Assembly (NCBI GenBank): GCA_950295325.1
Contig: OX485809.1
Span: 36,895,081-36,959,080, forward strand
From: Polytrichum commune
Taxonomy: Eukaryota; Streptophyta; Polytrichopsida; Polytrichales; Polytrichaceae
Length of the DNA stretch: 64,000 nt
Direction of reading: 5' to 3'
Within the stretch, counting starts at the first letter, position 1; every line of letters starts with the position of its first letter. This document shows, one piece after another, positions 1-64,000 of this stretch. A program made the translations under genes and the position numbers. The notes under the pieces are model-generated. The model did not search any database. It was given only the letters and a program-made list of their open reading frames with translations, and was not told where the DNA came from.

Positions 1-2031
1 AAATATGCGGACTCCATCTGGATTTGGGTCACTCTTGCACAATGCCTTCAACACAAAAGAACGATTATCTAGTATGTCGATATTTAATGTATACATTTGT
101 TGTCTATCAACCATTGTTGTTCATAGGACCAGTGATTGTTGGATTTTGTGCCCACATTGATAATAATCCCCACAAAGTTCAGAATGTTTTTACAATTGGT
201 TCATTTTTTATAGGTTTGAGTTATATTAACATTATGTTCCTGCAGGTCTGAAATCCCACGATTTTTATAATATTTTGCAATTTCAATTACCACTTGCAAT
301 CCGTGGCAAACTGTCACCTGGAGTATGTGAGGCTATATACAGGCTTTCTCGGTTGGCACGATGGATATCATTGAAGGATGTGGATGCAAGACAAATTGAG
401 AAAATGAAACAAGAAAGCTATCTTGTTTTGTGTTTGTTGCAAATGCAATTTCCGACTTCTTTTTTCGATAGCCAACAACATTTGATTGTACACTTGGTGG
501 AGGAGATTGCTCTTGCGGGACCGCCGTTCTATAGGTGGATGTTTTTTGTGGAAAGATATTTAAAAGTTTTGAAAAACTTTGTGAGACAAAAAGCTCGACC
601 TGAAGGTAGTATTATAGAGGGGTATCTATTGCAAGAAACGATGGAAAACTGTCAAGATTTTATTCAAGATGCATGCATGTATGCACCACCGGCTTGGAAA
701 GGAGATTATAGTACACTTCAAAAAGGTATGGGATAAACATTTTGTTCTAACCCACATTTACACAATGTGTCATATATGTTGTGAGGTGAATTTACGTATG
801 CATAATAACTATATATTGTGTTGTTTGTTGATGTCGTACATGTTTTAGATACAATTCTTGAGGGCAAAGGACAAATGAAGGTGTTCAGAGGATGCGAGAA
901 CATAACACAACGACAAATAAATATATTTTTCATCAAAAGTTTACTATACATGGAACACTATGTTGACGATTATGATGCATATAAGCGTGGTCAGGATGAT
1001 GCGATTGAGCAGTGGAGTATCGCCAGGCGACCCAAGGGACCACGACCCCGAAGAGCAGAGCCCATTGATGTTTGGGTTCGCAATGTTGTGCAAGCTCTCA
1101 AAGACAATGGTGAGGTTGTGCCGGACGAGGTGTTCGATGTCAGCGTGGGTTGTGATTTTCAGTATCAGACATTTTCCAAAGCCACATTGCACAATCGTCA
1201 TTTTCGAACACATGAAAAAGACATAAGACGTCGAACCTTTGACTCAGGTGTCGGTTGCAGATACCATGTTCGTGGCTCTTCATATGAAGATTTTGTTGGC
1301 ATCCTCCAAGAAATTCTTGAAGTGAATTTTAGGTCACTTGGAAAACAAATAATTTTCAAAGTGAAATGGTACCACAACACCACCCTCACACAAAATGATT
1401 GTTTGTTCCCATCCATCGACCACACACAAACATATGGATGTGACTCTATTGAGGACCAACCATTTGTATTGCCCAAAGACGTGGAACAAGTTTTTTTCGC
1501 TCCCGATAATCTCAACCACAATAGATCATTTATATTGCAAAGCAATCCAAGAGTGAACTTGTTGTTTGATTACCTTGAACCCAAAGACTTCGACAATGGA
1601 AGCCATGTTACTGGCTTACTTGCTGGGCGTAATTTTCCTAGCAACATGCCAAGAGAGCTTGAAGATGTTTCTCAAGGCAACGAGAGTATGACAACCGATA
1701 CAAGTGATGATGAACCACATGAAGTCAATTGCACATTGGATGACGAATGCACGTACAGGGCATCCAACAATGATATAGATGATGACACAGATGAAGACAA
1801 TAATCGGATGAGGTACATTTATTTCTGTTGTAGTTTCCCGTAAGAGTTTGTGCTAATATGTTTGTGCACTGTTCTTTTGGATGGAACACATCTATATATA
1901 CAAATTGAATTGTTTGCAATTTCATCTTTGAACAAATGGAATGTATGAATTGGCTCATTTTCCATAAAAATATGTTGGTCTAAGCCAATTATTCTTGTGT
2001 CATGTGCAGGGAAGTGATCTCGTTGTATTGA
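1..2031 (+). pseudogene. CACTA (En/Spm) TNP2-type transposase, C-terminal part, spliced, 5' truncated by window edge
   Basis: This is the C-terminal part of a plant CACTA transposase, which cuts and pastes the element in the nucleus. Exons read as about 1-71, 246-726, 849-1812 and 2010-2031, each with GT-AG borders and compatible phases; the first join gives ...ERLSSLKSHDFYNILQFQLPL. Exon 2 holds the DUF4218 signature: LKSHD, then LPLAIRG, FPTSFFDSQQHLIVHLVEEI, GGP-like YRWMFFVERYLK and ARPEGSIIEGYL. Exon 3 holds a DUF4216-like block around 1350-1500 (KVKWYHNTT ... VLPKDVEQVFFAPD) and an acidic tail. The last exon is seven codons and stops at 2029-2031. The catalytic N-terminal domain lies left of the window. 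No internal stop is visible in the spliced frame, so the visible part may be functional, but the whole gene cannot be judged. Family assignment is firm; exon 4 is less certain. Confidence 0.85.
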
Positions 2032-4009
2032 TGATACAAACAAATTGGTTACCATACCGTACCTAGTAGTGGCCCAATAGGTTGGATTTGGATATGTGAG
2101 CAATAACAACCAGAGTGATGGGTGTTGCAATTGAATACACATGGAGTTTCAAGTTGTGCTGTTCAATTCTAATTTGGAATTTTGTTTGTTTATTGATTCC
2201 AAAAAAACAACATGTCAATACATGTTAAAGGTCATAGTTGAGGACCTTGGTCCTTGGTCAACCTTTGCAGTACCAAATGGGCTAACTACCCGAGCATTGC
2301 ACTGCAACATGGGTTGATGGGTCCCCCAACATTTGAACAGCGTGTCCTTGTGCGATGGGTAGGTGGAAATGGAAACATGCAACTTTGTCAAATCCTAGTG
2401 TCATGCAAATTTACGTTTCGTAAGGGCGAATGCCGACATTACCAATTGAAGGGGTTGCATGCACATACCAACCTCTTGTGCTCATGTTGTGGGGCATTTG
2501 TGTGAAGGCCACACATTCCTATTATACCTCAAATGAATGGGTTGTGCGATTTTTCCTATCGATTTTTGGTGGGCATGAAAATTCCAATCGGCAAGCACAA
2601 ACTTCCCATTGCAAAATAGATTATGGCTTGGGCCAATTTTCTATAAAGATTTGTGAGATACAAACTTGAATGATTTGTTGCCATACTCAAATAACTTAAG
2701 GGCTTCTAATGTTTTCAAGGACCACAGTCTATGTCGCTAGTAAATGAACTTGGTTGGTTGTTCACATGCCAGCCGACCTTGTACTTGAAACTAAATGGAA
2801 GAATGTCAAAGTCACACAAAACCCAAAACTCATGACAATATGCCAATATAGACGCGTATAGATGCGTATTTAACAATCAACTTTTACCACTGCATGCAAA
2901 TCATCTAAACACAACCTCTTTAAACATAAACTAAGGTTTTATATCAAACATTAGGGTTATCCTAAAAATGAAACTCAAACACGAGGTGGTGGGATTTGGT
3001 TAGGGATATTGGTGCAAGTGGATTGTGATCTTTGTGGGCACATCCGGAAGGGTCAAAAAGGAGTATGACAACTCATGACATTCTTCTGACATTGTCACTT
3101 TAAAAAAAACATGAAGAAAAAATTGGAGAGAAGATGAAACTCCCAAGAACTACATTCTTGGGTGACAAGGGGCATCTTGTATTCCATAACTTATTATTAT
3201 TATTGTTTAGATTGAGAACGTCGGAAGAATGCTATGAGTTGCCATGCTTGGTCCATGCCCTTATGGGTTGCAATGCCCTCGAAGATTGCAATCCACTTGT
3301 GCCTATATCCTTCAACAAATCTTGTTAAGTTGTGCATGAGAATAATTATGTTATTGTATTTCATTAATTTACTATTCATTTCCAGTATTTTAAATATTTT
3401 CCCTGGGTTTATAAAATGTTAGACATCTTAGTTATTTATGTAAGTTTAAATAAATAAAATATTTTTATTATGTTATGTTATGTTATAATATAATATAATA
3501 TAAATTTATTTCGTGTGATATATTTTAAATTCAGATATAATAAATTAATTACAAGCATTTTCAAATCTTAACCCCAAGTGTCTTTCTAGACTTTGACAAT
3601 CCATTCATGTTCAAAATTAGTATCTATAAATTTATATTTTACTTTAGGGTAAAGTTTAAATTTTAAGATTTAAAAATACTAATCTATTATAATTCTTATA
3701 ATTCTTATGATATAATGTACATGCATACTGCTTAGGTTTAGGATTTAGGGTTAGGACAATGAATATTATGTTTTCACATCTAATCTACCGATCATTATTT
3801 CATTCATCCAATGTGTCAATTATATAAACTTCATTTTAGGGTTGGTAAGGTTTTTTTTTGTAGTATTTCCAAGGTATGTTTTATCTATGTACTTTACTTT
3901 TAAGATGTGATGTGATGTCATTTGATAAGGTATATTTATAATGTAAATTTGTACTTATACAAATATTGGTTTAAAGATTTATTTATGATTTTTCAACAAT
4001 AAATTATAT
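2032..4009. other. Non-coding, AT-rich; no gene recognised
   Basis: No reading frame here resembles a known protein. The stretch becomes strongly AT-rich after 3300, with simple TATAA-type runs near 3470-3500. It may contain the 3' end of the CACTA element at its left, but I could not find a CACTA terminal repeat. Confidence 0.5.
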
Positions 4010-4147
4010 ATCAATAATATAGTTAATTAATATTCTAGTAAATCAGTATGTTTTTATTATTTTATTACATAGGATTATATATTAATAATATAGTTAATTA
4101 ATAATATAGTAAATAAATATATTTTTATTATTGTATTACATAAGATT
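4010..4147. repeat. Tandem duplication of an AT-rich ~70-bp unit
   Basis: Two adjacent copies share the order AATAATATAGTTAATTAATA ... TTTTTATTATT ... TATTACATA(A/G)GATTAT, beginning near 4012 and 4084. They differ by a few substitutions. Confidence 0.6.
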
Positions 4148-4729
4148 ATGTTTGTTAAATTTTAATTTGGATAAGTCGTTCGAAAAGGTATCATAGCTTA
4201 TGAAATTCATGGATGACATGTGTGATTTGTTGAAGGTAGGATATCGTTTAAATTATGGCTAATTCTATGGTCATCCAATCGCCTTATGCGGGAACTTTCA
4301 ACCATCGTCACTTGCAATGGGCAAAATACACTCGCGGAATGCGACCTATTCTATACCACTACATCGTTTGGATGACTTCCAAAATGGAGAAAAAATTGGT
4401 GAGGGAGGCATGAAAATTTTCCGGACTATTCATAAAATTCGGAAGGTTCTTGTATTACCACAAAATGCAATGCTCCAAAAGCAAATTTGATCCACATAAA
4501 GTCTTGGACACATCACGTACGCTTTCTACCTTGCATATGTATTTTGAATAAGATATAGTTAATTTATTATTTTGCGGTATTATGATATACTAACATTTGT
4601 ACTTATTGGATCAGATATCGTTATCCTTATGGACCATAAGATCATAGAGACAAGAAGAAGATGAGACAAAATCATAAACGATGATGTCTTGCACGATATT
4701 TTATCAAAATTTTGGCTAAGCCCGAATTA

Positions 4730-7020
4730 CGGTGGAGATAGCTTATTTTGATAAAGAACACATCAAAAGCGATAGAGCACCGGCACATGACATGAACAGT
4801 CAAAATTCTTTGTCACGCCCTTCCGCTATCGCTACACGATGGTCGGATTCATTGAAGACCTATATTGGCATTAGGTTGAAGAGTGACCTTAATGATCATC
4901 AAGTATATGATGATCATCATCAAGTGTTTGCGGATTGATCACGGATGGACCATCTAATGCGTAAAGATGATACTCTTCTTTTGAATAACATTCGAAACAT
5001 TAAGCGTATATTTTTTCGAAGTATGTGGAAACGACATACCCATGAGGTAAAAAATGTTGATTTTTGGATTATGGAGGATAAAAATGATATGTTTATTTTA
5101 CAAGAGTCAAATTGCATTGATGGGAAAAAATACGACATTTGCGTTGGGTTTATAAGCACTCGAGCAATTCAATGTCATGTTAGAATATGAGAACAAATTT
5201 GGCAGATCTATGGATACTATGTTTGGAACTAGTGCGTGCAATTATATTATCTACACACTTATGATACTCGATGCTTGTAAGAATGGGTTTCCCGGTGCGT
5301 GAACTATAACGAATAAGCAAAATTTTGAGAGATTCATTATTTTTTTGAAGCATGTGATGGGTAAATTACGAGCGGTCCATTCACAATGGCGTCTCAATGC
5401 TTTCGTTGTTGATAATGATGAAGCCGAACACAACGCTTTGAGGTGGGTAAATTATGTTTTTTATTTCCATATCACTATATTCTATCTTATTAACTATTTG
5501 TTTTCTTTTATAAATATGTTATATCCAAATATATTATCTAATGATGTATTTTTATATATAGTTTATTCTATTTTTTATTTTTTATTTTATGTATTTGGTT
5601 TTTATTTTTTATTTTACATATACACGCGTATTTGAAGAAAAAGTTCCAATATATTTGTAACAATGACATGTTTTAGAGTGTTCGAAAACAAATGTTTTGG
5701 CAAATATGAGATTGGACGAAGAATCTCGAGATTATATTTATTATGGCTTGCGGAAGGTGATGTACATAGACAACATAAATAAAAAAACAAAAAATGAATT
5801 TATTGAGCAAGAAAAATTAAATGCAAATTTTATATTGAATATGACAAAGGACTATCGGAAAGTACGGATTGTATCATCATTGGATATTTGTGGCGCACAA
5901 CGTATAGTTTACGAATTAGAAAGAAACATGTACAATGTTGATGTATTTCAAATATATTTTGAGGGATGGTTTGAAAATTTTGGTAAATATCAACAGTTTA
6001 TAATGAGATAATTATGTATGATAAGGTATTATAATTTGATGATGTGATGGGTATTTATATTAGATAAAGTATTGTATGGGTTATAACTATAAGCATGCGG
6101 GTTTAGGGTATGTGGAAAAAAAAAGTATGAAGGATTTCTCATGCAGGATAGAACACAAATTCATCTACAGAATCTTACCATGGAGCAATGAAAAGATGGT
6201 TAGGTTTCAAAACCATGGGGGGGTATGCAACTCAATTGGCTTATCATAGTGTTGATAACTACAATTCACAATTATAACACACACCGTTTGACAATGAAGA
6301 AAGCGGGATTCATTAAGATTGAAATTATGACGCTTAAAGTTCGAGAAAATGTCAATTTATTTTATTGTATCTACGAGGAATGGATTCTTGGACCGATAAA
6401 TGGACGAGCATATTAGATGTGTCGAAGCGCAATGTATCTGGAAAATAAGTATTGACTTACCAATCCATATCGTGATAATGCATGTTGTGATTGTGAGTAT
6501 GCAATCCAAAGAAATTTTGACAAGCATGAAGTCCAATAATATTGAAAATTACGGATGTAGATCAAGATGCTATCATTAAATATTGTAGCACGTATTATGA
6601 AACGACTTGAGGCAGAGTATTTGAAATGTTAGGGTGGAGAGAAAATTTTGTGACGAAGATGGTTTGGATGAAAATGTCATTATTCATTCGATCGATAGGA
6701 GTCAGGATGCGGCACCTAATATAGATGATTTGGAGATTGGGTTGGAACCCTCATAAAAAAATGACGCGATTGAAGTAGACAAAAACGTCGTTCATGTGAG
6801 AGTGATAAAATAACACGTAAAAAATTACAAGAAATTTAAAAGATTGACGGAAATACACGGATTATGTATGACGGAGCATGTTTCTTGCGAGTTTTGTGTG
6901 TTCTGCAATCGTATATCGATGTTCAATATCACGGACTACCAAGACATACTTCATCCGAATCCCAATTTCGCAAGTATAGATAAGGGTGTGGGTAATTCAA
7001 TGCGCAGAAAACAAGGGTGA
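4730..7020 (+). pseudogene. Decayed SWIM-type MULE (Mutator-like) transposase
   Basis: Fragments of one protein lie in changing frames. At 4945-5190 there is a pre-catalytic region (VKNVDFWIMEDKNDMFILQ). At about 5195-5440 there is the DDE core: MDTMFGTSACNYIIYTLMILDACKNGFPGA with a stop after it, then FLKHVMGKLRAVHSQWRLNAFVVDNDEAEHNALR. That matches the MULE pattern in which a core D is followed by a 'DDAEINAIR'-like block. Near 6455-6520 CCDCEYAIQRNFDKHE looks like a SWIM zinc finger (CxC...H). Frameshifts and stops separate the blocks, so no intact protein can be made. Base composition is very AT-rich, which suggests age. The outermost limits are approximate, and no terminal repeats were found. 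Confidence 0.7.
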
Positions 7021-8600
7021 TATGAAATAATACTATAAAAAGACCTCGTTAATGTAACTTGCCGTGAAAATGACTTTTGATATAATTATTAATTATGAAA
7101 AATGTGAACATTTTTACAGTCATATATAATAAAAATTTATATTATTAGTTTAGAGACGTTTTGTATTGTTTTTGTATATTCATAGGCGTATATTTGAAAA
7201 TGTAAAATGATGACTATTATGAATAAGGTATATTTGTTTTGAATTAGAAAGATAATATGAAAATAAAAACGATAAGATATACTCCAAGAAATGAATAGTA
7301 CTGACTACAAAGCGATTGATGTGAGACAGAATATGACAAATGTGAGAGTAGAAGTGAAATAATGAAAAAGGGAGAGAAGAACCCGACATGTTGGAGAAGA
7401 ACCGTCCATACAAAGATGAGAGGGTGGGGGGGGGGGGCAAAAAGCCTCAAATGGCTCAATAAAATGACATGCCAATTTTTTCCAAATAACCACACGAGTA
7501 GGCATGGGTTGGCAACCCATGATACACCCACTTGTTCTTAGAAATATCCCGACTACTAGTGATGGGTTGCCAAGAAATGGTGCATCTACTTGCTCTACAC
7601 TAGACACTCATTTTTAGATGAACTAAACTTTGTATTTACTAACACCCTTTGAATTAGGTTGGGATGGTTTTAGACATTCTTTAAGTATTTTCGGTCACCA
7701 CGAGAGAAGGAGCTGACACCACAAGGGTCATTGTAAAGGGGTTGATCTCATCCAATGATATGAATGAGCTAATCCGGATGATTATACTTGAGTGCCACGA
7801 ATCCTTAGCCGACCTTGTGCCAAATTACCTTCTAATAAGGTTATGTAGACTTAATTACATTTAAGTACATTTCATTGGTTCAAGTGTGTACAAAAACCTT
7901 GTGAAAGTAGAAGGTACCAACTATAACATTAGAAAATAAACACACTAAATATTTAAAATTAATTATGGTTCCATTTGAGAATGGCAAAGACCCTTTCAAT
8001 GTTAAGTCACAAAATTTATAACCTCAGTGCTAACGAGGATTTTGAAATATTTCCTGCTCCCAAGTTAACAACATGCTTTATTGACGATTTCACTTCAAAA
8101 ATGAGATTGCAGTCAATTGCTTATGTACTCAATGGAAATGAACACATATATTGGATTTCGGACCTTGAAGGTTTCGTGCACTCAATATGGGATTTGTGGT
8201 GAAGTGGCCGTCAACAATGCAAGGGCAATGGTTTTTTCGAAGTTGGCCGGGGCGGCCACAAGTTTTCGGTCGGGTCCAGAAAATCCTGATTTCTCTGTGG
8301 GGCAGCTGCCCCTAAAAGGATCCACCTTCCTGGAAAGGCTCCGAGGGGGAGGAACAGTGAAAGGGGAGTATCGAGCTTCACTCACGAACTGGCCGCCTCC
8401 GCATAGGATCCTCTGCTTCCTTCCTCTCATTTCAAGGGTTTCAGCTTTGCACATTACATCACATCTATCTGTTCCAACCGCATGTGCGACCCGATTCTTT
8501 TTCCTGGTATTGCCGAATCTCGCATGCTCTTGGTGCCATCATGATTCCAGTTTTTTTCCTCATTCTTTTGCTCTCTGTTTCGTGTATTGCATGGCCAAAT
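7021..8600. other. Non-coding; no gene recognised
   Basis: Contains a 12-G homopolymer run near 7427 and no convincing protein. The open frames around 8117-8749 have no family resemblance and look like chance. Confidence 0.4.
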
Positions 8601-8609
8601 GGGGGAGGT

Positions 8610-9400
8610 GGGTTTCACCTTCATCTTCAAATTTGAACTCATCATCACGAATTACAGGTCGTTCTAGCTTCTGGCCCCGAACAGAACACACAGACAGATG
8701 TCACAATCTGGGGTCATATGGTTACTTAGTTTTTTGCTTGTCACGATGAGTACTGCGCACCAGGAGTTATAGAGTCGCTGGGGAAATTGGAGAAATTTTG
8801 TATGAGCACCTGCTCAAGTCGCGTTAGCAGCTCCACGCACATCCAACTCTGCATCTGGAGAATGAACTTGTCCACGGAATGTGCCTTCGTTTGTGAATGC
8901 CGAGGCAAGGAGGAGCGCAACTAAAATATCCGGTATTCAAATGTGCACACAGCATTACGAGCCTCCCTTTCATCTTGAAATTTGTACTCATCATCACGAA
9001 TTAGAGGTCGTTCTAGCTTCTGGCCCCGAACAGAAAACACAGGCACATGTCACAATTCGAGGTCGTTCCAGCTTCCGGCCCCAAACAGAGCACACAGGCA
9101 GATGTCAGAATTCGAGGTCGTTCTAGCTTCCGGCCCCGAACAGAACACACAGGCAGATGTCACAATCTGGGGTCATATGGTTACTTAGTTTTTTGCCTGT
9201 CATGATGAGCACTGCACACCAACAGTTATAGAGTCGCGGGGGAAATTGGGGAAATTTTGTACGACCACCTGCTGAAGTCGCGTTAGCAGCTTTACGCACA
9301 TCCAACTCTGCATGTGGAGAATGAACTTGTCCACGGAATCTGGCTTCGTCTGTGAATGCCGCGGCAAGGAGTAGCGCAACTCAAAGATCCGGTATCTGCA
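8610..9400. repeat. Tandem segmental duplication (offset ~458 bp) with an internal 55-bp tandem repeat
   Basis: The block 8747-8935 (ATGAGTACTGCGCACCA ... CGCAACTAAAATATCCGGTAT) recurs at 9205-9393 with few changes. Inside the second copy, a 55-bp unit beginning GAGGTCGTTCTAGCTTC starts at 9004, 9059 and 9114; one copy sits at 8657 in the first half. No coding function is evident. Confidence 0.75.
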
Positions 9401-10055
9401 GTACTTGGGGCCGTAATATTTTGAGGTATGATACGATACTGACCACCACCAACCACCTTTGTTTAGTCGTTTGTGAAGATGTAGATTCAGTTGAACAATG
9501 AAAGATGAGGTGGTGTACGCAAAATTTGTACGATTTCGTGACCTCGAAATTGCGACTGATCCTTAAATGTGGTTGGAGAAGCCAGGTTTGATGGTTTAGA
9601 AGTTTTGTTCAGGTAAGAAGTGTAACACGGTTTAGGCTACTCATGAGTGAAATATTCAGAAGCAATGTCAAGTAGAAGACACCTTCTAACTGTGAAGTCA
9701 TTGGCTTTATGACAATATAAGGTACACAACCCTCATTCGATTACTCTTCTTATTGGGACACCTGAATTTGAGTTGTATGTGGTTTGATGTGGTTCCAAAA
9801 ATGGATACTAGAGAATCATATGGTCAAAAGAGAAGTAAACAAATTTTGTAAATTTTGAAATATTGAAACAAGATTATTTGAACCATAATCAAGATTATGT
9901 GTACATAATCTAAGCCTGTGTGCAATTTTTGGACGAGTCCCTTATAATTATTTGTAGTAGTTGCCAACTCGGGGTTCATGATTTATGTTGATTTGGGAGC
10001 TTCTTGGAGTTCAAGCAAGAAATGAAATGAGATGTACAGAAAGTGTTAATGAAGG
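9401..10055. other. Non-coding; nothing recognised
   Basis: No protein, RNA gene or repeat of note was seen between the tandem duplication and the solo LTR. Confidence 0.4.
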
Positions 10056-10060
10056 ACTAA

Positions 10061-12899
10061 TGTGGTACTTTTGGGCCACCCCCTTTCGAGGGAGCCTAAA
10101 AGTATCACACAAGCCCTTCGGTGAAGGTGGCCTGCATTTGCAGGCGCCCAAGCCGAACCCGGATGATAGGTGTATAACGTGAGTAGTTAGATTTTTAAGG
10201 GAGATTAAATATGTGTCGTAGTACCTCCGGAGGTTAGGCCTTAGTTTTTTACTAGTGTGGCTTTAAACTCCACTAACCAATTTCATATCTAGTTCTAACC
10301 TTAACCTACAACCTATTCTACGCGCAGACGCACCAGCCTTGAAACCAAGGCAATCCTAATTTGTGAATTGGGATGGTTCTGATACACCCAACCGGGTGTG
10401 ACTCATACCACCCTAACTCAACGAACGGAATAACGACAATTTGATGGACCATTCAATTCTTCCTATTTCTTTATTTAGTTCTATTTAGTTTTCTAAGCGG
10501 GAGAACTTGGCCTAAGTCCCACCCTTCACACAAATTCCTTCTTAATTACTTACTTTTGTTTGCACGTCCTAACTTACTACATTAATATATTAGGCATCAC
10601 CCCTTACCTCGGGTCTTTTGCCAACAAGGGTTTACGATTTATTTTGTATGTTTTGATTGTTAAATGTGTTTACACTGGATAGACCACGAAATGCAACTCA
10701 ATGGGACCAGGGTGACGGGCGACCTGTAGGTTCAACCTGTTGCGCAATCTTCATAAATTGGGGCCATTACTCCCAATCTATGGGGCCAACAACATAATAG
10801 TGGATTCGCGGGTCATTAACCCCACCTTTCCACCAACAACATTCAGAGTGGTCGTGTCGGTGATTAATCCGACTTACCACACACGAAACTTGCTAATAAA
10901 TGAAGCTACTACCACAAAACATACCAAGGGCCCCGAAAACAATGGAATTGGGTACTCCCTTGGCGGTCAAGTGGTCAAGCCACTTGACCTTACGAGATAG
11001 GTGAGTGGGTTTAGAAATGCGTACCTTAGCCGTGCTCCCTCCAATCCTAAATGGAAGGCTTAAGGTTAGTTAATTTACCTCAATTTTCCTCGGTTGATTT
11101 GGGCTTGATGTAGGCCGAGCCGCTACCTCCTTCCTTGCTCCACTTTCCGAGCGTCGACCTTACCTCCTTCTTTGTAACTAGTTTGGTAGTAAGCGTACCT
11201 TAGTTAACAATTAAAATATAAAGTGTTATTCTGCCCTGTAATTTAATCCTAAGCATAATATTTATACTTAGTGCACCAAATTATCTTTCCAATGATCTAA
11301 AAATCACTCTAATCGGATAAGAAATGCAAAAGTTATGAGGGTTGGAAGTGTGAGGTCGATTCAACCGACCCTTCCAACCCACCTATCTACCTTCTAACTT
11401 CAAAAATTCATAGCACATTCCTTACTACTTGGATCTAGGCTTTCCTTATACCATTGGAAAGCTATGAACAAGCTCTAACTAGAAAAATTATGACATCAGC
11501 AGGTTAAGCTAATAGAAATTCAGCGGACTCCTTGTAACACAGCAGTCAATCAAGAAGGCTTAAACTATGTATCTCGCCTTCAACAATTCATATCTAATTC
11601 AAATCTTAGTCAAATCAAACGTTCTATATGACCCTGGAGAGATATTAAAAAGATGTATTTGATAAAAATATGTGATTAGAAAGGTAAGCCGAAGTGAACC
11701 CAGCAGGTCCTCTGTAATGCAGCAGTCAACCAAAAGTTCTCAAACTATGTGTCCCATCTTGCACAATTCATATCTAATTCAAATCATGCTCAAATCAAAT
11801 GTTCTAAGCCATTTTGGAAAGCTACACAAAAGTTCTACTTGGGAAAAATATAATTTCTTGGAATTAAAATTCCTATTGGGCTCGCAGGTCTGATCCAGCA
11901 GCCGCTACCCACAAGACCACCCAGTTTTTCTACTCCATCTTTGAAAATCCATAACTAATTGTCATCTCAACCAAATCACAAATGGGAAACGGCTATGGAT
12001 AGCTATATGAAATCTCTCTAAGAGAAAAATGATAAGTATCTTGTTCTAGCTTTTGAACTAAGCCTTCAGGGCATTGGCAGATGAGGTCTATAATGCCTCT
12101 ACTCAAAACTCTACCATCCAACCTACCTCTACAAAAGAAGGAATAATTTTGTTGGTGTGTTAATAAACACACAACCTAACTAGGAGAGAGAAAGTAGAGG
12201 AGGTTCTCAAGCCTTTCTTTTAGACCATTGAGAATACATGCTAAAGGATTTTTTCCTAACTACATTGAAGCAGGGCTTCGCCCAAAAACTAGAGAAAGAG
12301 AGAGAGCTACAAGGTGGAAGGAGGGGTTTTTAAACCCTCTCACAAAAGGGTTGGACCCCTCCTCCACCGGATCCATTTTTCAAACCCTTTCCCGAAATTT
12401 TGGCTCGGGGGTTTTCCCGGTTGAGGTTGCCACCCTCTCGCCGAGGTGGCTCCGACAAAAAACCTTTAGAAATCTTTCTAATTTTTCCGCCATCGAGTTG
12501 GCAAGGGGGCAAGTGGGCAAGTATCCCCCTTGCTTTTTTTTTTTTTTGTCTTCAAAATTCTTCACGCCGATTTTATCTTCTTACGTAAAACACCTCCAAT
12601 AGTCTTGTGTGCCTCACACTAACTAATAAACTAACACTTGCTTAGCTAGCATCTACTAACAATTGCTTAATAACTAGCATCTACTAATATTTGCTTAGCT
12701 AGTTGTTTTTACTAGCTAGCACATTTTTTCTACTTTGCTATCTTCTAGCACTACTTAGTTTCATTTTGACCTTCCTTCTTCTAGGCTAAATGCTAAATGA
12801 ACTAATTTTCCCTAAATTCCCTATCAATTCTAACTTTTAATCCTAACATTTTAACTAAAAGTGATCCCGCAGAGTGGTGGACCACTCAAAGGGTTCACA
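10061..12899 (-). mobile_element. Solo LTR, 2,839 bp, copy 1
   Basis: The segment starts TGTGGTACTTTTGGG and ends GGGTTCACA, the TG...CA form of LTRs, with the direct 5-bp duplication ACTAA on both sides (10056-10060 and 12900-12904). A copy of exactly the same length lies in the opposite orientation at 39103-41941 with a different duplication. No internal retroelement genes, second LTR, primer-binding site or polypurine tract is visible, so I read it as a recombined solo LTR of unusually large size. Strand is nominal, chosen opposite to copy 2. The two copies differ at a few positions, for example a poly-T run at about 12531-12547. Confidence 0.9.
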
Positions 12900-12991
12900 A
12901 CTAAGTTATGGGACTTTTTGCATGATTTGGGAATGCAATTACATGATTCGCTGTACAAAAAAAAGTGTTTCGAGTCCGAAGGAGGTCAACG

Positions 12992-14247
12992 ATGGCTACA
13001 CCCCGGCAAAAGAAAGGTAAGGGCAATCGTAATGTGCCAGTTCGAACTACATTGACAACAGACACCACCACACCTCCACCTCGAACAAGGATTTCCAAGC
13101 CTTTGTGTGATCTTGATGTCAACGTGCCAACACCAAGTCAGAGAGCACATGGAACAGGAAGGCTTTCTCCTGGGAATTCGGAGACCCAGAATCTTGCAAG
13201 TCCAAGTAGTACATGTCCATCGGGATACCAGGCCCCCCCCCAATACATGCATTTTCGAGTTTCAGTTTAAAAGTGTGCCAATTCGCAACGCACATGGAAC
13301 TTTGCAGCAAGAGGAAGTAGGTGATGAACACAGAAGGGAGGCTTTAAACGCGATGGATGGTAGAAGAATGAACCCAGAAAGACCAACACCAAGAATCCCA
13401 AAAAATTCTGGGTTCACACAGTCACTCCCAAAAAAAAAATCTCCCTACAAAAAACCGAAAATGTTGGTGGATGAATGGGGTTTGCTTGTGGGAGAGCTGC
13501 AAAAGGCTTTTGAGAGCCGGATCAGGGGATTGACAAAATTATATTTGAGCGATGTGCACATCTCGTGGCCCACTTTAAAAAAATCCAACGGATTGGCAGA
13601 GGTTATGAAGGCCTTAATGCGAGATTTTCCTGGTCCGTGGGATTACGGTGAGGTAGTCAAGAAAATTGGGGACATGACGCGCAGGAAAAGATTTGAGTTT
13701 CGGAAGGCTGCTATGGCAGGAGGTAAAAAACCAACATTGATTGTTTGAGGTGAAGTTAATAATATAATTATTTTATTTTGTATGCAAATGTGTGTGTCGG
13801 AATGGAACTCAACAAATTGTTTTCATGCAGATGAACGCCCCATTGATTGTAGTACCAAATCATGGGTTTTTTTTATGAAGGAGGCTCGAGATCACCGAAT
13901 AAATCCGAATTGGAATGCCCAACAGGTGAATGCTGCAAGGAGGAGAAAGTTTCCACGGACGAAACTGGGGAGTGGGGGCAAACGCTCATTTGCCAAAATA
14001 TTTGTAAGTATTATGTTTGCGAACTAAATAGTTAGATTAATTTTATAGTGTAGATTGGTTCAGTACATTTTTCATGTTCCTATTTTGTGTTGTTGTACAG
14101 GTGGAAAAGTTTGGGGTTGTTCCTTCTGCTGACCAGATTGCCCGAGCAAAATATGTAGGAGTGAAGAAATTTTTTGAAGAGTTCGGTGAGGAGGACTGCA
14201 TGAGAAAAGAAACGGATACGGAATCATCCGATGACGACATTCCATAG
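12992..14247 (+). CDS. Transposase_24-like (Ptta/En/Spm) protein, spliced
   Basis: The last three exons are well supported: up to 13722, 13831-14003 and 14101-14247, with GTAAAA, GTAAGT and TTCATGCAG/TTGTACAG borders and matching phases. The joined product contains LVGELQKAFESRIRGLTKLYLSDVHISWP, then KSWVFFMKEARDHRINPNWN, then AARRRKFPRTKLGSGGKRSFAKIF. The last block resembles the 'NR-K-x-HxxGSKSFA' signature of plant Transposase_24 (PF03004), an accessory DNA-binding protein of CACTA-like elements. The 5' end is uncertain: ATG at 12992 is followed by a good donor (AAAG|GTAAGG at 13017), and a TTTCAG acceptor at 13265 leads into the main frame, but a C-homopolymer near 13230 could also be a frameshift. 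The tail is acidic and stops at 14245-14247. I see no disabling mutation in the last three exons. Confidence 0.55.
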
Positions 14248-15060
14248 GCCCCAAGATACCGTAACGTCTTTGTTTATAATACATAAATTTGTAAATGTGT
14301 ACAGGTTGTAGATAGAGCATACCACATCGATGGAGTCCAATGTAGACTAGTTCCTTTGTTTTGTATATGGGATTGGTTAGCACTGTATTAAAAGTTTCAA
14401 CTGGTTGTCTAGAAGCGATGTGATAAATTAAATGGGTTTTAGTACTTTTGTAGCTACTGCACAGTCATTGTGTTGTTTGGAGTTTGTTTAAAACTGTGGA
14501 AGACAATCCGAAGAATTCATCAACGAATAAGCACATCAATACTAGGGCATGCATTATAATTTCAGCAACTCTATCATTTCAACGTTTTTATACTGTCACT
14601 CTCATCCTTTTAGGAACCTTTTAAAATAGGGGGCTCTACACCAGATTGCCGAAAGTTGGGTCATTCAGAAACTGTTTGTATGTCCAAGAAGGGTTGCAAT
14701 TGCAACATACTGCATTATTTTGAGCAAAGAGCGTACTAAAATTGAGTGGTTTTAGGTTCAAAGAGCTTGTTGATGGGGTGGATGTTCCGAAATTGTTTCT
14801 GGTGTTTGGGATGAAGTTGCAAGATGTGATGGAATCTGCCATGGACTGGGTAACAGAACATGTCCTCAAACAGTTGCAATGAAAGTTGTGATGAAAGTTA
14901 AAGTAGAGCTCCTTTGCAATCCCTATAAGATCTGTGGATTGAATTTTTTTTACTTTTTTTTCACTCTTTTTCCAGAGAGTGAAGTGAGCTGGGTTGGAGG
15001 AAGCATTGGGTTTCTGACAACTTTTGTTAAAATTCTGTGCAGATGCCTAAATAGCTTTTG
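14248..15060. other. Non-coding or unrecognised
   Basis: A short open stretch at about 14750-14880 (FRFKELVDGVDVPKLFLVFG) has no family I recognise and is not clearly part of the oxidase fragment downstream. Confidence 0.3.
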
Positions 15061-15069
15061 ATAAGTTTG

Positions 15070-17095
15070 TGCTGCAATTTATGTTGGATAGACATAACCT
15101 GGAAGTCGGAGATGCCATGTTTGCATTGATGGCTGGCACTGATCGTTTTGTGTCAAAAAGGGTACGCGACCAAGTTTTTGTGTCTTTTGATTTCTACCAA
15201 CCTATGGAGAACCAGAGAGAGAAAACTACGCAGTGAATTCTATTTTTACTCGGCAAAAGGATCATCAAGGGTTGGTGCACGAAGCAATCGTCTGAGGATC
15301 CTCTACAGTGGGTTGCAATTTTTGAGACGTCGGGCACATTCGATCTTTCTCTTGCTATAAAGCTTGGAGTCCATGCCACCTTGGGTGAGCATTCATCTCT
15401 CAAAACAAAGTTGTCCTTGGCACAGATTTCTGAAAATGTATTCCAAGTTTTATTGATTGCGCTACATGCACTACCATCTTGATATCTGCTGAAAATAAAA
15501 TACGAGCGAAAGAGTTGGAGTTTTATTAGAGCAATACTAGGGTTTGGGAATGGTTGCGGTACAGGGGAGGCTCCATTCAGTTTTTGGGGACAAAAAGACA
15601 CCACGACAAATGGTTGCAGCTGACTGAAGACTATGCAGTCAACATGATTTGCAATGAGTGAAATCGGCCATGGCAGTAATGTGTGTTTTTAGAGCCCCAA
15701 ACTGCATCTATGTTATGCCATTGGTCGTGCGTCCACAGAATATTCGGTTATGTTGATTTTTGGCTTCCAATCTTGAGCATATACCAAGAATGATTGAATG
15801 CGAACATCCAATCATGTAGATTGGTTTTTGCAGGTGCGGAGAACTGATACACTGACAACATATGAATTGTCAATAGAAGAGTTTACAATTGGCCCTAATT
15901 GTGAGTTTTCTCAGAAGTACTGGGTCGGAGGTGCAGCATTGGTAATTGTTTTGGGAAGTTTTTTTTCCTTTGAATTTGTGATGAGTATTCACTTTTTTCA
16001 TGAAGCATCACATGCCTATCATTTCTCAACCTTGGATGATGCAGTGCAATGTACGAGTTTGGTGCTATGACGCGCTTAATTCAATGTTGTACATGCAGCA
16101 TGCCACGCATACAATTGTCTTCCCCCAGCTTTTCATCGATGGAAGACATGATCCTTTTTTTTTTGTCAAACATGGATTGAAAATGGATGCGCTCAGGTTG
16201 ATGATTGTTTTTTTTATGCACTTTTCCCTACTTAGCTTTGAGCAATGCCAATGTAATTTATGCTAAGGGCCGCTTTACACTTAGAGGCCGGGCCAATTCG
16301 TTGTGTAAGAGGCTTGAAATCCTCATTTGTGATTGGTCAAAAGGCTCAAATCGGTCCCAACCCCTTTACATCTAGAGGCCGGGCCGATTTGGTGGTATGA
16401 TTTTTTAGATTAAAAAATGTATGTTATGACACGGCCCGAGCTCGTTGAATTGGGTGCACCCAAAATGGAAGGCCAATTCTTGGCCTAGAGGCCAATGTCA
16501 TATTCCACTAAAAAAATCTTCTTAAATAAAGTATAATTTTTTAAAGTGAACTAGATCCATTGGATTATGTGGAATCTAAAGGCTCTATCTTAGATTATGC
16601 TACATCCGTTGGATTAGGCTAATTTTTTTGAATCAGCTTGGCTTCTTGGCCCGAGGGCCTTTACATATGGGAAAATTGGCCCCCGGTATAATCATATTAT
16701 AATGTGTAGTAGAGGCCGGCCTCCAACCCAAAAAAGGCTAAAATTTTGTGCAATCGGTCTCAAGGGAAATTGGCCCGGCCTCTAGGTGTAAAGTGGCCCT
16801 AATTAGGAATGATACCGACGGGGTGCATGGTTTGAACATTCCGTGCTTATTGCAAATGCAATATTTTTTTAGAACAAAGTGCAGAAGTCGTGGTGCTTGT
16901 AAATCTGAAGGGTGAAGCAAACAGTAATGTCCAGCTTCTTCTGATACAATACTGATATGTGGGGACATGATTCCGTTCCAAAGTACAGGGCCCTCAAAGT
17001 GACAATTCCTTGGAAGGATTTGCTTTATGCAGTCGTTGTTGTTACTCCAGATGGGCGCTACGAATATGCCATCAAGGACCCAGAACCTTATTGTA
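15070..17095 (+). pseudogene. ACX2-like: ACX2-type peroxisomal acyl-CoA oxidase, broken gene fragment
   Basis: Acyl-CoA oxidases catalyse the first step of peroxisomal beta-oxidation, using FAD. Recognisable blocks occur in order. At about 15090-15220 SKRVRDQVFVSFDFYQPMENQR is followed by a stop. At about 15290-15365 is FETSGTFDLSLAIKLGVHA. At about 15565-15640 IQFLGTKRHHDKWLQLTEDYAV is followed by a frameshift into FAMSEIGHGSNV. At 15834-15941, a clean exon after TTTTTGCAG, is LTTYELSIEEF ... SQKYWVGGAAL. At 16099-16155 is HATHTIVFPQLFIDG. At about 16985-17090 is IPWKDLLYAVVVVTPDGRYEYAIKDPE. The CGHKIGLNGVDNG exon and everything after it are missing. Stops, frameshifts and the missing exon show a dead gene. 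It could be a decayed host gene or one captured by a transposon. Confidence 0.8.
16267..16799. mobile_element. Tourist-like (PIF/Harbinger) MITE inside an intron of the ACX2-like pseudogene
   Basis: The 533-bp element has about 30-bp terminal inverted repeats (left starts GGGCCGCTTTACACTTAGAG, right mirrors it as GGGCCACTTTACACCTAGAG) with two mismatches. It is flanked by the 3-bp duplication TAA (16264-16266 and 16800-16802). GGGCC-starting ends with a TAA target are typical of Tourist/PIF-Harbinger MITEs. An internal partial copy of the terminus lies at about 16362-16392. No coding capacity. Confidence 0.85.
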
Positions 17096-20000
17096 TTTTA
17101 TTGGATTTTATTTATTGCAGTTTATTATTGTGGTTTATTTAATTTATTTATTTAATTTATTTATTGTAGTTCATTATTGGATCTTATTATTGCAGTTTAT
17201 TTATTATATTTTAATATTATATCATATTTGTTGGATTCTTTTGTATTCACTACATTTTATTGTATCTTATTGTACTTTAAAAATTCAAAAAAGTTAGAAG
17301 ATGTAAATAATTATAAGATATTGCAAAATGTTCTACATATAATATACTCCAATATACTCTCGATGCAATATATTTTTATATATCATATAATTGAATTGCA
17401 AATAATTGAACTGAATCATTGAACCTTCCAAAACACTTATAGGTCACCTTCGAATGATTAAAATATAATCTTTATTAAACGCAAATGTGGAACGAACACA
17501 TGTGTCATATATACATGACATGCAAAAGACAAAAGAACAATATTGTGCGACCCGATTTAGATACAAGAACAATTGTATACTTAATTGCAGTGGTATTGTG
17601 CAAAATTGTTCCCACCTAAATCGGGACATAATAAAAATTACCCAGGGTTGTGCACGCAAAGTTTGTATTCTCCAATCAAAAGGTTACATAGGAATGAATG
17701 TAGTTTGGCAAGTCTTAGAAGTCAAGACCACCAATACGTTTAAACTTGGTGGATTATAAGAAATATAAAAAAACTAAAATCTAACATGTATAATTAGTGT
17801 TGATTTAAGTGAAAATTTTACCTAGAAGAAATGCAAAAATATTTTTTGCATTTTTAATATTTGTGGAAGTTTTTGGAAATAATTGTAATTTACAAAAACA
17901 AACCCCGAATGTACGTCCACCCAGTGCAAATGCGATTCTCTCGATCCATTGGCAATTTTATTCAACTAAGTCCAAATGCCATGAGCTTGTATTCCAGTTT
18001 TCATGGAAGATGTGTCATGAAAATATTGCCCTGGAATCAGTTGGATGGGTGTGTAGTGTGTGCAAGCGCACCAAACAATGTGTGGAAAAATGCTCCGAAT
18101 GAAAGCAACTTTCATGAATGTGTACAAAACTTTGGTTATATGTAGAATTAATTATTTTAATATTTTTGGGTGAGAAATGAATAGCTTTAATCTAGCATTT
18201 GAGAAGAAGGTGCACGAAATCCAAGAAAGGTTCGGTTATAGGTACAACAAATAGCCACGGACAAGCACAAGTAAAGTGGATAGCCATGGTTGCAATCTTT
18301 CATAAGAAGGGACAGAGGCCCATGGTTCTACCGTTTTCTTGTTTCAAAAAAAATTCATTGTTCAGTGGGCTTGGAGGTTTTGGTGGATCAATTCTGAAAT
18401 GGAGAGCAGGGGTAACATAGATTAACATAGCCCAATGAACATAGAAACCACACATGAATTAAATTGTTATTCCTGCACATACTTCCGCAATGTCACGCAC
18501 AATTGGGCTTGCTTGTTGTGTGAAATAATTGTTGTATTTACGGGCCACATATGCCGAAGAAAACACAATTACAAATTATTCATGCTAAAATGAAACCATA
18601 GAAACCTCCAATATTTACATGCTCATATTCTTAATTTGGAAGTCCACTCATTGCGGCGGAATAAGCCATGGCCAAAGAAACGTGCGACAAAGTCTATGGT
18701 AGATGCAGAATAGTACGAACAATAGTAGGTGTGACCTCCCTTACATTAACACATACAATTCCCTGCAATCGTTTTGTCAAAACATGGAAGCCTCCTAAAG
18801 CAGTGGAGTTCATCCAGATTTTTCGAACCCCACTGTTTGTAATGTTTTGGGGCACTCAAAGTAGAGAAATCTTGATATTTCTTATTTGGATTATATGGAC
18901 CCTGCTGTACTGAAGTTCCACACAAGTAAACCTCACAGTACCATGGTCAAGGCACAATCACTTGTTTGTTCATTTTAGTTAACTATATTTATTTTTATCG
19001 TCACTTGTTGGACAAACTTGTCTTTGTTAATGTAAGTTTCTTATATTATTATAGGATAACAAGAAACATAGACCCACTTTACTTTCATTTTTCAAATCGA
19101 GTATAATGCACAAATATTCTGGAGATGATTTCGTGTTTGTGAGGTTCACCTTCCACTCCCAACTCTTCCCCATGATTCCCAACATGTAAATTTCCCATTC
19201 ATTTCAACTCATCCATGTTGTTGAAAGAAATGAAACAGTTTCATGATGAACATCAGAAGTTTTTATGCTTGCCCATTTGATGGGAAATTTGTATTCATTG
19301 CAGCACCAAGACAACGTCATTTTCCAGTGACACGTTCTGGAAATGCATTCGGGATTGAAAATCTTGAAACCCCATGGTTTGTGTTGTACTTCTAATTAAT
19401 AAATTCACTTTGAAATTTTCCATGGATGCTCCATGGCTATTGTAGGCATATGAACACCATGATTGGTCCCTATGCATATCCGGGGAGTACACTTATGAGG
19501 GACTGTACGTATACTTTTGCCGACCTTGGAAGTAGACATATGAATGTTTGTAATAGTATCATTTGCCAATTTTGCAAATAAAGAGGTTGGCATAAAATCA
19601 CGCACGCATTTATAATTGGGCCCTAAAGAATGCTTCCCTAAACACACGTTTGCACATTGATGTGAACTTAAAATGAATGCATGTGCACTTGGCACGCCAC
19701 ATAGTATGTAATTATAAATGGATTTTCTATCAATGCTCCATAATGCATTGTGGTGTTCAACACGACAACCTAAAATCACTCTTAATGTCAATTAATCACA
19801 ACAGAAAGGAATTGTGATTTTGCCATATATCTGCACACAATCCATCAGCATAACGATACGAAAATATTTGTATATCAGCATACTTGCATCTCTTTCAAGA
19901 TTGTGATATATATGAAAATAAAATAAAAAATATTACAAGATTGCAACAAAAACCAATGGAAAATGAGGTGATTGTATTGAAATTATGTCAGACAACCATA

Positions 20001-20190
20001 TGAGAACCGTTGGAAATTTGAACGGAAAAAAATATCGCCAAAACGTTACAAAAATGTTGCTAAAATGAAAGTATTCTACACATTTTACGATGTAGTGGTG
20101 TGTTCTAGAGTTGTTACAAATGTATGCCAACAGATTTCGTTGGAAATGAGGACGTTCCAGAAACGTTCTAAATTGCCCCCATTGTAGTGG
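17096..20190. other. Non-coding, AT-rich; an imperfect hairpin at 17551-17626
   Basis: TTTATTGCAG-like low-complexity repeats occupy about 17095-17280. At 17551-17626, CCCGATTTAG ... GAACAATT pairs with AATTGTTC ... CTAAATCGGG, giving an imperfect hairpin of pre-miRNA size. No protein-coding gene was recognised in the rest. Confidence 0.35.
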
Positions 20191-20276
20191 TGTCTTGAAC
20201 TTCAAACGGTTGTTCCTCAAACTCAACCGGTTCGAACCGGTTGAGTTTGAGGAACAACCGTTTGAAGTTCAAGACA
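20191..20276. repeat. 86-bp perfect palindrome with no spacer
   Basis: Every base from 20191 to 20233 pairs with its mirror in 20234-20276; the centre reads CCGGTTCGAACCGG. Two of the next three flanking positions also pair. No known element boundary coincides with it. Confidence 0.95.
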
Positions 20277-22869
20277 TCAGGAAAATTACCTATCATTTTA
20301 GAGGAATCTATAGAATATACCCCGATTTAATGAAGAAAACCGAAAGCTGTCAATATGTATCTGGTTGGACTTGGAAACACTAGGATCTCAACCGTTTATG
20401 CCCAAAAATCCCCCCGGACACTGCTCGGTGGACATCATATACTTACCCACAAGCTCATTATATTCAGTCTGCTGCGAGGACTTCTTCATCGATCGACATG
20501 GCGCGCTCCTCACAGTCACTTAATGTCTATGCTTATGCAGCAGCACTCACATCGTGCACAATTGCACTGCTCCCAACTCATGCTCAAGCAGATGGACGTG
20601 ACTCGCCTGCCAGCTTCATTCAATCAATATCCTTTACAGAGTTTAAATCCAGGCTTTCTTTGAATGCAGATCATTAGCTGATGCACGACTTGCAGTTGTT
20701 GAGATATTGTGGAAACGCGCAATATGGTTTTGAAAGCTCACAACTCAACTGTTGGCTGTCTGGATTCAATCTCACCCTTGAATCACAAGGGCCAGGTGAA
20801 GTTCATTCACCTCTATCCTGTGTCTAGGGCTACTAAAGTAGGTTTAGTGTTACAGCTTTGGTCGTAACATTATTTAGCTGCTATTAGCCGTTCCATTCTA
20901 ATGATATCATTTTCAAGCATGGTTAAGTATAGAAGTCCATTACCTTGCATAAGTTTAAGTGAAAGTGATTCAAAATTATATAATAACTTTGAATTTTGTG
21001 AAGGAAAAAATCATAAACATTGATAAAAACACATTGATCTACAAAGCCAAGCAATTTATGTTGACGAATGTTTTTCAAGAAAGTCGACATATTTTAGAAG
21101 ATAGTGCAAGTAGTTTGCAAGTAGGTATATTGAACACATAATTGTCTCCAAATCTGGTTAAAACATGATAAAATTACATTAAATTGATGTTTTTCTACAA
21201 AGTTCTGTAATGTTACCCTCAAGCTCACAATGAATACAAGGAATATGAAGGGGAAAAATCCCAACGTCAAATTTTTTTAAGGTCATGAAATGTACGTCCA
21301 AAACCATATTTAGCCCTTTTTTTAAGCAATACTTTTTAATAATAAGTTTTAAAGATCTCGTCTTGATATTCTATATTTGAGTATCTAACATAACAATAGA
21401 GGGCGCCGTGGAAAAAAATCCAATTTAAACAACACTTTGCTACTAGTTCTAGGCGTTTGATCGTGCCTACTCCTTGTGTTTATGGGAGCTATTTCCAAAA
21501 TATTTAATTTGAGCCTCATTGAAAGGAAATCAATTTGTGTTGTGTCCTACATAAGAACATTTGGACTTAAGTTGGACATTGGTATGTGCAATGAGATTGA
21601 CCGTCCCTAGCTTATTGACAATCCTCGATCTTTCAAATATGTTTTACCACGGTAACAAAAAAGCATGAAGCATGAAGCATTTGGGTGTTCACCATCAAGC
21701 GACTCATGGTTTTTTTTCCATGTGGTAAGGAGTGGTAAGGACCTCCAACCACCAAGTGAAGATCCTAAATTTATAATTTTCTTAATTCCAAAGATTGTAC
21801 AAACATGTGAATCGTATATATGAATGACTAACATTCCTTTGTGTAATGTAGGGGGAAGGCCATGTCTGAACATCATAGATTGGTTCATCTTAGCAAGATA
21901 AAGTGATCCGAAAAGGAGGTCATAAAGAATCTTAGTAAAATTAAGCATTTCAAGATTATGAACTTGGGGGAGGTTGAGCAGGTTGGTGACATTGATGATG
22001 GTCTTGATGATATGGATGACATTATCTCTACCTTCTAGAGATTGGGAATTGCTTTAGACAATTTATGGAGAAACATAGTTGTGAATTTTAGACAATCAAA
22101 AGCTTACATTGTGGATGCATTTTGATATTATATAAAGTTGTATACTAGTTGATTTCATTTGGAAGACCTTGCATGTATTAGGACTGTACACTTAGTGGTT
22201 AACTCTATGGTAATTGGTATTTGTAGAATTTAACTTTGTTAACTTTGATGACCTTCTAAAATTATAACTTCAGTGGCCAATTATGAACATTGTGAATGGA
22301 ATGTGCTAATCACGCACAAATGCTAGCAAGGAAACACACTGTAAGGACATATGATGGGTAAAGGTCAACATGAATTTGATAGTGTAATCCATTTGCATCA
22401 CTATTATATGGTATTTATGTATGTTGGATTTATTGCTAGTGCAACAATGGCTAGTCTTTTACAATGTTTATTTTAAGTAATTCTTGTGATTAAATAAATG
22501 ACATCATAAATTTGCAGGCTTCACAATTTGTCAGTTTCTATGTTCAAAAAGCCTATGGATAAGAATTTTTGAGATCACATTTAGACAAGAATTTGGGTAG
22601 TGTGGTTCAGATCATAAATTTCCAAAGGTTTTGCAATTAAGCAATAACTACAGTGAAATTATCCTTTGTGGTGTATAAAAAAGTATTACTACTAATAATA
22701 ATAATAGCTTCGTTTGATCTACATAAGGAATTATTGCTACAAAATTATAGTAAATGTTGCTCTTGAGTACATGTGATGAATTTGAGAAATTCACAACATG
22801 AAAGTCAATTGAGAATATGCATTTTCACTCTCTTTCAAATATGCAGGATAATTGGACTAGATAGACCAA
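20277..22869. other. Non-coding; nothing recognised
   Basis: No open frame resembles a known family. The minus-strand frame at 21607-21948 has no supporting motif. Confidence 0.4.
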
Positions 22870-23243
22870 AACACTATATTCGTTAATTAGAGACTTTTAG
22901 ATGATTTTGAGACTATTTAAGGACGCACATTTCAAATAAGAACTAGTAATTACGAACTAAAACTCGGAAATGTATAGGTTTGGAAACAATAATAAGACAT
23001 AAAAACATGGAATTGAACGAAAATGTGAAGCATACATGAAAATATTGGCCTATGAAATGAGAAATGGGCATGAATGGAAGGGAAGATACGGATGATGAAT
23101 GGAAATTGAATTAATTCAATTGGAATGAAATACAAGGATAATGGAAAAACCATCAATGTCTTGGAGAACACGAAATCAAATATAAAGTCATAGATAATAT
23201 CTAATAGCCTTGAACCTATTTTATGTTTAGGGAGTCCGTCCCA

Positions 23244-23558
23244 CTATTTTTTTGTCGCGGCCATTTCTTTTTTTTTGGCAGCCTCCATGGCCCTAAAAAT
23301 CTCCGGCCCGCGGCTATAACCATTACTGTTGACGGACCCGGAATATGTGCCGTTCTTCCGTATAATATTATCCAGACGCGCTCCCGAATTGTACGAAGTG
23401 GTATGGTGAGTGGAATACGATTGCGTTTGGGAGACGGATTGTCTCGTGCTTCGCCGGACGGCCAAACAACGATCGGACTCAGAAGACGTGGCCTTTGGTG
23501 CCAGCCTATCCAAGGACGACGTCGAGGAGGGATGGGCACCCATCGAGCGAGTAGCCAC
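23244..23558 (-). CDS. Outer element downstream gene, last exon
   Basis: The exon starts at 23558 after TTTCGCAG and ends with a stop at 23244-23246. The product has Ser/Tyr-rich stretches (SQTQSYSTHHTTSYNSGARLD), then SNGYSRGPEIFRAMEAAKKKEMAATKK. It is paralogous to the inner-element exon 26591-27013 (SYNSGGRR ... NGYSRGAEIFRNVEAMRAKEAAAKEKE). No known domain was recognised. Confidence 0.5.
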   Translation of the reverse strand: MATRSMGAHPSSTSSLDRLAPKATSSESDRCLAVRRSTRQSVSQTQSYSTHHTTSYNSGARLDNIIRKNGTYSGSVNSNGYSRGPEIFRAMEAAKKKEMAATKK

Positions 23559-23731
23559 CTGCGAAAGAAGGCAAATTTAGTGGGATTAAATCAAAGGCTT
23601 GAACGGAGTGGGGGAAACGACGGCGGTTTGGGATGTACGTTCGTAAACATCGCGGCCACAAGGGAATGTAAACATGGGAGACAAGTAAACCAACGGCGGG
23701 AAATGTGGTAGGGGAGTAAAAGAAATTGCAC

Positions 23732-24172
23732 CTTGGCTTTCGGGCCGTTGACGGGGGGATCAATGCAAGGGGGACGAGTGACTTGGGAGGAGTTGGCAGG
23801 GGGAGGAGCGGAGGCGGAGGGGAGGGCTTCCTGCGGGGGGGCTTCCATGCGGAGACGCCGGCTTGGACCGCGACGAGGGACGCCGTCCTCCCTTGACGTC
23901 GTAGCCAAACGAACGAGCGTTCGTTTCTCTTTGGAGAGGGGAGAGGGCGAGGGTGCGCGTGTGCGCGAGTGGAGTTTGGGGGGAGGACTATTGACGACGC
24001 CGTCTTCGATCCCGACGTCACGGGAGTAATCCACGGCCGATGCCGCGTCCACCGCCGAGAATTGGTAGAGGGATGGCATTCGGAAGTTCGACGCGTCGCG
24101 CGAGGGGGAGGGAGGGGCCGAGCGGGGAATGAAAGGGCCATCGAGGAGGGGGGCGTCGCAAGGCGGGGCAAA
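23732..24172 (-). CDS. Outer element downstream gene, internal exon
   Basis: Bounded by a TTGTTCACAG acceptor at 24173 and a donor AAG|GTGCAA at 23731. It encodes YQFSAVDAASAVDYSRD ... GVVNSPPPK ... SPSPLSKEKRTLVRL, paralogous to the inner-element exon 27146-27500 (YETVYDAASTIDYSKE ... GVVDSPPPK ... SPSPLKGINRKCVW). A 20-bp palindrome of the outer family (23907-23926) is part of the coding sequence. No start codon is obvious at the 5' side, so the first exon is unknown. Function unknown. Confidence 0.5.
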
Positions 24173-24275
24173 CTGTGAACAACAACAACAACAACAACAA
24201 ACACAACCAAAAGGCATCCAAAAAAGGAATTAGAAATGTGATCCACATGGAAACAAACAAATACACGGTGGCAAT

Positions 24276-25047
24276 TCAAATCAATTTATTGATTTTTGCA
24301 AGCCGCACGATGCTCTTATATACATTGTCGCGGGGACTAAGCGCGGCGTTGCCGATGGGGTTGGACCTAACAAAATCGGGGATGCTCCCGGGGTGGAGCA
24401 CTAGCATTCTAAGATAAGGTGCTAGCCTATCGACCAAAAAGGTATCTTTCCTATCGCCGGTCCAAGTGTCTGGGAAGACGACAGTGCCCGGGGGATTGAG
24501 GACACTCTTCGTTGGGCTGTCGTCGACGAGGAGGGTGTTCTCCGGCGTCGGCCAGTGTCCGTGGGGGACCCCCTCGAGAATGGGGATGCCTCGCCACAAC
24601 CTGGACCGGAGGACCTTGAGGAACTGTTGTCCCCCTCCTCGACCGCCGAACTTGGGCACGGGAAACCCCTTCTCGTCGACTAGATCGTCGCACGCATCTT
24701 GGCCGAGGACGAGGCATGGTCTTGGGAGGCCACGAAAGAGGAAGTCGACGATGGCCTCCGTGTTCTCCATGATCATGGAGCTCCAGACGATCACGTGAAA
24801 GAGGTCGAGCACCTCTCGAAGGAAGTCCCGCGCGCACGCCGGGACGGGCGCGGACGGCCTTGCGGTTTATGAGAGTGTCGAGGTGGCCGTCGTAGTCCAT
24901 CTCGTCGGGTTGGCGAAAGGAACGGGTAGGGACCTTGGGGATGTGTTGGGTGTGACACAACACCCCGTTAAGGTCAAGAACCAGGAAGGGTTTCTGACGG
25001 GTCTGAGGCCCACTTGCCGACGGGTTGCGATTTAACTTCGTGGGGTC
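24276..25047 (-). pseudogene. Outer element FCP1-like HAD domain exon, frameshifted
   Basis: The exon begins at 25047 after ATCACAG. It reads KPFLVLDLNGVL (HAD motif I, with Asn in place of the second Asp, as in the plant DLNG branch of FCP1-like proteins). After about residue 75 the frame shifts by one base near 24815-24822 and continues as FLREVLDLFHVIVWSSMIMENTEAIVDFLF, CLVLGQDACDD, TLLVDDSPTKSVLNPPGTVVFP and finally INKLI-stop. The inner-element copy (27619-28431) is intact through the same point, so this is a real disruption or a base-calling error. It joins in phase 0 to the exon ending at 25666. FCP1/SCP enzymes dephosphorylate Ser/Thr in protein tails; activity of DLNG forms is uncertain. 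Confidence 0.75.
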
Positions 25048-25665
25048 CTGTGATTAACAATTTAACTAATTCAATGATATGATCCAATAAATAAATAAAG
25101 ATTGCATTAAGGTAAAAGACGAGGGAGCGAGGGTTTAGAGTGCAATGCGAATGCGCTCAGAGGCACACTTCCAAACGCGCGTTCGTGAATGAGGGTTGCG
25201 GGTGGCGGCGCGCGTCATTTACGAACGTTCGTGAATGAGTGAGATTACAGGCACAATATACGAACGCTCGTTCGTGAAGGAGGTGGACACGGGGTCGCAC
25301 ACATTTACGAACGAGCATTCGTGATTGAGGAAGGGGCATGCAAGAGTTTATAGAAACGCCAGACCATTCACAACACAGGGATTGAATAGACGATGCACAA
25401 AATTGGGAAAATCCGATGCAGAGATAAATTGCTCATATATTAAATCCGTTGCATATTTACAAATGTCTCACGTGATCATCTATCACAATTTCCGTGTTCT
25501 ACAAAATTGTCCTACAAAACTGGCAGGCCTAGGGTGTCACGCAGAAAAGGCTCGCGCGGCCCTCGTGATGCCGCCGGACATGAAGCGCCAATAACAAACG
25601 AAGGGGGGTTAGTTGGTTACGAACGCGCGTTCGTAAAATGAGAGGTATTCTCAGAGATGAGTTAC
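25048..25665. repeat. Outer-family palindrome cluster in an intron (TTACGAACG-NN-CGTTCGTAA)
   Basis: The 618-bp intron between 25666 and 25047 holds a perfect 20-bp copy at 25617-25636 (core CG), a near-perfect one at 25305-25324 (core AG), another at about 25259-25277 (core CT), a shortened ACGAACGTTCGT at 25221-25232, and a half-decayed copy near 25173-25190. Further copies sit in exons at 23907-23926, 25725-25740 and 46141-46156. Confidence 0.85.
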
Positions 25666-26048
25666 CTCGTCATCGGGGGGAGGGGCAGCGGCGCTGGACC
25701 GAGCAGTTCCCTCCTCTTCGATTAACGAACGCGCGTTCGTAACCTCCATCGGAGCAGCTGCCTCTGCCTCCATGGCCTCTAGTGCATGGCCCGCCTGGGA
25801 CGCCTGGGTCTGTTCGATGAGATCCGCTTCGTCTTCGTCCCCACCCAGGTCGAGAGTCTCCATACGGACATCCTCCATCCGCGCGGAAGGATGCTGACCA
25901 TGCTCAGGGCTCTCAACATCCATGCATGCGATACATGCCGCGTCATTGGGGCTCCCCTGCGTGTCCTCCACAATGAGCATGTCAGTGTGTTCCGCAGTGT
26001 CATCGCCCCTCCTAGCAACTACCATATCTGCAATTGAGGGCAGTCCTA
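25666..26048 (-). pseudogene. Outer element main gene, exon part left of the inner insertion
   Basis: This is the downstream half of an exon cut by the inner element. It reads IADMVVARRGDDTAEHTDMLIVEDTQG and an acidic Ala/Glu-rich linker, and ends at a donor GACGAG|GTAACT at 25666. The inner-element gene has the same exon end (GGCGAG|GTAATA at 28919). The other half lies at 46098-48057; reading from 46098 directly into 26044 keeps one frame (PSRVG then LPSIADMV). A palindrome at 25725-25740 is translated as part of VTNARSLI. Residues are low-complexity and probably disordered. Confidence 0.75.
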
Positions 26049-26590
26049 AACACTATATTCGTTAAATTGAGACTTTTTGGGCATTTTGAGACATTCACAG
26101 AAATAAGAACAAGGATAAATGGAACACATATTGGAGAAAGTTGTAAGATGCGAACACTTTGAAGCGGGTGTTTAGAACAAGAACCCCGTTAATAACTCAA
26201 TATTTGGGATTGTTTAGGGTGGGCAATCCAAAACCTTAGGCCAAGTTCAAGGGGAAATCTTAAAACATTCATATTATCGCACAAAAACTTGTATGAATAT
26301 GGTTTAGGTAGGGCAATCCAAACCATAGATCATATTGAAGGGGAAATATGTGAACCAATATAATATAACATACAAAATATTCCAAACTCATATTTGTGAT
26401 GGTTTAGGTAGGGCAATCCAAACCTTAGACCATATGGAAGGGGAAATCATGTGACACTTATATTATTGCAAAAAAAAAACATACAAAGAGTGGCATGTAA
26501 AATGCATAGCATGCTAACACAACACATCCATTGGATAGTGCGACCCAAAATGTTCTTGCCTATGGCCCAAAACCCTACGCCTACTATGGC
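26049..26590. repeat. Inner element left end with ~98-bp subterminal repeats
   Basis: After the 28-bp terminal repeat come three imperfect ~98-bp repeats between about 26205 and 26470, each with GGTTTAGGTAGGGCAATCC or a variant followed by AAACC and later AAGGGGAAAT. Subterminal repeats of this kind often serve as transposase-binding sites; here that is inference. Confidence 0.65.
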
Positions 26591-27013
26591 CTATCTAGCC
26601 TCGGAGACTACCTCTTTTTCTTTTGCTTCATTTTCTTTTGCTTCTTTTTCTTTTGCCTCTTTTTCTTTTGCCTCTTTTTCTTTTGCCTCTTTTTCTTTTG
26701 CCTCTTTTTCTTTTGCCTCTTTTTCTTTTGCCTCTTTTTCTTTTGCCTCTTTTTCTTTTGCCTCTTTTTCTTTTGCTGCGGCTTCTTTTGCTCGCATTGC
26801 TTCAACATTCCTGAAAATCTCCGCCCCGCGACTATAGCCATTCTTGGGGTGACCGCCATCAATAACACATTTTGGATTCCGTCGGCCGCCCGAATTATAC
26901 GACGAAGAATTCGAATACGATGAAGTGGACTGTCTTGCATTTCTGGTCATGGAGTAGAAACGCTCCAACTCGACGGACGCACTAGCCCGCATAGGTCTAT
27001 GGGTGGGAGCAAC
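26591..27013 (-). CDS. Inner element downstream gene, last exon with KEKEA repeat
   Basis: The exon starts at 27013 after GTTGCAG and stops at 26591. It encodes RNARQSTSSYSNSSSYNSGGRR, NGYSRGAEIFRNVEAMRAKEAA and then about ten copies of the hexapeptide KEKEAK from an 18-bp tandem repeat (about 26620-26780). That run predicts a long, highly charged helix. It is paralogous to 23244-23558, which lacks the expansion. Function unknown. Confidence 0.5.
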   Translation of the reverse strand, partial: VAPTHRPMRASASVELERFYSMTRNARQSTSSYSNSSSYNSGGRRNPKCVIDGGHPKNGYSRGAEIFRNVEAMRAKEAAAKEKEAKEKEAKEKEAKEKEAKEKEAKEKEAKEKEAKEKEAKEKEAKENEAKEKEVVSEAR

Positions 27014-27145
27014 CTGCAACGCGTGAATGCAAGAACACACGTGTTAGTTTAGGGAGGAAGACCCAAACGTGTCACACGTTCATTTTTTAAGTGCCGGATG
27101 ATTGTAATGCGCGGTTAACCATGTTTTGGGGGGGGGGGGGTTCAC

Positions 27146-27500
27146 CTTGTCACCGGGGGCGTTCCCGTCGGAGTCGGCGAGGAGGGGCAATGCGTCCCGC
27201 AAAGGAATAGGAAGGGTGCCACTCTTCGTAGGCCAAGCGTCCATCCACAGCCGCCGTTGAGGTGTACTACTGCCGCCGGGCCGAGAGGGGGACGTCCAGA
27301 CGCATTTGCGATTTATGCCCTTGAGCGGCGACGGGGACAGAGATCGCCGGAAGATTTGCTTGGGTGGGGGGCTATCGACGACGCCGGCGTCAAGAGGCTC
27401 CTTGGAGTAGTCGATGGTGGACGCGGCATCGTAGACGGTCTCGTAGAAGAAGCTCCCCAAGTTTGATTCGCTGACGATCTCAATCGAGGGCTCCAAACGC
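27146..27500 (-). CDS. Inner element downstream gene, internal exon
   Basis: Bounded by a GCCATCAG acceptor (27501) and an AAG|GTGAAC donor (27145, next to a 12-G run). It encodes EIVSESNLGSFFYETVYDAAS, TIDYSKE, GVVDSPPPK and a basic Pro/Ser-rich tail. The exon upstream was not found: the preceding FCP1-like frame ends in a conserved stop, so this may be a second transcript starting inside the main gene, or an alternative splice form. Confidence 0.45.
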
Positions 27501-27618
27501 TGATGGCAAAATTAAAACAAACAAAACCCAAGGGGAGGGGGGCAGGGGGGGAGCATGAGAAAATCGATATACAATTGAGGCATACTATATCACACACAAT
27601 GGCACACCATGTAGTATC

Positions 27619-30600
27619 TCAAATGAGTTTATTATATTTCGCGTGAGCGTACAACTCTCTGTACATATAGTCCTTCGGATCCATGTATCTTTCGCCTATC
27701 GGATTACAACTAAGGAACTGGGGCACGGGTAGTCCGCTCCCCACGAGCGTTTGAATGTACTTAAGTAGGTCTAACAAAAAGCGGTCTCGGACCTTCTCGA
27801 CCGTCCACGTGGGGCAAACGATGAAGTTGGAGGTCGGGTTCAAAATGTTTTTGGAAGCGCTGTCGTCCACCATCAACGTGTTGTCACGGGTGGGGCGAAC
27901 GTCGTAGGGACAGCCGACCATGGTCGGACGCTGGTCCCATACGACTGGCTTCAAGACCTTAAGAAATTGGTTTACGGCGGGGTTGTTGGGCTTCTTCACA
28001 ACCCTGCCCTCAGGGGTGTACAATGTTTTACAAGAATCCTGTCCTAGGACCAAGCACGGGGGTTGGAGTCCCTTGAAGATGAACTCCACGACGGCCTGGG
28101 TATTCTCGGACTTCATGGAGCTCCAAATGATCACCCACCATTTGGATAGGGCGACCTGTAGGAAGCGCCGAAGCCACGGGCGGAGGTACACTAGCTTGCT
28201 TTTGATGTACGCGGGGGGTCCATCGTAGTTGGCGTCCTCGGGCTTGCAGAAAGGCACCGTTGGGACCCTCGGACAATGCACGCACTGGACAAGGACCCCG
28301 TTGAGGTCTAGCACCAGGAACCGGGTCTTGGGAGGCGAAGGTGGCGAGGGCAAAATCGGGGGGACCACCGCGCTGTCCTCCACACTCCTCAGAGAGGATC
28401 GGTGGGGAGCTGCGACGCTATGCTCCGAACCCTGCGGCGACGAGCGAGAAAAGGCGGCGAGGACTATGTTATGCTATGTCCATCTCAAGCAGAACGGGAA
28501 TTTTGTGCAAACACAAGAAGAATTGGACCATTGGTGGCAACAAAAACATACAAGGGAACAACATACATTGGGACACGGATGCAAACATATGGGCGCCAAA
28601 AATAATAATTTTATTTTTACAAATCTCTATATACAATTTGATTTGGGGGGGGGGGGCGTGGTGAACGAGGGCATTCACACTATCCTAATTCTACATCTAC
28701 AAAATTGGTTGCGCGCCGCCAAGGTCGAGCGTAGTCGAATGCAGGTGAGACGAAGGGGATCGCGGGGGGGCACGTTGGGGGGAGGGGGAGCAAGTGTAGA
28801 CCAGGGGGGCAGGGGGTGTGCATTTCCTCCTAGCAAGGGGGACACGACCACGCCAACAAGACAGTGACCCAGGAAGTTTGGGTCGGTCGACCCAAACTGG
28901 GAGGGCTCAATGTATTACCTCGCCCTGGTCATGTCTCGATGATGTGGAAGCCTCCACCGTCCCCGCTGCCCCGCCTCTCTCGCCACCGCCTTCTCCGACG
29001 ACGTCAGGAACCTTCTCCTGCAAACGATCGGCATCAGGCCCTTGTCCTAAACCAATCTCCGCATGTGCATCATGCATGGGTTCATCGATTTGGTTAGGAG
29101 TAGAGGTATCACCAGGCCCTTGCAGGCCTTCAACATCTAGCATGGCCGTGTCTAATTGACACCCATGTTGGTCAAGGGAGGACTGCGCTGCAACGGGGTT
29201 TGGGTCGCCCGACCCAAACTATCCTGCATCTGGAGAGGGCCCTTCGGACACTACAGTGGATGGTGGGTTTGGGTCGGTCGACCCAAACATCCTGGGGTCG
29301 TCCGATTGGTGGGGTGGCGCCATGACTATGGGGGGCCGAAGTGGTGGAGGGCCCAAAGGGGAGGAGGCTCCAGAGACGCGCCAGATGTTGGGGTCATCCA
29401 CTTGCTGGACCGGCGCGTATGGAACTTGGTGGGGCCGCATCAAGTGCTGAAAGAAGCTGAAAGACGATTGCGGCACAGGCTGCTGAGGGATGCTCTGCGG
29501 AGGGAAGCCGGGGGGCAAGTGCGGGAAGGAGCTGGAGGGAGCCACCACCAAACCTTGCGCCCACATTCCTTGTATCACTTGTGATATCAAGTCGGCGTGG
29601 GACGGAGGTTGGGCCATCGCCCTTTGACGCTCCTGCTCCAACAGGAGAGCCCTCAGCTCTGCGACCTCGTTCCGCATTGAGGGTTCTTCCGCGGCAGCCT
29701 TCTGCAGGCGGACTCGCTGCTCCTCGTCCCTCCTCATCTTCTCGTTCGCCTCCTCCACAGTCAGGACCTCGGGCTTCACCCTAACCATGCCAGCGAACGC
29801 TGTCGGGGACGGGGGATCTGATCTTAGCCGTTTGGCGAGCTCAATGTCATCGTCGTCCTCGCTACTTATGGCAATGGTCTCCTCCACGGAGTAGTCGCCA
29901 TACAGCTTCTTCCCCTTTAACTTCCTCCTCTCCCTGAACGTCGCGGTGGCGTCCCTGGAGTACATGTCCCGTGCATCGTCCACAGTCAGGACGGGCACGA
30001 GCTTACTCTGCGGGGTTGCCGCCCGCATCGCCTTCTTCCGTTGAGGGGCTTCGGATTGTTGCGTGAAGCCCGTTGCCCCTTTCTCGACGTCGCCTTCCTT
30101 CTCCGCCTCCTCGTGTTCCTCTTCTTCCTTCTCCTCCTCCTCAACCTCGCCACCTTCTGTGCGGGACGGATTGCCCGGATGCAACCCGACCAGAGGTTCG
30201 GAAACTTGGGTCGTGGCCCTCATGGCCATTTCCTCCGGGTTGATGCGCCTCACCCTATCAAGAGGGTTTTCGCCACCCTGAACAACCTCGTCGATGTAGC
30301 TACCCGGGATCCAATCGAGGATGTCCATCTTCTTCGCCAACGATTTCTGCACCCTGTAAAATGGCAGATCGCCATCCTCTATGTAGGAGTATATATTCAG
30401 CCCCGACATCTACACAATCCAAGTTATAGGGAAATTAGAATTTGTCGAGGCAATCACATAAACAAGACTAAGTGAAATGTGTAGTTTGGGTCGGTCGACC
30501 CAAACCTGCAAAGAGCCTAGTTTGGGTCGATCGACCCAAACTGCTTACGAGCTATAGAAAGTCACTTACCATGGCAGCATAGACAGGTTTTGAGCCTCCG

Positions 30601-33495
30601 AAGACGTTGAAGATGCAGTCCCCTCTCCTCATCAGCGTCCTCATCATTCTCATGTAAAATTCCATCCGCAGCTCATCTGCAGGATAGTTCGCGTATTTAG
30701 CCTCGTCGTAGAGGCACTTGTTCGCACCCAACCCTTCTGGAACTTGGAAGAGTTTGTCCATCCGGGATATAGGGTGGTTTGGCACCTTCAGCAACTCCGT
30801 TTTGTACACGAAGTACAAACACAAGACGTTGACGAACTTGGTCTTCTTGTCCCTCAACGTCGTGTAAGCTCCCTCCGCCGGTGCGGCGATGTAATGAGAC
30901 TTGGAGACTGCATACTCCGGCTGCAGTTTCCGGACAAGCTCGTACACCTGCTCCGCCCTTCTATCCTCGACTATCCAAAGCCAGATATCTACCTCCCTGA
31001 ACTTAGGGCTTGTATAATCGACGAACTTAGTTAAGAAGGGGTCATAGAAGAGGGTGCTCATCGTGCCCTCAAATGAGCTTCCAGGAATATTTCTAAAATC
31101 AATCATCCCAAAAGGAAAGCGGTCCCTTGCTTTCGTCCTTATCGCCATTCTGGCGTCTTGACCTGGCCAGCCCTGAATTTTCAAAGGCTCGAAGGTGACA
31201 AGGTTGAAGTAAGCGTCCCCTTCAAACTGGACAATCTTCTTCTCCTTGATGAAGTTCGAGAACGCACGCGCTGTGTGATCCGGAAGCGCCCGGTTCTTCC
31301 CACCCTTCACCATCTTGGCCCGCAAGAAGTCGTCCCCCGCTTCCCTTATTAGAGCCGCCATGGAGGCACTAGTGAATTTATATTCATCTTTGAATGCTCT
31401 CCAGTTAGCCCCATGAACCTCGCCGTCCACGACAATATTCCTCTCTGGCACCAATTTATGCAGCTCTTGCACGATAGTCGTCTTCTTTTTCCTGTTCTCC
31501 GTCCATTCCTTCATGGTGTAGCATGAAGGAACGAAGGATTTGGGCTTTACGAAGACAATCTTCGGGTGCACCCAGCACCTCTTGGCCGTGGGTGCCACGT
31601 GCAGGATGTGCGATGCCGCCTTCTCCACCTCCGTCTCTGACAGCCCTTGAAGAGTTCTAAAGAACTCTCTCACGAGAGGCTTCATCTGCTTGAAGCGCGA
31701 GGCCAGGCTGAAGAAAGCGCCAGTATCAGGATCGATCAAATCCCCCGTCTCGTGCTTTTCAAACACGGTTTTCCACTTCCTCCAAACTGAGTCCGATGCT
31801 GTAATCAAGTAAATCTCCCCCTTCAGGTCGCTGTATTTCTTCTGCTTGTGGCTCGAATTATCAATGGAGGAGAATTTGTTGATCATTTGGTATTTGAAAT
31901 CCTGCACGTGAACAAAACAGAACATTTGAATGCGTGTTAGTTAAGTACATGTGATTTCCAAACCATATCATGACCAACATCTACAACAAGAGTTTGGGTC
32001 GGTCGACCCAAACTGAAAAAAAACACAAGACTGCAACAGTTGTTTGGGTCGATCGACCCAAACTAAAAAAACACAAGACTGCAACAGTTGTTTGGGTCGA
32101 TCGACCCAAACTTAAAAAAAACACAAGACTGCACCAGGAGTTTGGGTCGGTCGACCCAAACAATACTCACCTCCCACTTGGGATTCTTGTCCTTCGCATT
32201 CTCCCTCTCCTTGGGAGGCCTACCATAGAACTCCCACACCTCCCGCGAGGCCATGATATTCCTTATCCAGGAAGCTTGGTAGGCCCTCTTCTTGTTTCCC
32301 ATATTGAAGTACCGGGAGATGTCGCTGAGCTTGGTCTCGTCGTCAGACCACACCACCAGTGCCTTCCAAACCTTCAGCTTTTCCTTCTGATTGTTGGGAT
32401 CGTCCCACTCATTCATGAGTTGGATTTTCTTGGATGCCTCCACGCTGTGTTGGCCGTCTATCAGCCAAAAATCGCCCTTCTGAATTGTTGGCCACATTTC
32501 AGGTGTAGGCATTTTCTTGAGACCCTGTGGCATCACTACAATCGTTTGCCTGTCGTCTTTAAACTGCTCGCAAATGATCTGCGCGATTATCCAGTCAACG
32601 TAGGCGTCCTCCTTTGCCCGGACACACTTCTCCGGTGGCGCTAGATGGCACTGGCTGATGTTCACGTCGAACTTGAAATCCCTGCCCATGAAAAAACAGT
32701 GGGAGCATTTCGTCGTGAAATTGTTCACGATTTTCTGCAGCTCCCCTGCATCCACCTCTTCGCCGGGCTTCAGCATGCGCAACTCCGGTGAGACTGGCTC
32801 GTCAGTCATCACAGATGACTCTCTCGCCCTCTTGGATGGAGTTGTTTGACGGCTCCCAGAAGGTGTAGGGGTCTCACTATTCGTAGGTGTTTGGGAGGGA
32901 GTGGTCCTACGCGAGTCAGCCAGTACTGGTAGCGGCATCCTCACCGATTGAGGTCTTGACGACCCTGCTCCTTCCTCTGTGGGAGCTTTCCGCCTCACAG
33001 GTTGCTGTGATTTGGTTTTGCTTTGCAGGCCCCTGTTCAGCACGGTTATTGCATGTTTTAGTTTTGTGAACCGGCTTGAGACCTTGGTATTCGATGTACT
33101 CCCATCGATAAATATTGTCTCCGGCTTGATAACTTCCGGTTCGACACAGGACTCTCTTGCATAGAGTGCGTCGAAAGGCTCGGAGAACTGGTGCATGAAC
33201 ATATGCGCGTTCTGCACAGCCGAGTTCTCGAGGATGACGTCGGTATAGTCTCCAAGAGACTGTACCGATGCGACCTCCCATCCCGTAAGAGTCGCCCAGG
33301 TGTGTTTCTCCACGGTTCCCACCTTGACAACAAAAATCATTTTGTATGTTGAGGCTTTGACTACTTGAATAGACCAAGCGAGGACAAGCCCGTCCTTAGG
33401 GGAATAGGAGTCATCCTGCGGGGTTTCGTGCTCCTGCCACAACATGTCCGGCGCAGGCATGAACCACCTTTCGCCGGGTCTTTCTTTGGAGCCAT
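27619..33495 (-). CDS. Inner element main gene: ParB-like + methyltransferase-like + linker + FCP1-like HAD (spliced)
   Basis: Exons in gene order are 33495-32171, 31901-30570, 30409-28919 and 28431-27619; all joins are GT-AG and phase 0. Exon A has WPTIQKGDFWLIDGQHSVEASKK (32400-32470), a DGQHR/ParB-Srx-like motif with Ser for Arg. Exon B resembles a beta-order methyltransferase: IWLWIVEDRRAEQVYELV, KFVNVLCLYFVYKTE, then GDCIFNVFGGSKPVYAA where the FxGxG SAM loop would be, so it is probably catalytically dead. Exon C starts SGLNIYSYIEDGDLPFY, followed by Glu-rich, coiled-coil and Pro/Gln-rich sequence. Exon D is an FCP1-like HAD domain (FLVLDLNGVLV, VIIWSSMKSENTQ, LMVDDSASK), ending NKLI-stop. 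One in-frame TAG at 29219-29221 abuts a palindrome. The first exon is not identified (acceptor TTACAG at 33496). About 1,650 codons are visible. That all four exons form one gene is supported by the outer paralogue. Confidence 0.7.
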
Positions 33496-33976
33496 CTGTA
33501 AGAAAATAATGTGCAAGGTTAGTTTCGGTCGTTCGACCCAAACATCTACGACATGAATAGGTTTAGGTGGATTGTGTATTTATATATTTCAGCATCATTT
33601 GTAATGATAATAAGAATGTTGTGATTATTGGGTGGATTTGCATTTTATATTGTTTGTGACATGCAGGATTCCTTGATACTTTTCCTTGATGCATTCATTG
33701 ATTATTATTTTGGGTTGATGTGAATTTTATATTGATGCAAAAATCATGGATTTCTTTATGAGTTTATAATTAGAAGACTTAGTTTGGGTCGTTCGACCCA
33801 AACATGATGCTTTGTGTTATATTTTGGTCGTTCGGCCCAAACATGATGCTTTGTTTTGTGTTTGGGTCGAGCGACCCAAACAAGGGGCTGTGTTTGGGTC
33901 GGTTGACCCAAACAAGAGGCTATGTTTGGGTCGGTCGACCCATACAAGAGGTTGTGTTTGGGTCGTCTCCCCAAAC
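28877..33976. repeat. Inner-family 20-bp palindromes in introns, exon and upstream of the main gene
   Basis: Copies of TTTGGGTCG-NN-CGACCCAAA occur at 28877-28896 (core GT), 29199-29218 (CC, in exon), 29268-29287 (GT, in exon), 30485-30504 (GT), 30521-30540 (AT), 31993-32012 (GT), 32043-32062 (AT), 32091-32110 (AT), 32141-32160 (GT), 33783-33802 (TT), 33861-33880 (AG), 33893-33912 (one arm mismatch) and 33925-33944 (one mismatch). Decayed copies lie at about 33523-33542, 33822-33841 and 33957-33976. Every intron of the main gene contains at least one. Confidence 0.95.
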
Positions 33977-34199
33977 AGTATTATTTTAATATATTTTTTA
34001 AACTTGGCATCTAGCATATACAATGCTTATGCATTGTGTATGCTACAAAACCGTGAATATACAAACACATATTGGTTAAAATAAAACACAATACCTTTCA
34101 AAGATGTTGTGCAGACAATTTGGAGTAGAGCAGGTTGTTCTTCCAATAATTCTCAATATCAACAAACTGTGAGAAAGTTCAATGAGAAACTTTCAAACA

Positions 34200-34505
34200 A
34201 GTATCAACTCTCTCAAATAGCTCTTGGATCTCTCAACCAACTCCTGAATCTCACACAGAACTACTGAATCTCTCAAAAGACTTCGAAATGTCTAAACCAA
34301 CTCCTGAATCTCACACACAACTACTAAACCTCTCAAAAGCCTTCGAAATGTCCAAACCAACTCCTGAATCTCACACACAACTACTAAACCTCTCAAAAGA
34401 CTTCGAAATGTCTAAACCCACTCCTGAATCCCTCACAAAACTACTGAATCTCTCAAACGACTTCGAAAACTCTCAAACAACTCTTGATACTCTTAAAGAA
34501 CTCTT
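34200..34505. repeat. 60-bp tandem repeat, about five copies
   Basis: Units start every 60 bp (for example CTACT(G/A)AATCTCTCAAA at 34261, 34321, 34381 and 34441) and themselves contain ~20-bp sub-repeats of the type ACTCCTGAATCTCACA. On the plus strand they read as a 20-residue peptide repeat, but no gene context supports translation. They lie upstream of the main minus-strand gene. Confidence 0.8.
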
Positions 34506-37500
34506 GAATTTCACAAGCACTCCTAAAACTTCTAGTACAAACACCTGGACCTCCCAAACCGAAGCTTTATCTACTACCGAATGTTCTACTAACTTCCTTC
34601 AGCACTTTCCAATACTCTTCAACACTCTTTTGCTAACTTCCTTCACTCTCACGCTCTAAAACCTTCCTCCGTATGTTTCTGTTTCTTTCAAAACTCTTCC
34701 TAACTTCTAAGATTGCACAAGGGCTATTCTATTGAAGAGCAAAAGAAAGGAGGGAAAAGAAGATGCAGAAGAAAGCAATGAACGCGGGAGAATGAAGGGT
34801 TAACCTACACCAAGCCTGATTCGCCGCGGCGCTTCAGGAGAGGCGGCGCTTCCAAGCGAGGCGCGGAGAGAGAGAGAGAGAGAAAGAAATGAGAAATGTG
34901 ACGGTTGGGGTTTTGTTTACCTCGGGCATTGGCCCCCAACCGCATGAATAGGGTGCCCATAGGATTAGGGCACCCACGGAAACAGGGTTACAGGGAACCC
35001 TAAAACCTAAATCATAACGCTTGACTCTAAACCCTTAGCGGGCCTACCTCTTTAAGAGTACATAGGCTATTTGCCTCATAGCATAGGTTGCATTCTACAA
35101 TATCAACTTTTTGTAAGTTGAAAACCTTTTGAATTTGTAAGTTCCTCGCCAATTGCCTCAAAACTAAATTTTAGTAGGTTAAAATCCTTCATATCTTTTA
35201 ATGTTGTAGGTTTTAAAATCAAAATTTGAGTACTAAGTGGGATCCTTCAAGTTGGCAGGAATTGAACCTGGCTAAGCCTTTCACCACGTTTGAAGGCCAA
35301 GGATTAACCAAGTCTTTTTTAAAGAGTTGATTATAAGTTTTGAAAGGTTGCTAAAATTCAAATGAGTTTAAGGGTGAAAGTTCTCACCATGTTCTCATTC
35401 AACCTCTACTCTTCCTGCAAGATATAGCCTAAAGATATGTACTTAGGCCAACTAATTTCCCAATTTGAAGAAGGATGAATGGCTAAAATCCTTTCTTTTA
35501 AAAAAAATTTAGGCAAAATTTCCTAAATGTTTTTATCACATAGGTTGATATCCTATGTTTTTAAATTGTCCATAGGCTCTTTGTCCTACACTTTCAAAAT
35601 TTTATAGGCTAAGTCACTAATTTTGTAGGCTGCATTTGTTTTAATCGGTATATTCGTTAATTTGGGATTTTTTTTGGCATTTTGAGAAAGTTACAAATAT
35701 AAGAACATGGATAAAATCGCACGTACATTGGAGAATGTTGTAAGATGCAAATACTTTGAAGCGGGTGTTCATATCAAGAACGCAATTAAGATCTCATATG
35801 AAGATGGTTTAGGTACGACGACCCAAACATTACACTATGTTGTTGTGGTCCATATATTAATTTGAGAGAAGAGAAAATCTCAAATTAGCGAATTTTAGGG
35901 TTTAGGTTCTTTTGGACCCTGCTCTAAACCCTTATTAGTTTTTTCAAAAGAACTATGGAGTACCCTAAGGTGCTACATAAAATGTGTTATTCTACAAAAC
36001 TAACCATTTATATAGCCAGCGCATTCTTACAACAAAACTTTATGCTAAACTAATACTTATCCCCTACTTACATGACACCATACCCTAAATTTTCCAAAAT
36101 CATTGAAGGCATTGGTTTCTCTTTTATTTGAGCATATTAGAAAATTTAAACCATATAATTGCGTTATATTTAACGATGTAACCATTCACATTTAGTCCTT
36201 ACCAATGATGCCAACAATTCACACGATATTGAATGAAAAAAAAAAGATTACCCACACCCCCCAACATGTGGAACAATTTAGAATAATTGAGTGTGGAGCC
36301 TAATAAATGAATACCTTCCCCAACTGCATTTTGCAAGGGTTTTGAAATGCACGATCCTTATTTGAAAATGCGAACATGCTCAAGTTTTAAGTACATCCCT
36401 TAGATCGTGACTTTCACGAATCACATAGTCGCCAATAAATCATGGTTCATGATTTATTTAATATATAGATTGTGATATAAGAGTAAATGGGATAAGCACA
36501 ACATCAAATGAAGCCATTCAAGCAATCATGTTGTTATTCCCTGTTCCTTCCATGTATATTAGATGATGGCGCAAGATAAAATAGATGTTGTTTGTATATG
36601 GGGGCATCAGTGAACCACAACTACATTTGGTGTTTAGGGTTTAGGAGATAGGAGATAGGAGATAGGAGATAGGGTTATAACATATTAATCTATCCAATGT
36701 CAATGTATAACATTGTCTTACTCGTGAGAAGAGTCTTATAGGAAGGTTATAGTGAAGACGATGTTGATTATGTTAATTTGTTATTCGAGACGTTTAAACG
36801 CGATATATTGATTGGTCGTGTGTTTATTCAAATAACATGAAATATTGTGGATGTTAATAGGGGCTAGGGGTCCAACTTTGGATGTTTCGCTCACTTTAGG
36901 GAATCACATATTAGTCGCTAATAAACCATCATTCATGATGTATTTAATATATGGAATGTCATGTAAAAGTAAATCGGAGAAGCACAACATCATGTTGTTA
37001 TTCATTGTTCTCTCCACGTGTATTAGATAATGGAGGAAGATATAACAGATATTGTTTGCATAATATGAAGAAGAGTCTAATCGGAAGGTCATAGTAAATA
37101 CAATCTTGATCATGTTAATATGTTATATGGGACGTTTAAACATGATATCCTAATTGGTTTTGTATTTAGTCAATGCGTATTTCATGTTGTGGATGTTATA
37201 AGGGTTTAGGGTCCAATCTTGGATGTTTTGCTCTCACACATTAGTAAACTTGAAGTGAACTTGAGGATGGATTCAAGTAACATTAAAAGATTGAACTAGA
37301 AAGGGACATTGGTAGTTAGTATCCCCTTAACAACGTCCACATACGTTCGTCATTGCCACTCTTGCATGCGAGATAATAGAGCAAGGTTCTAGGGTTTAGG
37401 GTTTAGGGGGGACAAATAAATAATTCTATTCATCATGACAATGGCCTCAAGCCTTGGAAACTCTCTCATAATTGCAGCCTCCAAATGGCCCAAACCCCAC

Positions 37501-37800
37501 CTAAATAGGTTTACACTTGAAAGCATTGAATGGAGTTGTGTTTGGGTCTACATATTGGTTAAAATATACCTTGATGATACTTGAAAAAATTAATGTGGCC
37601 GCCACCCTTCCTCCCAATGGCGTATGTCATATCCACACAAAACAAAACAAATAGATTAAATAACATAGACTAAGTCATATGACGGCTGGGGTATCAGAGG
37701 GGCATTGATAGATGCGCATTTTTCTACTATAAACAGAAAACGGGGAATTCTGTCAGGAGGTTTGAAATAACCTCTGCAAGAGAAGAAGGCGGGGAAGGCA
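34506..37800. other. Inner element central non-coding region
   Basis: No gene recognised. It holds a GA dinucleotide run at about 34866-34885, a short deletion derivative at 35643-35902, a heptamer run GGAGATA at about 36645-36673, and short telomere-like GGGTTTAGGG pieces at about 36640 and 37390. A diverged duplication also lies here: 36410-36905 is repeated with deletions at 36900-37250, for example TGTGGATGTTA at 36847 and 37190. Confidence 0.5.
35643..35902. mobile_element. Short non-autonomous derivative of the inner/outer element family (~260 bp)
   Basis: Its left half (TATATTCGTTAATTTGGGA ... GGCATTTTGAGA ... TATAAGAACATGGATAAA ... GAAGCGGGTGTT) follows the inner element's left end at 26053-26175. 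Its right end (GGTCCATATATTAATTTGAG ... TCTCAAATTAGCGAAT) follows 46040-46085. It contains one degenerate 9-2-9 palindrome at 35808-35827. This is the expected form of a MITE made by internal deletion. Ends are diverged and no target duplication is clear. Confidence 0.7.
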
Positions 37801-37835
37801 TCCAATGACTAAGTCTGGGAAGCGGAGGTGGATAG

Positions 37836-37842
37836 TATAAAG
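37836..37842 (+). promoter_or_regulatory. Candidate TATA box for the transposase transcript
   Basis: TATAAAG is followed about 25-35 bp later by a pyrimidine-rich CTCTTCTCCC stretch typical of plant start sites. If used, the palindrome array would lie in the 5' leader or a leader intron of the transposase gene. Inference only. Confidence 0.3.
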
Positions 37843-38147
37843 GGGCGCACCCCCCAAAAGTCGGTCTTTTTTTTCTCTTCTCCCGCTGTCGAATTCGTAG
37901 AGAGAACTCTTAGTAGGAGCTGTACTTCAAGGTTCGTGCATGCTACCGTTCATGAGCACTTATCCATAGCATGCAAGTTCATGAGCACCTATCCACACCA
38001 TGCAAGCCCACCTTGAACTTTGCAATGAGCTCAAATTCAACACACCACGCAATATCCGCCGCATTATACGCCGGATTTTGTGGTGTACTTGGGCGAACCT
38101 TCACCTTTACACTAGTGTTGGCGGGTTTTGAGTCTGACCCTATGAGG

Positions 38148-39102
38148 TTTGGGTCGACCGACCCAAACCTGTCCACTAGTGTGTTAGGGTTTATGTCTGA
38201 CCCTTAACATGTTTGGGTCGGTCGACCCAAACCCCAACCCCAGTGTGTTAGGATTTTTATCTGACCCTTATCAGGTTTGGGTCGACCGACCCAAACCTGT
38301 CCACTAGTGTGTTAGGGTTTATGTCTGACCCTTGTGAGGTTTGGGTCGGTCGACCCAAACCCCTACCCCAGTGTCTTAGGGTTTTTTTCCTGACCCTTAT
38401 CAGGTTTGGGTCGACCGACCCAAACCACTACATGGTGTGGGTGGATGTACTCTTGTGAGGTTTGGGTCGGTCGACCCAAACCCCTACCCCCAGTGTGTTA
38501 GGGTTTTTTCCTGACCCTTATCAGGTTTGGGTCGACCGACCCAAACCCCTACGTGGTGTGGGTGGATGTACCCTTGTGAGGTTTGCAAATCCCTACTCCA
38601 GTGTGTTAGGGTTTTTTTCTGACCCTTGTCAGGTTTGGGTCGACCAACCCAAACCACTACCTGGTGTGGGTGGATGCACCTTTGTGAGGTTTGGGTCGGT
38701 CGACCCAAACCCCTACCCCCAGTGTCTTAGGGTTTTTTCCTGACCCTTATCAGGTTTGGGTCGACCGACCCAAACCCCTACGTGGTGTGGGTGGATGTAC
38801 CCTTGTGAGGTTTGCAAACCCCTACTCCAGTGTATTAGGGTTTTTTTCTGACCCTTGTCAGGTTTGGGTCGACTGACCCAAACCACTACCTGGTGTGGGT
38901 GGATGCACCCTTGTGAGGTTTGGGTCGGTCGACCCAAACCCCTACCCCCAGTGTCTTAGGGTTTTTTCCTGACCCTTATCAGGTTTGGGTCGACCGACCC
39001 AAACCCCTACGTGGTGTGGGTGGATGTACCCTTGTGAGGTTTGCAAACCCCTACTCCAATGTGTTAGGGTTTTTTTCTGACCCTTGTCAGGTTTGGGTCG
39101 GC
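38148..39102. repeat. Palindrome array, left part, with a 229-bp higher-order repeat
   Basis: Copies of the 20-bp inverted repeat alternate between core AC and core GT at 38148, 38212, 38276, 38340, 38405, 38461, 38526, 38634, 38690, 38755, 38863, 38919 and 38984, spaced 56-109 bp. From 38461 the pattern has a 229-bp period (38461, 38690, 38919). In each of these longer units one site is reduced to TTTGCAAA (38582, 38811 and 39040). Spacers carry AGTGTGTTAGGGTTTTTT and GGTGTGGGTGGATG(T/C)ACCC. Confidence 0.95.
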
Positions 39103-41941
39103 TGTGAACCCTTTGAGTGGTCCACCACTCTGCGGGATCACTTTTAGTTAGAATGTTAGCATTAAAAGTTAGAATTGATAGGGAATTTAGGGAAAATTAG
39201 TTCATTTAGCATTTAGCCTAGAAGAAGGAAGGTCAAAATGAAACTAAGTAGTGCTAGAAGATAGCAAAGTAGAAAACATATGCTAGCTAGTAAAAACAAC
39301 TAGCTAAGCAAATATTAGTAGATGCTAGTTATTAAGCAATTGTTAGTAGATGCTAGCTAAGCAAGTGTTAGTTTATTAGTTAGTGTGAGGCACACAAGAC
39401 TATTGGAGGTGTTTTACGTAAGAAGATAAAATCGGCGTGAAGAATTTTGAAGACAAAAAAGAAAGAGAGCAAGGGGGATACTTGCCCACTTGCCCCCTTG
39501 CCAACTCGATGGCGGAAAAATTAGAAAGATTTCTAAAGGTTTTTTGTCGGAGCCACCTCGGCGAGAGGGTGGCAACCTCAACCGGGAAAACCCCCGAGCC
39601 AAAATTTCGGGAAAGGGTTTGAAAAATGGATCCGGTGGAGGAGGGGTCCAACCCTTTTGTGAGAGGGTTTAAAAACCCCTCCTTCCACCTTGTAGCTCTC
39701 TCTCTTTCTCTAGTTTTTGGGCGAAGCCCTGCTTCAATGTAGTTAGGAAAAAATCCTTTAGCATGTATTCTCAATGGTCTAAAAGAAAGGCTTGAGAACC
39801 TCCTCTACTTTCTCTCTCCTAGTTAGGTTGTGTGTTTATTAACACACCAACAAAATTATTCCTTCTTTTGTAGAGGTAGGTTGGATGGTAGAGTTTTGAG
39901 TAGAGGCATTATAGACCTCATCTGCCAATGCCCTGAAGGCTTAGTTCAAAAGCTAGAACAAGATACTTATCATTTTTCTCTTAGAGAGATTTCATATAGC
40001 TATCCATAGCCGTTTCCCATTTGTGATTTGGTTGAGATGACAATTAGTTATGGATTTTCAAAGATGGAGTAGAAAAACTGGGTGGTCTTGTGGGTAGCGG
40101 CTGCTGGATCAGACCTGCGAGCCCAATAGGAATTTTAATTCCAAGAAATTATATTTTTCCCAAGTAGAACTTTTGTGTAGCTTTCCAAAATGGCTTAGAA
40201 CATTTGATTTGAGCATGATTTGAATTAGATATGAATTGTGCAAGATGGGACACATAGTTTGAGAACTTTTGGTTGACTGCTGCATTACAGAGGACCTGCT
40301 GGGTTCACTTCGGCTTACCTTTCTAATCAAATATTTTTATCAAATACATCTTTTTAATATCTCTCCAGGGTCGTATAGAACGTTTGATTTGACTAAGATT
40401 TGAATTAGATATGAATTGTTGAAGGCGAGATACATAGTTTAAGCCTTCTTGATTGACTGCTGTGTTACAAGGAGTCCGCTGAATTTCTATTAGCTTAACC
40501 TGCTGATGTCATAATTTTTCTAGTTAGAGCTTGTTCATAGCTTTCCAATGGTATAAGGAAAGCCTAGATCCAAGTAGTAAGGAATGTGCTATGAATTTTT
40601 GAAGTTAGAAGGTAGATAGGTGGGTTGGAAGGGCCGGTTGAATCGACCTCACACTTCCAACCCTCATAACTTTTGCATTTCTTATCCGATTAGAGTGATT
40701 TTTAGATCATTGGAAAGATAATTTGGTGCACTAAGTATAAATATTATGCTTAGGATTAAATTACAGGGCAGAATAACACTTTATATTTTAATTGTTAACT
40801 AAGGTACGCTTACTACCAAACTAGTTACAAAGAAGGAGGCAAGGTCGACGCTCGGAAAGTGGAGCAAGGAAGGAGGTAGCGGCTCGGCCTACATCAAGCC
40901 CAAATCAACCGAGGAAAATTGAGGTAAATTAACTAACCTTAAGCCTTCCATTTAGGATTGGAGGGAGCACGGCTAAGGTACGCATTTCTAAACCCACTCA
41001 CCTATCTCGTAAGGTCAAGTGGCTTGACCACTTGACCGCCAAGGGAGTATCCAATTCCATTGTTTTCGGGGCCCTTGGTATGTTTTGTGGTAGTAGCTTC
41101 ATTTATTAGCAAGTTTCGTGTGTGGTAAGTCGGATTAATCACCGACACGACCACTCTGAATGTTGTTGGTGGAAAGGTGGGGTTAATGACCCGCGAATCC
41201 ACTATTATGTTGTTGGCCCCATAGATTGGGAGTAATGGCCCCAATTTATGAAGATTGCGCAACAGGTTGAACCTACAGGTCGCCCGTCACCCTGGTCCCA
41301 TTGAGTTGCATTTCGTGGTCTATCCAGTGTAAACACATTTAACAATCAAAACATACAAAATAAATCGTAAACCCTTGTTGGCAAGAGACCCGAGGTAAGG
41401 GGTGATGCCTAATATGTTAATGTAGTGAGTTAGGACGTGCAAACAAAAGTAAGTAATTAAGAAGGAATTTGTGTGAAGGGTGGGACTTAGGCCAAGTTCC
41501 CCCGCTTAGAAAACTAAATAGAACTAAATAAATAAATAGGAAGAATTGAATGGTCCATCAAATTGTCGTTATTCCGTTCGTTGAGTTAGGGTGGTATGAG
41601 TCACACCCGGTTGGGTGTATCAGAACCATCCCAATTCACAAATTAGGATTGCCTTGGTTTCAAGGCTGGTGCGTCTGCGCGTAGAATAGGTTGTAGGTTA
41701 AGGTTAGAACTAGATATGAAATTGGTTAGTGGAGTTTAAAGCCACACTAGTAAAAAACTAAGGCCTAACCTCCGGAGGTACTACGACGCATATTTAATCT
41801 CCCTTAAAAATCTAACTACTCACGTTATACACCTATCATCCGGGTTCGGCTTGGGCGCCTGCAAATGCAGGCCACCTTCACCGAAGGGCTTGTGTGATAC
41901 TTTTAGGCTCCCTCGAAAGGGGGTGGCCCAAAAGTACCACA
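39103..41941 (+). mobile_element. Solo LTR, 2,839 bp, copy 2, inserted in a palindrome core
   Basis: It starts TGTGAACCCTTTGAG and ends AAAGTACCACA, and is flanked by the direct duplication TCGGC (39098-39102 and 41942-41946). It is the reverse complement of 10061-12899, of identical length and with only scattered differences. Rejoining the flanks restores TTTGGGTCGGCCGACCCAAA, a perfect 20-bp palindrome of the inner family with core GC. Gene-free. Confidence 0.95.
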
Positions 41942-42317
41942 TCGGCCGACCCAAACCACTACCTGGTGTGGGTGAATGCACCGTTGTGAGGTTTGGGTCG
42001 GTCGACCCAAACCCCTACCCCAGTGTGTTAGGGTTTTTTTGTCTGACCCTTGTCAGGTTTGGGTCGACCGACCCAAACCCCTACCTGGTGTAGGTGGATG
42101 CACCCTTGTGAGGTTTGGGTCGGTCGATCCAAACCCCTACCCCAGTGTCTTAGGGTTTTTTCCTGACCCTTATGAGGTTTGGGTCGACCGACCCAAACCC
42201 CTACCTGGTGTGGGTGGATGCACTCTTGTAAGGTTTGGGTCGGTCGACCCAAACCCCTACCCCAGTGTGTTAGGGGTTCAGTCCGACCCTTATGAGGATT
42301 GGGCCGGTCGACCCAAA
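41942..42317. repeat. Palindrome array, right part
   Basis: Continuation of the array: 41992-42011 (GT), 42058-42077 (AC), 42114-42133 (one mismatch), 42178-42197 (AC), 42234-42253 (GT) and a decayed copy at 42298-42317. The array ends about 180 bp before the transposase reading frame. Confidence 0.95.
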
Positions 42318-42494
42318 CCCGCACCAAAATAATTTCTGGAACTTGTTTTGGACTTGCACACAGTGTTGGGAGTTCACATTGTAGTTGTGTTGGAAATGTC
42401 TTCATCCTCGGTGTCCCCATTGATCATGGTGTCTTGCATTTTCCGATATTTGATTCTTTTGGACCCTTACATTCTTTCCATGTGTGTAGGTGCA

Positions 42495-45400
42495 ATGGAG
42501 GGAGTTGGTGGAAGAGGGGATTCCTTCTCTGACGACATGGGCAACACCCAATCTACGTCTGGGGATGAGCTAGACATTGTTGGGGAGGATAGTTTTGATG
42601 ACAGTGCAGATGAAGGTGACTTAGGGAGTCCTTCGCCATCTGCCCCTTCTTGCCCCACTATGGAATGTGCTGGGCTTTCACGAGCTTTATGGGTGAATTT
42701 GGATGTAGTACTTGTTAATGACAGTGGAGTTGCTGTGGCGGAGGGTATTTGTCGTAACACACATCCATAAGATTGCATTGATGAAAACCCCCTTGGCACC
42801 GAGGACGTTGGAGTTGTTATATTGGAATCACTCGTACATTCTGAAGTGAATCCAACTCATAGGTTCTCGTTGCGAAGGTGGCCGTTGAAGAATGTGACAA
42901 TTGATGGGGTTAATTTGCATGAGCATGAGCGACGACACATCCAAATCCAAGAAGAGCTCCAAGCAAACATTCGGCCACGCAAAGGCCTACGGAAGTACGA
43001 TACATTGGCACGTCCTACTCCGTCTGCAAATGAGTGTAAACGTCAAAGGTTGCTTTGTGAGGAGTCCATTAGAGAAGTTGCCACAAAGGATTGTTGTGTA
43101 CATCGTTGTTGCCAATTGTTCCCAAGGGATAAATTGAAGGCCATCCGCGAGGAAATGTGGCTTGGAGATTTCCGTCTAAGATCCACCAAAAAGCTTGATG
43201 TCCATAGGGCGGTACATGTGAACGGAGCGGGTCGCAAGGTCATCACCCTTGAGAGCATAGACGTGTGTTGTACCGCATGGTACATCATTCACGGTGTGTC
43301 GAAAGCGGAATTTTATAGACAAACCGCGTATGCCAAGGAAGGCCGCCGGTCCCGTCACCATGGGAATACGGGCTTAAAGAAACCAAGGGAAGCAACGAGA
43401 CAAGCAACCGCCACTCTGGCAACCATCATTGTCCCCCTTGCCAATGCAATGCCGCACAAAACACGCACACTCGCAACCGGTGAAAAGGTTGTGGAGAAGG
43501 TTCTTCCTACAGGCACGAAATGGAAAGACATATTGTTGGACGTAAACGCAGTTGGCGAGAAGGCTGGGTTGGACCCTATTTCGTTGTCGAAACTGAGTGC
43601 AATAAAAAAATCTCACTTTAGCGAATACATCACAAAAAGACGAGGCGACAAATTTGCCCGTTGTTCCAAATGCGAGAAGTTGAAACGCCTTCGAGATGCA
43701 CACACGATGGGGACAGAATCCTATGCCGCACATCAAATGAACTATTTCAAGCATGTGAACATGCAAGAGGCACACCGTAATGATTACTACACAAATAGAG
43801 CTTTGTCCATCTCTAGGCCTTCGGAGGTCCTTACAATCATCCATGACAAAATGGACCATGCCAAAATAGCCTCACCATGTTTTGCAAATCGAATCAAAGC
43901 CACGGATGGCCTTTTTAAGCTTCCTGTATCGGTTACAGGTGATTTTGATAACAATTGCATTGCATTACCTAAACACAAATTTGTGCTTTAGGTTTGTACT
44001 TGGGGCCATAGATGTACACCATGTGAATTTTTTGGTGTTATAGTTGAATATTAAACCATTGGGTTGGCTTTACAGGGATGATTGCACATGGATATGGTGA
44101 TGTCAAGTATGCTCATTATGCTCTTGATTTGTATCCGGCGGATTCAAACCACACGATAGGGTCATTTGCAAAGCTTTTACGTGATTTGGAGAAACCGCCG
44201 TCCTATTCATCAAGATTGTTATTTGAAAACTCGGGATCAACACCTCTATATGAAGCGGTCTTGGATGGAAGAGATGTATGCGTGCACTCCTTGCCGGAGC
44301 CACGAAGTGAAGATGTGATTGCCAAGAATTTGCCCCCAACTCTGCGTGTCCAATTGGACAATTGTGCGAAGGACAATAAAAGTAGATATGTTTTTGCATA
44401 TTGGTCGTTGTTGGTTGCGAAAGGCATTTTCAAGGAGGTTTTTGTGTCCTTTCTATTGGTAGGCCACACGCACGACGATATCGATGCATCTTTTGGGCGG
44501 TGGAGCATGAAGTTGCGCGAGGAGGATTTTCCGACAATCCCATTGTTGATGAAGTCGTACATGGATTTGGAGAACATTCCCGTCATCCCCCATATGATCG
44601 AGGAGGTTCCAGACTTCAAGGCATTTATAGAACCGTATATTCGAAGCGGAGCTCACCGATTGATCGGACATACGAAGGCACAACAATTTCGGTTCTACGT
44701 GCGTGACGATGGTGTCCCCGCCATGCAATACAAGTTGTTGTGCACGTCACAAGACTGGAGCCCGCCGGAGGGTCTCCTTGTATGGCGTGTTGATGGGGAG
44801 GGAAGGACGATGTTGCCTGACGGAGAGCCTAAGCCTTGCAAACCAATAGTAATGAAGAATTTGGAGGACATTTATAAAGGCATATCAGGCTTCATACAAT
44901 ATTGGGAGAGTTTGAGGGTAGCGGATGTTGGTGGATCGTGTTGGCTTCGTTACGGAAGTTGGATACAATATTGGACACGTGTTCGTGGTGCTTTGGCAAA
45001 CCTTCATCAAGATACACCCCTTACTTTAAGGCATGGGTTTTGGCCACAAACTCGTGTCAATGTACAAGCTTCGGAGGCTAGTCTTTTGGGAAATGGAGAG
45101 GTTCGAGAGGAATTTGATGTGGACGACCATTACGTGGGGCCTGCTAGTAGTCGTCCGCCACCATCTTTCCGCATTGCAGTGGATTGTCATGAAGGTTATA
45201 TGCTCATTTTGCGTCCTGGAGATGAGACATATGCAAAGCCAGTGTGGGTGGCAAGAGCTTTGTCCAAACCAAATTTTGTAACTTCCAGCCCTCATTTTCG
45301 ACAAATACAAGTAGAGTACTACCGACCGACAGCACAGAATGAAGATGTTGTTCGGCATTATACAGGCTGGGATACAAACCAACACTTTCGGTGGAAGGTG

Positions 45401-45562
45401 GATTCTGAGCACGGTCCATCTTGGGTAGATACAGATTCCATATTCATAGCATGGAAACCACGGAAAAATCATAGTGGATCAGTGTCCATCCCTCAAAAGT
45501 ACATAACTTTTGCAAAAGACAACCTTGCTCGGATCGCAGAAGAAGCAACCCACGTTGAATGA
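42495..45562 (+). CDS. DUF7869-like DDE/RNase H-type transposase of the inner element (one premature stop)
   Basis: Exon 1 is 42495-43938 (donor ACAG|GTGATT) and exon 2 is 44076-45562 (acceptor TTTACAG); the phases fit (G|GG). The acidic N-terminus is followed by ENPLGTEDVGVVILESL, a Cys-rich block (CCVHRCCQLF), WKDILLDVNAV, SLSKLSAIKKSHF, RCSKCEKLKRL and IIHDKMDHAK. Exon 2 has LPPTLRVQLDNCAKDNKSRYV and FLLVGHTHDDIDASFGRWS; these carry candidate catalytic acidic residues in the order seen in DUF7869 proteins. The C-terminus (GYMLILRPGDETYAKPVWVA ... VEYYRP ... FIAWKPR) resembles a small chromatin-reader-like beta fold, but weakly. A TAA at 42768-42770 interrupts an otherwise continuous frame, so this copy is inactive unless the stop is read through or the start is downstream. 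It is the only transposase candidate in the 20-kb element. Confidence 0.7.
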
Positions 45563-46093
45563 GAAGTTGGTAGGATTGTGTTAGCATGATTATAGTGTAA
45601 TATGTAATTCGACGAATATATATTACTCATATGTGTTCTCCTCAAACTTGGGGCAAAGTTTGGGTAGAACTTGCGAATGCTATATTGTTTGGGGTTGGAT
45701 GAATATCCATTTACTATATTTCAATACAGTTGTGAAGTTCATTTTTTTATTAAGTTTGGGACTAAATTGTCCATTGAAGAAAAATGCATTTATTGCATGC
45801 ACTTTGTATGTTGCAATGTCTATATTTTATTGACCATGCTAATAATAGAAATCATTTTATATGTTTTTTGGGTGAAACTAGTTTGGAGTGCTCTACCCAA
45901 AGTGTTTTTGTTGATGAAGTTGGTGTTGAGTGCTCTACCATATGTGCTTATGTCCACACATAATAGATTTGGGATATTAGAACATATAATATATTTGAGA
46001 TTGTTCGCAATATAGTTTCGGAACACGGAATGTTGTTTGATCCATATATTAATTTGAGACTAGAGAAAGTCTCAATTTAACGAATATAGTGTT
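45563..46093. repeat. Inner element right end
   Basis: Non-coding end with the 28-bp terminal repeat (46066-46093). Just inside it, TTTGAGAC...GTCTCAA forms a small hairpin with the terminus. Confidence 0.8.
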
Positions 46094-46097
46094 CCTA

Positions 46098-48057
46098 CCC
46101 TTGATGGGTGAGGGGTGAGGACTACCGCACCTGAAGATTCACGAACGCGCGTTCGTAAATCTTCGTCCTCTCTTATCGCCGCAGAGACCGCATCGTACGA
46201 AGGCGCTGACGTTGTTGCCAGTTCAGGTGGCAAAGGACTTCCAGCCGGTGTGGGATGCGCTCGGGGGTGGGATGGCCCTGCTTGGTACATTCCTGGCGAA
46301 GAGGACTGTGAGGGGTATCCTACAGGGGGATAGGGGTAGGGCTGTTGCACCGGAGCAGACTGGCTCTGCATGTCGCGCACCTCTCCATGAGGAGTGCCCG
46401 AAACACCATGGGCACAAGGGGGACCCCGGAGTGACACCCGGGACTTGTGGCGCCATTGGTGAGAGGGCCCAAGTGATCCTAGTGTGGGTGAGGGCCCCGG
46501 GCGTTGGGAACGCCTCCCACCCACAAAGACTAGGAGGCATGAGGGTGAGGCCATGAGCTATGTGTAGCTCATGGCGTGGTGATTCTAGAATGCTCAAGAT
46601 CACCTCAATCGGAGGTGTGAGCTAGGAGTTATGGCCATTTGAGTGGGGTGCTGTCCCGGGACAGCGCCCTGATACAGTGCCTGGGAGTGATTCCCAGGAC
46701 TGCCAAGGTTCAAACAGGCATAACTTCCTCAAGACTTGCCCGAATGGGGCAAGTGAGGAATCCATCGGCATCTACGTGAAGCGTAGATGAGGATGGAGTG
46801 GTTGGTTGTTATGATCAGACATCATACAAGGAAGTTATGATGGTCTGAAGCTGCTGGGGGGGTTCTAGGCCCAGCAGCTAAGGGAAAATGTCCACTTGGC
46901 CCCAACTCTTGGTAGAGAGACAAGAGGTTGGTTGGCGGTGGGGTAGGGGCTCCGTGTAGAGTCCTAGAGGCTTATATGGGTGAGGTGGTGTGGCCTCACC
47001 CACCCGAGGCCGAACGGCAAGGCCTCCATGGGCTTTGGCCTATTGTGAGGCCATAGTTGCCTAGTATGGTGCGGGTTGTTGTAGTGTTGCTCCGGCAACG
47101 CGATGATCAACATAGGATTGGACTTCCATGGATGGAAGTCCACATTGGGGAAATGGGTTACCGATTAAGGGGTGAGTCCCGAAAGCAAAGTATGAGGGTT
47201 GGTTCCCTCCTATGAACTATTGGTCTGAGGTAAGAGGAGCTATCCATTAGCATGGCGGAATGCAAAGGGTTAGCACTCGTAACCTTAGCTAGAAACGAAA
47301 ATTGGCAAGATTGTTAAGGGACCTAGCAAGGGTTGCGACACTGCATGCTTCTCAGCATCTTGAAGATGGTGTCTGTCTTTGCGGCGGAATCCCTGAGCTC
47401 CTTCTCCAGCCTCGCCATTTGTCTGGCGCTCCTCCTGCGCTGCCGCCATTTCCTCCTTCATCTTCTACTCCAGCTTGGAGTTGAGCTCGGCAACTGTGAG
47501 GGATTCCTCCTTCACCCGCTTGTTCCTGTCGTACTCCACCCCCAGTTCGGACATGATGTCCATGTCCCCCTCGTCCTCGTCGGAGACATCGATAATTGCC
47601 CCCGGCGGCAGCTCCACGTAGGGCGTCTTTTTCATCCTCCTCCTCATGTTCCCGAAGAGGTCCAAGGATGGACGCGACCGTTGGTCGAGGAGGTCGAGTG
47701 TCTCCATCTTTGGCACCGAGGAGGTCCTGGGAGACCCCGACGTCGAGCATCCCCCAGGTGTGCCGAAGGGATCCAGTCCAGATACTCTTGCGGGGGCGAC
47801 ATCTTGGGTTGCCCCAGCAGACGACCCGGTGTAGCCCCCAGGAGTCCCATGGGGGTCTGAAGGCTGTCTTGATGGCGGCAATAGCAGCAGAGGAGTGACA
47901 TCCAACGACTGGATGATCGCTTCGAGGTTAGCTGAGGGGGTGGGCTCGTCATCATCCGTGTCAATTACCGGCGTTCCCCCCTCGGATGGCAAGCTGAAGT
48001 CTGTCCTGGGGCCACTCATGTCACCCAGGTCCATCATTGACGCCTGGACGAGGCTTG
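46098..48057 (-). pseudogene. Outer element main gene, exon part right of the inner insertion (interrupted by a solo LTR)
   Basis: Going down the minus strand it reads MMDLGDMSGPRTDFSLPSEG, VIDTDDDEPTPSANLEAI, ELPPGAIIDVSDEDEGDMD, RVKEESLTVAELNSKLE, an in-frame TAG at 47465-47467, EKMKEEMAAAQEERQ, a one-base frame change near 47415, and MARLEKELRDSAAKTD with KMLRSMQ. A 970-bp LTR then intervenes, and the frame resumes as SQSAPVQQPYPYPPVGYPSQ ... EDEDLRTRVRES (over a palindrome) ... PHPSR up to the inner element's target site. It parallels the disordered exon 30409-28919 of the inner gene (VKPEVLTVEEANEKMR). The 5' part is cut off by the third element at 48058. A dead copy with at least five lesions. 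Confidence 0.75.
46371..47340. mobile_element. Solo LTR, 970 bp, in the outer element's coding exon
   Basis: It begins TGTCGCGCACC and ends GGTTGCGACA, with the direct duplication CTGCA at 46366-46370 and 47341-47345. TGTCGC/GCGACA form a 6-bp terminal inverted repeat. Rejoining the flanks restores the exon frame (KMLRSMQ then SQSAPVQQ). There is no internal coding. Much of it is made of successive short hairpins. Confidence 0.92.
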
Positions 48058-48112
48058 TATGCGAGCGGTGAGCGGAGAGCGGAGAGCGGCAATTTGGAGA
48101 GTGGAGAGCAGA

Positions 48113-48620
48113 AATGTGGTAAAAATAGGATAGATTCTGCATTAAATTTAGAATTCCCTTAAAATAGTAAAAGAATTTACTTAGAATATTCCAGATTCTG
48201 CCAAAAATAGAAAATTGTTGGGACCTATTTCCGTGGAATGTGTGGGCACTAAATAAAATAAATGCCCTGAATTTGAAATGGTCTGATTTAGTTTGAGAAC
48301 CGTGAAGTGCCAAAATGATCGTAAAATTGTGATATAATAATTAAGTAGATGATGAAAACCAATGATGATCCCAATATGTATAGAGACACATGATACGGTT
48401 GAGTATTGTAATCCAACTTTGTGAGCTGAATAAAAATAATCCATGGAATTATATTTATTATATTTTTGAGCTGACAATATTTAATTATTCAATGAAAATC
48501 TTATATCACTTAGTATATGGTGTACTCTATTAGAAACATGGATGAATAGGCACTACTTCATCTATCATGTTGATGGGAGAAAGAGACACTTAGAGTAAAT
48601 CCTAGGCCCGATCTAAAGGG
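48113..48620. other. Third element left non-coding end
   Basis: No gene recognised between the terminus and the transposase pseudogene. Confidence 0.4.
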
Positions 48621-48698
48621 TGAGTTAAAATTCCACTCTCGAGAATACCTTTGACCTCGTTGAAGCTGAAGGTTGGCGCGTGGATGAAAAGCTCTACA

Positions 48699-51600
48699 TC
48701 AGGATTGTGATGGCAGACCTTTAAAAAAAATATAGTAAACATGCTTGCAATACGAGAATTGACTCCGCCCTCGAAAGTTGGTCATTGTCTTCTTGAATGC
48801 AGGGTAGGTGCAACCCGGGAGGGAACTGATGGTGATGTGGTATTGTGTCACGTCGGGTGGCGTCATTGAGTCTAGCGCAATGATGCAGCCATGGCCAGGG
48901 TGAGGAATCATCGTCACCGAGCGGAGTTGAACTTTGAGAGAGTCCGCAGAGCCCATGGATAACCGCTGCTGAGGGTTTGGACGGGTTGCGGTGCGCTTAA
49001 CGAGCTTCCCTTCTCTCTTCCCAGGATACCTGTCCGCATCTGCTGGCACCGGCACGGAGTCTAAATTTGCCGGAGACGGTGCAGTGGAAAAGAGCCTTCT
49101 GGGTGAGACTGGCACTTTCTGCGGCAGTTGGAATCCGGCCGCCTCGAGGGCCAGGATCTCACATTGCTTGAGGTTAGTCCCAAGTTTCACTGGTCAAACA
49201 TCCGGAATGCTTGACCTCTCCTGTTCCGCAGAGTATTGAACAACCCATTTGCGCCTGCTACCCTTAACGCACCTATGGATATCATCTGAGCAGAAGAAAA
49301 ACTCTGTGGTCTCTTTCACATTTCTCCTAGTGCTGTGTCATAGACCGGTGTACGTAGGGGCAGGGGTTGATTTTGCACCCCTTACGATTCTCTCAGTACA
49401 CTTCTTTTTGGTGACGGCTCTCTGTGCCCAACAACATTTGTCAGAAGTCTTTGGCAACCGAGCGATGTGCCACTCCTTCACGTTCACCCTAGTCTCCTCG
49501 ACGGCAGTGACGTGGCTGATCCGTCCCACGGGGATGGGGGACGGGACGATATCGTCCGCATGTGGCGCCGGGGGTGTAACTTCCGGGACATTGGAATCTT
49601 CCTCTTCAACAATTATGGGCATGTCAGTGGAATGAGTCCGGACAGCCCTACTAGAGGCACGGGGATGTGAGAAGTTGACCTTATCAGGTCTGTGCGACTC
49701 CTCTTCTGCTCCAAGAGGTAGATTTGCTTTGCGCTTCGTGGACCCGAACACCTCTTCCCCAGCCATACAAGGCACCCGGGTACAGAACTCTTATGCTCCA
49801 GGCATGTCCATCATGGGGTCTTCGAGGACTAAAGGATTACCCGTTTGCTTCGCCCTACGCTCTGCCAACCTTAGCTTGAGCTCTTTCTTTGTAGGGCCTG
49901 TACCGCCAACATCACCTTTCAGGAATTGGTAGTAATTGACAACCTGAAGGAAGCCTCGAACAAAGTCGTCCACTGTAGCAACATAGAGGTCGCCGCCGCT
50001 GTTTCCAGACGATTGAAGCCACTTGTTGTGTATTGATTCGGCGAGATTACATGAAGGCATTTCTGCTAGTTCTTCTACTGTAAATTTCTGCGTGTACATA
50101 GTGTAAGCAATTAGAAATTGGAGAAGAGTTGTTTCATATTAGAGTGAAAAGAAAAAAAGAAAAAAACAACAAGTTTAGGGTGAACATACCCCGGTCATGA
50201 AGCCTCCCCATTGGCGATAACGGAAGTGCCAGAATGCAAGCCAGAGCTCGAGTTTGTCAAGTGCCTTCTCTGTCACTGCCCGGGCGGATACCCACCATGC
50301 ACGTAGCCCGTGGTACAGGTTCTCCACTTCGTCCATGGTCCTGGCGGTCCTATATTGGTGGCACATCTTCTTGTGTTGCTCCCAGAGTTCTTCGGGGATG
50401 TATTTCTCGGTATACTTAACCATAGATTGGGTCCAGTGAAACTGACAGGTTCTTTCCCGGTCATCCATACGGTCCTCCTTCTTCCCGTTGCCATATATGA
50501 CCCGAACTGCATTCCAATTGGCCTGGGCGTTGTCGGCCATGAAACCCTTGAAGTTGGTATCGACAACGCCATTCCTCTCCATCACAGCATTGAGATTCTT
50601 CCAGAAAACGATCTGGGCATCACAGTCCTCCGATTGCATGTCACAGCTTGCAATGGTCATGACACGACAATACGTGGAGTCATACACGTGGCATGCCATT
50701 GTGGTCCACTGTCTCACCCGTTTCACATGGTCGAACATAATCCAAGCATTCTTCAGATCTTCGTCGGGCTGCATACGCTTCACCAAATCTACCCCACTAC
50801 CAGGCCCGACTTCCGACATCTTAAAGACAAAAACCTTGTCAAGATCTGCCCCTTGACCTGGGAATTTGTTCTCCTGCACAAATGCCCATAAACTAATTCC
50901 ATGGAGTTTGGTGATAGAGTCCATGACACCATACCTTCTGAGGAAACGGAAGCTCATGACCTTGTTGCGGATGTTTGGGGAAGCCATGTCCTTGCACCGG
51001 TCGAATACTGGAACAAGTTCCTCAAGAGAAAGCTTCTTTGTTGGCGCGTCATCGGGTTGAAGGAGATAACTGCCAATTAGAACTTTGCTAGCCTCCAACA
51101 CAACCGCACTCCTGGTAGCCTGGGGAGTCTTCTCGATCTGTTCTTCAATTAGGCCACTGATCTCAGCCTTAGTGTCTCTGTAGTCGCCCACCTTGACTGG
51201 GTGATCGTGAATTCCAAGGTGGATACACGCTCTTGTATGGTTGATTTTGCCAGCAACATAATAAATCTTAGCCCCACATGTAGCAATACATGTCGGGGGT
51301 TCTTTACACACCTTACAAACAAGCGTAAAGTCAGTTGGGGGTGCTTGATCCACTACAAAGGCTTGGAGGGTACAACCTTCAAACTCTGTCTCGTTGACTT
51401 CGAAAATACGAGGTCGGCGGATCAGATATTCGCACTCCTTGTTCTTGCAACGCAGGTGTCCAACGCAGGAGGAAGAACGGAAGGACAAACCAAAGTCGTT
51501 TGTGATGTTGGTGGTGATGGTCTTGGTCCACACATGGCCGTCGTAACGCTTGTCCATTCCATGCATAGACTTGGCCTGTGACCGTGCGGCCGTGTGACCA

Positions 51601-52352
51601 ACGGGAGGCAACTCGAAGATGACAACACCATCGAACAGAGCAGGAAGGTACTCTACCCTCTCGTGTCTAATCACCGAGTAGTCTATTTTTTTAAGAATGT
51701 TTTTTTTTCCCGGCATTGCTGCAAGTTGTTTTAATAATGGTACTATGCTAACAGTATCTTGCGACAAAGGATATACTTTAGGAGTGTCCCCACCAACTAT
51801 AACCTGAGGCGGGGGCTTGGTGGGACTGACCTCGTCATCTGAAGAAAGTGTAATTACAGATTCTACTCTAGAGTTGTCTACAATAGGCGTCTCGAGACCG
51901 GGTTCGAGCTTGACCTTCACATCACGTGGCAGAGGAGTTTGAATGGTGCATGTAGAGGAAGAGCGAGGAGTGAGGATCTCAGTAGAAGCAGCCATCTGAG
52001 ATTCAGTGAGGCCATAGACTCGGTAACTACCTGGATGAAGAGTCCAAAACATGTTATTGTTCTCATCACGATGCGAAATGCGACCTAGGGTATGTGTAAG
52101 CTCAGACGTGACAACATCAAAAATATCCTCGTCAACAACAATAGTGTCCTCTCTGAAACCGAACCGAATACTTAGACGTTGGGATGTCATGTAAGCTAGT
52201 CCGCTGTCATCCATGCGAAAGGTAAGTGGGACTCTCTCTCCATCGGCTCTGAGGATTGCCATACCGACTTCTCCGTTAGCAGGCACATGAGCCATGATGA
52301 GGGGAATGAGGCCTTGCGCGGTGATGGAAATATGGAAGAGGTTTCTCAACAT
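48699..52352 (-). pseudogene. MULE transposase with WRKY-GCM1-like and SWIM zinc fingers, disabled
   Basis: Exon 1 runs from an ATG at 52352 (or 52295) to a GTATGT donor at 50190; exon 2 starts at 50087 after ACACGCAG, phase 0. It encodes an N-terminal region, a Cys/His domain (CVGHLRCKNKECEYLI ... CKVCKEPPTC ... HTRACIHLGIHDHPV) of the WRKY-GCM1/FLYWCH type, then the MULE core: IMFDHVKRVRQWTTMACHVYD (first Asp), FKGFMADNAQANWNAVRVIYG (second Asp), RTCQFHWTQS and, in exon 2, NLAESIHNKW (Glu). The C-terminal SWIM finger reads GCTYPAFKKT ... YCKHVYYIFF, with Tyr where the second Cys of CxC is expected. In-frame stops at 49791-49793, near 49336 and near 49191 interrupt one continuous frame. It would mobilise the third element if intact. 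Confidence 0.85.
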
Positions 52353-52664
52353 TTTGGGAAACCTATTTATTGGAAATGAATGGCCAAAGACAACAATGAT
52401 GGACAGATCCAAATGACGGATGAACAATGAAGGAAAGCATGAATAAATACTTCTAAAAATGACCCACCCTAAACCAAGGAGTCTGAAAGGGAGCAGAAAG
52501 GCTGTCAAGATATACCAAATTATATCAGTCAAGTCATGGTAGACATTCTACTTGACAAGATAGTATTTATTTTTAAATAGTAGAATCCAATAACATGCAT
52601 ATATACTAAACATGATAGTACCTCATGAATAAGAAATTCCAAACATTAGAATGCAACATTGTTA

Positions 52665-53084
52665 TTAACGACGAATACACTTATGGGGCCCTTTGCCATA
52701 TTTGTCACCGTCATGTTTATGACAATGGTCAATCCCCAAACTATGAACTGCAGTGCATGCTGCGCAATCGAGTTTCTGACCTTTGGCATTCTTAAACAGG
52801 GATCTAGAGTAAGTGCCCGGTTTAATAACCCCTGCTCTAGAATAGGCATGAGTTTGTAAAGTAGACTTGTCCTCTTTCAGCGTTGCAACATCTGCCTGCA
52901 AAGATGGAGTATGTGGTTGAGGAGTGTGAACGACGACAGCCGGAGAAACTGAGCAGTCATGTGGGTTGGGAATCTTAATGATGTTGACGTCTGAAGAACC
53001 ATCGATGGTCAACTTGGTGTGAATTCCAGAGGAACTAGGAGCACCTGACGGAGGAAGGTTGGGGGGACTTGCGTCAGTACCCAT
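52665..53084 (-). CDS. Small Cys/His-rich protein next to the MULE transposase
   Basis: The 139-residue frame starts at an ATG at 53084. The N-terminal half is Pro/Ser-rich; the C-terminus is basic with a Cys/His cluster, KLDCAACTAVHSLGIDHCHKHD and GKGPHKC, that could bind zinc. It is transcribed in the same direction as the transposase, and its upstream region (53270-53480) is a diverged copy of the transposase's own upstream region (52325-52570). That suggests a co-expressed accessory gene. I do not recognise the family. Confidence 0.5.
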   Translation of the reverse strand: MGTDASPPNLPPSGAPSSSGIHTKLTIDGSSDVNIIKIPNPHDCSVSPAVVVHTPQPHTPSLQADVATLKEDKSTLQTHAYSRAGVIKPGTYSRSLFKNAKGQKLDCAACTAVHSLGIDHCHKHDGDKYGKGPHKCIRR

Positions 53085-53269
53085 TTGAGAAGAATATGAG
53101 TAGATTACATGAAGGAATGGGTACAAGTAATCGGGTATTATATACACTTAGGGTAGACACCAATGCACTTAGAATATTTGATAACCTGTTAGATCAATAT
53201 AGAGTCAATATGTATTTATGTAAATTGTGACAAACTGTAGCATGAAGGATTAGAATGTATTACAATGGA

Positions 53270-53480
53270 AATATGAAAGAGGAATCTCAACATCGTGGGC
53301 TACCTATTTATTAGGAATGTGCTGCCAAAAGAGAATTGCGATGCACAAGCTCTACATGACGGAGGTACTCTAAACGAGAGTAACATTAATATTTTTAAAA
53401 TTTGTAACGCTGTCACGATATACAAAATAAGAGAGTACAAGTCATGGTAGACATACTACTTGACAGGCAATTACATATTA
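53270..53480 (-). promoter_or_regulatory. Duplicate of the transposase upstream region
   Basis: The order GAAATATG(A/G)AAGAGG ... TCTCAACAT ... CCTATTTATT ... and AAGTCATGGTAGACAT.CTACTTGACA is shared with 52327-52560 at nearly the same spacing. It lies upstream of the small gene as the original lies upstream of the transposase. A shared promoter is inferred. Confidence 0.5.
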
Positions 53481-53742
53481 TTAGTTGGCGCCGATATAAA
53501 GCCTGAAATCATAATTAGGCATGACGTTTCAGGACAAGAATAGGAAGTATAATGAAATCCGAATTAGGCATTAAATAAAGGAATGTCACACCTAGAAAGT
53601 CTTGTCTTAGATTTCGTGAAACTCATATCCTTTCACTTAGTGTCAAAAGTTATGAATTTCATGAGAGGCGTAAGACGTGTTTGATTGACGGGAGGGTTTG
53701 CGAGTGTTGGAGTAGACATGCACAGGAAGGGTGACACGTGAC

Positions 53743-56700
53743 ATGCAGGCCCCTATCAAGAGGAGAAAGAAGAGAGGGAAGTTATATTTCAGTAGCACTA
53801 AGAAATTGAAGTCGAGCAGGATGGGGAGGAAGAAGGTGGCGCCTGAAACATATGACACTAGTGGAATTAACAAAGTTTTAGATTTTGACGACACTGAGGA
53901 GAACGGAACATTATCGACGATAGACGAATCTCTGGGTCCCTCAAAATCCAAGAGCCCAGGATCACAGTGTCGAGAAGCATCAAAGGATGTGGGGACAGAG
54001 TCCAATCCCGCATCCAATCCAGCATCGCAAGAGGAGAGTGGCGAGGAAGTAGTTGAAGAGACGAGCTTGATGGAACCAGAAGGTTGGTTCCTCGGACCCT
54101 AAAGTTGACAATTTTGAAAGAATTTAGACGCGGAATAGAAGTTAGCCCAAAAAGTGGTGGGCTTAGAATAGCCAAAGAATAGGACCCGTCAAGGACACCC
54201 CTCCGGAAGTGATTGTATGGCTTAGTAGTGCAGTCAAATTTCGATATTGAGGGAATCTTTCTAGAGCCCTAGGGTACACCCGAGTGGGTCCAAAGGTTTA
54301 CGGGTTTAGAGTTTGAAGATAAAGCCAAGGAGTGAAGTCAACTTTGAAAATTGAGGGAATCTTTTGGAGCTCTAGGGTGCCCCCGAGGGTGTGGAAGGGT
54401 TTTGTTGTTGAGGGTTTGATTGTAACGTGAGGTAGGATTTGGAGGCCGAGGATGGAACCCGAAGTGTCCAGCGGAGACTCAGGTTCATATATTCGGACCC
54501 CCTAAGTCCATTTTGGTCTTGGTTGAAGGACAGAACAGGGTGCTTGATATGAGAGTGAAGTTCAGATTGTGAGGATATAAAGTGGTGCCCCCGAGGGGTG
54601 CCGTTAACGGCACCCCCTTCGGGGGTCATTTTTTTATTTTTTTGGTGCTTGAAAATGGCCTGTCTACACACTGTAAGGTTGAGGATGAGTCAATATGGCT
54701 AGAAATTTTAGGTGGGTCATATACTCGGACCCCCTTAAGGATCATATAAGGATCTATAATATACTCATAAATATCAGATTATGAGGATATAAAGTGCTGC
54801 CGTTAACGGCACCCCCTTTGGGGGTTTTATTTTTATTTTTTTGGTGCTTGAAAATGGCTTGTTTATGCACTCTAAGGTTGAAGGTAAGTCAATATGGCTA
54901 GAAATTGCAGGTGGGTCATATACTCGGACCCCATTAAGTTGATTTTGGTCTTGGTTGAAGGTCATATAAGGATGCACAATATACTCATAAATATCAGATT
55001 TTGAGGTTGTAATGTGGTGCCCCCGAGAGGTGCCGTTAACGGCACCCCCTTTGGGGGTCTTTATTTTTATTTTTTTGGTGCTTGAAAATGGCCTGTCTAC
55101 ACACTGTAAGGTTGAGGATGAATCAATATGGCTAGAAATTTTAGGTGGGTCATATACTCGGACCCCCTTAAGGATCATATAAGGATCTATAATATACTCA
55201 TAAATATCAGATTGTGAGGATATAAAGTGGTGCCCCCGAGGGGTGCCGTTAACGGCACCCCCTTTAGGGGTCTTTTTTTTAATTTTTTTGGTGCTTGAAA
55301 ATGGCCTGTTTATGCACTCTAAGGTTGAGGGTAAGTCAATATGGCTAGAAATTGCAGGTGGGTCATATACTCGGACCCCCTTAAGTTGATTTTGGTCTTG
55401 GTTGAAGGTCATGTAAGGATGCACAATATACTCATAAATATCAGATTTTGAGGTTGTAATGTGGTGCCCCCGAGAGGTGCCGTTAACGGCACCCCCTTAG
55501 GGGGTCTTTTTTTTAATTTGTTTGGTGCTTGAAAATGGCATGTTTATGCACTCTAAGGTTGAGGGTAAGTCAATATGGCTAGAAATTGCAGGTGGGTCAT
55601 ATACTCGGACCCCCTTAAGTTGATTTTGGTCTTGGTTGAAGGTCATGTAAGGATGCACAATATACTCATAAATATCAGATTTTGAGGTTGTAATGTGGTG
55701 CCCCCGAGAGGTGCCGTTAACGGCACCCCCTTAGGGGGTCTTTTTTTAAATTTGTTTGGTGCTTGAAAATGACATGTTTATGCACTCTAAGGTTGAGGGT
55801 AAGTCAATATGGCTTGAAATTTTAGGTGGGTCATATACTCGGACCCCTTTAAGTTTATTTTAGTCTTGGTTGAAGGTCATATAAGGATGCATAATATACT
55901 CATAAATATCAGATTTTGAGGTTGTAATGTGGTGCCCCCGAGAGGTGCGGTTAAAGGCACCCCCTTCGGGGGTTTTTTTTTTTGATTTTTTTGGTGCTTG
56001 AAAATGGCCTGTCTACACACTGTAAGGGTGAGGATGAATCAATATGGCTAGAAATTTTAGGTGGGTCATATACTCGGACCCCCTTAAGGATCATATAAGG
56101 ATCTATAATATACTCATAAATATCAGATTGTGAGGATATAAAGTGGTGCCCCCGAGGGGTGCCGTTAACGGCACCCCCTTTGGGGGTCTTTTTTTAAATT
56201 TTTTTGGTGCTTGAAAATGGCTTGTTTATGCACTCTAAGGTTGAGGGTAAGTCAATATGGCTAGAAATTGCTCGTTGGTCATATATTCGGACCCCCTTAA
56301 GTTGATTTTGGTCTTGGTTGAAGGTCATATAAGGATGCATAATATACTCATAAATATCAGATTTTGAGGTTGTAATGTGGTGCCCCAGAGGGGTGCCGTT
56401 GACGGCACCCCCCTTGGGGGTTTTTATTTATTTTTTTGGTGCTTCAAAATGGTCTGTTTATGCACTCCAAGGTTGAAGCTAAGTCAATATGGCCAGAAAT
56501 TGCAGGTGGGTCATATACTCGGACCCCCTTAAGTTGATTTTGGTCTTGGTTGAAGGTCATATAAGGATGCATAATATACTCATAAATATCAGATTGTGAG
56601 GATAAAATGTGGTGCCCCCGAGGGGTGCCGTTAACGGCACCCCCATTGGGTGTCTTTATTTTTATTTTTGTGGTGCTTGAAAATGGCATGTTTATGCACT

Positions 56701-59700
56701 CTAAGGTTGAGGATGAGTCAATATGGCTAGAAATTTTAGGTGGGTTATATACTCGGACCCCCTTAAGTTGATTTTGGTCTTGGTTGAAGGTCATCTAAGG
56801 ATGCATAATATACTCATAAATATGAGATTTTGAGGTTATAAAGTGGTACCCCCGAGTGGTGCCGTTAACGGCATCCCCTTTGGGGTTTTTTTTTTTTTTT
56901 TGGTGCTTGAAAATGGCATGTTTATGCACGCTAAGGTTGAAGGTAAGTCAATATGGCTAGAAATTGCTCGTTGGTCATATATTCGGACCCCCTTAAGTTG
57001 ATTTTGGTCTTGGTTGAAGGTCATATAGGGATGCATAATATACTCATAAATATCAGATTTTGAGGTTGTAATGTGGTGCCCCCGAGAGGTGCCGTTAACG
57101 GCACCCCCCTCGGGGGTCTTTTTTTAATTTGTTTGGTGCTTGAAAATGGCATGTTTATGCACTCTAGGGTTGAGGGTAAGTCAATATGGCCAGAAATTGC
57201 AGGTGGGTCATATATTCGGACCCCCTTAAGTTGATTTTAGTCTTGGTTGAAGGTCATATAAGGATGCATAATATATTCATAAATATCAGATTGTGAGGAT
57301 AAAATGTGGTGCCCCGGAGGGGTGCCGTTAACAGCACCCCCCTCGGGGGCTTTTTTTTTGGATTTTTTTGGTGCTTGAATATGGGCTGTCTACACAGTGT
57401 AAGGTTGAGGATGAGTCAATATGGCTAGACTTTTCAGGTGGGTTATATATTCGGACCCCCTTAAGTTGATTTTGGTCTTGGTTGAAGGTCATATAAGGAT
57501 GCATAATATGCTCATAAATATCAGATTGTAAGGATAAACTGTGGTGCCCTCGAGAGGTGCTGTTAACGGCACCCCCTCAGGGGTATTTTTTTTGATTTTT
57601 TTGTTTCTTGTATATGGCCTGTATATGTACTCTATACATTAGGATAACTGAGTATGCCTTAGTATGACTGAAGATGGTTTGAGGTTTCTCGTTGCGCTTA
57701 CAGGTGGCCCTCTATGGGTTTTTTTTCTTTGTTTGATTATGAAGCTTCAGGTTTTGGTTATTGATCTGATTTTAAGGTTTAGGAGTGCGCTTTAGTTCAA
57801 TTGTTTGGAGTTAAAGACAAGTTCTTATCACTTCTAATGTATTTTGATGCTGAGACTTTTGTTCAGATGAAGTCCGCCTTACAGATGGACAGTTGAAAGT
57901 CAAGCTTCACGACCTTGTTATTAAGGAGAGCGTTCCAACCGCATCTAGGCTTGAGAAACTTAAATGGGAACCAAAACAAAAGGGTCGTCTCTTTATCCCT
58001 GTTTGTCGCATGATGTCTCTTCCTGTTGTGAGACCGTTTCTTAAAAATGATGTATCTCAACTTGCTATTCATTTTATGATTGATGGCTACATGGAGGGGT
58101 GTGGTTTCTTTTATGTAGCATTGGAGGACCACCATGGACACACCAATGACGTGACACCCAATGTGGTTGCCAAGTGGTCTTCGGAGTGGAAAGAGGTCAA
58201 TGACGAATTTGAGAAGAAGCTTCTTGCAGATGACGATTTGAAGATATTTTCTAATAAGATGTTCATGATATGGGATGGAAACCATCGGCTTCAAGCATGG
58301 ATGCCTATTATTGAGCAATTTCACACTCATGATATTAATTGGCATTTATGTGTTGAGGGTGTAATCCTTGAACCTAGAGGAGACGTTCCATCCGTGATAG
58401 CCGCTCTGCACGAAGTTAATTGGTAAGATCCGAATCCCTGCTTTTGAATTTTGCTTTTAGTCATGCATCATTCTAATATATATTTTGTTTTTCCAGGAAG
58501 AATCAAAAATCACACGTCACCACAAACCTAGTTCACAAGCTATTTCGCATACAGAATCTAGCACCCCAGCCATTGTCCTACTTTGAGGGTTTAGTATCTC
58601 CGACTATGTTGGAGGCTGCAAGGAAGAAGCAGGCTGGGAAACATCGCACATGGTTCACCCTCACCGTTAAAGGTCTCAATGCGTTCCTTTACCATGTAAT
58701 ATCAACATCTAATATTATCCTGTCATTTGAATTATGCATATGTAATTCATGTAACTGATTGTATTGTTTGTTTAACCTATAACAAGAGATTGCAGAAGCT
58801 GCCCATGCCCCTGAGGACAAGTACAAGATGAAGAACCCAGATTCTAGCAATTGGACGGAGCGTAATGCAGAGGAATGGATTAGGAAAGCTGTGAAGAAGG
58901 TGGAGGATAAGCTTGTCGCGGAGCTCAGGAAGCATTTGCCTGTCGCGGATCCCAAATTAACTCCTGCTTTTCTAGAGGAAATGAAGGCTCATTATGAGAA
59001 GTTTGATGAACCTGAGATGCTTCAAGAGAAATTGTATATGCTAGTTACTTCAGCGATGCCTTCAAGAATGATGGTTAAGTGGCTCCAGAGGTGGAACTCC
59101 TCTGCGGCAATCCGGGATGCGCATCGCTTTCCCAAGACTGCCTTTGCCGACTCCAAGTTCTCGGAATGGCTTAATCGTGCAACATGCTGGGCGCAGGTGA
59201 GCATTCATCTCAAAGTTCATGTTGTCATTTGCATGTCCAGTAATGAGCTATGGAAATCAACCTTAACCTTTCATACTATATCTAATTGCGCATGGCATCA
59301 AATTGCGGTAGAGGCTGAGGAGCTCTTCTCGAGTGTTCTCACAGATCTTGGAGAAGTTGTTGACTACAATCCCCATGGCGAAGATCCGATCCTAACTATT
59401 TTCGATTACGTGGAGGCTATGAGGTGTCAACTTTGGGAGATTGCATTCTTTGTTGAATTAGGTGGAGATAACGGCGCTCACAAGAACAACCCCCCGGACA
59501 AGCAACCTTTCTTCGTTCAAATTGTCCGCAGGGTCCTTTACATGTACTTTCGGTACGTTCTCCTGCCGAGGAATGCCATATCTAAGGTACCCGTTTTCTT
59601 CTCTAACTACCTGGATATCGAAAGCCCTGATTCCATGTTCACTACTGCAATTATAAGGACATGGGATCCAATCCATTTTCAACAGTGCGGATGGTATTTG

Positions 59701-62470
59701 GACTGTCCGTTCAAGAAGCCTCCTCCATTTGACATCGCACTCAGGGACTCCATCCAACCTCTCTTACCTTCTCCCGCCGCATCAGTTCCTGTCTCACAGT
59801 CTCCTACATCTCCTATGGGTGGCTCCTCCAAAAGCAAGACAACTACTACAGGGAGTAGGCCTCGGGTATCTAAGTGGAAGGCTGCTGAGGTGGTTGAGGA
59901 GCCAATGGACGAAGATATTCAAGTAACAGAGGATATCGGTGATCAACCTGATTCACTTGCGGACCCTCTTATCTCACATACTCCGCGGGAACCTGCTCTA
60001 AAGCGTATTCGCCTAGGAGTTGCTGGTGAATCCAATCCCATCATATTCATCCCTCCTGCTGTCAAGACAATGTCTTCATCCCAGGCATACAACTCCTCCT
60101 CTGCTTCTCCTCGGGTTCTTTTACTTAATGACTCCTTCCACATGATGTTAGATTATAAGACAAAGCACAACAAATTCCCTTCAACTTACGATGACATGAT
60201 TGCTTTTCTCAATGAGGTAAATATTCTGCTTAATTCCCATTCAATTCAGCTCACCTTCCTCTATTCACCAAATGCATCTTCCCTTAACGCCATGGTCTGC
60301 TTAGGATGTTTAATATGCAAATGAAAATCTCATTTTAAGGTTATAATGTGGTGCCCCAAAGAGGTGCCGTTAAAGGCACCCCCCTCGGATGACTTTTTTT
60401 TAATTTATCTGGTGCTTGTAAATGGCCTGGTTATGCACTATATGGTTAAGGATGACTCAATATAGTTAGAAATTTCAGGTTATAATGTCTTGCCCCCGAG
60501 AGGTGCCGTTAACGGCACCCCCTTGGGGGGTCTTTTTTTTAATTTTTTTGGTGCTTCAAAATGGCCTGTTTATGCACTCTAAGGTTGAGGCTAAGTCAAT
60601 ATGGCCAGAAATTTTAGGTGGGTTATATACTCGGACCCCCTTAAGTTGATGTTGGTCTTGGTTGAAGGTCATATAAGGATGCATAATATACTCATAAATA
60701 TCAGATTTTGAGGTTATAATGTGCTACCCCCGATAGGTGCCGTTAACGGCACCCCCCTCGGGGGTCTTTTTTTTGAATTTTTTGGTGCTTGAAAATGGCA
60801 TGTCTACACACTGTAAGGTTGAGGATGAGTCAATATGGCCATAAATTTCAGGTGCGTCATATATTCGGACTCCCTTAAGTTGATTTTGGTCTTGGTTGAA
60901 GGTCATATAAGGATGCATAATATACTCATAAATATCAGATTTTGAGGTTATAATGTGGTGCCCCCGAGAAGTGCCGTTAACGGCACCCCCCTCGGGGGTT
61001 TTTTTTTTTGATTTTTTTGGTGCTTGAATATGGCCTATTTATGTACTCTAAGGTTGAGGGTAAGTCAATATGGCTAGAAATTTCAAGTTGGTCATATATT
61101 CGGACCCGTTACGGTCATTTAAAGCTTGGTTAATGGTCATATTAGGATGCATAATACACTCAGAAATATAAGATTTTGAGGTTAATATGTGGTGCCCCCG
61201 AGAGTTGCCGTTTACGGCACCCCCCTCGGGGGACTTTTTTTGGTGCTCATATATGGCCTGGATATGCACTAATAGATTTAGGATGACCGAATATGGTTAG
61301 AAATTTCAGGTTGGTCATATAGGTGGACCCGCTACGTTCATTTAATTCTTGGTTAATGGTCATATTACGATGCTTGATATGGTAATAAAAATCAAATTTT
61401 TTGTTAACGGCACCCTCTCGAGATATGCCGTTCACGGGTTTTTTCTTTTTAGGTTGGAGCATCCAGGGAATTCTTCTTCTCCGGCAAGGTGTTGCATAAG
61501 GCTGCGGGGGACCTCGTCATTGCAGAGTATCCTGATGGTTTGCCTGTCCCAGGAGTTTCTGAATTCCCGGGGCAAGTTCCAAATTGGAATAAGCAGGTTC
61601 AAAACTTTATCAAGTTCACCATTGGTTTTTGTCAGGGCTATCTTCACGACGATGGCGCACTCCTCTTATTTTATCCTGACAGTGTGCAAATCAAGAAGGA
61701 GGTCTTGAGCTTTCTCTACAACAACAACTTGGAAGTCAAGGAGGAATGGACCATCGTTAATTCTCTACACCTCACTCACCCTATGCATAACTCTAAGCGG
61801 GTGAGTAATTGTAGCCATTTCCCACTCTTCAAGTTCGAAGTCATTCATACTTTCAATCACATTGCTAACAATTCGAGGCCTATGTTCGATGTCCAGACTC
61901 TGAAATTCAAAGCAATCGTGTTGGTTCGATCTTTCTCCACACCTTTGCTTAGGCCACCCAAGGAGTTTGTTATTTCTTCCAGTGACAAATTTGAAGATGT
62001 TGACCTTGCAAATGATGACGTTCTTTTCAACATTGTCACCTATGATACTGCACTCAAGCGCAACGACGGTGACACATTCTGGAGGGGCCCTAAAGAGAAG
62101 GCAGTGTCCCTGCTCCAGCTTCTAATCAGTGGCCTTAGCCCTCCAGGCGGGATTATATGTGACCTCACTGCTGGAACTGGTATGAGTAATTTCTGTAACA
62201 TTCCCATGCCTCTAGACTTAGGCAATTCAATCACCTTCTACTAATTCATTTGTTTTGCTCTTTGTAGGTGCCTCGGTTCTTGCAGCACAATCTACTAACA
62301 GGGCAATAGTGGCACTTGAGGGAGACAAGGAATTGTACGAAGAAATTTTGCACCCAATACAGGTCGCAGCCTCGGAGTCTCTAGGGGTCGATCCAACTCA
62401 CGTTGTAGACCTTGACGAGGACGACGACGATGCCCTCCCTCAACAGGGTGCAGTTAATCTATGTGAGTAA
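53743..62470 (+). CDS. ParB-like + DNA methyltransferase-like gene of the third element (eight exons)
   Basis: Proposed exons: 53743-54082, 57867-58422, 58497-58695, 58789-59196, 59314-60216, 61453-61800, 61897-62179, 62268-62470. Phases agree at every join. Exon 1 has a basic nuclear-localisation-like start (KRRKKRGKLYFSSTKKLK) and an acidic tail; its donor (GTTGGT) is weak. Exon 2 contains MFMIWDGNHRLQAWMPIIEQ (58259-58318), the DGxHR signature of ParB/Srx-like domains. Exons 3-5 are unassigned, with a basic Ser/Pro linker. Exons 6-8 resemble a beta-order methyltransferase: a position equivalent to DPPY reads AEYPDG (61522-61539), then GALLLFYPDS, SKRTLKFKAIVLVRS, FWRGPKEKAVSLLQLLISGL and the SAM loop ICDLTAGTGASVLAAQSTNRAIVALEGDK. 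The SAM loop looks intact but the catalytic motif does not, so binding without methylation is possible. No internal stop is seen. The 59197-59313 intron is tentative, because the frame is open through it. Confidence 0.7.
54575..57600. repeat. Tandem ~233-bp repeat with central palindrome GGTGCCGTTAACGGCACC, intron 1
   Basis: About 14 units fill most of intron 1 (54083-57866). Each has GTGGTGCCCCCGAG(A/G)GG, the 18-bp palindrome (often extended to GGGGTGCC...GGCACCCC), a CCCCCTTTGGGGG hairpin, a T-rich tract, GGTGCTTGAAAATGG, and TCGGACCCCCTTAAG. Palindromes lie at 54597, ~54797, 55029, 55242, 55476, 55710, ~55944 (decayed), 56158, ~56393 (TTGA core), 56623, ~56856, ~57090, ~57323 and ~57555. 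Confidence 0.92.
60330..61430. repeat. Same palindrome-bearing tandem repeat in a second intron
   Basis: Intron 60217-61452 carries about six units of the intron-1 repeat, with palindromes near 60365, 60502, 60735, 60970, 61205 (core changed) and a fragment near 61400. Copies toward 61430 are increasingly diverged. The repeat is not seen in the other introns or outside this gene. Confidence 0.9.
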
Positions 62471-62562
62471 GTTTGTTGTCATCTTAAACTTAATGTTGAG
62501 TATGTTGCATTTGATTGGAAGTATTCTAACAATCGTAATTTCTCCTCTGTTGGTGCAATCTG

Positions 62563-62760
62563 ATGGATCAATACTTCGGCTCGCCGACTAGTCCTACCAT
62601 GCGACTTCCTTCTTATGCCGAGGATATGGCAGTAGCTTATGCCAAATACTCCTCCCATAGCTCTAGTGCCTCTTCTAGTCCACGTGAGAGATACGATCCA
62701 AGAGTACTTAGATACATAGATCAAAGTGCTTCGGAGAGTGAGGATGAGTTTATTCCTTGA
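62563..62760 (+). CDS. Possible alternative C-terminal exon of the ParB-like/methyltransferase-like gene
   Basis: An open frame MDQYFGSPTSPTMRLPSYAE ... DQSASESEDEFIP with an acidic end lies 93 bp after the stop at 62468-62470. A good donor (GTGAGT) occurs at 62463, but no AG acceptor in the right phase precedes 62563. It is either a separate small frame, a remnant of the gene's original end, or chance. Confidence 0.35.
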   Translation: MDQYFGSPTSPTMRLPSYAEDMAVAYAKYSSHSSSASSSPRERYDPRVLRYIDQSASESEDEFIP

Positions 62761-63939
62761 ACTCCATTTTGTATTGGATTGTATTATTTTTGGCTTTTAG
62801 ATTTCCGGCGCAAGTCTCATACTTGCTCTTCTTTATTTCATTCCCATAATGTCAACCCGCATTGCATTTTTCAATTATTATTGTAAATATTTTTAGTTTG
62901 TGGATTAGCCCTTAAGTATAGTTCAAGTATCCCTAAACGGTATGCCTCTCACAATCTTAACCGCTAATGTAGCATCCACCCATTCAAATATAAAGTTGGT
63001 GCCTCACACACCTCCTCCTTGTTTCACTAAATCATAAATACTCAATAATACTTAAGTTGCACACCATACAACACTTTCTATAATGTTCACCCTCAAATGT
63101 TAACCCTCGGGAAACGATCATAGTTAACATTTATTAAGGTGTTAACAGTTCCCAATTATAAAATTGTTTTATCGACCAATATACAAATCTTAACATTTAT
63201 AAATATAAGCATTTTTGAAGAGTCCTTGTGAGAGAATACCATTCATAAAATTGCAAACCCAATCAAAACTTTATTCAATATGAAGTTTAGAAATCATGGG
63301 TGAAGTATGAATCATGGGCATGCACAACTTGCAAATATTTCTCAATTTGCACCAACAAACCCACATACTTGGACACCCACATGAACGTGTTTCCATGTAC
63401 CTTCTAATGGAAGTTCTCATGTGCCTCCATTCTTACACTTCCGTCACTAGAACTAAACGTAGCCAAACGTAGTCTTTCCAAAGAGTAGTTATGGTTGCAT
63501 TTCATTCGTTAACATATATAGAGTCAAATTTAAAAGTGTGCAATATGTGGGGAGTAGAATAAAGTTAACAATTAGAAAGGGTTAACATTTATAGGTGTAA
63601 CATTAATAGAGTGGACTATATGTGGGGAATTCTTTTCACATACCTCCTTCGTGTTTCCTTCATATAGTAATTTTTATTTGATTTACAGTGATATGTACTA
63701 TAGTACACAAGTTTGGTAATTGTATTTATGACGTAATAGTGATGTAAGCCCTAATTTTGTATTTTATTATAATATATATATGTTTCAAAAATATGTAAAC
63801 GTTTCAAATGGGGAAATGTTGTTCTATTTCCACGGTAATAGAGACCCTAACTCATAAAATTTTCTAAAAATAGATCTACCCTAAACCCATAATCTTACGG
63901 TTATAGGTGCATTTCCCCTCTCAATTCATGTCTCAAATG
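62761..63939. other. Third element right non-coding end
   Basis: AT-rich, no gene recognised. GTTAAC-type motifs recur (about 63113, 63125 and 63566), but without the flanking palindrome. Confidence 0.4.
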
Positions 63940-64000
63940 GAGTTCTCCGCTCTCCAAATCGCCGCTCTCCGCTCTCCGCTCGCATACTAACTTTCCCCAT

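Follow-up and report, generated by a model that had tools for sequence, protein, structure and literature searches.

A giant DNA transposon family in the moss Polytrichum commune with a DUF7869 transposase, a multi-exon cargo gene and lineage-specific palindromes

A 64,000-bp stretch of contig OX485809.1 of Polytrichum commune (positions 36,895,081 to 36,959,080, assembly GCA_950295325.1), referred to here as the window, contains a 20,045-bp element (26049..46093; all coordinates are those of the window, with the strand given where there is one) that encodes both a DUF7869-like protein and a large cargo gene. This locus raises the question of what kind of transposon the element is and what purpose is served by its cargo gene and by the palindromes scattered around it.

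Element ends and copies in the host genome

The element is bounded by perfect 28-bp inverted repeats (26049..26076, + strand, and 46066..46093, - strand) and flanked by CCTA on both sides (26045..26048 and 46094..46097), precisely as a sequence-only reading of the window had reported. The terminal 20-mer has two exact matches in the window and one with 2 mismatches, at 22870, while shuffled sequence gives a mean of 0.01 matches. The window element is inserted into an outer, lineage-II element, and in a relative, a second copy of that outer element, the paralogous site is empty, with CCTA present once. A left-end-like site at 35644 was considered as a sign of two fused elements, but this was rejected because E2, a close relative of 16,952 bp, aligns across 35644, shares both outer ends and is flanked by a duplication of its own. 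Since E2 is without ~2.84 kb of the window copy (near 39,101-41,941), the typical element is ~17 kb rather than 20 kb long.

The host genome contains 1,518 matches (755+763) to the 20-bp end with at most 2 mismatches, versus 2+2 for the reversed pattern. On contig C1, with 97 exact ends (apparently the full set), neighboring ends less than 60 kb apart are convergent (+/-) in 37 cases, divergent in 1 and on the same strand in 7, and the median spacing of the convergent pairs is 17,410 bp. Twenty-two of these 37 pairs, picked mainly by size, were retrieved; together with the window element they make 23 pairs, 21 of which exhibit exact 4-bp duplications with 19 different sequences, the exceptions being E6 and E23. 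The family to which the element belongs numbers hundreds of copies. The search with the terminus that the sequence-only reading had suggested thus returned other copies that share ends and 4-bp duplications, and the two outcomes it had named as adverse (no such copies, or the same ends with a different transposase) did not appear.

The transposase and the superfamily placement

The transposase gene comprises three frames on the + strand: T0 (42333..42767), a fast-evolving N-terminal part, T1 (42771..43988), and T2 (44048..45559), which holds most of the DUF7869 domain (PF25273; E 6.4e-42 for the frame 44048-45562). An in-frame stop of the window copy (42768..42770, + strand) is a sense codon in all 11 other copies examined; with its transposase apparently broken, the window copy would depend on other copies for its mobility. 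T0 is under weaker constraint (dN/dS 0.3-0.7), while T1, T2 and the cargo exons A-D show dN/dS of 0.04-0.22 wherever dS is computable and >0.2. The proposed linkage of a DUF7869-like transposase to the ends is borne out on C1, where 12 of the 13 DUF7869 matches listed are located 533-537 bp away from an exact end, and in a second lineage, whose protein is 64-66% identical. Of 1,869 DUF7869 candidates the best 85 were scored; all of these are at least 97% identical, and 70 are stop-free. In its main features the sequence-only reading was right: the element is one of a family of giant DNA transposons, active in recent times, that have precise termini and 4-bp duplications and carry a DUF7869 protein linked to the ends as well as a cargo gene.

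Among 50 DUF7869 homologs, aspartates are conserved at positions 295 (45/50) and 298 (47/50, in both cases with gaps in the remainder), 420 (50/50), 460 (49/50) and 462 (50/50); the assignment of catalytic residues, as regards the last residue and the D420/D462 interval, is our own. The element family most likely represents the Sola superfamily, in which we place it by the published Sola descriptions rather than by transposase alignment. In the consulted sections of these sources, Sola elements, including Sola1 of the moss Physcomitrella, have 4-bp duplications, a DDD transposase and short, variable inverted ends, and some exceed 15 kb (PMC10741241, PMC9033089); 4-bp duplications are likewise given for Sola2 (PMC3627910), and inverted repeats of 11-1124 bp for Sola (PMC10741241), a range that includes the 28 bp found here next to a 4-bp duplication. 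The difference from Sola1 lies in the conserved multi-exon cargo gene and the lineage-specific palindrome arrays, which are absent from the sections of the Sola descriptions consulted.

The sequence-only reading had concluded that a 4-bp duplication, CACTA at base 3 of the terminus and a DUF7869 transposase match no superfamily it could name. This conclusion is weak, as Sola fits by description. An undescribed superfamily would agree with the literature search for DUF7869, in which no paper was found (most subscription papers were outside its scope), and with the comparison of DUF7869 to solved structures by sequence, which gave no match; we nevertheless regard it as unlikely, given that the duplication length, the DDD-like aspartates, the moss homologs, the large size and the variable ends all fit the available parts of the Sola descriptions. 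Far less probable still is an assignment to Chapaev or CACTA (CMC). The duplications of Chapaev are 3-4 bp long (PMC4079192, in the part consulted) and the letters CACTA occur here at base 3, but the CAC..GTG termini of Chapaev are said to be invariable, whereas the termini here are AACAC..GTGTT with the duplication outside AA in 21/23 pairs, and none of 50 homologs has a C(2)C or H(3-4)H motif in the interval from D420 to D462. Because the position of the duplication outside AA rules out a CAC..GTG terminus, the CACTA letters are probably incidental. The giant CACTA/EnSpm elements of plants are similar in their size (>10 kb), short inverted ends and hosts, but they belong to another transposase family and are characterized by duplications of 3 bp and by termini that start directly with CACTA/CACTG (consulted sections of PMC10741241), neither of which is found here. 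Ginger was rejected, as its 5'-TG..CA-3' termini, required according to the partial description consulted, are replaced here by AACAC.

The cargo gene and the palindromes of two lineages

The predicted cargo gene, with introns deduced from open frames rather than from transcripts, is located on the - strand. Exon A (32066..33562, an open frame of 499 aa that contains WLIDGQHSVEA) and exon B (30555..31940, 462 aa) have no consistent database family, and exon C (29222..30409, 396 aa) has no database family, while exon D (27622..28473) exhibits a NIF/dullard-like HAD phosphatase domain (PF03031, E 1.1e-13). Exon E (27083..27511) is a conserved open frame under weaker constraint (dN/dS ~0.26-0.75), and frame F (26594..27043), with lysine-glutamate-rich repeats, is of doubtful coding status, dN exceeding dS in nearly all pairs. 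Exons A-D were matched in all 12 other retrieved elements >10 kb, the match in E10 being truncated for B and C and frame-shifted for D, and B being shifted in E2 and E15; the multidomain cargo gene of the sequence-only reading is thus multi-exon and common to all large copies retrieved. For exon A, dN/dS is 0.04-0.16 (computed pairs with dS >0.2, some pairs being saturated), and as judged from such ratios the multi-exon gene is under purifying selection. Stops occur in the compared stretches of A (9/13 rows), B (2/10), C (5/12) and D (2/12) and may represent intron read-through or decay. Synonymous divergence climbs from the element ends toward the interior.

A DNA-binding domain was sought in exons A, B and C, and none was found, only scattered weak matches in 1-2 members. 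A ParB/DGQH-like assignment of exon A, made by eye from WLIDGQHSVEA, was rejected, with no consistent Pfam, PDB or NCBIfam support, and so was a methylase-like assignment of exon B (GDCIFNVFGGSKPVYAAM), for which the same databases gave weak matches in 1-2 members. The faint likeness of exon B to DNA methylase motif I is a hint only: hhalign aligned motif I between the exon-B profile and E. coli YhdJ (P 0.024, probability 2%), as compared with P 0.44 for one unrelated control, DusB.

The 22-bp palindrome of lineage I, GTTTGGGTCGNNCGACCCAAAC, is present in 13/13 full-size elements at 16-40 sites each (<=2 mismatches; 10-31 exact), mostly in introns and upstream of genes. In the window copy it occurs between exons D/C and C/B (28876..30541), as an array with a 50-bp unit at the B/A intron (31992..32161), at and upstream of the cargo gene start (33522..33945), as an array in the central non-coding region (38147..39004), and as another directly upstream of the transposase gene (41991..42318); in E13 it is absent directly upstream of the cargo gene. 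No type I palindrome was found in the remaining 44 kb of the window (<=3 mismatches), while the genome contains 9,231 exact sites versus 0 for the reversed pattern.

The outer lineage-II element has the same gene order, with a different palindrome in the matching slots. Its left end is at 22870..22897 (+ strand, duplication CCAA) and its right end lies beyond the window at coordinate 76142 (C7:36971222); cargo exons F, E and D (23247..25014, - strand) show 40-48% amino acid identity and a remnant of exon C (47321..47740, - strand) shows 26% (E 2e-4), with exons B and A and the transposase located farther on, outside the window. The lineage-II palindromes, TTACGAACGNNCGTTCGTAA, are found at 23907..25742, at 46139-46158 and past the window, with 34 sites in the window plus extension versus 0-1 in 10 Markov-simulated controls, and 3,737 exact sites genome-wide versus 0. 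A second lineage-II copy has 30 type II and 0 type I sites; neither exon C nor a transposase was found in the 15.2 kb retrieved. Because 4 of the 33 palindromes of the window element run into the terminal parts of frames A and C, and because exons A and B of the outer element form one open frame spanning the two palindromes between them, some palindromes could be coding. In environmental homologs, read-through tails carry type I in 13/55 exon-B and 15/40 exon-A proteins (65-83% identity to the window) and type II in 5/55 exon-B proteins (37-38% identity); no palindrome was found in the tails of 120 environmental DUF7869 proteins. For the boundaries of the third nested element (~47.8-64.1 kb), no convincing end pair was found. 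Separately, a CACTA-type coding region was observed elsewhere in the window.

A putative palindrome-reading regulator and its parallels

The explanation that we consider, with modest confidence, the best as a whole is that of a Sola-like, autonomous-type cut-and-paste family of ~17 kb with a cargo regulator that reads lineage-specific palindromes. The DUF7869 (DDD) transposase would act on the 28-bp inverted ends and leave 4-bp duplications, while the multi-exon cargo gene would encode, or help to encode, a regulator that acts sequence-specifically on its own element. Assembled into a symmetric complex, this regulator might bind the 22-bp palindromes that lie within cargo introns and before both genes. 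It would thereby maintain the activity of these genes, probably by counteracting host silencing in the way that VANC does for VANDAL. Regulator and palindrome would change together across lineages, and therefore each lineage would recognize only its own copies. We infer that the palindrome-reading protein is encoded by the element; the reader could instead be the variable N-terminal part of the transposase or a host factor.

If the reader were T0, the palindromes would be the transposase's own sites, serving as internal transposition enhancers or in autorepression, and the cargo would do something else. Such a role is suggested by the array directly upstream of the transposase gene and by T0 itself, which diverges in amino acids faster than T1 and T2. 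It is also suggested by degenerate palindromes near the ends. Three of them, with 4-6 mismatches, lie at 26212..26423 on the left and are possible transposase sites; counted by element, degenerate copies number five left and one right in the window copy, E3, E13 and E20, and three and one in E5, versus 0 in 20 simulated left subterminal regions. Because these are kept in subterminal regions, the motif may have originated from transposase sites at the termini. The strong sites, however, keep away from the termini and are concentrated in the cargo introns, the deletion derivatives E5 and E20 carry duplications with no palindromes (<=2 mismatches), although their deletions could post-date insertion, and in VANDAL the intron pattern goes with a separate protein (PMC5735166, consulted sections); we consider this role of the palindromes rather unlikely. 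Somewhat less credible still is that they are host-factor sites, or a selfish repeat spread by gene conversion and slippage, with no element-encoded reader. Unit length and copy number do vary between copies, as repeat turnover would give, and, among the first 100 type I sites listed, 23 lie in clusters without exact ends nearby. On the other hand, 20 bases are near-exactly conserved while spacers and unit length change between subfamilies (sites picked at <=2 mismatches), and within the window the palindrome is confined to the element, with a lineage-specific motif in the matching slots.

The preferred reading, a cargo-encoded regulator, can be extended to a second, independent system of self-recognition (anti-silencing), in plant transposons, in which the cargo protein of giant Sola-like elements reads a lineage-private 20-22 bp palindrome located in the introns and promoters of the same elements, protein and palindrome co-diversify, and recurrent exchange among lineages keeps both ends and transposase young. 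We put this forward tentatively, as a possibility on the doubtful side. If true, an unrelated giant transposon with lineage-private palindromes in the same places would indicate that such systems arise repeatedly, and the pairs of DNA-reading protein and palindrome would be ready-made tools. The orphan domain DUF7869 gains a context of ends, duplications and cargo. The literature on Sola, moss/bryophyte, giant, palindromic and anti-silencing transposons yielded nothing describing such an element (most subscription papers were outside the search), and viral contigs searched with the terminal 20-mer and two proteins yielded no confirmed locus.

VANDAL elements of Arabidopsis are a Mutator-type transposon group, and within the literature searched VANC is the one worked-out plant case of a transposon-encoded, sequence-specific anti-silencing protein. 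A more distant parallel is provided by fungal TET/JBP transposons, which are DNA transposons whose additional gene is presumed to counteract silencing (PMC12730594, in the part consulted), but have other transposases, duplications and cargo; a KDZ/TET-type cargo was rejected here, with no TET/JBP domain among the Pfam matches. According to the consulted sections of PMC5735166, VANC motifs are tandemly repeated within introns and ahead of the transposase gene, with differences from one family to another. The moss elements likewise carry tandem arrays of a short, element-specific motif at these two kinds of position, and the motif differs between related lineages (two were compared at the DNA level). 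They differ in the long palindrome and in the phosphatase-like cargo exon D, and anti-silencing is suggested here by analogy from sequence only; as far as this analogy goes, the moss system resembles that of VANDAL and VANC and would have evolved independently of it.

Element ends, copies and nesting

The perfect 28-bp inverted repeat and the CCTA duplication of the window element (26049–46093) were located exactly at the coordinates claimed in the sequence-only reading, and the host-genome search with the terminus that it had recommended revealed many copies, 4-bp duplications and a paralogous empty site. In the host genome (408 Mb in 64 contigs, the window lying on C7) the 20-bp terminus gave 755 + 763 matches with ≤2 mismatches, versus 2 + 2 for the reversed pattern; since the left end of the sister lineage carries 2 mismatches, a part of these matches will be sister-lineage ends. 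On contig C1, the 97 exact ends among the matches listed form 37 convergent neighbour pairs <60 kb apart, versus 1 divergent and 7 same-strand neighbours; their median length is 17,410 bp, with 21/37 falling between 14 and 19 kb. Twenty-two of the 37 pairs, picked mainly by size, were fetched (14 whole elements, 7 as ends only, 1 from the first listing). Together with the window they exhibit perfect 4-bp duplications in 21 of 23 end pairs, with 19 different sequences; E6 and E23 lack a perfect duplication. Six of the seven long pairs (29–44 kb, only the ends of which were examined) show duplications, and these are presumably elements with nested insertions. Comparison of the fetched elements identified E5 and E20 as internal deletions of the element.

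The window element (lineage I) is itself nested within another, larger element of this type, the left end of which (2 mismatches to the terminus) lies at 22870. Related cargo exons of this outer element are found on both sides of the insertion (23247–25014 and 47321–47740, continuing past the window), and its right end was therefore predicted beyond the window. It was found in the adjoining 13.9 kb, at window coordinate 76142, with a CCAA duplication matching CCAA at 22866–22869. Insertions included, the outer element spans 53,273 bp and represents a separate lineage (II), with amino acid identity to the window element of 64–66% in the transposase frames, 34–48% in the cargo exons and 26% in exon C. 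A second lineage-II copy on C1 (L052, L053) provides the paralogous empty site, with contiguous flanks and one CCTA.

A further right terminus (ATCACTATATTCGTTAATC...), perhaps of another related element, lies at 77100 (locus L050), 958 bp past the outer right end. A diverged left-end-like sequence at 35644, within the window element, may be a relic of an earlier fusion or a nested end; the close relative E2 aligns across this position. The outer element also contains a third giant insertion (47800–64100), in which repeats of 234 bp bear a different palindrome, GGGGTGCCGTTAACGGCACCCC (19 sites, ≤4 mismatches). One of its frames (790 aa; 50178–52547, minus strand) resembles a transposase on visual inspection, and another (61453–62241) includes a methylase-like motif I (weak PF01555 match, E 0.063). 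At 230–1843 lie two domains typical of a plant CACTA-type element, DUF4218 (E 1.8e-31) and DUF4216 (E 1.8e-4). The short sequence AACACTTTATATTTTAATTG occurs twice with its flanks, at 11227 (minus) and 40775 (plus), the latter within a 2.84-kb stretch missing from E2.

Coding capacity and divergence

Three plus-strand frames, T0, T1 and T2 (42333–45559), probably constitute a single transposase gene, with an intron predicted from the sequence between T1 and T2. T2 contains the DUF7869 domain (E 6.4e-42); among 120 homologs listed, all 4 with a species name are moss proteins (Ceratodon purpureus and Physcomitrium patens). The best 85 of 1,869 candidate places in the host genome, the window included, are all ≥97% identical and 70 of them are free of stops; 13 of the 85 are on C1, 12 of which have an exact terminus 533–537 bp past the frame. 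T0 and T1 are separated by a single in-frame stop in the window copy, a position at which 11/11 other copies have a sense codon; among the fetched elements >10 kb, E23 is without a transposase. Aspartates invariant or nearly so across 50 homologs suggest a candidate DDD triad. The anatomy supports cut-and-paste movement by the DUF7869 transposase acting on the 28-bp ends.

The left half of the window element carries a minus-strand cargo gene with exons A to E and an additional F of doubtful status. Exons A–D are matched in 12/12 other fetched elements >10 kb, with B and C truncated and D frame-shifted in E10, and B frame-shifted in E2 and E15. For A–D, T1 and T2, dN/dS is 0.04–0.22 wherever dS is computable and >0.2 (values for near-identical pairs are unstable and in some cases >1, and saturation affects three of the exon-A pairs); constraint is weaker for exon E (about 0.26–0.75) and T0 (0.3–0.7). 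Stops, with intron read-through and decay pooled, occur in the compared stretches of 9/13 rows for A, 2/10 for B, 5/12 for C and 2/12 for D. Exon D encodes a NIF/dullard-like phosphatase domain (27622–28473). HAD phosphatases usually exhibit the DxDx(T/V) motif; DLNG stands in its place here, so the domain is perhaps not a functional phosphatase. No family or structure was consistently matched by exons A, B or C; for A and B, environmental homologs are numerous.

Synonymous divergence between the window element and other subfamilies (E3, E10, E13, E14, E15 and E19, where the exon was compared) climbs from the ends toward the centre. On the cargo side dS is 0.12–0.20 for E, 0.64–0.74 for D, 1.12–1.23 for C, 1.6–2.1 for B and 1.9–3.2 for A, values above about 1 being near saturation; on the transposase side it is 0.27–0.30 for T2, 0.40–0.45 for T1 and 0.56–0.76 for T0. 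The central non-coding part gave no match >250 bp between these subfamilies, except one inverted 369-bp match (E3, E14, E19). E7 (L015–L016) is chimeric, with a transposase near that of the window (dS 0.05–0.06) and a distant cargo gene from another subfamily. The simplest reading of these sequences is that repeated exchange between lineages would keep the ends and transposase common.

Lineage-specific palindromes

The lineage-I palindrome GTTTGGGTCGNNCGACCCAAAC is present in 13/13 full-size elements (16–40 sites each at ≤2 mismatches, 10–31 of them exact). It occupies the places between exons D/C, C/B (deleted in E10) and B/A, lies upstream of the cargo gene in 12/13 elements (the exception being E13) and, in all 12 with a transposase gene, precedes that gene as an array. 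It was not found in the remaining 44 kb of the window (≤3 mismatches) or in the deletion derivatives E5 and E20 (≤2 mismatches). At 4 of the 33 sites in the window the palindrome overlaps the end of open frame A or open frame C, probably through intron read-through. The host genome contains 9,231 exact sites, versus 0 for the reversed pattern; among the first 100, 36 are in E1 and 25 in E2 (both TIR-bounded), 16 come after a solitary exact left end and 23 form part of clusters with no exact ends nearby. Six elements were compared in the B/A intron: spacer sequence and unit length vary between subfamilies, and the palindrome hardly changes, a constancy due in part to the selection of sites at ≤2 mismatches. 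Degenerate palindromes in the subterminal regions (26212–26423 and 45881–45902), mostly kept in both deletion derivatives, are perhaps ancestral transposase sites.

Lineage II has TTACGAACGNNCGTTCGTAA in place of GTTTGGGTCGNNCGACCCAAAC, in matching slots, with 34 sites at ≤4 mismatches in the window and its extension versus 0–1 in 10 Markov-simulated sequences. A single open frame in the outer element holds exons A and B together with two intervening palindromes, and thus these two palindromes could be coding. In 15.2 kb fetched, the second lineage-II copy yielded 30 TTACGAACGNNCGTTCGTAA sites (≤3 mismatches) along with cargo exons A, B, D, E and F; neither a type I site nor exon C or the transposase was found there. 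Genome-wide there are 3,737 exact TTACGAACGNNCGTTCGTAA sites versus 0 for the control pattern, and type I and type II clusters do not overlap in the C1 range common to both listings. Environmental contigs yield predicted proteins whose reading frames run past the exon ends, and palindromes were sought in these tails. Type I tails were found in 13/55 exon-B and 15/40 exon-A homologs (65–83% identity to the window), type II tails in 5/55 exon-B homologs (37–38% identity) and palindrome tails in 0/120 DUF7869 proteins. Tails of some other homologs resemble, by eye, further palindrome variants.

Proposed regulator and known systems

The palindromes are best explained as putative sites that a dimeric, element-encoded regulator would occupy. 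The cargo gene is our favourite candidate for the source of this reader. The main rival is the N-terminal part of the transposase.

Chapaev (as described in PMC4079192), CACTA and Ginger do not fit in their termini. The element probably belongs to the Sola superfamily, which, as described in PMC10741241 and PMC9033089, it resembles in duplication length, host and size. The palindromes resemble the motifs of the VANC/VANDAL anti-silencing system, for which PMC5735166 and PMC10398659 describe tandem, lineage-specific motifs within introns and ahead of the transposase gene; the same placement, tandem arrays and lineage specificity are seen here.
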